A DNA stretch of 64,000 nt from Psococerastis gibbosa (lineage: Eukaryota > Arthropoda > Insecta > Psocodea > Psocidae): the NCBI GenBank assembly GCA_963971405.1, contig OZ020488.1, positions 22,835,089 through 22,899,088 on the forward strand, in the 5' to 3' direction. A program made the position numbers and the translations under genes. The notes under the pieces are model-generated. The model saw only the letters and a program-made list of their open reading frames with translations. It was not told the origin of the DNA and searched no databases. Within the stretch, counting starts at the first letter, position 1. Each line of letters opens with the position of its first letter. Positions 1-64,000 of this stretch are shown one piece after another.

Positions 1-72
1 GGTGGCCGTGCAATATGTAGCCTCTGTGCGATTTAAACAATCGGGTATTCAAGAATGGCGATTTGCATTTAA

Positions 73-2349
<2,277 letters not shown>

Positions 2350-4206
2350 TTACGGAAATGAAAACTAATGAAGAATATTTTACCCACAATTAAATTACTT
2401 TATTTTTAGCAATAAGACTGCCTTTTTAAATGTGAATGATTATGTAGGTTATATAACAGGTGAAAAATGCATCTAGAATCTTACGAATAAGGAATTGAAC
2501 GTAGCACGTAGTCGATGGTCTACAATGTATATTAATCAATGGAAAAAATGTAGCTGGCAGAAAATAATATTATAATCACCAACCAAGGGTCCGAGTCCCG
2601 ACTAAAATAGTGATACATGTAATGAGTGATGAGTATTAAAATGCAAAGCAAGAAGGTCAAGCTTTATAATTTGTGGGTGGACAAAACTGGTATTTAAATG
2701 TAAAAATTTAAGTTTTCACGGCTATCGTCTGGTCCCAAGTAGATGTGATCGTTAGGAACCGTACCTACCTAGAGGCTTGGTCGCTTGGGTTTGTCAGCAG
2801 TATTTTTCGATTAAAGCTACCTACTTGCCTTATTTAATGAGCTTCATCGTGCGGAATAGTTTAATTGATGTCTTGGAAGGATGAGGATTCGCCCAAAATA
2901 CACAGCGAACATTTGTCCGTAACGTAACAGTTACTCATAGTATGTTCGGATGTTTTCGAGTAGCAAATTTGTTACAACTAGAGGTCGTCAAGCGACACCA
3001 CGGTTACGGCAACTACAAATCAGCCGAAAAGTTTAGTTCAGACTCTATTGTAAAAACCATAAGTAAAGTAGCCGCGATTCGTGAGGTATTGGGGATGATA
3101 AGCATAAAGGTAAATACAAATTCATTTGGGTAGGTTCCTAGATACGCATATCAATACCAGAAATTCATGTAAAATCTCTGCTAGGGTAACGGAAAACTCG
3201 CACGTTATTGTAGGCCTACTATATCTTAGAAGTAGGTCTAACTAAATTTCACATTTTATTTCTCGCATTCTCAGGAGGATCCATCGCTTATTGGTGCATC
3301 AGATGCACCCTGACGAATTACGAATTGATAACACTTATGCAACTGATAGAGGGCTACTCATTGTACTCATGTAAATGTAAATGTAAAAATAAAAAAACGA
3401 AACCAATGGATAATTAAAAATTTGAATTGTAGAGTAAGTACTACACAGAACCTATGTGTTATCTCGCAATTAGGTAAGGATTGATTTACCAGTAACTTAT
3501 AGATAGATCTAGATAACGAAAACTAAAACAAGTACTGGCTCTTAGCAACAACAATCTTCCGGTAAGTGAATAAACATTATCTTAGGTGTAAATCCCACTC
3601 TAAAGCAATCACAATTTAGTTACAAAGCGAGTTCAACAGCTTTGTTTGTTCCATTATTTAAATCATTGACTATAGATTAAAAACCATCCCAATTAGTTGC
3701 AGCAATCTGTAGGAACCCCAGCCGTTATCTTTCAGAACTGAACTGAAGAACTGAGGAAAGCGGGTCTGCGCCTTCGTTAATATTAGGGGTAAGTCTGTAA
3801 CGAAATTACCACCTATTTATTTATTTACTTTTCCTATTCATAGCAGGTGCAAGAGATTCTAGCCTGAATACCACGGACCCATTTCCATAGACTCTTCAGG
3901 TTCGATGGTTTTGCTAACTATTTTTTTTTTCTAAGAGAAGTGCTCTGGACCAAACATTAATACTGCATCTCTTATATCTCTGTTCATATTTGCTAAGGCA
4001 GACACATGTTGTAAGCAAAACACAAAAGCAAAATTAGTAAATTTCTGGTTCTGCAGCCACGAAGATATGTAAATGAGATGAAATATTAATAAAAAGTACA
4101 AGCTTTCGCAGTAAATTTACATTTTATAACTTAAAATTACTAGTAAAAAAGTAGGTAATAAAATAATAGACTAATATTATGCGGGATTATTGCTTTCAGT
4201 TTGAAA
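2350..4206. other. Intergenic spacer between tandem GH31 genes
   Basis: 1.86 kb of AT-rich DNA between the stop of GH31 paralogue A and the start of paralogue B. I see no family-level coding signal. A 63-codon open frame at 2942-3133 has no recognisable motif. The promoter and 5' UTR of paralogue B must lie in its right half. A pyrimidine-rich tract ending in CAG just before 4200 could be a 3' splice site, so the first coding exon may be preceded by a non-coding exon. Confidence 0.5.
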
Positions 4207-11991
<7,785 letters not shown>

Positions 11992-12496
11992 GGGCAATAG
12001 GGCCATGTACGTATGCCCTGTACGTATAATGTATACTCTGTACTCAGTAGAATAAAACTGTTTCAAATTAAAATTAAGAACTATATGTTTTCAATTCTGG
12101 GGCTTCATACCAACGTCAAACAATTAAGCTCTTATATCATTATTATAACCTTTACCCTTGCTACCTGTTTAAGCGTCCATATAATATAATACGTTATGTA
12201 CGAAAATTAGTTAATGAACATCCCATATAAGTTTAAAATTGGGATGGAATATGGATTGTTTATGTATGTTAATTGTCGCGAGGCCCAAAATTCTGCCGGA
12301 AATAAAGACAATAAATAAATAAATGTAGCGTATCTCAGGCTGCCATAGAATTAGTTTTTAATAAGGACATCGATTCTGCCAAACATAGGTTCACATTTTC
12401 TCATGTCAGACTTCCTGACAGGGGGCGGACATTTTTTTCCTTTGTCCACCAGTTCATGAGCAGAGCAAATAAGACCTATTCATTCACATTAAAGAT
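11992..12496. other. Intergenic spacer, GH31 B to ionotropic receptor
   Basis: About 505 bp. The AATAAA at 12051-12056, 60 bp after the GH31 stop, is a good polyadenylation signal for that gene. The remainder is AT-rich and would contain the receptor promoter if ATG 12497 is the true start. No other feature is seen. Confidence 0.5.
12051..12056 (+). terminator. Polyadenylation signal of GH31 B
   Basis: Canonical AATAAA 60 bp downstream of the TAG stop at 11991. Confidence 0.7.
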
Positions 12497-15400
12497 ATGA
12501 AAGGCACGAGGATCATAATACGTTTTCTGGTTCTATATTCTAACATCATAGGAAGATCCCGGGGTTATGCGAATATCACAATTAATTTAGCCAGGCGGGC
12601 AGGCCTGCGATGGTGCTCTTTCCCAACGGAGCACAGAATTTTTTCCCTTGGGAATTGGTTTGATTGCCCGGCTGCTCAATTGGAAAAGCACGTAAACATT
12701 TTAATGCCAGGGCAAGAGTTGAAAGTTGCTGTATTGGAGGTGAGTTTCTAAGGTACAATATAATGAGAATTATCTTAAGAAGAAATGTAGAGGCCAGGTG
12801 TGTCCCCACAAAATCTGATAAAATTTAATTTTTTTAAAATTTGAAATAAATGTTATACGTCTGTCTACGTTATAGGTAACGATTTTATGCAATGAATTTT
12901 GAGGAGCCAACTAATCAGATCATACCATTCAAAACAATGGGTCCTGCGTCGTTATTTTTGTATGGCTACTTTGTATAGGGCGGGAATCTTGGTTTTCTAT
13001 ACGGAAGAGATCTATTAAATCCATTGATATACATGGATTGCTACCACGGCACCTAGCCCAAGCTGAACAAATGTCTTCACTTTTGGTCACGTGACAAAAA
13101 GGGTTATTATGGCAAGAAGTGGTTGACTCCATTGCCTTCAATGCGATTTAGACGTATTTCATTGCCTGTTATTTAATCTATTTACCCATTTATTGAGTTC
13201 TTCTTTGGTTTGACACAATGGTCATATCTTGCTCTGCTTATAAATGCACTAATAGGTTCAAGATATGTCGAGAAACGGGGGAAAATATTACTTTTCACAA
13301 GTAAGTGTTCGCATGGTTTGGTCATTAGTTGAGGCAACATTTATGGGTTTATTTCAGTTTTCTTAATCATTATGTTAACAAATTGCACACTTTCAATTAT
13401 CCTCAAGGCCGTGGCCAAGGGGGGATCCCCCCCCTCGAGAGAAATAGCATTATTCTAGTTAGAATGGACTTTTGAAGGAAATTAAGAGAAATTATTACTC
13501 AAGTAAGGGAAACGCTATATTTTTTGGGCCACCGCCCCCCGAAAACGTTTTCTGAAACCGTCCCTGCCCCGAAATGAAATGGCTTGACACTAGATAGAAT
13601 CGGATTTTGAGAGGAAACAGAAAAACCAGTATGTAATACCCAATGAAATTTTAACCCCCCCCCCCCCCAAAAGAAAAATCCTGGCTACGGCCCTGATTGT
13701 CCTGTATAATTTTAATACTAATTATTATTATTATTGTTTCAACCTCAAGGCATTTTTTAGTTAGTCAAGTTTAAAATTATTTTAGGAAGCTGATAATTCC
13801 AGCAGCCTAAGTAGGCCTAGTCCTGCAGAACCTAAGTTTTGATAGTGAATAAAAATAGCGAAACACTATAAGGCAAATTTACAGAGGAAAAAGGTGTTTT
13901 TATTTCCCATTTGGGCGAATTTCGTGGCTTTCTTGAAAATCACACGTACTGCAAAATGTCTAGAAATTATTAGGCTTATTGATATTGACATCCCTAAATC
14001 AACAGCATTGGCCTACTACACTGCAATATTTTTTTAACGATGATAGCACACAGAATATTCACATCGTGTAAGCATAATAAGTAGGCTATGAGATTTAAAA
14101 ATTCGAATGCCGGTGTTGGTGGATCAGGGACGGATCTAGCTCATGGGGGGGGGGGGTAGCTGTGGGTCAAAATAGGAAAAACCTATGTAGTATCGATTAA
14201 ATCAGAGCGTTATAAAAATTAACTTATAAAATAGATTTACTGATTTTTTTTTTGGGGGGGGGGGGATATCCACCCCCCTGTCTCCGTCCATGGGGTGGAT
14301 CCAGGGGGGGGGGAACCTGCCTCCCTGTATCCGTCCATGTGGTCTAGCCAGAGTGACTACTTATTATTTTTATATTATGCTTATTCTAGTTGAAGTGTAG
14401 TCAAGGACAGATGAAGGGGGGAGCTCCCCCTAAAATCTTATAAGCTACCCTGTTGTAAGTTGCCTAACTTATTACGTAATAATGAAAAGGACATACACAT
14501 GTTTATTATATTTTGAGCCAAATTCCCCCCCCCCCCCCGCCCCCAATGGGCTGGATCTACTCCTGGTATAGGTAGGAGCCTAAATTTAGGAATTTGAACA
14601 CTTCAAATTTAGTCCCAATGCAATTAAATAGACGAACATGGTTAGATTGGACTAAATAGTTAGGCTATATTTTGTTAAATTGCTGCTTGACACAATTTTT
14701 CTTAGTAACATATTCCTAGCTAAATATTAATAAATCTTCATAAATGCCGGTGTGCGACCATAGAATATTGTTCTATAATAAGTAAAAAAATATTACAAAA
14801 GCAGAAAATGTCAATAAATCGTATTAAAAAAATTATTGAAAAACATCAAATTTACACGTAAGTGTATATGGCATGGAACGCTTCTGCCATAATATCCAAG
14901 ATATCATGTTTTGTCTGTTGCCGACATCCCTAGCGCTCCTGGTGTGTTTCCAGTGTATATATATATAGTTCAATGATTACATCTATTCAACCTGAATGAC
15001 TGTAAGCCCTCCCCTCCCCATCTCTTGCAAATAAAGCTGGCCTTGATCGTTTTTGAACTGTAATTAGTGTAGTAAAGAGAGCGCAAGTTTATAAAGTAGC
15101 TTTAGTATAGGTAATAAACATTTTTCTTTTCGTATGTCAATTAACCAGAACGTCACGGATTCCAAGCACGATTGTTGGGCAGTGTCAGAAGGTGGCACTC
15201 TGGTACCAAAGGGTAGCTATAGTACTTTTATTTTAAATATTCTTCAAGACATACTTCAATTAAAGTAAGTAAACAGCTATTACTCGTAAAAGCAACAATC
15301 TAATCAAATAGTTAAATAGGTACCACAAAGCTCAAGGGTACAGTAAAATAAAAGATAATAAAATAAAATAAATATGTTAATTTCGGTGCGGATCTAAAAT

Positions 15401-18400
15401 GAGACCAAGAAGGGGGCTAAGATTAAATACGATTTTTTGTTGTTGAAAAAATAGAGCTGAAATATTGGGGTTTTACGCATTTTCAGAGCAATAAGGGTCC
15501 TATATTATAGGTAATTAATACAATCGAGCATAAGGGGGGCCCGGGGTTCTCCCCCGGGAGAAAATTTGTGAAAAATAGGACTGAAATAATGGGGTTTTAC
15601 GCTTTTTGACGAGCTTATTGGGGGCGGAGGCCATAGCCCCCTCCCGTAGATCCGCGCCTGAGTTAATTATAGAATAGGAGTTAGTTCGAAGCACATAGGA
15701 TAGTCGACTAATTCATAATTACCAAATTGTGGTAAACGATGACAGAAAAGAATGCAAGTTAACGTGCACTGCAGTATACAAAAGTGTTCGATCCATGCAT
15801 TTAAACAAAAACGTAAAAAAGTAAAAACGTAAACGTAAAAATATCTGTTAATTTGGAAATAAATAACTGCGTAGACTTATGGGTAGGATTTCCTGAGGTA
15901 AAAGAAAAGAGCAAAATTCAATTCTAATCTACTATCTAATCTAGGTCTACTTTAGTGCACCTTGTCCAACCAACGACCTCATAGATTTTTTGGAAATTAT
16001 TGCCATTAATTTCCGTATGAATTTTGGCCACTGGCAAATTGGTACACATCCTCGAAGTCAACCCACGCCGATTACAGGCGGCAATGGACAAGCTGAGACT
16101 TGCTTACTATTAGCACAAAGTAACAGTCGTGTGCGTTACTTGACCTAGTTCGTGAACGTGTCGGAATGTGACGTTACTTTTCACTTAATACAGGTTGCAC
16201 TTGTTAGGCGAGGCAGGGTATGGTCGCCAGAGTGATGACAAGAATTGGTCTGGACTGATGGGGCGAGTTGTAAACAAAGAGGCCGACATCGCCATTTGCC
16301 ACCTTACGGTCACCGGGCGGAGAATACAAGCCGTTGACTTCCTGCATTCAACACTAACTACTAAGTACGAAATTACATTGATTAAGGCATAAATATAATA
16401 ATAAATAAATTGTATAATTGAACAGAAATACATGATGTATTTCTGTTAAGAGGAAGATGGCTGTACACATTGGCCACCCCTGGATCACCCTAAAATAGAT
16501 TGGTTTATTTTATGTTTTTCATTGTAGTAAATACGGCACTTAAAAGATATAAAGATTTGGTCCACTCAATTAATAGAGGACTATTATTTTTTTTTTTTTT
16601 TAGTCTTAGTTAATTTTAGTTTTGGTCAAGGGGGTATTAACTTAAGTAAAAAATATAAACCAACCTATTTCGGGGTGATTCAGGGGTGGCAAATGTGTAC
16701 GGCCAGCATCCTCTTAAATTATACAATACAAGTAATCAACAAGTAATTGACAAGAAAGTATAAAGTAAAATCGTCAAAATATCGTCAAAATCAGGTAGTT
16801 CTGCCATTGTCATTGTGCTAGTGCCTCGCAGTGACAGTGACAGTAGGTTACGCGGTAGTGTAGGTTTTTATATTAGTAAAAGATAAAAATGTATAAGCTA
16901 AGCGTTATTAGGCCGAGAAACAGATTACAAAATACTTTATTGATAAAGAATTAATTTCTCGTTCCACATACATGAAGTGGTCACTGGTCAGATGAATAGA
17001 TTCATAAAAAATCCAAGCTTTCTCAAAAAGCATAGTCAATTTTCCTGACAGATATAACCGATTCTTTAAAATCAGTTTAATGCACTTTATGGAGAGGGGG
17101 GGGGGGGTCAAAGTAATAATGATTATGATGAGAAAAAATATATTTCCTTAGAAAGCATGCACTTTTTTGATTTTTTCATGTGATCACTTTCATAATGTTT
17201 TGTAAACAAGAAATTTTGCTGATTTTATGACGAATCTAATTTATTGCTCGTTCCACAGATACAAAGATAACAAAGTGAACAGATAAAAAACTTATAAAAA
17301 ATACAAGTTATCGCAGGAAGTTTATATTTTCTGAACTGAAATATTATTACCTTAGAAAAATGGGACAAAGAGCTTTAAACCCATTTTGTAGAACAGTAGG
17401 GGAAATAGACAGCTTTCACAGAAAACTCGCATTTTTTATGACTTTTTCATCTGTTCCCTTTCATATCTTTGTGGCTGTGGAACGATCAATTAATTAATTT
17501 CGTCCAAAAATTACGATAATTTCTTGTTTACAAAACATTTTGAACACTCAGGCTTAATATTCATATTATTGTTTATTCGTAGCAATATTAATTTAGACGC
17601 ACATTTCACCATTCAGCACTCAAATAATATTATTCCAACATTCACGATTCCAGCCGAGCTTTCATCTTCTCGCCTCAGTACCTGCCACTCACAGAAGATG
17701 TGTTTGTACTAACATTTTCGGCTAACCTTTGGCTTTGTTTTCTGGCGGCAACGGTCCTCCACGCCATTTGTTTTCGGTTTTCCACATGGCTGCACAGCAA
17801 AGTAAGGCCTGACCACGAACCATGGTCATGGGTGGAAGTCATCCTATTAGTGATTGCTTCAATATGTCAGCAAAGTAAGATATATCCTCAATTTCAAATC
17901 CATAGACATTATGCTTACTGCTCATTTGTTTTGAATGCTCACTGTTAAAACATGGGAAAATTTAGAGTTTTCACTGGTTCACTCATGAATGTCAGCCCAC
18001 TCCGACTACAAGCTCAAATCGGCAAGCTAACCATTGACATTGTAATATTGTAACTCGACTTAACATAGTATGGGATCGATTCCTTTTTTTACGTCAAATG
18101 TCTATTACAGTAAGATTCAATAAAATAAAATTTGGACAGTCATTTAGATTAGAGTTAAAATCTCAGGTGTGAAAAATGAAAAACCTATCCCGCTAAAGTA
18201 AGTAACATAAGACAACGAAGATCGTCGAGAATATTCAAATGTCTACAATCAGCATCTTTCAACCAGCAGCAAAATATTTTATTTTAAACCGCAGGTTACA
18301 GTCGGCACCCAAAGGGCCTATCCTGTCGCACGACTTTCATAATCGGCTACTTGATTACATATCTACTGTATACAGCATTTGCTGCTGGAGTGACATCTCT

Positions 18401-21400
18401 TCTGGCAGTACAAGACCAGGACATTGAATTGAAATTTGACGATGTTGTCCGAATGAAACTGACTCTCCTTGTCTCTTCTCATACCACACATTTGGGCGCT
18501 ATTACGGTAAATGCATTCCATCAAAATGGTTGTTATTGGCAGGGGCGTAAAATTGGGGGGGGGGGCACGTTCCAACTTGCCCCCCCCCCAGCTCCTTTCG
18601 GGGGGAGGGGGGCTTTGCCCCCCAGCCTCGAGCATTGTAAGACGTGCTGGTTCATACTTCATGATCCCCTTTGCAGCAATATGAATATAGGCATTCCTTT
18701 TTTAGCATTGTAAAATCTACAGCTATACTTTACTGCTATTAAAATGCGTAGAACCCTACTATTTTGCTCTTATATTTTCAATTTTTCTTTATCCTGCCTG
18801 ATGACGTCATAAGGTCTACTTAGTTTTGCCCCCGCCATCATTCTAAAACTTTACGCCTCTGGTTATTGGTAGTACAATATTTACACAATTTATTGGTACA
18901 GTATTTATTACTTATTTCTCGTTGCCGAAAATCTTCCCGAGTAGGGTAAGCAAACGATGGAAGGTATAACAGGGCATGGATTGGGCATAAAAGAATGGCA
19001 GATAGGCTACTGTAGGCAAGGCCGTGTCCGGTTTTTTTTTACGTAATTGATGAATAAATTCTTCAAACCATACAGGTTTACATACAAAAATTTAATTCGG
19101 GGGGGGGGGGGGGTCCGGACCCCATGGACCACCCCCCTAGGCACGGCCATGACTGTAGGCTGACTTACGCAGCAGTCAGCCGTAACACGCGGTACCACTT
19201 TAACTAATTCCCGGGCATAAGTCAAATTGGTAGGTGCTGTCGAGTGTCGGCGCAAGTTAATGTTTCTCTCTCTTTTTTTTTAATGTTTTAATGTTTAATG
19301 TTAATCGCCCAAATGGAAAATATAGACATTTTCTTTCTGAATTGAGACATGGTTTTTCAGCACTGGATACTAGTAAATGGTAAATATTTATTATTATAAC
19401 ACTTATTAAATACTGTAGTACTACGCTGAGTTGACCCATACATCAAAGCACAAAATAACTCAAAATACGGTACTGCAATCAATCAACTATTATTGCAGGC
19501 GTATCCCGACACATCAACGAAATGGATTCGAGAAAACTGGCAGAGGATTTACAACACGAGGGAAGTGGACAATAATGACGAGCTCTTTCAAGGACTGGAA
19601 GAAAATAATGTTGTTGGATTTGGTATGCTTACGTTTTTTAAAGACACCAAAGCATTACTATATAAAAATCGCCATTCTATTGCAACCAAATTTGTAATCA
19701 GTTCTGATAATCCCCGAACTTGCTGTCGAACGGAGCCTCCACAGCACCCACAATACTCACCAACAAAACAAAGTCTGCTTTGAAGTTTTTGACCAAGCAG
19801 AAGTCCGGCAGAGCAAGATCGGGTTGAAGGGGGAGTGGTCAGACCCCATATAGCCAGCGAAGATATTGATGCGTCTATCAGATATCTAGACTTAGATATG
19901 AATATCTATTGTACATCTGAAATAGTTATCATACAGACGTTTTGTAGACGTCAATAGAAGTAATGTCTACACCTAACCGTTTATAAGACGTTTGGTAGAT
20001 GTCATGATGTCAAGTTGTCTACGCGGGTTAACTCGAGCTATCTGTAAGATATCTAGAAGACATGAATAACTTCATTTCTATATCTGTCAGATATTCAAAT
20101 CTGCCCTAAGACGTCTATAATATATCTTCAAGATGGGACTTGGCTATGTCGTACGATGCCCCGGTTAGTTGTAGATTGTGGGTTCGAATCCCGCCATGTC
20201 CAGCTTTTCTATATCCTATAATTTCGGTTTGACCCAGTATGTTGTTTGAGAAATGGAGAATGGCCAAAGGAAGTGGAATCAAATTTCAAGGGTGTCCTAT
20301 ATGCATGCACACTTTAAAGCAGAAAAATGCAGGCTTATAAAATAGGCTGCTGCTTGGTATTACAGGTACTACCATCAATTTGAGAAATTATCTTTGGCAC
20401 CGCGTAACCCGATATAAAAAGAGTCAATTCACATTATCGGAAATTTTTAACTCCAAAAGTCAAGAGTCGTTCATTGTACAAAAGAACTCTGCTTATAAAG
20501 AGATTATGAATTACTGGTAAGTTTGGGTAGTTATACAATATATTTATCTAACTAAAAATATAAAGTATTACATTTCAGCTAGGGCTAACATAAATAAATG
20601 AAAATGCAGTTTAAGAGTAAAGATTCCCGTACTTGGTAAAGTCGCATGTTGCTATGTCAATGGTACGCATGTGTCATGTTAGGGCTTGTCCATTGGCACT
20701 TGCAGTCGGTGTCGTGCGTTGACATGAAGGACTAAACACGTTTGCTAACACTTCCGCTTCAGTGGCAAGGTGGTGGCGTGCTTGTACTTCTGCGAGTCTC
20801 TACCCACCATTCGATCGGAGACGTGCGGTAACATAACACAAGTATTAAGTTACTTAGTGATGCGACTGAAGAGGTCAATATGAGACATTCATTACATGCG
20901 ATTCATTTTTTAAAATGAAAATAAAATAGAAATTCATTAGGAAATAATACCAATCATGTTCGAAAACAGATGGGGTCGTTGGCAGGACAAGGTTCAATGG
21001 ACCACTAGAAGTCGGCCTACGCACATAAGAACCGGTCCGAGTTTAGTCGAACATGCTTTCCAATTTATAAATTAGTAGACAGGCATAATGTGTAATTTCA
21101 TAGTAAATAATTTCCCTATGGTTGAATTGCGGATCCCTGGGGGAGTAGGTCCACTTCAATATATTAAAAACCCCTTAAAACTCGATTGCATATTCTGGAA
21201 CGAACAGACCAATACATTGTAACAGTAGTAACAATGACAGGCCACGCAATGTATTGGAGCGTGAATTTTCCATAACTTATTTTAAATTTTTTTTTTTGCC
21301 CAAAACAAAATACTTTTTTGGGAAATCAACGTGTTGCGTTTTGTTACTCTATTGAACACCTAAAACATACCTGAAGGTAGAAATCATCGAGAGAAAGGTT

Positions 21401-22417
21401 CCGCAGAAAAATGTTTTTTTCATGAAAGTTGAGTTATTTATATTTTTTTACCCCCAGAAGCAAACTATCAAGGGGCAAGCGATCCACCGTATTTTGTTGA
21501 CAGTAATAACGACTACAATATAAGTGAATTTAAAAGAAATCGTTGGAGCCGTTTTTGAGAAATATTTTTTTTTAGAGTTTTTTGAGAATAAACCCCCCCC
21601 CCCCCCAAACTGAGTTACCCCAAAATAAAAAATAAATGGTCTCGAGGTATGATTTCTGTGAACCTACATGCCAAATTTCATCAAAATCAACCGAGTAGTT
21701 TGCCCGCAAATCTACTCACAGACAGACAGACAGACATTTCGTAAAAACCACATCTTGGGGTTCCTGGTAGCTCAAAACGTGTAAATCCGTTGAAATCTCG
21801 GAATCGAAAATTTCGATCATCACAAAGCTTCCCTTATACTACGTATAAATTGGAAAGCAAAAAGCCCAACAATAATAATAATTATAAAGAAATTAAAAAT
21901 AATGTGATTTTCAGGTTATTACGCATGCAAGAGGCCGGGTTGCTTGTTCTTGGTAGATCGAGGTATATAAACGTTCCTCAAGAAAGGTTCAGTGACACAC
22001 CGGGCTGGTCCAGTGCAGGCATAGGTAACGTGTTGAGCGCTCTTCTCATTTTGGCCGGCGGTTATTTTTTCTCAGTTTTGATTCTCTTCTGTGAAATGGC
22101 GTGGTTAAGAAAAACGACACAATCAAAATGGTATGTGGGCCAACAAATTATCAAGTTATAATTTAATCGGTACTAAAATTTCATTGCATGAGTGAACAAC
22201 CCATGCGTGAGTGCAGTTACGATATATAATGTCTTATCGGGTGTACAAATAAATTGCAAAGGAACAGAACCATGGTACAAGTTATTTTAAATTTTTATTT
22301 TGCAGGGAGCAAACCACCAAACAAGACGTTATTCGTCAATATCGACATTTTCATGGAAAATCACAACTGCGGCTGCGTGAGAGACGTGTTATTACAGGCC
22401 AACAGAACATGCTCTAA
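12497..22417 (+). CDS. Divergent ionotropic receptor (IR family)
   Basis: Ligand-gated cation channel of the ionotropic glutamate receptor superfamily, about 528 aa, most like arthropod chemosensory/thermosensory IRs. Proposed exons: 12497-12739, 15149-15202, 15945-16041, 16208-16364, 17654-17874, 18295-18506, 19499-19622, 20366-20516, 21915-22130, 22306-22417; phases close. There is no long amino-terminal domain. LBD S1 includes QELKVAVLE, NDLIDFLEIIAINF, NWSGLMG and EADIAICHLTVTGRRIQAVDF, keeping the Arg of the TxTxxR motif but with His for the usual Pro. TM1 is near residues 198-222, the pore segment contains ICQQS, and TM2 contains LLYTAFAAGVTSLLAV in place of the SYTANLAAF gate. S2 includes SFIVQKNSAYKEIMNYW and LLRMQEAGLLVLGRS. 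TM3 is near 457-478 with a basic cytoplasmic tail. Exon 1 start, exons 2-3 and the end of exon 7 are less sure. An alternative acceptor for exon 4 is 16194. Confidence 0.82.
13404..13695. mobile_element. hAT-like MITE
   Basis: 292-bp element in receptor intron 1. Ends are CAAGGCCGTGGCCAAGG and the inverse of CAGGGCCGTAGCCAGGA. The flanking 8-mers ATTATCCT (13396-13403) and ATTGTCCT (13696-13703) match at 7 of 8 positions, the target duplication size of hAT elements. The interior is G/C-run rich and non-coding. Confidence 0.7.
14124..14563. mobile_element. Probable degraded MITE cluster with G/C tracts
   Basis: In receptor intron 1. Left end CAGGGACGGATCTAG and right end, inverted, CAGGAGTAGATCCAG form an imperfect inverted pair enclosing several runs of 9-15 G or C. 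No convincing target duplication was found, so boundaries are uncertain and more than one nested element is possible. Confidence 0.35.
15383..15660. mobile_element. hAT-like MITE with GGGAGA-type core
   Basis: 278-bp element in receptor intron 2. Flanks TGTTAATT (15375-15382) and AGTTAATT (15661-15668) agree at 7 of 8. Its interior is an antisense relative of the CCCCGGGGGAGA repeat units found at 44742-45315 and 48630-49250. Confidence 0.6.
16450..16713. mobile_element. TTAA-flanked (piggyBac-like) MITE
   Basis: 264-bp element with about 60-bp inverted termini (GAGGAAGATGGCTGTACACA at the left end, its near-complement at the right) and exact TTAA duplications at 16446-16449 and 16714-16717. 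The flanking sequence belongs to a dispersed repeat whose uninterrupted copy at 56860-56990 has a single TTAA (56876-56879) at the same spot, giving an empty-site proof of insertion. Confidence 0.8.
16718..16850 (+). repeat. Dispersed repeat R3, copy 1
   Basis: About 130 bp containing TCAGGTAGTTCTGCCATTG and a GTGACAGTGACAG end. Related copies are at 56860-56990 (+) and 28779-28895 (-). Copy 1 is interrupted by the TTAA-flanked MITE at 16450-16713. Not coding; family unknown. Confidence 0.7.
16925..17545. repeat. Two adjacent palindromic MITE copies
   Basis: In receptor intron 4. Arms at about 17193-17310 and 17425-17545 are near-perfect inverse complements (TTTTGTAAACAAGAAAT outer end, CGTTCCACAG inner box). 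A second pair of related arms lies at about 16930-17030 and 17150-17200. A further member is at 58795-59115. Non-coding; superfamily not assigned because target duplications are unclear. Confidence 0.6.
18540..18861. mobile_element. hAT-like MITE, perfect 8-bp TSD
   Basis: 322-bp element in receptor intron 6, 33 bp after the donor of exon 18295-18506. Ends are CAGGGGCGTAAA and, inverted, CAGAGGCGTAAA. The identical 8-mer GTTATTGG flanks it at 18532-18539 and 18862-18869. The interior has long G and C runs. Confidence 0.85.
19017..19151. mobile_element. Short hAT-like MITE, perfect 8-bp TSD
   Basis: 135-bp element in receptor intron 6. Ends CAAGGCCGTG and inverted CATGGCCGTG. The identical ACTGTAGG flanks at 19009-19016 and 19152-19159. 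Same terminal family as the element at 13404-13695. Confidence 0.85.
19855..20135. repeat. AGACGTC/AGATATCT palindrome-rich repeat
   Basis: In receptor intron 7. Short self-complementary words (TAGACGTC, AGATATCTAG and variants) recur about every 15-40 bp over 280 bp. It runs directly into a tRNA-like sequence at 20136-20201. No coding potential. Confidence 0.5.
20136..20201 (+). tRNA. tRNA-like sequence (degenerate)
   Basis: 66 nt with a good B box and T arm (GTGGG, loop TTCGAAT, CCCGC) and an acceptor pairing of GGACTTG with CATGTCC (one mismatch). The D and anticodon arms do not fold cleanly and the length is short. I read it as a tRNA pseudogene or the tRNA-derived part of a SINE, not a working tRNA. 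Confidence 0.35.
20705..20915 (+). repeat. Dispersed repeat R4, copy 1
   Basis: Shares long stretches such as GACATGAAGGACTA and GCGAGTCTCTAC with 63250-63540 and 62545-62715. Three partly diverged copies in one window show an interspersed repeat. No recognised protein is encoded. Confidence 0.6.
21150..21860 (-). repeat. Dispersed repeat R1, copy 1 (inverse)
   Basis: About 700-bp repeat in receptor intron 8, inverse of copies at 35478-36170 and 50455-51090. It contains a GACAGACAGACAGACA tract and the segment around AACACCTAAAACATACCTGA. No TIR-bounded transposase frame. It ends about 55 bp before exon 21915-22130. Confidence 0.7.
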
Positions 22418-22420
22418 AAC

Positions 22421-22426
22421 AATAAA
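22421..22426 (+). terminator. Possible polyadenylation signal of receptor gene
   Basis: AATAAA four bases after the TAA at 22415-22417. It is unusually close to the stop, so a later site may be used instead. Confidence 0.4.
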
Positions 22427-22454
22427 TATTTCTGATGAAGCATGATCAATCAGC

Positions 22455-22635
22455 AGCAGCCTGATCGGGGCGATTATAATACCGGTATTTATTTAACCCC
22501 CTGGTAGTAAAAAATTAAACAAGATAATTTTGTAATGGAAAGTGCTATTCAAAATTTGTTTGTTTACAGTTATAATCCTAGGGTATTTATTTAACCCCGG
22601 TATTATAATCGCCTCAATCAGGCTGCAGCAGCCTG
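22455..22635. repeat. Palindromic MITE after receptor stop
   Basis: Arms at 22457-22485 and 22597-22626 are inverse complements (outer CAGCCTGAT, inner ATAATACCGG). The loop carries a direct repeat of TATTTATTTAACCCC. It lies in the 3' UTR or the 351-bp spacer between the receptor and the next gene; nothing else is seen in that spacer. Confidence 0.6.
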
Positions 22636-22768
22636 TTGAATTTAACTAGGAATCACTCAGAACGTGAACTTAATAATAAATTTTATGTTTCTGTTTTCAT
22701 TCCCAATGTAAATATCATATTTTGCTTTTATTTATTATTATTTCTAGATTTTAGGCAAAGCTTTAAAA

Positions 22769-25700
22769 ATGACGATGAGCGGATGGACCGTCCATGATAA
22801 ACTAGCCATGTACCGCGGGCTACTTAAAATTTTCCGTAAGTTATTAATAGAGTACAGTATTAAATTGATATTTAAAATACGCTATTATGAATGAGCATTA
22901 TGAAATCACAACTACTGGTGTGATTGATTCGGTCCAGATTTTTGGTTGGGCCGAACCGAAGAAAGATGGACTGGACCGAAAATACATTAAAAAGAATAAA
23001 AATCACCAGGGGCAGACCAAGGTGGGTATGACAAGCATCGGCAGCGTAAACAATGAAGGGGTAAGAAGTGGTGACTGAGATAGAGTTAAATAGTTAAACA
23101 GTTAAAATAAAGTTATTCAGATTGCTACTCATATGCGCGGAAGCTTACTGCGCCGGTTCTATTGGCAAGCTTGCCTGCTGGATTGTACAATTTGTTCTTC
23201 AATGGCCCAATTTTATTTGTTCTATGTTGGAAGCCGACAAACACAGTCCAAACTTATAAATACATAAGAGATGGTGTCTAGCCATAGACTAAGTCAGACC
23301 GATAACAGTGAAAAGGGGAAATATCAAAGGTGTTGGCAAAGGAAATGTGCGGCAATGAAAAACGCGTCAACCAACATGACTGTTAATGCCAACGGGCAAG
23401 CACAGACATGCTTACCATTGACATTGTAACAGGTGTTGGCTCTACTTAACTAAGTATGGAAACAAGTCTTTATTATGCATAAAAAACCAACGAGGGGGAT
23501 CCTATTTGCGCCCTTACTGATGAAAATTCCTGATATTTTTTCTTTAATTTTATCCTTTCCCCTTTCCCGAGTTTAAATAGGCCTATAAATAAAATGAAAT
23601 TAACCTATGTTGAACCCCTCCCACAGCCGTGTGACGTGTGTATGTAATGCACGACTTCACAAAGGCTTATGAGTAGCTTGAAATATGACTCCGGGCACAA
23701 AAGGTTCCCTACCCCTGGACTAGGCGAATAATATTGAGAATGACTGTATGTAGGGCGACGATACCAAAGAGTAAATCTATGTATTTCGGTCTTAAAAAGT
23801 GAACAGGGAAAGGGAAGATGTGAAGAAAGCAGTTGAAATGCACTATAACCTCTAGTGTTCCCCTCAAGCCACTCAGACACGACTAAGGGTGGTAGGAACG
23901 GCCCTATGTCACAGCCAAACACAAGATACTGCATTTTTTTTTCCAAAACATGGAAACCAGCTGTGATTCCGAAGACCAACGAAGGAGGCTTCGTGGTACT
24001 GACCTACAAGTAGTTTGTTAGATAGATCTTGTTTGGCCATGTCTACTAGCCTATCACAAAATATTCAAAAATGTTAGATGCCAGATAAAAGCACGAGAAA
24101 CAGAGATAAAAGACAACCAAAACTGCATAAGGTAATTACTAAATTTACCATACTTACACATTAGTTCATTGTGGAACTCATCAATCTCCAGCATTCAGTG
24201 GCGGAGCGTGGGATAATTGCGAGTGTAATGCTTGCAAATATTTATTTAAGTTAAAAAATAAAAGAAAACACGCATCATTTTATAAGCATGTCTTATCTTC
24301 TTAAAAGTAAAAATTTGAAGACAAAAAAGAAGATATTTGAATTCTAACGTGACGAGATTCTTAATTTTCTTAGACTGCGTTGATAACATCATGCTCATAC
24401 AATCTTATTTGCTCGTAGCTTCCTATACATTTCAACGAAGCTCTTAATACATTCCAAGGATTTGTTGAGTGTAATGCGGCATTGCACGCACGCATTACAC
24501 GCACACTCCGCCAATGCCTGCATTAATTATGAAAATATGGATTATTATGAAGTACTGTTTAAATAGGCGGACATATACCGTAGTTTTTCCATAGTATAAT
24601 TGTACATCAATACATTCTTTATGATTATTAACATAAAATACCCTAGCATCGCTTCTCACATAATAGTTGTTCGAAATTAAACTGTCATCGACACCTAAAG
24701 AACAAGATGGGAAAACTGCTGCAGTTGCAATGGTTAACGTGATATAGGCCTATCTAAATCCAATTTTAATACGATCGTATGTTGTTGCCACATTGCATTT
24801 TTGTTGGATAGATCGCGAAGAAAACAATCAAATTAGGGATTCCAAAAATGAGAAACAAAAAAATCATCGGTTGATCAAGAAACTAAAGTCGGAATTGCAC
24901 AAATATAGAGAAGACCTTCAGCATGTTGGAATGGCTGGCGAATTAACAATGAAGCAAATACTGCAAAATTATCCAACCCATCAGCGACTTCTGCAGAATC
25001 TTGACTTAAAGGTACAAGTCATAAAAATTTAAGGTGAAATCCTTATGTAATTACAAAAGTTTGCGTGGTGCTCGCATCCCTTCGATACAAAATTAATGTT
25101 TTATAGAAACGTTACATTATTTAGAAGAATGAAAGTAAAATTGCCCTCCATTTGGGCGAACGTTTGGCCTTTGGGCCAACTAACTACTAACTAATTTTTG
25201 TGTCGACTCTTTTTTGAAGTTCTGCTTAGCGAATACCATTTCCGGGGTCCCGACCAAATTGTTATAGGTCTGCAATCCCGTGATCTTAAAAGAGTCAATA
25301 GAGTCAGAGGATTATCGGGATAAAAAATATCTCAATACTGATAATGAATGAAATTTTATAGCTAAAATGCTTAAATTACTTGATAAACATCCGCACCTCC
25401 CCCCCCCCCCCAGGTGGTCCCCATCACTTAATCAGAAAAGGACGCTTACGTAATGTTAAAAAAAGCTGCAGAACACCCCTGGGATTCAATAAAAAATTTC
25501 AACATGACGGCGCTTAATTTTAGTCCTATTTTTTTCACTACCTAACCTTCCAATTTTGTATTTAAATCCAAGAAGGTTTTTTAAATAACATTCAGTCCTC
25601 AACCCGGATTGACATGAATGCCCCGGGATTCATTCTTTTGTTGTGCGTTATTAGAGCAAATCGTTGCACCATTTTCAATAATTATATCACACTATATATT

Positions 25701-28700
25701 CGGCACTCACAATGTTAAAGATATGGTATGCATCTAATATAGCCTACTGTGTGCAAATTTCCAGGATATGCAGGAAACCATGGAAAAAAAGGTTCACATG
25801 GAGGTAATCATACTGGACAATTTGGTGGAAAGCCTGGAGGCAGCTAAAAAAGATTTGCTGACACATGGGGTGAGAATTTACATTATATTAATCGAGTTAA
25901 AGCATTAAGGAGGAATTTATTTGAGAACATTTAACAACTGCTATCCCAATTTACTTCACACTAACCGAAATTGTCATTACTTGTGGATTCATCAAGAATA
26001 ATTAAAATTAACAGTGAAAATAATTTATAAATATATAAATAAGTATCAATAATCATCAATCGTATCGATGATTTTAGTTGTTGTATAACGAAGTCACTTC
26101 GCAAACCGAAAATAATGGTGCAATGGAAGACTTTCGGAGAGATCTACATAACCGTATACAAGAGTTTCGAGGAAAGTCATTGGCAGGGAGAAATATTCAA
26201 AGTGTCTATAAAAGAGTTACCAACCTGCTTCGAACGGTGAGTTAAAATAACAGTATCTAACAAGGGCATGTTGCTCACCACAACATCCCAAATAGAGCAG
26301 GGGTCATGAGAAAGTATCCTTTACCTTGCAGTACCTTTATGTTTTTTAACAAGGGCATCGCCAATTCTCGGGCTAAGAGTGGGGGAAGGCGAAGAGTCGT
26401 GGCGACCTTTTGATTGAAATACTGCCTGGCTATAGGCATTTGTATCTACTTAGGGTCCGCATTCAAGGTTACTTTTCAGTACGGATATGGCTAAGAACCC
26501 GAGAGTGGTTATATAATTTAGGTAAAGGTATAAGAACTGTTCTAACAACTAGTATATTTCTTGTTAACAGGAGCAGAACGAGTTTAATACGATTTTAGAT
26601 CACCTCAAGAAGGATAAAAAGCTGCAGGAGTGTTGTTTAATCAGAGCTACACAGATGGGACAGCTAGCCACAGAAGATGCAGCCAACATGGAAAAAAATT
26701 ACGAAATGAGGGAAAAAGATACGCAGGCTAACATGACCCATCAAATATCTGTGTTGAAGACATTAAGATTAATGTTGAATGAAGTAGAGAAGGAATCACA
26801 AGCATTAATTAGATCGGAAGTAAGTCGTAGGTTAACATAAAGACCAAACAATCATGTAGGCTGGGGATTAAAAAATCTCTTCGGCTCTGGCCAATCAGGT
26901 GCAGGGAGATTCCGCAGACCTTGCTTTTCCTCTACGCTACCTACGCTATGCATGTAATAAAAAATAAAAAATGCTTCATTATTTTCCCGACCACAACATC
27001 AACACTTAAAACACTCCGAACAATGACGACTATGAACTTTTACTTATTAAATTCATAAAGATACATTAACTGGAGCGGCGGGGGCCATAATATGCCTTAC
27101 GAGGCACCCGTTAACCATAAGCCAACTAACAGAGATAAGTACCAACGCAAAAAATATCTAAGTCTTACACATTGCAGCATAGCAGAACGGATACCGGGAC
27201 CCGGTCAAAAATTCTGTACTTAGCTTTTGCAGGCTACACTTATCACTGGTTTCCCCGCCAAATTGCGTTCTTATCTTGTGCAGGCTACACTAGCAGCCAT
27301 ATTGATAACGGTCTCCAACCACGGGATGATTAAATTATGTTTACTTTGACAGGACGCCCTCTTGAAATCGTTAATTTGTCGTAAAAAGTGTTATCACCAT
27401 TATCGTAGATAATAATACGGGCTTTCAGTCAGATTTTAATTCATTCCTCTGCGACTAATATTAACTGAGATATGAATTATATAAGGTTTCAATCGGCCGC
27501 CATCTTGTAACTAAATAGTGGATCTAGCTGGTTAACGAACTCGATCAAGACATTTGTATGATCAATTTTTGTGCCACGTTTAATCAAAATCAGATAAAAT
27601 GTACGGAAGTTAGTGTTTCCTAAAATCGATATACATATAATATATACTGTATATGTACATACATATATATTGTGTATAGGCCTATACCTGTATATAACAT
27701 TTTGAACGGAGGGTGGTTTTAGGCTCAGGGGGCCATGAAATGAAAAGTTGTGAAGAAATTTTCCTAAAGTCGAACATTGGTCGCCATCTCGATAGGTAGA
27801 TGAATCTCCCTAAAAATAAATCAATAGCCAAACTGCTAGATGGTCTAACTCGCAGTTTTTAAGTTTATAAATTCGTCTATGAAGATAGATGTGGCAATAG
27901 ATTACTTATTAATACTTGACAGTGTTGTAACAATTAAATATAAGACATGCTCGATGCCATAATATTGCATAACGAAGCTTCAGTCCATAAATTTTTGCAA
28001 TGAACATACTTCACATTAGGTGTCTTTCCATATTTTAGAGCTACAAAAATCTAACAACTATTGACCCCGAATCAAATGCGACAGACAACCTCGAGGAGAA
28101 ATTAAAGGAACAGGTGCAAGCAGCAAGCGAACAATTGAGAAAAGTTCAGGACGTAATTCTTGTTCCGAGTTTCAACGATATTTTTCCCAGGTAGACTAAT
28201 AAAAAACACTTAAGGTAGCCAAGGTGGGCAGGCTAATAACCCTAGCCCTAATAGCTTGGTTCAGTAATAAACCAAATAGGCTACTCAGCTTTATTAATTT
28301 ATTTCTTAACAGGCCACGTAATAAGCACACGCACTACTTGCCAGCAACCACATCACACCGGAGAGTTTACAATAAATAGGTCATTAAAAATGATACTATT
28401 TTACATTTTATATGTTATAAATACGGTATAGTGGATGCTAAGATAGAAATGTTCTATAGTTTATTTGATCAAGAAGTTATAAGTCTTAGAAAGAACAGCT
28501 TTTTAACGGTGCTGAAAGCCAATGAAAGAACGATATTTAGCCGAGGATAAGTTTATTTATTTATGCTGCAATGTCCTTATGAAGTGGTAATTGTTAAATT
28601 GATTACTGAACGATCGATAAACCTTTTACAGAATGTCGGAACAGTTGCGACAAAATGAAAGGCTCATCGAGGAATTGAACAGGAGCCATGAAATGTTTGG

Positions 28701-31004
28701 TTCAATGATGAACAAAAGGTTGAAGCTCCATCCCATGTTATTTGCTGTTAAGAGTGAAGGCTACACCGATACAGCGTAAGTACCTCTGTCACTGTCACTG
28801 AGGCACTACCACAAAGACGGAACTACCAGATTTTGAAGATTTTACTTTATACTTTATTGTCGATTACTTGTTTATTACTTGATTGCATAATTTAAGAGAA
28901 ATATTTATTTATTATTTATTACAAAATACATAAATAATTAAATTAAAATAGTGTCAACATTCAAAGTACAGCCAACAACTCAATAAGTAACCAAATATAC
29001 CAAATTGGGACGGGGAAGCAGGATCTACTACTATATATATATATATATAATAGTGACAAATCATCCGATGTTATATTCAGGTTCGTGGCAAACGTAAATT
29101 ACATCCAGGAAGAGATTAAGAAAGTAATCGTGGAAATAAACAAGGTAAAAAAAGAAGTAAACGAAACTGCAAAGTATCTTATGTACATCCGGAGTGCATT
29201 CCGGCGATTGTGGAACATGGTTTGGACTGTGCCCGGACTGGCTGATGCGAGCACTACCCGAGACGTTGAGGGGAACGCGGGGATGAGCGCCCAAGGTAGG
29301 TCAAACAAATGAAGCCTATGTTTCCCAAAGAAAACTGAGCAATAGTAGCCTTGGAAAATTTGCGCACTTGCTCGTGATGGAATTGAGATAAAACTAGAGG
29401 GCTGGTAAGGGGCTGCATTAATCACGGGAGGTTCGAAAGGGGGGGGGGGAGGGGTTCGATAAAAATCACAAGGGGGGAGGGGGGTATAGTAAGATATCAC
29501 GTGTATTTATTTTTTCGTCGAATGCGTGATTTCTAAACCGAAAAGCGGTGTGTAGTATGACCTTGACTCGCTGTTGCCAGGCAACAAACGAAGTTATCCA
29601 GTTGTTAGTTTTGACAAAAGTCTTGCTAATCCGTGGTCGTAGGACAATGTACATTAAATACCTTCATGTACTAGTACAATGTGTCTTTTTCGCATGATTA
29701 CACCATTTCTTTAATATTATTATTTTTTATTCATTTTAAGATTCTTTGTAGGTAATAAAAAAAACACGTGATTTTTGGTGGGGGGGGGGGGGGTAGTCTT
29801 AAGCCTCACCACGTATCACCAAGGGGGAGGGAGGGGTTAAAAATGTTAAAAAAACATCACGTGATTAATGACAACCCCTAAGGGAGATTTCAAGTGTCAA
29901 TAAATACACCTTGGAATATACTCACCAAACATACTCACGTGGTCTGAGTGTTGGAGTGTAGAGAGTATTGAAATGGTCAAGCAAAAGAAAGGGTTTGAAT
30001 CCTGCTCCTAACAATTTCTCCGTTTCCCTTTTTGGTGCATTTCCTGATATAATTCATCCTTTAATGCAGTTTATTTATACATGCCGAAATGACGGTCACC
30101 AAAACAAAAGAACAATACTAAAGAATGTTAAACATCAAGAACCAAAGATTGCTCGGGAAATAAAGAATGGTTAGGAAAGCACGATAGGATTCACATACAT
30201 ACTGTCCGACTATTAATTGAAAACTTTTTTTTTTATTCCAATACATGAATAAATATACATTTATGAAGTGGAAGAAACTCAGTGTTTCGTTACCTTCAAT
30301 TCCTGGTCGCGTTGTAGAGCATTAGTAGTCCACTATCGTTAAGAAGCTTCGAGTCTAATATAGATTATACTATTGATTATTAGCATTACAATTATTGGAT
30401 AAGTTGAAGATTGTCACACGCGACATACAAGTAAAAATGAAGGGAGACCTTCGGCCTGAAGACCACGAAAGGATGATCACAGCCCTCATCAAACGACGGA
30501 ACCGCATAGGCAGCACCCCAACCAAGGACAAACAGCAACCTAAAAATTGTAAGTACCCTATGCGCAGGGTAGAATACTTTTTAGTTGTTCCCTTATGCAC
30601 TTCACACAGAATTTTCTGTCGATCAAGTCGACAACTACAATATCACATTTTATTTCTATGTATTTTTACGCATATCAGTAGGTTATATTCTTCAAGAAGA
30701 CTTTTGTTTCCTAGAAGGAACCCCTATTCTTCATTTTCGATCCAAAAATTGCAAGTGACACAGAATTCAATATCAAATTATAAAAAATCTGAAGTAATTC
30801 AAAAGCTCCCCCAAAAACTCAGTTTCTCTTAAATACTATTATATCCATTAACTATTGTATTTTATTAATTAGCATATTATATACTTCACAGTTACATTAG
30901 ACTTAGTCATGGAATCAGCTGATGCCAACGTGCCCACCAGACAGGAAGTAAAGGCGGCGAGTGCGAGAATTATTGAACTGGCCACAACGAAGCTCTACGA
31001 ATAG
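22769..31004 (+). CDS. Coiled-coil protein, ODAD3/CCDC151-like
   Basis: Predicted 522-aa coiled-coil protein. Exons: 22769-22835, 24812-25011, 25765-25869, 26078-26236, 26571-26819, 28039-28190, 28632-28775, 29081-29295, 30384-30548, 30892-31004; phases close exactly to TAG. There is no signal peptide or membrane segment, and it is rich in E/K/Q heptads throughout. Its layout resembles the outer dynein arm docking subunits ODAD3 (CCDC151) and ODAD1: an N-terminal KxxNHRLIKKLKSELHKY coil, then NIQSVYKRVTNLLRTEQ with FNTILDHLKKDKK, then a MREKDTQ coil. Those proteins anchor dynein arms on axonemal microtubule doublets. The match is from remembered pattern, not a search, and divergence is high, so another axonemal coiled coil is possible. 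The first ATG is chosen because exon 1 (MTMSGWTVHDKLAMYRGLL) joins exon 2 in phase. AATAAA at 31252 follows. Confidence 0.75.
22836..24811. other. Long first intron of coiled-coil gene
   Basis: 1.98 kb. It holds the hAT-like MITE at 24196-24516 and, around 23365-23470, a fragment sharing GCTTACCATTGACATTGTAAC with other introns (repeat R5). The sequence AGGTTCCCTACCCCTGG near 23700 looks like an isolated hAT end. The 124-codon minus frame at 23605-23979 has no recognised motif. Confidence 0.5.
24196..24516. mobile_element. hAT-like MITE
   Basis: 321 bp with ends CAGTGGCGGAG and inverted CATTGGCGGAG. Flanking 8-mers CCAGCATT (24188-24195) and CCTGCATT (24517-24524) match 7 of 8. Non-coding interior. 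Confidence 0.75.
26820..28038. other. Intron 5 of coiled-coil gene
   Basis: 1.2 kb AT-rich intron. I see no mobile element with definable ends. A TATA-rich microsatellite-like tract lies near 27630-27700. Confidence 0.4.
28779..28895 (-). repeat. Dispersed repeat R3, copy 2 (inverse)
   Basis: Begins within the donor region after exon 28632-28775. It contains the inverse of the R3 segments CAATGGCAGAACTACC-like and ACTTTATACTTT found at 16718 and 56876. Confidence 0.6.
29296..30383. other. Intron 8 of coiled-coil gene with G-tract repeats
   Basis: Holds three blocks (about 29430-29500, 29760-29800, 29810-29880) where G runs of 8-14 lie next to ATCACGTG-type words in changing orientation. This suggests pieces of one G-rich element. 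No coding sequence was seen. Confidence 0.4.
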
Positions 31005-31251
31005 ATGTAAGCGATTGTCAGATTGACAAAAGATCGTTTTAATAATTACAAAAGACAGCACACTTGGAGAGTAAGAAAACGAATGTCTAAATTTATATTG
31101 TATATGACTACACAGCCTACTGTTTACTGATCATTAAAAATGCTAACATTTTTACTAAGACTGGCTGTTGTCTTTTTAGTCATTTACTATGCGTTGTGTT
31201 GCGAAGTTTATATCTTTACACAATATGTTTATGGGGTATTCGAGTTTATAT

Positions 31252-31257
31252 AATAAA
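31252..31257 (+). terminator. Polyadenylation signal of coiled-coil gene
   Basis: AATAAA 248 bp after the TAG at 31002-31004. Confidence 0.5.
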
Positions 31258-31661
31258 TGCCGGAGATATTGTTTGCAAATGTAAAGGAAAACACATAAAG
31301 GTAGAATAAGAATAAGAAAAAATGGGAAAGGCACTTATGTCCAGAGTAAAATTCCCGCGCCTTTACTTACTCTATCAGAATTAGAATGAGAATAAATTAA
31401 ATTGTACAATGAAAGAACAACACAATACACATTTTTACTTCTATACCATTCAAACCCCTTCTTTCTTTAAGCAGTAAGTTAAAAGTTAAAAATAAATAAT
31501 ACATTTTTATGATTAGTCTCATTGTTTTACTTGAAACCCCACAGCCGGTTTCGACACACACAGAAAGGCAAGACTCTATTTGAGAACTGGTGACACTGAT
31601 TAATTATTTGAAGAACGCTACTAGTACACTATATACCAGTACAACTTGTACTGGTGTATGT

Positions 31662-32099
31662 AGTGATGAGCAAAGCAAGACCAAGACCAAGACTCGAACA
31701 GTCTTGGTCTTGCTTGTTCAGTCTTTGTCTTGGTCTAGCTCAAATCTCTCTGGTCTCCGTCTTGGTCTTACTTACCTCGTCTTGGTCTTGGTTTTAGGCT
31801 TGGTCTTGCCATAATTTCTTAACGAACATCTTTCAAACATTTTGTAAACATTTTATTTTTATTCAATAAACATTCTTAAACCTAAATTTACTATCTTTGA
31901 ATTAAAAAAAGTTCATTAAGATATTATTTCTTATTGTTATTCAAAGATGGATTGTGAATTGTTAGTCTTGGTCTTGCATAGTCGGTCTTGGTATTAGTCT
32001 TGTTCTTATTCATACTGTCTTGGTCTAGGTCTTGCGAGTAGAAGAATGGTTTTGGTCTCGGTAAGACAGCAAGACCAAGACCAATTTTGCTCATCACTA
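31662..32099. repeat. GGTCTT/AAGACC inverted-repeat element
   Basis: About 440 bp with inverted ends GTGATGAGCAAA and TTTTGCTCATCAC, possibly flanked by TA. Inside, AAGACC words sit at the left edge, GGTCTT words through the middle and AAGACC again at the right edge, so the strand bias flips twice. A separate 19-bp palindrome CCAGTACAACTTGTACTGG lies just upstream at 31637-31655. No coding function is inferred from the local open frames. Confidence 0.6.
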
Positions 32100-32774
32100 A
32101 GTACAAGTTCGCATATTGCGCATGATATGTGCTGTTGCAAAAATAGTAGGCCACCCTCAAAACCATGACCGTATGGGATATCACTTTCCTTCTTGCAAAC
32201 ATGCAGCATTTACTAGTATACGGAATATACAAAAGTATGTTAAATGTTGGAAATCTATGGCTGGCTTCAATGTAACCTATACAACCCAATAATTCAGAAA
32301 TTACATCAATAATTCTCAGACTAATATAATATTATCGACTTTAATTCAGCTAAAACAGAACATTCAAAATCAGTCATGAGGCAAAAATAGAAAACATTAC
32401 TGGTAACGTGACCTGAAATATAAACTCAGTCAAATCACATCCCACTTTACAACAGGGATGTCTAATAAAATCTGTTAGAATGAAACTTGTTCACTTTTAC
32501 ACACTGCAAACGTACAGTAGTAACATATTTAATCAAAACTTTTAATCTGACTGAGCCAAACCTTGCGGCTGCAACCTGAACAATATCAGTTCTTTGTCCC
32601 CTTTGGCCACTGCCTTCAGAAAGAGCTAATTTTTCTTACTGACGGGCCTCGCTAGACTGGACCTTCTTTTTTTGAAGGATGAAAAGGTTACCATACTGCA
32701 CGACATCAACCAGGTAGTGGCCAGACAGAATAAAGAACAAATAAAAATGCAAGCCTACCTTTTCTGCGTGCTAT

Positions 32775-35700
32775 TTAGGCATCATTATCTTCCAGAAGAG
32801 CGAACTTGTTGCTCGCAACTACTTGGTTTCTTTCATCGGAGCTCTCCTCCGACTCCTCAGCCCCGCCGTCCGATCCTCCGTGGTTCTCGTCTTCATCGTC
32901 GTCATCTTCCTCTGATATGACACCAACATACAACTGCTTATCTTCGTCAACTTTTTTTGCTTGAATCCACGCAATTTCATCTACTTCTGGATGTTTTTTC
33001 CAAAATTCTGCAACATAAATTTAATTTTTGAGAGAGGTTAGAAAGTTAACTTTTTTTTAATACTTGATTGTACCGTAAGTATGCAATTGGTTTGCTTAGC
33101 TTACCCATTTTGGAGTGATAATCCGGAGATTTCAAAATTAGGCAAATTTTTCCATCTAGGGCCATCCTTAGAATATTATTAGCAGCCCTATAAGAATCGA
33201 GACGAGCTGCTTTGGCCGTGTAAAAACCGCGTTTTTTAGCCCAGCCTGAAATAAAAACAACAAGTAAATCCAAGCTTCCATGTGCAGGATATTGACTGTC
33301 AAAAAGATTAAAATAGTTGTAACTTGATTTGTACAAAATAACGGTCACTGAGGATATCAGGTCAAAGGAGTAACAAAACGGTCGCCAATTAGTGTCCGGC
33401 CACATTCTAGGTATTAAAATGAAGAGAAACATTTCTTCTACCTTATGACATCTCATTATTATGACTCTACGATTTAAATTTTAAGAGAAATTTGACTTTG
33501 TGCAAAAAGAAAAAAAACTTCGGGGGTCCATTACCTCTTAAACGAAGTCTTCAATGATAGTATTACGATCACAATTTCCAGTGAAATTTAATAATACATA
33601 TCACATGTTGGGTGGGGCCAGAGGAACCCAACCAAATCTCACGTAATGAGACTATTCTGGCAACCAGTAAACTTGTGCGATGCTAGAGAATAAACTCACC
33701 GTCACACACGTCCATAGCTGACCAAGAATCGTCGTCTTCGGGATGCTGGATTGCTAGAAGCTTGACTATGTCAAGGCGCTCACACAGGTATTTGACAGCA
33801 GTAAATGGTTCCCTCACTTGTGCGATGGGGTAGCTCCCAGTCAAAATCTGTAAAACATGAACATTGCAGCTAAAAGTGGCTCCATCTTATTGGTAAGCTT
33901 TCCTACTCATACGGTAGATCTTGATAGCTGACAAATAGCCTGCAGATTAGTATGCTGCGATACATTAATATTTTTCTGAGTTAGCTGACAAATGGAAGGA
34001 AGTACACAAGACAATCCACCATAGCAATGAATAATTATAAAAAAAAAAAAACATTACAAATATATTGAGGTTTTCAAAGCAATAACTGAATAATCCCAGG
34101 GAGAAACTTTGGTGTAAGATGTAAAAAATGCGCAAAAAGTTGTTGTTGTTTTTGAGATTCTGGCATCAGTTGGCTCGCATTAACATGTCACAATGTACTG
34201 TCCTTTATAATTAACGTTACATTAGTAAGTTAAACCAAAGTTGGTACGAATTCTTTTGTAAATGTAATCAAGAAAGATTTGCTTCTAATCATAATAAACA
34301 ACAAAGGAAGGATTCTAATTCTCCCCATAAATAACGTTTAATTTACTAAATGTATTAATATCCATATGTTTATATTCTTGATGATGCCGAAACATTTACC
34401 TATTTAACTTGGCATTATACTCCAAAACTTAATTCGAAGTCATTAGGTGTTACATAGTCCGCTATAGCGGCATTTTTATCTAATGTTCCACTAATTACTT
34501 TAACCAAATTTGTGACCTGTTTCTTACTCAAAACTCTTATTTATATTAGTTTGTTACAAAATTAAAAGTTTTCATAGTATATTTTGTCCTTATATTTAAA
34601 AAAAAAAAATCAAATAAATACATAGACATTGCTCAAGGTTAGAGTTTCCGGTAAGGGTTATTGGGAAGTTGAAATGACAGATCATGCAAATAAAAAAAGA
34701 CTGCCGCCATTTAAACAAAAAAGGTTTAGTACAGAGAGATCTAAAGACTGCTTTACAGGACAAATAGTACAGTATTGTAGAATCAGCCCGTTTTATTGGA
34801 ACAAATTATTTGACTTTTAACGTACCTGCAGAGGTCTAGGGGTAGTTGACGGGAACACAAGCCCAGGGCAGTCGCAAAGTCTGACGTTATTAGTTAGGAA
34901 TATCGTCTGGAAATGCTTGGTATGGCCGGGCGTTCTCGACACACTCACAACCTATAACCAGTAACCACAACATATGCGTATTATTAAATGTATATCCATG
35001 TGCATATATTCCTCATTATGCCAAAAGCCCTACTCGAAAAACTTACCGATTCAACCTTAGGGTTGTTTGTAACTGTATATAATAGAACAGTAAAGTTTAA
35101 CTATCGAAGCAACTCGACAATGCTACGTAAATCAAAGTCAAAACACAGTTCTCAGACGTTGCAACCTAAACGAAGCAGTCGCAATGGACAATGTTGCATG
35201 AACTTGTCATGGTTCAAATGTGGGACAACATGCGTAGGAAACTACCCATCCGCCATAACGACTAAGTACACACGGACGATTCGGTCGCCAGTGATCAGCT
35301 GAGAAAATCGTCTTGGGAAATAAGAAATGGTGCAACATCTGGCAAACTGCAGCCTACTGCAGCAGATTTCAAATTTCTGTAGCTGGTTCACGGTTTTCTC
35401 CTCGTGTCACCCAGGACAAGCGAGCTAAACTTTTACTTTTTAATTTCTGTGATAATTCTTGTCTTGTGTTGGAAAAAACATATATATTATATTAGGCTTA
35501 TACGTGTCTTGTGTTTTTTTATTGCTTTCCAATTTATACGTAGTAAAAGGAAAGCTTTGTGACGGTCGAAATTTTCGATTCCGAGATTTCAACGGATTTA
35601 CACGTTTTAAGGTACCAGGAACCCAAAAAAGTGTTTTTTACGCAATGTCTGTCTGCCTGTCGTTCTGTCTGTGCGTCGATTTCCGGGCAAACTACTCGGT

Positions 35701-38700
35701 CGATTTTGATGAAATTCGGCATGTAGGTTCACAAATACCTCCGAACATTTTTTTTTTATTTCGGGCTAACTTAATTTGGGGGGGTTTATTCTGAAAAAAC
35801 TCCAAAAAAACGTCTAAAACAATTATTTCTCAAAAACGGCTCCAACGATTTCTTTTAAATTCACATATATTGTAGTCGTTATTAATGTTAACGAAATGCG
35901 GGGGGTCGCTTGCCCTTTGATAGGTTGCTTCTGGGGGTAAAAAAATAAAAATAACTAAATTTTATTGAAAAATGACTAAAAAATAATTTTTCTGCGAAAC
36001 CTTTCTATCGATGATTTCTAACTTCAGGTATGTTTTAGGTGTTAAATTGAGTAACGAAACCGGACAGGTTGCTTTCCCAGAAAAGCATTTGGTTTTGTAA
36101 AAAAAAATGTTTTTTTGAAAAAAATGATAGAAAATTGACGCTCAAATGCATTGCGTGCCCTGCCAGTATTGCTGTGTGGTAATGTGTTGGTCTGACCTAT
36201 CTAGAATTTACCTCACCTCCAGTGACGTCAGGTGGACAAACCCCGTTGGTCACCCGTGAATAGTCAGTGAATCACCAGTGACCGAATCGTCCGTGTGTAC
36301 CGGGCATACAAATTTTACATTTCATTGTGGTACAGAGTAACAATTGCACCATGGTGTTTTTTACAACTCATACATATATAGCTGTAACTCTAGATTTTTT
36401 ATTATCATTAGCGTAAAAAATATGCAATATTCGTATTGGCGTGAAGTGTACACCGATGCAGAGTCTTCTACACTGATGTTAAACTAGGCTAATAAATTAT
36501 TAATTATTATTTATATATTTTATTATTAATTATAAATTATGTTACCTTCTTGCCCATTATAGCGTTCATAAGGGACGACTTGCCAACATTGGGCTGCCCA
36601 ATACAACCAATAGTGAGAATGCCTCCTTGGAACTTGACGTGCTCCTTAAATCCCGTGTCTGTCGGCATGTCGACAATCTTTCGTTCGGGAAGTTCATCTT
36701 CTTCATCAGCATGCTCCGAGCTCATTTCTTCCTTGATCTTTTCATGCCATGATGTTAAATCAACTAAAGCAGAAAGAAAGGCATTGGCAGTGACATAGAA
36801 TCTTTATAAATATTTCCTCTGCAATAACTCAAATACAGCCGATTATTGGAAAATCAAGAAACATTCACTTCCTTCTAGAGCAATCCTTTAAGCATTGATG
36901 ATTGTAAGGTGCGAGCTGGACAACACTTAAACCTCTGTGCAATTAAACCCATTGGACAATTTGAACATTCCAAAATAGGCTAGTGGCTATGCCTCTCCCC
37001 TGAAACTCTCGTAGCCAGTATATATATGAATTCTTTATTAAATCTGCCTCGAAGCATCCATTGATCCATGTGTATCACCGTAATTCATTATTCCCCGAAA
37101 TAACCGAGAAAATTGCTGGTGCTGGTGGTCTGACTCACTCTTTATAGGGTTAAAGAGCAATTAGCTAAATATGTTATAAGCGGGGATTCCACCGACCGGC
37201 TGGGGCTAAATACAAAAACGGTGACGTGGTAGCAGACATTCTAGACTTAGGCGGGGTTTCCACCGACCTCGCATTGCAGAATGCAAATGACATTGACGGA
37301 AATTATAATTTTTGTTTTATAGAAATCTATTAAAATGTTTGTACTTAGGCGCCCATTCCACCGATCGGCTAGGGCTATTTACAAAAAAGGTGACGTGGTA
37401 GCAGACATTCAAGACTTAGGCGGGGTTTCCACCGACCTCGCATTGCAGAATGCAAATTACATTGACGGAAATTAGAATTTTTCTTTTTATAGAAATCTAT
37501 TAAAATGTTTGTACTTAACATATCCCATGACGCCATATTTTAATTTTAGTTTGTTTGTGATTTTACTGTATGATCATTGATCAATTTTAACTATGGCATA
37601 GAGGAAAATAAACATTTCCGTCAATTCTCCAAAGCGAGGTCGGTGGACCCCGCCTAAGTCTTGAATGTCTGCTACCACGTTACTGTTTTTGTAAATAGCC
37701 CTAGCTGGTCGGTGGAATGGGCGCTATAAGGCGCATATTCCACCGACGTCAATAGTCTAAATAATGCTAATATTGACGTGGTAGCAGACATTTTTACACT
37801 GTCTTTAATGTCTGCTACCACGTCAATAAACACTATTGACGTCGGTGGAATAAGCGCCTATGTTATGGATTACCTTGCCCGTTGACAATGTTGTCACAAG
37901 CCTCGTACAGCTTCAGAGCACCTTCGGCTGCCATTCTCTGCCTCCCCCGCCGCCTCCTACTTTGCATACCTGACAACATTTAATCTTCTATAAAATGGGC
38001 TACATGGGCTTAGGCGGGGTTTCCAAATACGTCAATGGTCAATGAGAAATATGGTTTTGACGTGGTAGCAGACATGTTTAGTATGTCTTTAATGTCTGCT
38101 ATAAAACGTCAATTTCATATTTCTCATTGACCATTGAGGTATGTGGAAACTCCGCCATACGCTCATCGCCGTCATTGATGTATTGTCAGAAATGCATTTA
38201 TTTTCTCCTAAATGTAGTTGTCAATTTTCTGGTCAATACACAATTATTATTGTTATTATTAAATATTTAACACTTAATAATTATCAACATGTACACATGG
38301 TATAATACCTGTACATACATGAGCAATGTATTCTTCCAACTTTTTTCTGTTATCGTACGGATGCTGTTCAATGAACAAGAATAGAATTCTCTTTCATCAT
38401 TATACGATATACAATACATGCATCCATATTAGTAGGATATATATACTATATAATGAATCAGAATATTATGCTGTGTAATTTGCATACATTAATTTCTTAA
38501 TAATTTATTTTAATTTAGTGCAGAGCTTACAAATTAAAATGGAAGATACATATTTTTGGCGATGGCAATAAGAATCTATGGTGCATAACTACTGTAAAAA
38601 AAATAGTTTGGTTTGGCCCTTGGAGCATAGTACTTGGCACACAATTTAATCCAGCTCAGCCAGGAATGATGTTACTGATATTTCATATTTGACTTATGAA

Positions 38701-41700
38701 CGCACCTGTTTTACTTTGGGTGGCTACGTTGTCCCTCAAATTATAAGAAGGGAATGACGTGAAAGTGATAATCCTTAGTGTCGGAAATCTCTCCATAAAA
38801 TAATGCTTCCATGCAACTACTACGTGGGCCGGAACCAGGTCAATTTTATTCATGACCAAAATCATTGTCTTCCCCAATTCATCAGCAACAAACTTATAAA
38901 CTGATGGCGGAAACATCAAAGCCTAAGAAAAACACTAATAGTTAAGCAGGAAACCGAACATATTAATATTCAAATATGCATTGGACGAATTACTGGGGCT
39001 GTCGACCCATTTTTATTGGCATGAAGTCAGATTAACAAACTCAGTAATTAATCAAAATTGTATTGTGCCGTCTATTCCCACTCAAGGAAGGAGTAAATAG
39101 TAATTTATCGAATCCATATGGCTTTAAACGCTGGACAGACATACGAGTGAAGAACCAGTAGAATCCGGGCTGATGGGCCGTGGTCGAGATGAAAGTGAAC
39201 TTCCAAACGTTTCGTCAACATCTGCGGTCGACATCCCCTTGCAAGCACAACATCGGCAAAAAAAACTCAAACAAGCGATTATACAGGTTTAGGTTCCACT
39301 CCATGCAATTGAAATGACATAATCAGCATAATTATTCACATTACGACCAACAAAGTGACTTTTATTAACAGTGACTAGAAACTGTTACTACGCATAAGCG
39401 TCGACCTATATAGCAGGTTGTAGGCGACTTTACCGGAAAACGAGCGTCGACAATGATTAAAACTACATCCGATATTTCCAGAACACGCCAAAGCTGCCGC
39501 CATGTTTCCAAATTTAATTCAAAATAGCTCAGATTCTTTGCTCCAAATTCATTTTCGATTTCAGCAACGTACTTCTACAAAGAAAAAAGAAAAACAACAA
39601 ATAAGTCATCCGTTCTACAATATAATTTTTACACGAAATTGACCTAACAATTAGTGAACGCCGAGTCGGAGTCCCCCCGCCCCCCTTCCTGCGGGACACC
39701 AACGCCACTCGTTTTTTGTACAAAGCAGAATTTTTCATAGTAAATATTTATTGTTAAGCAAGAAGAAAGATCTTAGGCGACTATTCCACCGACGTGGATT
39801 TTCAATGTGAATGTGTCATGACGTGGTAGCAGACATCATTAATAAGTCTCTGCCATATTTTAAGGAGACTATTATGTAGATACTTAACTTATCTATTATA
39901 AATTAAGTTATAATATGGTAGAGACTTATTAATGATGTCTGCTACCACGTCAAGACACATTCACATTGAAAATCCACGTCGGTGGAATAGCCGCCTTAGG
40001 CATTAGGCGGGGATTCCAGCAACGTCAATAGTGATATTAAATATTTAATATTTTTTGACGTGGTAGCAGACAGTTTTAGACTGTCTAAAAATGTCTGCTA
40101 CCACGTCAATAAACATTTAATATCACTATTGACGTTGTTGGAAACCCGGCCTTAGAAGAAATATTTCTATTTTTTTTTTTTTTTTTTTTTTTTTGCCGTC
40201 ACAGACACCGATTGGCCACAATTGGCGATTCGGTTGTCAGTAAACAAAAACTGAGAGTTCCGGAAAAACTTGCTATAACAACCCGAATTAGTAAAACCCA
40301 AATAATCGTTAAGAAATTAACTTTGTCTAAGAAACCCACTTGTGTTAGTATAAAACCCTAGGCGCTTTCGGCAAGAACTGCCATATACAGAGGGAAACCC
40401 ACTAGCACAGTTACACCTTATTTGCGATTTGAGACTTGCTCAACTCGAGGAGAAGATGCGAATGTGACTAGGGAGAGGACACCTTGGTTTATATAGGACT
40501 GGGAGCGGGGGGTGGGGATGGGAGGGGGCGTGGCGGGTTACCTATTCCTAACCTACTAGCTAGATCTATTAAAGGGGATGATTGTGTGAATGTTATGTCG
40601 TTTGTTAATTTCTCCTTACTGTGTAAAGCTCTTTTAATTTCAACATTTTCAAAAAAAATTAAAGTGTAACTTTTCTTTATATTCTAATTTACCCCCCAGA
40701 GAGCATAAACCCGGAAACCAATGAATCATATTTCAGGATACAATACATAGAAAAAATCACAGAAAAAATAAGTAACCTCATTTCTTCTACAACAGACAAA
40801 ACACCAGCCCCGTACAACCGCAACAATTTAGCCAATAAATTCATGAACTGCAAAACCAGACCGGAAAAGGAAAAAGGCAATGGAGTTTATCGTCTAAATT
40901 GTAACGATTGTAACGCAATTTACATAGGCCAAACAGGCAGAAGCTTTAAAACTAGGGTCAAAGAACATATAACAGGTATAGGAGACACCAACACCACATT
41001 CGCGAAACACCTTAACTCAGAAAATCACACATTCGATCCTCACAATTGGACAGCCCTACACAAAATAAAGAAAAGTTACACTTTAAATTTTTTTGAATAT
41101 GTTGAAATTAAAAGAGTTTTAAACAGTAAGGAGAAATTAGCAAACGACATAACATTCACACAATCATCCCCTCTAATAGATCAAGCTAGTAGGTTAGGAA
41201 TAGGTAACCAGCCACGCCCCCTCCCATCCCCACCCCCCGCTCCCAGTCCTATATAAACCAAGGTGTCCTCTCCCTAGTCACATTTGCATCTTCTCCTCGA
41301 GTTGAGCAAGTCTCAAATCGCAGATAAGGTGTAACTGTGCTAGTGGGTTTCCCTCTGTAGGCAGTTCTGTAGTAAGTTCTTGCCGAAAGCGCTCAGGGTT
41401 TTATACTAACACAAGTGGGTTTCATAGACAAAGTTAATTTCTTAACGATTATTTGGGTTTTACTAATTCGGGTTGTTGTAACAAGTTTTTATAAAACTCT
41501 AAGCTTTTGTTATTTTTTTTTTATTAAAATGAAATACCACGAAGTCACGAGTAATCTAATTATTTCGGTTGTCAGTGATCCTCTGAGCAATTGGTCATGG
41601 GAGCAATGAGAAATGGTGCAAAACCGCAGCAGATTTCTGTAACCGTGGTTTATCGCAGCTACAATCTGCTGCAGCCAACTATGGTTTTGCCAGATTTTGC

Positions 41701-44700
41701 TCCTGTCAAAGTTTCTCAGCGGATCCCTGGCAACCCAATCGTCCGTGAGTGCCGGGCTTTACAGGTGAACTGACAACTGACCGTAAAATATCGATGTTCT
41801 CGAGCTTCCAGCTCTTCGCGACTCATTTCGAAGTTCCAAGGAGGCCGCTTTGGAATATCCATAGTAGGGGGAAAGAAGTCCTTGCAGTCAATTTCATTCT
41901 CTACTTGTGGGACGAAATGCAAAGTTTGTTGTGCTTGCTCTTTGCGAGCTTGCAAATCCTCTTTAGTCTCCTTATAGAACTGGAGGGCATACCTGCAAAG
42001 TTAGACAAAATTATAAACTTAGATGTTAACACACTTATAAGACTGTATTGTAATAGTTATTGTTCTTGATTCTGATTCTAAAACGAATTTCACCACCATA
42101 CAGATGGCTGGGACACGTCGAAAGAATGCCAGAGGACCAAATCCCGAAAAAAATTTACAAAGCAAACATGACGGGAAGAAGACTGCAGGAACGTCCACGA
42201 AACTGCTGGAAGGACGAACTAGATGCCGACCTCCGGGAGTTGGGAGTCCGTAAAACGTGCAGAGTCGTACAAAACCGAGATGACTGGAGGAGTGCTGTTG
42301 AGCAGGCCAAAGCCCGTCAAGGGCTGTAGAGCCAGAAGAAGAATCTAATTACTAATAGAAAATAACATTACAGGTTATCTGTGAACAATCGAAATACAAT
42401 TTCGTATATAGCATAGCATACAAAAGAGCAAAGCTATAAAGGCTGAACAATATAGTGTGAATTAAGCCCTGTACCTCTCACTTCTAAATACAGGGAAGAT
42501 CAGTAAAACGTTAGTTCTACATGCAGTAATATTCTACTAAAATTTCTGTGTTTGTAAAAAAAAAAAATGCTGTCAGGAAAGACGTTTTCTTCTGCATATG
42601 ACAGAACTCGGTAGCTAGTGCAAACGGTTACAGAATTGTAGTACAAACCGTGCAACAAAATTAAAGTAAAGACAAACTCGCACTGTAAAAGTAAAGACAA
42701 ACTCGCACTGTAGTAGCTTAAGTTCCCATTACGTCTGTTGCAATGTGTCTATGTCAATGATAAACAAGACTTTGACTGACAATTGCATTCGGCGTGGGAT
42801 TGCATCTGAGACTTGTAATAGTACTATATATTTCAATTACCACCTGGGAAAATCAACAGGAAACAATGCCATAGTGTCTGAAAGTTGTTGCCATTAGGCA
42901 AGGTTTTATGGCACTAGACCTATTAATAAAGAGCGCTGTAAACAAAAATAATACGTGACCTGTTCGCTTCTCGAGGTCTCCTTGAGGAGGATGGCTGTGA
43001 ATTAAGTTTCACAGTACCGGCCAGTCCTTCGACTGCCGAGTCATCATCATCACTTCCACTGTCCTTTTCGTTTCTTCTCAGGAGAACTTTATTATAATGA
43101 GGTCTTCCTAACATAAGACAGTAAAAATCAGTTTAATATTTACATCCTGGTTTATCGCATCATCCGATCAGTTGTACTGTACGCCTCGGAGACGTGAGTC
43201 CTAACCAACCAGGTAGGACCTGTTCAACACCTGGGAGAGGCGAGTTCCGAGGAAAATTTATAGGGCTCGAGAACAGTCAGTGGAATGTTAGGGCAAACAG
43301 GAAGGTACATGAGTTATATGGTCAACTGACTTCAAAAGAAGCAGGATTCGGAAAGGATGCTGGACAGGAGCGCGGCGAAGGTCTGGAAGAAGAAGCCAGA
43401 CGCCGCACCCTGGGAAGGCCGAGACTGCGATAGGATGGAGTGAGCGTAAATCTTAGGCAGCCGGGAATACAAGAACAGGGGCGCCAAGCCGAGCACCGTG
43501 CTGCATGGGTTATTAACTTATTGTAGAGCTACATCGTAAACGTAAGTAAGCCATAAATGAGAGCAGAAGAAATACCACTCTGCATTTTGATCCGTAGGTA
43601 TGGCAAACAGCAATTGCGCTCATTACGTGACATGCAATACTCACACCGCTTGTGCATGGACAACCTTTCATAACATGTCCTCGGCACGTGATGAGAAAAT
43701 TCTGTTTGGATGAGCATTTATACGACTCAACAAACCAAACAAACCAAGACCTTTTTTTTCTTTTTCTTTTACACAACACATTATTCGGTTTAGACCCTTG
43801 TGCCTGCAATTATCAACACATTAACCAGGGCTGCCACATTCCGTGGTTTACCTCGGAATTCCGTGGGAAATAATTTTATTCCGAAAAATTTCCGGGGTCA
43901 ACAATTTTTGAGGTTTTTCTGTGGGATTTTAGGGAAATTTGTTTTTATTTTATTTTTTAAGATTTTTGTCGAATGACCATTAATTGATTCTCTCGCAGTT
44001 TCATAAAATTTTCGCAAAAATTCAAAAAATATAAACACTATTTCCACCCCTGTCAGCTATTTATTACGACTTAGCTGTCGTGTATTTCCCGCCGCTAGCG
44101 CACTAAAAATTATTCTAGATTTCTGCATGTTTTTAAAAAGTTACTAGCTTGAGTAGCTTCAGCTTTGTATAATGAATAAAAATTAGATGAACCTGAAATA
44201 AGATGCCGGGAATTTCATATCAGCCTATAAAAGTGTGAGGGTGAGAAAAAAAGTCAAATCAAATGATTAAATCATGGGAGCCTATTGCATTTGTGGGGAC
44301 CACTTAGTCCCACATGTGTAATAACCAGTCTGCTTCCAGCTTCACCTTTTTCCCGTTAGATGGCGCTGTTCACATTCAGATAATTCAATATTCCTCAATC
44401 TTCCTTTTACGTATTTATTTCTCTTATTCAATAATATCTTTAATCTACCCTCTGTGTCTCATCAGCTCCTTTAGCTGTGGACACAGAGTTGGTTTTTCTA
44501 TATGGAAGCAGGCTGGATCAAATTCAATATTAATTGTAAGCATGTATCGTTCTCGTCTCACAGCTCATATTGTAACCACTGTGTGTTAAATTACTCTAAC
44601 TTGAGTCGAAGCACTGCAATACAAACCAATTCAAGTCTACACTGCCTATTAATTGCATCGTCCTTCGACAAGCTACACATTATTTCCATCACAAACCTAT

Positions 44701-47700
44701 TTCAAGAAAGGTTTGTAAGTTTATACATATATGCATTGGCGTAAATAGGGGGGTCCTGGGGGGGGGGGGAGGCTAAGCCCGCAGGCCCCCCCCCCCCAGG
44801 ATTTCTGGTGACAAAGACGTTATGGAGGTGAAAGGCATAGTATCCACAATAACGAAAGGGAAATTAATTCTTGATACTGGTATGCTTATTTTACATTAAA
44901 GACATCATGAAAAAATCAACACATTGACTTATTTTCACGAAAATATATTACTCAAAATAATGCTTAAGATCCCAATAGGCCTATTTCATACCTATTTTTT
45001 CAAGCTTTTTCTTCGGGGGAGACCCCCGGGCCCCCTCAGTGGTAGGTTTATTTGTCGGTACAATCTCAACTGTACTGCTTGCAAAATTCGTAAAACCTCA
45101 CTAATTTGGACCTAGGCCTATATACATCAATTTTCCTTCTCCGGGGGAAACCCCCGGCCCCCCATTCTCCAGGGTTTAATATGCGTAAAACCTCACTAAT
45201 TTGGGCCTATTTATCAATTTTTTTTCTACGGGGGAGACCCCCGGACCCTCCTATCACCAGGGTATAAAATGCGAAAAACCTCATTAATGTCGATACTCTC
45301 AAAAATAATAAAAATCCGCCTATGCTTAGCATACTACATGAAAACAAACTTTATATCCAGTTTAATTTGTAACATCCTTGGTGTTCAAAAATGAAAAAAA
45401 TCATATATAAGGCGCATATTCGACCAACGTCAATAGTGATAGTAAATGTGGTATTGACGTGGTAGCAGACATTAAGACAGTCTAAAAATGTCTGCTACCA
45501 CGTCAATACTACATTTACTATCACTATTGACGCTGATGGAGTATGCATCTAAAGGGGACCAACATTTAAAAAAAATTCCGGGGTATTCTGAGGAACTATT
45601 TAACAATTTCCGAGGAATACGGCAGAAGTCATTTGGCAGCCCTGACATTAACTAGTCCGGGAGCCAGGGGGGGGTCTCACTTGACGAAGTTCCGGAGAAG
45701 GTTTGAGCTCATGAGGCGCTTAGGATGTGTCTCTAGTCTGTAAAAAACCTTTTCTTACGAGCCGGCTCTGGGGCTTTTGGGTGCTACAAATTTTTTAAAG
45801 TGCCTAATTTTTGGAAAAACTTGACGAACTGGTGGGTCAAAAATTTTCAAAGAAAACTACGCTGAACTATGTACAGTAGACGAAATCTTGAAATCAGAGG
45901 ATTCCCAGGGGACTTTCACCTCAAAAGAAGCAATCCAAAAAGGGTGGGAACGGGAAAAATTTGACAAAGAGGTGGGCTTATAATTTCCTTATATATGATT
46001 CCCATCGTTCTCCTGAGCACAAAAACAAAAAATAAGAAGTTTCTGTTGGGACATTCATCCCTTAAGAAGGGGACAAATTTTCGTCAAATTAAACTTGACA
46101 AACGAGATTTTGAGAAATCTCAATTTGGAACAGTGCATAGTAGTTTCTAGTATGTCAAAACGTAATTATAAGAAAATTCCGTTAGGGCTTTCAACCCTTA
46201 AGAAGCAATCCAAAAAAGGAGGGAACGGGAAAAATTTGTCGAAGAGGAGGGCTTATAATATCCCCCTATCTGAAAACCATGTTTTACCCAAGTCTGAAAA
46301 CTGAAAATAAGAATTTTTCGTTGGGGCTTTCATCCCTTAAGAGTGGTTCAAATTTTCGTCAAATTTTTCTTGACGAACGAGATAATGACATTTCTCAATT
46401 TTAAATAATACCTAGTAGTTTTTAGTATGTGAAAACGTAATTATCAGACAATTCCGTTGGGGCTTTCACCCCTTAAGAAGCAATCCAAAAGGGGTGGGAT
46501 CGGGAAAAATTTGACAAAGAGGTGGGCTTATAATTTCCCTATGTATGATTCCCACCGTTCTCCTGAGCACGAAAACGAAAAATAAGAAGTTTCTGTTGGG
46601 ACATTCATCCCTTAAGAGGGGGATAAATTTTCGTCAAATTAAACTTGACGAACGAGATTTTGAGAAATCTGAATTTGGAACAATGCATAGTAGTTTCTAG
46701 TATGTCAAAACGTAATTATAAGAAAATTCCGTTGGGGCTTTCATCCCCTAAGAAGCAATCCAAAAAGGGAGGGAACGGGAAAAATTTGTCGAAGAGGAGG
46801 GTTTATAATTTCCCCTTATCTGAAAACCATAGTTCACCCAAATCTGAAAACTGAAAATAAGAATTTTTCGTTGGGGCTTTCATCCCTTAAGAGTGGTTCA
46901 AATTTTCGTCAAATTTTTCTTGACGAACGAGATAATGACATTTCTCAATTTTAAATAATACCTAGTACTTTTTAGTATGTGAAAACGTAATTATCAGAAA
47001 ATTCCGTTGGGGCTTTCACCCCTTAAGAATCAATCCAAAAGGGGTGGGACCGGGAAAAATTTGACGAAGAGGTGGGCTTATAATTTCCCTATATATGATT
47101 CCCACCGTTCTCCTGAGCTCGAAAAAGAAAAATAAGAAGTTTCTGTTGGGACATTCATCCCTTAAGAAGGGGACAAATTTTTGTCAAATTAAACTTGACG
47201 AACGAGATGTTGACAAATCTCAATTTTTAACAATTCATAGTAGTTTCTAGTATGACAAAACGTAATTATAAGAAAATTCCATTGGGGCTTTCACCCCTTA
47301 AGAAGCAATCCAAAAAAGGAGGGAACGGGAAAAATTTGTCGAAGAGGTGGGCTAATAATTTCCCCTTATCTGAAAACCATGGTTCACCCAAGTCTGAAAA
47401 CTGAAAATAAGAATTTTTCATTGGGGCTTTCATCCCTTAAGACTGGTTCAAATTTTTGTATAATTTTACTTGACGAATGAGAGGATGACAAATATCAAAT
47501 TGAAACTATGCGTAATAGTGTCTAGTATGTGTAAACTTAAATATAAGAGAATTCCGTCGGGGCTTTCACCCTTTAAGACGCTATTCATAAGGGATGTCAT
47601 GGTGTGGTACCGGCCAAGAGTATCGGTGATGAAGTAAAGGAAAGCACATGTGGGCGGGGCTATATGTCAGCATTATAACCCAAGAACAAAATAGCACATA

Positions 47701-50700
47701 GGACATTGATTTTGGGACGGCTGTCCATATACGAACTATTAAGCAATTTCATCTGAGACTTGCTCTCCTGAGCCTATAGCAATAATTGAGGACTTGAACT
47801 CTCTATTTTACGGTATGATTGAAAAAGACCGTATTTTCCCTTTGCCTCGAAAACACGATATGAAGTTATTGCTTTAAAAGCATGCATTCCAATCATGGCT
47901 TTAGAGACATCGGGTCCCATTCTCTTAGCCAAGAGGGTGGCGTCAATAGCTCGCCTAATAAACACTCGTCCCAAAATCAATGTAGTAGGTGTTATTTTGT
48001 TCTTGGGTTATATTGCCGACAAAAAAAAATTGGTTGTTTGTAAGTCGGTTGTAAAGTCGGTTTACGGACGATAGTTTTACGTGACAACCCCTAAATCAAC
48101 TTAAACATAATTTACTAACTTACCCTAAACAATATATGGCTGGAAAGAGTACCGTAGTTTGCATTTTTTAAATAGATAATAATGGGGCCGAAAGAGTCCT
48201 ATTTCGGTTGAAAATCGTGTGCACCCCCTGACGTTTCACACCCCCAAAGCGAAACCCCTTACTTGATCACCACAAGTATAGCATGGCCTGAAAGAGGAGA
48301 AATAGACGAAGACATGGGTATAATTTAAATTAAGGTAGGCCTTCCTCGTCAGCCTAAAAAAATTGCTTTAAACCCCCCCCCCCCCCCCATGCAATTCAAA
48401 TGGGATTGCTGCTAATGCCTCATTTTGTGTTCCACTCGTGTTGAAGGGGTGACGGGGTGAATTAATTATTAATTAATAATTAAAATATTTATTTATACTC
48501 GTTTGAAACCATAATTTGTACTGCTCCTAATGAAATTTAAAAATTAAAAATTAATTTCGGTTGAAAATTGCAGGCTGTGGATTTTTTTTGCTCAATAGAT
48601 GCATATAAATTGGAAAGTACCTGGCGGGGGGCTAAGCCCGGGGTTTTTGGTGACAAAGACGTTATGGAGGCAAAAGGCATAGCATCTTCAATAACGAAAG
48701 GGAAAGTAATTCTTGGTATGCCTAATTTACATGCATCATAAAAAAATCGACATATTGATCAAGTACTTTCACAAAAACTTGTTACTCAAAAAGCTTAAAA
48801 TTCCGATATTTCAGACTTATTTTCTCAAACTTTTCTAAGTAGGAGACCCCCGGGCCCCCCTCCGTGGTAGTTTTATTGGTCGGTAAAAACTCAACTTTAC
48901 TGCTTGGAAAATGCGAAAAACCTCACTAATTTGGGCCTATTTGTCGATTTTTTTTTCCGGGGGAGAGCCCCGGTACCCCCTTTTTCTAGGGTATAACATG
49001 CGCAAAACCTCACTAATTTGGGCCTATTTATGAATTGCTTTTCTTTTTTTCTCCAGGGGAGACCCCCGGGCCCCCTTTCTTCTTTCTCACTTCAGAAGTG
49101 AATGAGTAATGATTCCCGGTTTTGGGGTCCTAAATCCCCCCCCCCCAGAAATGTTGGGAATTTACGCCAATGACTATATTACACTTATATTATCAATTTT
49201 TTTCCCCGGGGGAGACTCCCGGGCCCCCCTCTTTGGATTACGTGCAATATTGTTTCTATAAGATCTAGTCCGCATATCAACGTTGTCTGGCTGTGTCCCC
49301 ACTAATTTAGCTTTTTATATGTACCTATGGTAACATAAATAGCCTACGAGTAACACCATAACCTGCATAACCTGGGATAGGATCACAGCCACCCCCGAAG
49401 AAAATCGTGGCTAAGGCTTGCATTCCACTAATGACAATCACTCATAACAAAGATGAAATAATAAGACAAGGTAGGGCGCACCAAAGGTCTTGCGGGGGGA
49501 GGGGGGGGGGCGCAGCAAAAGTTATTTACGCTACTGCTCAAAACGTGTAAATCCGGTGAAATCTTGGGGCTCCTTATAGTACTGCGTATAAATTGGAAAG
49601 CAAAAATTTCTACAATTTATACTTCATAGGACTGTTATTGGCCGGAAAACTGGCCAAGGGCCGAGAAATTACCCAACATTAAAATTTTTGGTTTTCTCTA
49701 ATTTCGCCCCTAATTATACAATTCGAAAATTTTCTTCAATTTATGCTTCAGAGTCCTGTCATTGGTCGGAAAAATTGACCAAGAAATAGCCCAAAGTTAA
49801 ATTTTTGGTTTTCTCTAACATAGCCCCTAATTACACAATTCGTAAACATTTCTTCAATTTATGCTTCAAAGATCTCTTATTGGTCGGAAAAGTGGCCAAG
49901 GAAAACTGACAAAGGAATCCTTATTTATATTGCAGCAAACAGGGGGGCACGGGGGTCTCCCCCGGAGGTTTTTTTAAAAAAATAGGCCCGAAATAGTGAG
50001 GTTTCACGATTATAACAGCCGCAAAGCTTATAATTTACACAGGAAGACATATTCACGTTACTTATGTTATTTATGGGGAGGGGGGAGGCTGCAGCCCAAT
50101 ATGCCTCCTTGCTTAAGGTCTTGGTGGAATGGGAAGAAAAAGTTTGTAGAATAAATAATAAAATAGTAGGTCTAATGGAAAACGTCCCAGTCCCTGTCTG
50201 GTTTTTCCGGTACCCAGTGCATTCTGCTGCCTCTGGTGTACCGCAGTACTGACGAAAAATATAATTTTTAGTTTTAAATGAGATGAAGTTCCTAACTTCA
50301 TAATAATTATAGTCAACTTCGAAAACAAATTGATATTTAATATTTTTATTAATTACATAGATTATCTTATTATTTTTGGGAATCGAAGTGCGCCCCCACA
50401 ATGCTGTGCCCCCCCCCCCCGCGCCGCGGGGGTTGCGGGGTCTTATTTACGCCACTGGTTGTGAGGTCCCAGGAGCCCAAAAAAGTGTTTTTTACGAAAA
50501 GTCTGTCGCTCTGTCACTCAATCTGTCTGTCTGTTCATCGATTTCCAGACAAACTACTCAGTCGATTTAGATGAAATTTGGCATGTAGGTTCATAAAAAT
50601 CATACCTCGCGTCAATTTATTTTGGGCTATCTCAATTTGGGGGGTTTTAGTCTCAAAAATTCCAAAAACGTCTACAAAATTTATTTATCAAATACGGCTC

Positions 50701-53700
50701 CAACGATTTATTTTAAATTCACATATATTGTAGTCGTTATTAACGTTAACAAAATGCGGTGGGGCACTTGCCCCTTGATAGTTTGCTTCTGAGAGTAAAA
50801 AATAAAAATAACTAAATTTTCATTAAAAATGGTTAAAAAATAATTTATCTGCGAAACCTTTCTATCGATGATTTGTACCTTCAGGCATGTTTTAGGTGTT
50901 AAATTGAGTAACGAAACCGGACAGGTTTCTTTACCAAGAAACTATTTTGTTTTGGGCAAAAACATTTCTCTTTCAAAAATTTTGAAAATTCACGCTCAAA
51001 TCCAATGCGTGCCCTGCCATTATTACTGTGAGGTATCTAGAATTTACCTCACCTCCAGTGACGCCAGGTGGACAACCCCTCCGCGCCCTGATATATCCAA
51101 AATTTAAACATAGGAAAATTATTTACCTTGAAATTACTCATTTTCTCTGTCTACTACTTGATAAATTGGAAAACATGTTCGAGTAAACTCGGACCAATTC
51201 TTTGATTGTTGATTGCTTTCTTCAATATACAATATATATCATATGAATTTAAGTAGTATCACATCTCGTTCCAATTTTTCTTGTGTCCATATTTATTTAT
51301 TGAAACAATATTATAGAGTGTGTAGTCAAGGGACTTGTAATTCCTTAATTTGTTGTTAAATATTTGTTTATCTAGTGGCGGTAGGCTACTATTTTTAGTT
51401 AGTTGTTAATTTTACATTTCGCTGCAGCCCAGTAAGCCTCTCATGGCTAGGGTCGTACAGTAGCTATGAGTTAGTCATTAGACATGGCAACCATTAGGAG
51501 GTTTACTTCGTAGTAAGAGTATTGAGAATTGATTCAGCATGCAAAATATTCAATTCAGCACACTATTGGCTGTTCAGTTAAATGCGGCCGAACCGAGATG
51601 TGAAAAAAACACTTAAAAACGCCGGGGCAAGAGGGCCGGTCTAGACCAGTGGTTCCCAAATGGTGTGGATGTTTTGCCCTTTCTTAAATGGGTTTAATAG
51701 GTGATGTCCAGCTACTCTTTCCAGACATATATTTAGGGTAAGCCACCACTGTATCGGCGGAAAACTGTTTTAAAGGGTATTTTCCAATTTATATGCATCT
51801 ATTGAGCAAAAAAAATCCACAGCCTGCAATTTTCAACCGAAATTAATTTTTAATTTTTAAATTTCATTAGGAGCAGTACAAATTATGGTTTCAAACGAGT
51901 ATAAATAAATATTTTAATTATTAATTAATAATTAATTCACCCCGTCACCCCTTCAACACGAGTGGAACACAAAATGAGGCATTAGCAGCAATCCCATTTG
52001 AATTGCATGGGGGGGGGGGGGGGGTTTAAAGCAATTTTTTTAGGCTGACGAGGAAGGCCTACCTTAATTTAAATTATACCCATGTCTTCGTCTATTTCTC
52101 CTCTTTCAGGCCATGCTATACTTGTGGTGATCAAGTAAGGGGTTTTGCTTTGGGGGTGTGAAACGTCAGGGGGTGCACACGATTTTCAACCGAAATAGGA
52201 CTCTTTCGGCCCCATTATTTTCTATTTAAAAAATGCAAACTACGGTACTCTTTCCAGCCATATATTGTTTAGGGTAAGTTAGTTAATTATGTTTAAGTTG
52301 ATTTAGGGGTTGTCACGTAAAACTATCGTCCGTAAACCGACTTTACAACCGACTTACAGACAACCAATTTTTTTTTTGTCGGCAATATAACCCAAGAACA
52401 AAATAACACCTACTACATTGATTTTGGGACGAGTGTTCATTAGGCGAGCTATTGACGCCACCCTCTTGGCTAAGAGAATGGGACCCGATGTCTCTAAAGC
52501 CATGATTGGAATGCATGCTTTTAAAGCAATAACTTCATATCGTGTTTTCGAGGCAAAGGGAAAATACGGTCTTTTTCAATCATACCGTAAAATAGAGAGT
52601 TCAAGTCTCAGATGAAATTGCTTAATAGTTCGTATATGGACAGCCGTCCCAAAATCAATGTCCTATGTGTTATTTTGTTCTTGGGTTATATTGCTGACAT
52701 ATAGCCCCGCCCACATGTGCTTTCCTTTACTTCATCACCGATACTCTTGGCCGGTACCACACCATGACATCCCTTATGAATAGCGTCTTAAAGGGTGAAA
52801 GCCCCGACGGAATTTTCTTATATTTAAGTTTACACATACTAGACACTATTACGCATAGTTTCAATTTGATATTTGTCATCCTCTCATTCGTCAAGTAAAA
52901 TTATACAAAAATTTGAACCAGTCTTAAGGGATGAAAGCCCCAACGAAAAATTCTTATTTTCAGTTTTCAGACTTGGGTGAACCATGGTTTTCAGATAAGG
53001 GGAAATTATTAGCCCACCTCTTCGACAAATTTTTCCCGTTCCCTCCTTTTTTGGATTGCTTCTTAAGGGGTGAAAGCCCCAATGGAATTTTCTTATAAGT
53101 ACGTTTTGTCATACTAGAAACTACTATGAATTGTTAAAAATTGAGATTTGTCAACATCTCGTTCGTCAAGTTTAATTTGACGAAAATTTGTCCCCTTCTT
53201 AAGGGATGAATGTCCCAACAGAAACTTCTTATTTTTCTTTTTCGAGCTCAGGAGAACGGTGGGAATCATATATAGGGAAATTATAAGCCCACCTCTTCGT
53301 CAAATTTTTCCCGGTCCCACCCCTTTTGGATTGATTCTTAAGGGGTGAAAGCCCCAACGGAATTTTCTGATAATTACGTTTTCACATACTAAAAACTACT
53401 AGGTATTATTTAAAATTGAGAAATGTCATTATCTCGTTCGTCAAGAAAAATTTGACGAAAATTTGAACCACTCTTAAGGGATGAAAGCCCCAACGAAAAA
53501 TTCTTATTTTCAGTTTTCAGATTTGGGTGAACTATGGTTTTCAGATAAGGGGAAATTATAAACCCTCCTCTTCGACAAATTTTCCCCGTTCCCTCCCTTT
53601 TTGGATTGCTTCTTAGGGGATGAAAGCCCCAACGGAATTTTCTTATAATTACGTTTTGACATACTAGAAACTACTATGCATTGTTCCAAATTCAGATTTC

Positions 53701-54846
53701 TCAAAATCTCGTTCGTCAAGTTTAATTTGACGAAAATTTATCCCCCTCTTAAGGGATGAATGTCCCAACAGAAACTTCTTATTTTTCGTTTTCGTGCTCA
53801 GGAGAACGGTGGGAATCATACATAGGGAAATTATAAGCCCACCTCTTTGTCAAATTTTTCCCGATCCCACCCCTTTTGGATTGCTTCTTAAGGGGTGAAA
53901 GCCCCAGCGGAATTGTCTGATAATTACGTTTTCACATACTAAAAACTACTAGGTATTATTTAAAATTGAGAAATGTCATTATCTCGTTCGTCAAGAAAAA
54001 TTTGACGAAAATTTGAACCACTCTTAAGGGATGAAAGCCCCAACGAAAAATTCTTATTTTCAGTTTTCAGACTTGGGTAAAACATGGTTTTCAGATAGGG
54101 GGATATTATAAGCCCTCCTCTTCGACAAATTTTTCCCGTTCCCTCCTTTTTTGGATTGCTTCTTAAGGGTTGAAAGCCCTAACGGAATTTTCTTATAATT
54201 ACGTTTTGACATACTAGAAACTACTATGCACTGTTCCAAATTGAGATTTCTCAAAATCTCGTTTGTCAAGTTTAATTTGACGAAAATTTGTCCCCTTCTT
54301 AAGGGATGAATGTCCCAACAGAAACTTCTTATTTTTTGTTTTTGTGCTCAGGAGAACGATGGGAATCATATATAAGGAAATTATAAGCCCACCTCTTTGT
54401 CAAATTTTTCCCGTTCCCACCCTTTTTGGATTGCTTCTTTTGAGGTGAAAGTCCCCTGGGAATCCTCTGATTTCAAGATTTCGTCTACTGTACATAGTTC
54501 AGCGTAGTTTTCTTTGAAAATTTTTGACCCACCAGTTCGTCAAGTTTTTCCAAAAATTAGGCACTTTAAAAAATTTGTAGCACCCAAAAGCCCCAGAGCC
54601 GGCTCGTAAGAAAAGGTTTTTTACAGACTAGAGACACATCCTAAGCGCCTCATGAGCTCAAACCTTCTCCGGAACTTCGTCAAGTGAGACCCCCCCTGGC
54701 TCCCGGACTAAACATTCCAAAGCCGCAAAGCTCGGAGCTCTGTTTAGCCCCTTACCTATGTCGCCTGCAACTCGCTGATGCTTCTTAGCCTTTAACTGTA
54801 ATTTCTTTGCTTTCCCACTAAACGGAGCTTTCCTTCCACCTGGCAT
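32775..54846 (-). CDS. GNL1: GNL1, circularly permuted nucleolar-type GTPase
   Basis: Guanine nucleotide-binding protein-like 1 (HSR1/YlqF-related family), 589 aa against 607 in human. Exons in gene order: 54846-54756, 43107-42960, 41992-41782, 39574-39434, 38922-38706, 37969-37874, 36763-36546, 34951-34826, 33847-33700, 33245-33105, 33007-32775; every phase fits. GTPase motifs are permuted: G4 NKID at 222-225 comes before the P-loop GQPNVGKS (357-364), G2-type RTPGHTK (380-386) and G3 DCPG (401-404). Other family marks are the basic N-terminus MPGGRKAPFSGKAKK, RRPPW-type IPKRPPWNFEMS, NLETWRQLWRVLE, WAKKRGFYTAKAAR and an acidic tail with an EEDDDDEDE run. Its exact role is uncertain in the family; nuclear/nucleolar GTP binding and ribosome-related work are usual proposals. 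Exon 1 is 11.6 kb from exon 2 because of nested transposons. An in-frame ATG 33 bases upstream (54879) is an alternative start. Confidence 0.93.
34952..36545. other. GNL1 intron 7 with nested TIR element
   Basis: 1.6 kb. An element of about 1.04 kb, near 35267-36305, has inverted ends GTACACACGGACGATTCGGT, and repeat R1 copy 2 sits inside it. A related end, CAATCGTCCGTGAGTGCCGG, occurs at 41736-41757 in intron 3. Target duplication not resolved. Confidence 0.5.
35478..36170 (+). repeat. Dispersed repeat R1, copy 2
   Basis: Plus-orientation copy of the roughly 700-bp family, with the TGTCTGTCTGCCTGTC tract and the segment ending near GTAACGAAACCGGACAGG. Compare 21150-21860 and 50455-51090. 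Confidence 0.7.
37180..37724. mobile_element. Large hairpin MITE with duplicated left arm (H0)
   Basis: In GNL1 intron 6. Outer ends GGGGATTCCACCGACC and inverse GGTCGGTGGAATGGGC. The left arm occurs twice (about 37182-37348 and 37349-37515, period about 167 bp) and the right arm once. The inner box GACGTGGTAGCAGACA and its inverse are present. It directly abuts H1. Confidence 0.7.
37730..37858. mobile_element. PIF/Harbinger-like hairpin MITE (H1)
   Basis: 129 bp with ends GGCGCATATTCCACCGACG and inverse CGTCGGTGGAATAAGCGCC. Flanked by TAA (37727-37729) and TAT (37859-37861). The inner box GACGTGGTAGCAGACA occurs once in each orientation. It ends 14 bp from the donor of GNL1 exon 6 (37874). 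Confidence 0.75.
38013..38156. mobile_element. PIF/Harbinger-like hairpin MITE (H2)
   Basis: 144 bp in GNL1 intron 5, 43 bp from the acceptor of exon 6. Ends GGCGGGGTTTCC and inverse GGAAACTCCGCC. Flanks TTA (38010-38012) and ATA. The left inner box is intact; the right one is broken to GTCTGCTATAAAACGTC. Confidence 0.75.
39776..39995. mobile_element. PIF/Harbinger-like hairpin MITE (H3)
   Basis: 220 bp in GNL1 intron 3 with TTA duplications at 39773-39775 and 39996-39998. The arms pair over about 75 bp around an AT-rich loop, and the inner box is present in both orientations. Confidence 0.85.
40006..40151. mobile_element. PIF/Harbinger-like hairpin MITE (H4)
   Basis: 146 bp only 10 bp from H3, with its own TTA duplications at 40003-40005 and 40152-40154. 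Ends GGCGGGGATTCC and inverse GGAAACCCGGCC. The arm sequence differs from H3 except for ends and inner box. Confidence 0.85.
40276..41483 (+). mobile_element. Penelope-like element fragment
   Basis: In GNL1 intron 3. A 3' ORF fragment (about 40697-41256) contains a GIY-YIG endonuclease domain: GVYRLNCNDCNAIYIGQTG then RSFKTRVKEH, as in Penelope-like retroelements. The reverse transcriptase is missing. About 400-bp pseudo-LTRs lie in inverted orientation at 40276-40672 and 41072-41483 (shared words such as AGTCCTATATAAACCAAGG), an arrangement known for this class. The ORF runs into the right pseudo-LTR before its stop. Non-autonomous and likely dead. Confidence 0.85.
42081..42329 (+). mobile_element. 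LINE 3'-end remnant
   Basis: In GNL1 intron 2. Frame YRWLGHVERMPEDQIPKK, then RPRNCWKDELDADLRELGV and DDWRSAVEQAKARQGL to a stop. This is the conserved C-terminal tail of RTE/jockey-like non-LTR reverse transcriptases. The catalytic domain is absent. Confidence 0.8.
43150..43530 (+). mobile_element. LINE 3'-end remnant, second
   Basis: Start of GNL1 intron 1. Broken frames give VVLYASET, VLTNQ, RKVHELYGQLTSKEAGFG and RRRTLGRPRLR, again the tail of a non-LTR reverse transcriptase with stops and frameshifts. Confidence 0.7.
44742..45315 (+). repeat. R2 repeat block, copy 1
   Basis: Begins with G runs and GACAAAGACGTTATGGAGG, then about four units of 90-110 bp, each holding AAAACCTCACTAATTTGG and GGGGGAGACCCCCGGGCC. 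A related block is at 48630-49250. Confidence 0.7.
45411..45549. mobile_element. PIF/Harbinger-like hairpin MITE (H5)
   Basis: 139 bp inside the hAT-like element, with TAA at 45408-45410 and 45550-45552. Inner box GACGTGGTAGCAGACA and its inverse both present; arms otherwise unlike H1-H4. Confidence 0.8.
45905..47580 (+). repeat. 137-bp tandem array, 550-bp higher-order repeat (left arm)
   Basis: Monomer marks fall near 45910, 46050, 46186, 46320, 46460, 46597, 46736, 46870, 47010, 47147, 47286, 47425 and 47560. Every fourth monomer is most alike (for example 46095-46304 against 46645-46854). The mirror array is at about 52785-54460. Confidence 0.8.
48630..49250 (+). repeat. R2 repeat block, copy 2
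   Basis: Start of the foldback centre. Same GACAAAGACGTTATGGAGG leader and 90-110-bp units with GGGGGAGACCCCCGGGCC as at 44742-45315. A short inverse piece is at 49935-50010. Confidence 0.7.
50455..51090 (+). repeat. Dispersed repeat R1, copy 3
   Basis: In the foldback centre. About 630 bp closely similar to 35478-36170, including the TCTGTCTGTCTGTTC tract and GAGTAACGAAACCGGACAGG. Confidence 0.7.
52785..54460 (-). repeat. 137-bp tandem array (right arm)
   Basis: Inverse of the left-arm array at constant coordinate sum (about 100364), so the monomers pair one to one with those at 45905-47580. Confidence 0.8.
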
Positions 54847-55439
54847 TATTGTCAACTCTTTAAATAATTTAACCGCCAATTAAAATTAAAATTAAGAAAA
54901 ACTAAAAAGTTAAAAACGAATGACACTTATTTTGTAAACAATCTTAACCATTTTTAATTTTGATTTTTGATACTCGAATACTCGAATTCCTTGATAGGAT
55001 GAGAGACAACTCTCGAACTTCAAAACAAAATTTCTTAAATTTTCTTAAAATAAAATAAGTTTTATAACAAATTTGCAAAGCACGAAGTTAAATAATATGT
55101 GAAAACATGTGTTTTATAACAATTTCTTCATGTTAAGTTGATTTGAGTGCCTTTTAGTCATATTTTGAAAACTTAAAAGTTGTCTGTCAGTGTCAGTCTG
55201 TTGAACTCTATAGTCTATGGTTGTTTTCAGAAACCGCTAGAATCAAACCACGTCAGATAAATTACTTTTTTGATTTTGTACAAATCATAAATCATCGACA
55301 GCTTCAAGCTTCTACTCTGAGAGTAAGTAATAAACGTTTTCCTAAATTATTTAATTGAACCCACCCTACAATAAGCCAATAAGCGATTACACCCAATTGT
55401 AAGTATCTCATGCCTTCCTCTCTCTTTCAGTTTCACGAA
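54847..55439. promoter_or_regulatory. Divergent promoter region, GNL1 / MANF
   Basis: 593 bp between the start codons of GNL1 (-) and MANF (+). Both genes must be driven from here. AT-rich, with no clear TATA box; a pyrimidine tract lies just before the MANF start. If the upstream in-frame ATG of GNL1 is used, the spacer is 560 bp. Confidence 0.6.
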
Positions 55440-58350
55440 ATGTTTCGTTTTTCGGCAGTGGACCTTTGGAGGTGGTCTATTTTTCTTTGGGCTGTTCTGG
55501 TTGCCACGACTTCAGCTCTAAAAAAGGAAGATTGTGAAGGTAAGGAAATTCTGGGTTTTAATTAATTACTTCATAATATTAAGCTTGCGCTACATAGGAC
55601 TATGTTGTATTCATATTTTCAAACCGGGTTACAAACCATAGGGGTGCAGAAGATGCCGAATGTTCTGCACGTGACGTCACTACGCTTGAAATGATTGCGA
55701 AAATTCGAGATAGTGTTAGGAGACCTTAGGTTGAAACTGCTTGAGATGGCTGAGGCAATGGGCATATCTAGCGACTGAGTTAATTATATCTTGCATGAAC
55801 ACCTGAGAAGCTGTCAGCAAGAAAGCTCTGATGAATTTATTCCGTGTCTCATGACAGTAGATGAAACCTGGATGCATTATTACACCCCAGAAACAAAACA
55901 GTGGGTAGCCAACCGGGAACATGCGTCAAAGTAGGCAAAAACTGTCCGGTCACCAGGAATTTCTGCTTGATCGCCTCAAAGCCCCATTTGGCCAATAAAA
56001 TAGTTTTCTTCATGACAATCTGCCAGCTTATTCTTCAGCATTGGTGACCTCAAAAATTCAAAAACTAAGGTACTAACTACTACCCCACCCACCCTTTTCA
56101 CCAGACCTGGCACCATCTGATAATTTTGTACCAAGTTTTAATTAAGGAATGGCTCGGAGGCAAGTGGTTTGGTTCAAATGATGACGTGATACGAAAGACA
56201 AACGCATTTTGGCTTATTGATCATGCCTCGTATGTATTAACCAAGAGAGTAAGCTTCCAAAATTAAGTAATGCCCCAAATCTAGCCTTTCTAGTGCCGTC
56301 TCCCGCGGTTTTAGGTTTGTTTCTTCAGAAACATTGTGCAATAGTTGCATAGTAAATGCCTTTTTGTTATTTTCAAACCAAATATTGCTCCAAACGCTCA
56401 GGAGCAGCGTTTCTCATTGGTTGACAGAGGACTGCCGCTACCAACAAGAAGATGAAACGGAGTTGTTATCAGTCCTAAAATTAATCGAAAAACGCACTTA
56501 TTCTATTCATTTATTTTCAGTTTGTATAACGGTCGTAGAGAAGTTCAGCACATCATTGTCCGATTTCGATAGAAAGGATCCAAAAAGAATAGACACTAAG
56601 TTTAGGCAGTTTTGTGAAGGAACGAAGGGGAAGGACAACCGATTTGTAAGTAGGCCTAACATACAAAAATCAAGGTCCCACCCCTTTCGGGTCAATGACC
56701 AATTAGGTCTGGTCCGGAATAGCAGCAGTGGCGCACCGCTATGTACTGGAACCTCATTGCATAAAAATAAACACTGTAAAGAATTCAGTAATGCACTAAG
56801 CCCCCCATGTTCCAATGCATAGCGCCGCACTAAATAAATAAATATATATTAATATTATTTATATATATATTTCTGTTAAATTATACAATACAAGTAATTA
56901 ACAAGAAAGTATAAAGTAAAATTGTCAAAATATCTTCAAAATCAGGTAGTTCTGTCATTGTCATTGTGCTAGTGCCTCAGTGACAGAGTAGAAAGCTTTC
57001 TCTAAGAGATGGTTTCTAAGCAATTTAGCCGCTCTCAGTTCAATCAGGAGTTTCTAAGGTAGGCGAAACTAGTTTCCTCACGAAAACGTTTCGAATTGTG
57101 GCGAGTCCTTAAGAATATATATATGTAAATTGATTATATATCACTTGATTCAAAAACAGAATAGTAAGAGTTAATTATTCAATATGTAGTAAATTGTGCA
57201 CCGTGGGCGAATCATTAGATGTTTTCAAAAAATGAAATTTTTGGTACTTGCAATAGGGAGAAACATTTCCAGGTGGTTGGATCGGGTTTTTAGTTGTTCA
57301 GTTGAAATTAAAAATCAGAGGATCACATAATTCAAAGGAAATATTAATTGAAGCGCCTAGAGGCCAAGGGGTGCAAATGACAAAAATAAACATTCGAGAT
57401 ACTTGAGGCTAAAGTTTGTAACTCAAATTGAAAATGGATAGGATTACCCCTTTTCCATGGATTCTAGCATTGTCAAAATGACAGATCCCGATGTTCCCAG
57501 GATAAAGAGCAGCTAGAGTAACAGCATGGTGCACTTAACTCCAAACGCAAAAAATTATACTTGCACCTCTTGGTTTCTAAACGCTTCAATTGGAAACTAC
57601 TAACTAGGTAGCTTTATAAGTAGGAATAAGCCGTTTATGTCTAGCGATAATGATACACCTAGAATCTAGATTCATTTCAACTAGTCCGAATTTTGTTCCA
57701 GTGTTACTACTTAGGAGGCCTCGATGAGTCGGCAACTGGCATCTTAGGAGAACTGTCCAAACCTCTGTCGTGGAGTATGCCGGCAGACAAAGTTTGTGAG
57801 AAGCTGAAGAAGAAGGATTCCCAGATTTGTGATTTGCGATATGGTAAGTGATCACCATCAATTTTTGAGACCAGTTCCATATATGACGTGGTACTTGTTA
57901 GCTACCGCTGCCTAGCAAATTTAGAAAATTTTATTCTTAATATTACTACCATACTCTTTGACATACTGTACCTGGACTTTATTTAATTGCATCAAAGAAC
58001 ATATTTTTGTGTTTGTAAGCTTATAAACTAGGCATATTTTCAGTCACAACTACTGTATGTACTGAATAGTGCACACACTATGGCCCGTTCTCACCTTATA
58101 AATCCGTATATACAGTATATATATGTGTGTGTGTGTGTTCCGTCATCTACGAATGCATCTTTATGTTCCTGAAATAATTTCAGATAAGCAAATTGACTTC
58201 TCCACAGTTGACTTGAAAAAGCTCAAAGTGAGGGATCTGAAGAAAATTTTAAATGACTGGGATGAGGAGTGTGACGGCTGCCTTGAGAAGTCGGACTTTA
58301 TCAAGCGGATAGAAGAGTTAAAACCGAAATACGTGCGAACAGAATTATGA
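55440..58350 (+). CDS. MANF: MANF neurotrophic factor / ER stress protein
   Basis: Mesencephalic astrocyte-derived neurotrophic factor, 177 aa. Exons 55440-55539, 56521-56645, 57702-57843, 58184-58350; phases close. Signal peptide residues 1-26 (ends TTSA). The mature chain starts LKKEDCE. All eight family cysteines are present: EDC, VC, FC, CYYLGG, VC, IC and the CDGC (CXXC) of the C-terminal SAP-like domain. Conserved blocks include [20 protein letters not shown] and [19 protein letters not shown]. The C-terminal RTEL fits the KDEL-like ER retrieval signal of MANF. It acts in the ER lumen in the unfolded protein response and is also secreted. Head-to-head with GNL1. Intron 1 holds a dead mariner. 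Identity is near certain. Confidence 0.96.
55690..56245 (+). pseudogene. Mariner transposase remnant
   Basis: In MANF intron 1. Fragmentary frames match mariner: [19 protein letters not shown], a [14 protein letters not shown] block, SPDLAPSD and [13 protein letters not shown]. Stops, frameshifts and missing pieces show it is inactive. Confidence 0.75.
56646..57701. other. MANF intron 2
   Basis: Starts with a probable short MITE (about 56727-56834, ends GTGGCGCACCGCTATG and inverse CATAGCGCCGCAC), then a TATA-rich tract and repeat R3 copy 3 (56860-56990). The rest, about 57000-57700, shows nothing I recognise. Confidence 0.5.
56860..56990 (+). repeat. Dispersed repeat R3, copy 3 (uninterrupted)
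   Basis: Contains TTCTGTTAAATTATACAATA without insertion, then TCAGGTAGTTCTGTCATTG. It serves as the empty site for the TTAA-flanked MITE at 16450-16713. Confidence 0.75.
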
Positions 58351-58618
58351 ACGAAAACTGTGTTCCTAGGATTCTAGTGCGAGTGAATTGCGGACCTAGC
58401 ACCTAAATTATCATATGTCCAGCAGTGGTGGAGTTGCTGGATCCCTTGTTTTGTCCCAGTATTGCGAACTTAAGACACCGTGTCCCTATTTTCTTCTTCA
58501 TGTTGACTACTAATTGGTTACATTGCTATTTATTGTATTACTATAATCTTATTATAAACAGAGGTGGCGTTTTTAGGGCTCTCGTGAGCAGATCTGGGAA
58601 GTGCACAAAGTTAAAGTC

Positions 58619-58624
58619 AATAAA
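58619..58624 (+). terminator. Polyadenylation signal of MANF
   Basis: AATAAA 269 bp after the MANF stop at 58350. Confidence 0.6.
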
Positions 58625-58794
58625 AGTCAACCTCATTCTAGTTTATTTTATTACTGCCTTATTATCGTAGCTTTTGCAGCTTTGCCACATAAATTAAAAT
58701 ACAAGCAAAATATTTTTAGAACAGCTCTTAGTATTATAAAAATCTTTTGCTTGCATTTTTAAGGCAAGAGATTTCAATATATTTTATATGTTAG

Positions 58795-59115
58795 AAATGA
58801 TATTTTGGGCGAAATAAACTAATTCCTCGTTCCACAGTCGCAAGATTAGAAAATGTTCCGATAAAAATGCAAGCTTACCCGACAGATTTACTAATATTCT
58901 ATAAAACCGGTTTAATGCAATTTATTGGTTTATAAATAAATATCAATAATACCCAATATCTCAGGTGAGAAAGTGTAAATTTACTGCGAGAGCCATCATC
59001 TGTGACTTTTAATCTGGCCATTTTTTCAGAAGTTTGTGGCCGTGGAAGAAGGATTTATTTAATTTCGTCAAATTGACACAGCAATTTTTTGTTTGCACAA
59101 TGTTTTTAATTCTGC
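58795..59115. repeat. Palindromic MITE, third copy
   Basis: Arms carrying CGTTCCACAG and its inverse counterpart CCGTGGAAGAAGGA pair around an AT-rich loop. It shares GCGAAATAAACTAATT-like and TTTGTTTGCACAATGTTTT-like ends with the pair at 16925-17545. Confidence 0.55.
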
Positions 59116-60567
59116 CTTAAGCATGGTTTAAAAATAGGGGTTATTAACGCTGTGGGTCATGTGGCTGCAGCTTGCAAATCAAGCAGTTGCATTTTTCATA
59201 GTCTTTCCATATAATTTCTAAAGCTTTCCCGGCCGGAGAAATACGATGGAACAAAAGAATCAGGCCGTGGACTTCCAAACTTATCGTCAATATAATAGTA
59301 ATAATTTCTTTATTTTTCCGAATATGTTAACATTATTGCCATAATCAGGGCGTCCCCAAGCCTAATGGCGGTCGATATCTTCATTGGCTCTACGTAGACA
59401 TTTTATCTCGGCTCAGTAACAACTGTTTTAGGACAGGGACATCGGGACCAGTCTTGCACTCTTGTACTTTCCCTCCACTATGGATAGGGAATTACCGAAA
59501 ATGGCTAAAGGTTACCTTCGCCGTCTTGTGTTACCCCGCAAGTTAAATATAGGCAACATAAATCAATTCTAACTTAATTAACTTCTTTAGTACCCTGCAT
59601 ACGGCAATTGAAGAATTCATACTCATGTACCATCAATTGTTTAAAAACTGACTTTGTATTTCAGTATGTGCGACCTTCATATAGCCAATAACATGTGAAA
59701 TCAATGCCGGTTCACAGGGGTTCCCCTCCATGGAAGTTGAGAATTCCCATATTCCTATAATTCCCATAAATCATACTAAGACCAAAAATAATAAAAAGAA
59801 CAAAATATTAATTAATACCGGTTATAAGTTAAAATCTAGAATTTCTTGTGAATAGTTAATTCAAGCTCGAAAATATAAATAACGACTTTATTTTTACCTG
59901 GGCGAACCGTAAAACTAGGAAGTCTTCTATGGGCTAACCCAGGTAATATTCTTAAGACTAGTGTTGTTGCTATTGTCCTAAAGTTTCCCTAATTCACATA
60001 TAGCGAGTTGAAGTTACGGAATGTTTTGAATGCTAAAATCCCATTGAAGTTAGACCGACCGACCGGTCGATTCCACTAATGTCATGTAGGTATCATGAAC
60101 CTTAGTGACACCGAAAACGCTACACACCTTACAGCCTACATGCTCTTACATGACCTGACCATTTCGTAAGGCAAGCATAGAGTCCAACGGCAACTAACTT
60201 CATTAACTGCAATAAGATGTAGTTTTCACAACAAAGTAGTCATTTAACACCACTCATTAAACTTCAATTTTTGCACTGTTGTGAATGTAACAGTCAAAAT
60301 TGGTATTTTTTAAGTTACCTTTACACTTGGTCGTATCGCGGTAGTTTCTTATCGCATTTTAATTGAATGTAGCTTATATTGTTAAGTTTTTCTGTAGATT
60401 TTTTTATTTAACCTTACAGCAAGTGTATTCAAGAGAATCCCAATAAATGTATAGGCCTACCAGAAGGTGGTATATTTTTCTACAGCTTCCCCTACTTTAA
60501 ACACCACTATCCGCCTCTAGAGCTTCCTCCATTACTTCCTCTCTACAGCATATAACATTGCAGACGT

Positions 60568-60573
60568 TTTATT
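60568..60573 (-). terminator. Polyadenylation signal of laminin alpha
   Basis: Minus-strand AATAAA 65 bp beyond the stop codon at 60638-60640. Confidence 0.55.
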
Positions 60574-60637
60574 TAATATCGAGAGTGAGGTCTTAAATTA
60601 AGTAACAAAAGCGGACTGATTATTCACGTTTATCTTG

Positions 60638-63600
60638 TTAAACTGTTGGACAAGCGGACACAGTTACACTTCCGACTACGTTTTCTACAGTTATCGGGTA
60701 CTTCCGCTTGTTAATTTCCACATTTTTAATGCATCCAACATATTGGGGATGCAAGTGTCTCGATCGTATGGTCCCACCAAGCACCAAACTATGTTTTGTT
60801 TCAGTTAGGATTGAACCAGGTGTTCCTAAACCGATTTCTGCAGAAACTGAGTCCACTGACAGTGCTACGACGTTCTTTGCTTTGAGAGCTAAAACAAAAT
60901 ATATTTTGCTCATTATCTACGTCGTTACAGCCAATTTTAAATGCATTAAAGAACTTTGGAACATCGTCGTGAACCCGGTCCCACCATGCTTGAAAACTCG
61001 GTAAGGAATACCTGGACGGTACGGCCATCTACCAATGCATGACCTTGCCGTGCAGTATTCCTTACCAAGAATTTTCAAGGGATAATGGGATTCGCTTATA
61101 GGGAGGCTCCGGCCAAAATGTCCTCAGGGAATTTTAATGGGCCGAGGCTTATGCCCATTAGTCCCCTGAAAAATGCCAACAACCCCATGGTTTTTTCGGA
61201 CATTATTGATATTATTTCCGTATGAATATTAGGCCATTGTCAAACTGGTAGACTTCCTCGGTGTCAACGAACACAGCGAAAATGGACAAGCTTACCATTG
61301 ACAAAATTTGACAGACGTAAGCATGACTTCACCATGTTCGGGCAGGTTTTGGGATTGGTAAAAAGTGGCAGATGACATCTCTGAGTTGCTCTTAAATGAG
61401 CCTTAAAATTTGTACAACAATTTGTATAAAACTAACTCAACTCACCGTGAATTGAGTGCCAATGGCCATCACAGAAGTGATTCTTGTTGTCCGGCTTGTA
61501 AGTGGAGCTGATGGGGCCTTTTCCGTTGTCGATGATAAAGCTAATGGCGCCATCGTTCATCTCCAGTATCAACGAATGTTTCCGGGAGAACACTGACAAA
61601 AGCACTCCCGACATGTTGCGGGGTTTAATGTCCATCACTATGTCAATGTTTGCACCCACGCGGAAATTGTCACCTGCAATTGGAAATTAGAATAACATAC
61701 ATCGTATACAATTATCTTTTATTACCCTAAGTACGCGGTATTGAACTTCATAGCTATCTGCCTAGAATATAATTACTAATACTTCATTTTAATTATTTAA
61801 TAGCACCGTAATTAACGTCCACAGATCACAAATTATTCATGCATTTAGCCTAACGCTGCATGTTGGTTGGGGTTAAATTTAAGGGTTAAATCAGAGTATG
61901 CGGACTATGCACAAACATTATTTTTAATTAAATTTAAATAACGCCTTCTGTATCAACCTTGTTACTTCCGGGTGTCAAAGGACTCAAAATACACAATCTC
62001 TGTCGTTCGCACGGCAAAGTGACGTGAATACCTTGAAAATGGCATCTAACAACATTCAGTTAGGCCTACCGCATCTCACACTTCATCAATCACGTAGCGA
62101 ATAAATCCTACGGCTAAGCAAAATCGCAAAAAAGAAAATTTGTATTACCTAATTTAACATATCCGCGACTTGCGTGGAAGAAGGCTCCTGCTTCTACATT
62201 TTCCGAGCAAGGAACGACGCCATATTCTTCGGGTTGGCTTGTGACTGGACGACCATTCATAGTTATTTCTTTAATGCAGCCCTTTAGGCTATCTTTCACC
62301 TGCATACAAGAATGAAACATGAAAATTGGGCGGCCTGTCAATTATTCGCAATTTATATTCGTTAGTCAGCTCATCAAAGTCTGCAATTCAGGTGCTACTG
62401 TTAAACTTAAAGTCAGATAAAGACAAATTCTTCATTCGTTTTTTCCATTTCTCGCGCTTGCGACTTACTAGCTTGGAAACAGCATTTAGACTTGTCACAC
62501 ATCAAAATTATAGACCTTGATCAGCTGACTACTTGGAACTACAGTTCCGACCTTCGATAGTGGTAGCTTGTTCGTACTTGTGCGAGGTCTCTACACATCA
62601 TGCAATCGGTGATCTGTCGTAACTCAACGCAGGTATTACCTGCAGAGGCGACTCAAGAAGTTAATTGGATGCATTCATTGAATTGTTTGTGTGCGAATAA
62701 TCTTTTTAAAAGAAAGCCCATTTTCGAGTCACAAGTGCGTTTTGCTTCACTATCAAGCAAGGATTCTCCTGTCCCTATTAGAAATGAATTATAATGAAAA
62801 CGAGAATCAAAATTTTCACCTTAAACTTGCCCAAAACTTCTTCGACTTTGCTAGGAGCTATCCCTCCGACGTAGAGCGGCGCTTTCAAGTTGAACTCCGT
62901 AGCAGTGCCAGGAGCATCATCTTCGGCGACTGTCACTGTGTCAACCAGCAGTCGGCCATGCTTCCCGTCAACAGACACCTCCACTTTGTGCCAGTTGTCA
63001 TCGTCAAATCGCTCCTGTTCACCAGTTTTCAATTTTTGCAAGCCAGAGCCCATGTTGAATCCAAAGTTTAACTGAAAAACAGATTGAAAAACGATTGATT
63101 TATTGTGTTATAAAGCTTATTAAGGCTTATGACTGCGAGGCACGGTGCATTTATAAAAAGAAAAAAGTAGTTGGAAGCCTCTAAGATGTGGTGTCATAGA
63201 AGAATGCTAAAAATATCATTGAGAGATTGCATTATAATCACAGGTGCTCCGAAGGTAACCGATGGCAGGTCGCCACCTGAACCGACATGAAGGACTAGTT
63301 ACCACTAATGCCAGAGGCCGACTAAGGAAGGCTTACGCTGAAGACCTCAAGCAAGATGAGATGCGACTTCGGTGGCAAGGTTGTAGCGGGCTTGCACTTG
63401 TGCGAGTCTCTACACACCTTGCGAACGGAGATGTGTCGCAACTCGACACAAGTACCTATTAGGTTACTTAGTGAGGGGATTGAAGAGGTTAATCGAATTC
63501 ATTTATTGAATTGTTTGTACGCGATTAACCTTTTTTTTTAAAGTAGTAAGTAGTAAAAGTAGATGCGTAAATACTTAAAGCTCGAGGGAACAAGACAGAG

Positions 63601-63923
63601 ATGAATGGGGAAGAAGATGAAATGAACAAACTAATCGACAGGTTGAGACACAAGAAGAGAAAAGTGTAACCTTAAAAAACATCATTGCTATTTGCCAGAA
63701 ATGCAGCTGTATCCTGCATTGTTTAGTAGTTTAAATTCTATAGCCGTTCTTCTTACCTGACCTTCCTTGAGGAAAATAACAATGCAATCAGCGCTTCCAT
63801 CAACATAAAGCAAAATGCCGTCAGCATAATTTGTCTTAAATGATAATGCCAAGCTGTATGAAGATTGTTTTTTCTTCCTGCCAGGCAATTTTGTGAATTC
63901 CAAACGGCTTGCATTGAGTGTAC
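60638..63923 (-). CDS. Laminin alpha chain, C-terminal LG domains (partial)
   Basis: 3' end of a laminin alpha subunit gene, a secreted basement membrane protein whose C-terminal LG modules bind integrins and dystroglycan. Exons in gene order: 63923-63757, 63071-62820, 62299-62149, 61673-61446, 60888-60638. The gene continues past the right edge. Two LG domains are visible. The first runs from LNASRLEFTKL through GILLYVDG, DDDNWHKVEVSVDG and APLYVGGIAP to DSLKGCIKEITMNG. The second runs from ASRGYVKLGDNFRVG through DGHWHSIHALKAKNVVALSV and HSLVLGGTIRS to QYVGCIKNVEINKRKYPI, ending SVTVSACPTV then TAA. The terminal CPT-hydrophobic end is typical of laminin alpha chains, so these are probably LG4 and LG5. 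All phases agree. Which alpha class (LanA-like or wb-like) cannot be told. Confidence 0.9.
62545..62715 (+). repeat. Dispersed repeat R4, copy 2
   Basis: In a laminin intron. Shares TTGTGCGAGGTCTCTACACA-like and ATTCATTGAATTGTTTGT segments with 63250-63540. Confidence 0.6.
63250..63540 (+). repeat. Dispersed repeat R4, copy 3
   Basis: In laminin intron 63072-63756. Longest of the three R4 copies. The local open frame (GRHLNRHEGLVTTNARGRLR) matches no family I know. Confidence 0.6.
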
Positions 63924-64000
63924 CTGAAAGTAGGCACAAAATTGAGTGACTAACAGACACCCTACAATCTGTTTTTGGTACAAAAAGAAATATGGATCGT

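Follow-up and report, generated by a model that had tools for sequence, protein, structure and literature searches.

A young family of large foldback transposons with 3-bp target-site duplications in Psococerastis gibbosa, with one copy at the GNL1 locus

Introduction

In the psocid Psococerastis gibbosa, two nearly identical sequences of almost 3 kb face each other in opposite orientations a few tens of bases from the first splice donor of a gene that we take to be GNL1, from its similarity to the human GNL1 protein. What is this large hairpin, where did its symmetry come from, and what could have brought it there? We have analyzed the window that contains it, a stretch of 64,000 nucleotides (contig OZ020488.1, positions 22,835,089 to 22,899,088), and searched the 409-Mb genome for relatives. 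Coordinates given without a contig are those of the window.

Structure of the element and its gene context

A blastn comparison of the window with itself gave a single long inverted match, formed by the two arms of the element (Table 1). The original prediction had described a foldback with near-identical arms at 45653..54710, and the realignment bears this out, with 98.28% identity over 2,970 columns. As 36 of these columns are gaps, the arms differ by about 15 mismatches, i.e. some 0.5% substitutions. The match at constant coordinate sum, expected to run for about 2 kb, appears as an ungapped core of 2,100 nt at 99% (45668-47767 against 52597-54696). One large indel was also predicted and is present, but its size had been given as 35 bp and the coordinate sums, which pass from 100364 to 100398 between blocks I1 and I13, indicate 34 bp; the remaining gap columns are single-base indels. 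Each arm is composed of a 240-bp tip, about six tandem units of 275 bp and an inner domain that measures some 1 kb.

Table 1. Coordinates of the foldback element and of the neighboring exon in the window.
Feature	Position	Strand	Remarks
Target-site duplication, left copy	45650..45652	.	AAC, 3 bp
Whole foldback element	45653..54710	.	9,058 bp; ends TAGTCCGGGAGCC...GGCTCCCGGACTA
Left arm	45653..48621	+	inverted match to 54710-51776, 98.28%
Terminal domain (tip)	45653..45892	+	240 bp; TTGACGAA at 45681 and 45821
Tandem array, left arm	45909..47578	+	about 6.1 units of 275 bp
Spacer between arms	48622..51775	.	apparently non-coding; longest stop-to-stop frame 173 aa (49925-50446, minus)
Right arm	51776..54710	-	inverted match to left arm
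Tandem array, right arm	52786..54456	-	about 6.1 units of 275 bp
Target-site duplication, right copy	54711..54713	.	AAC, 3 bp
Inferred GNL1 exon 1, coding part	54756..54846	-	begins MPGGRKAPFSGKAKK...; donor GTAAGG starts at 54755

The spacer holds some modules akin to repeats found elsewhere in the window. A module at 44795-45248, just outside the element, is 78% alike to one inside it (48637-49073), and a dispersed repeat of about 700-800 bp has three copies (21027-21863, 35519-36243 and 50458-51202), the last of them within the foldback spacer and the one at 21 kb with inverted ends TGCTTTCCAATTTATA. There is also a family of short hairpin repeats, palindromes of about 130-150 bp at 45414-45546, 40005-40152 and 37733-37859, all within GNL1, the first being about 107 bp to the left of the foldback.

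The motif TTGACGAA appears 29 times in the window, where 2.07 would be expected, and 25 of these occurrences are within the arms of the element. In the left arm it begins at positions 29 and 169, and further occurrences, in both orientations, lie in the 275-bp units; as these units are tandem copies, the excess is inflated. Between tip and array, 9-mers coincide at 43 positions; when the tip was shuffled 500 times, the mean was 4.1 and the maximum 42. For Galileo, one THAP-domain site is known from footprinting, and others have been identified in the tandem repeats of its TIRs (PMC3688188). In the element studied here, the TTGACGAA repeats are possible candidates for transposase-binding sites.

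The gene is on the minus strand and its GNL1-like exon stretches are found at lower coordinates (DARFP at 39448, NKIDL at 38850 and GQPNVGKS at 36599). Among the four exon stretches scanned with Pfam, one (36540-36803) matched the GTPase domain MMR_HSR1 and the other three gave zero matches; compared with PDB sequences, the same exon matched other GTPases (EngA/Der, Lsg1), GNL1 not appearing by name. Judging from the order of the exons, the element would sit in intron 1. Its end at 54710 is separated from the first GNL1 donor by 45 intron bases (54711-54755), exactly the distance predicted. Inside a GNL1 intron we also found a fragment of a GIY-YIG (Penelope-type) ORF (40663-41256), adjoined by an inverted repeat (40243-40683 and 41062-41511, 92%).

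A dispersed family with common ends

The terminal 16-mer TAGTCCGGGAGCCAGG was found at 60 places on 11 contigs, and its reversed control at none. Allowing up to two mismatches, the terminal 20-mer gave 63 places, 58 of them exact (control 1+1). By hand count, 54 of these 63 ends form 27 convergent pairs spanning 2.5-20 kb and the other nine are unpaired. We read the flanks of 25 pairs, the GNL1 copy included, and in 24 of them there is an exact 3-bp target-site duplication (none had a longer one), while base composition predicts such a duplication by chance in 1.7% per copy. The central base of the duplication was A or T in 24 out of 24. The mobile element that had been postulated does have other genomic copies with the same ends, and the hairpin at the GNL1 locus belongs to a young family of large transposons. 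The foldback structural class is characterized by very long inverted arms that contain tandem repeats and by dispersed copies that have common ends and target-site duplications, features that are all found here. The sole pair without a 3-bp duplication was L017/L018 (C21:3664602-3679119); at 5.5 kb, the palindrome arms of this copy are also the longest that were measured. In another foldback copy (L032-L034, C21:1484943-1502136) an insertion with inverted ends CATTGAATATATAACACTATAG, about 4.5 kb long, is nested.

Could the hairpin have been created by an assembler that duplicated one arm in inverted orientation? Palindromes are hard to assemble, as indicated by the N runs inside two long related palindromic copies (L020 and L058), the length and structure of which are uncertain. 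However, the element at the GNL1 locus contains no N, its arms differ by the substitutions, the 34-bp indel and the single-base indels mentioned above, and it is flanked by a 3-bp duplication of its own, as are 24 of the 25 pairs (this one among them) at different sites, which makes such an artefact very improbable. A local inverted duplication of host DNA, i.e. a segmental palindrome with no transposon, would account for nearly identical arms and a spacer without a long frame, but is hardly conceivable when dispersed copies exist with identical ends, at 60 places on 11 contigs, and 3-bp duplications flank 24 of 25 pairs. We consider it highly probable that the element is a DNA transposon of the foldback (long terminal inverted repeat) kind, non-autonomous, moved in trans and inserted into intron 1 of GNL1, the interiors of the family having been reshuffled afterwards.

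Age of the family and similarity of the arms

The tips of the different copies have a median identity of 99.17%. Two copies, E37 and E43, are divergent in the tip, and in E37 most of one arm is missing. When the genome was searched with the tip, the 40 matches scored out of 72 candidates were all 99-100% identical. A 13-mer of the end, with up to one mismatch, was found at 135 places (61 exact) against 86 for the control, with no excess of one-mismatch relatives. The near-identity of the scored tips and the lack of an excess of one-mismatch ends over the control point to a recent burst.

The arms of a single copy can be alike because the copy is very young or because gene conversion keeps them so, and the original prediction had left both alternatives standing. 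We compared the inner arm (about 1 kb) in 35 of 42 arms, the other seven being without the compared region. The mean identity within copies was 99.47% (17 copies), and 98.19% between copies. In nine of the 17 copies the two arms resembled each other more than they did any other copy, two were ties and in six this was not the case; on the basis of these nine, arm copying appears to happen within the family. The clearest case is E19, with identical arms and 98.79% to the nearest other arm. Its palindrome extends over 4.5 kb at 99.96%, and that of E17 over 5.5 kb at 99.89%. In E17 and E29 the blocks are arranged as if one half had been copied to the opposite side. The GNL1 copy is among the six whose arms are not mutually closest, with 99.29% identity between its own inner arms and 99.71% and 99.69% to the nearest arms elsewhere. 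For this copy youth alone would explain the identity of the arms and gene conversion appears unnecessary, although conversion is seen elsewhere in the family.

We have also followed the divergence between copies along the arm, using 22 of the 42 arms picked for equal array length. Throughout the outer 2.2 kb the values were between 0.56 and 2.05% with no clear trend. In the inner arm the successive bins going inward gave 1.45, 2.11, 3.64 and 7.57%, gaps making up 25% of the last one. Uniformity is therefore greater over the entire outer arm, together with its array, than in the inner arm. One possible cause is constraint by a transposase, and the pattern lends slight support to constrained tips.

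Variable interiors and coding capacity

Twelve out of 20 copies were compared with a reference copy (E09). Their interiors differ, to varying degrees, by deletions, inversions, duplications and insertions, and extended palindromes or rearranged interiors were found in the 12 copies, again to varying degrees. Part of a 20-kb copy contains an internal tandem duplication, and the GNL1 copy is reversed with respect to E09 and is without a 3.6-kb internal block.

Stop-to-stop frames of at least 180 aa are present in four of the 21 fully read copies (195, 319, 180 and 195 aa). The sole frame longer than 200 aa in these 21 copies is the one of 319 aa, a GIY-YIG frame found in one copy, which we read as a Penelope-type insertion. 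The Pfam comparison took in ten frames of E09 and one frame of another copy, and the ten E09 frames had zero matches at E 0.1; Rfam gave none over 45000-55500. The impression from the GNL1 copy that no transposase is recognizable holds for the copies read, within this coverage. Because no gene for moving was recognized in them, the family probably borrows its enzyme from elsewhere.

A second end type and the possible transposases

Among the listed one-mismatch matches to the end there was a 432-bp element with ends TAGACCGGGAGCC and the duplication CAA. Its first 326 bases match the ends of larger inverted pairs at 79-81% (40 scored of 103 candidates), and one of these larger pairs starts with TAGACCGGGTGCC and has the duplication TTA. 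The sequence TAGACCGGGWGCC, representing this TAGACC end type, was found at 81 places against five for the control, and 62 of the 81 (hand count) form 31 convergent pairs of 0.4-19 kb. The flanks were read in two of these pairs and both had 3-bp duplications (CAA and TTA). Fourteen of the 31 TAGACC pairs are absent among the 40 scored of 103 matches to the 432-bp element, which does not imply a separate family. At one location about 1.5 kb separates a TAGACC element from a TAGTCC foldback (C3:49340444-49353563 and C3:49355036-49367961). The shared end motif and duplication length suggest that one mobilizing system may serve both end types.

As no transposase was linked to the TAG...CTA ends, we infer that mobilization takes place in trans, and several sources of the enzyme can be weighed. 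It may be, although we put this forward tentatively and with more doubt than conviction, that the TAGWCCGGGWGCC ends and A/T-centered 3-bp duplications mark an undescribed DNA-transposon lineage with its own transposase, mobilizing at least two sets of large elements with inverted repeats (58 convergent pairs of 0.4-20 kb), the foldback members of which would keep their arms alike by arm-to-arm copying.

A transposase of the PIF/Harbinger (PHIS) type is an unlikely mobilizer. The canonical Harbinger target is TWA. Harbinger-type DDE_Tnp_4 domains are abundant in this genome and often lie in open frames (150 scored matches of 220 candidates), and canonical Harbinger elements produce 3-bp duplications (PMC12730594), the length found here. 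However, comparing the coordinates by eye, none of the 150 scored matches (220 candidates) was within a convergent pair of either end type, although non-autonomous copies need carry none. Moreover, the PHIS groups with 3-bp duplications use fixed trinucleotides, ANT, CWG or TNA, and the ends of PIF/Harbinger elements mostly begin with A or G (PMC4482050). The duplications of the GNL1 family follow no fixed trinucleotide (TNA in 4, ANT in 2 and CWG in 0 of 24), and the foldback ends start with T. As an observation apart, the DDE_Tnp_4 matches genome-wide are at least 150, many with equal scores and open frames, which suggests recent Harbinger activity.

That an Academ (AcademX) or a Zator transposase moves the family is likewise improbable. 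AcademX carries an XPG nuclease, and XPG_I had only six matches in the genome, none of them in the intervals, while the ISAzo13-type DDE model (Zator) had zero matches, its own control being equally silent. In favor of both, the length of the duplication agrees with the 3 or 4 bp of AcademX and the 3 bp of Zator (PMC10045372).

Other superfamilies, as usually defined, do not fit. The P superfamily, to which Galileo belongs, makes duplications of 7-8 bp and Mutator/MULE (Tetris, Muta1) of 8-10 bp, against 3 bp in 24 of 25 pairs and none longer. CACTA/EnSpm (CMCT) ends are mostly 5'-CA...TG-3' (PMC12730594), and here they are TAG...CTA. The Transposase_21 model (PF02992) gave zero matches and its control was silent too.

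Whatever its origin, a transposase supplied in trans to the non-autonomous foldback would recognize the ends TAGTCCGGGAGCC, and probably also the TTGACGAA sites that recur in the tip (240 bp) and in the 275-bp units. It would excise the element and insert it with 3-bp staggered cuts at A/T-centered targets. The interior might then be shuffled, and the arms extended or made equal again, by repair of the excision gap, by slippage during replication or by copying from one palindromic arm to the other. Transcription of GNL1 would turn its copy into a long RNA hairpin, presumably removed by splicing; as the original prediction suggested, this hairpin might be a source of siRNA or a target of A-to-I editing, and the palindrome might act as a recombination hotspot.

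Comparison with known systems

The closest likeness in architecture is with Tetris, a foldback of Drosophila virilis whose long inverted arms consist of a tip, tandem repeats of about 220 bp and an inner domain, with a variable non-coding middle, sequence shared between tip and repeat, and a transposase that was not found. In contrast, Tetris has duplications of 8-10 bp and arms no longer than 1.7 kb, and Mutator is the system that its authors propose (PMC4079207), whereas in the GNL1 family the duplications are of 3 bp, the arms reach 5.5 kb and the copies 20 kb. Galileo, from the P superfamily, shares the very long TIRs with tandem repeats, some extended to 4.7 kb, and has further transposase-binding sites inside the repeats, sites that in the GNL1 family are putative. 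It differs by duplications of 7-8 bp with consensus GTATTAC and by a transposase segment retained in some copies (PMC4168063 and PMC3688188); the GNL1 family has 3-bp A/T-centered duplications and no recognized transposase segment. Muta1 and related mosquito MULEs also have long TIRs, subterminal tandem repeats and non-autonomous derivatives with heterogeneous interiors, but their duplications are of 8-9 bp and the subterminal repeats only 9-15 bp (PMC5225508). Finally, PIF/Harbinger, Pangu and NuwaI/II coincide in the 3-bp duplications, and Harbinger domains abound in the genome of P. gibbosa; yet these groups use fixed target trinucleotides, and about 93% of PIF/Harbinger TIRs are shorter than 60 bp (PMC4482050).

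Foldback transposons are a known kind of element. Searches of the open-access literature gave, among the titles and abstract openings listed, no foldback with 3-bp duplications, a result that leaves absence unproven, with Repbase and Dfam outside its scope. As the foldbacks Tetris and Galileo have duplications of 7-10 bp in the papers cited above, a young and dispersed clan with 3 bp would add a different mobilizing system to the foldback shape. The many similar copies with varied interiors are a natural series for how palindromic transposons grow and equalize their arms, and the copy in GNL1 offers a single gene where the effects of a long intronic hairpin on RNA could be tested.
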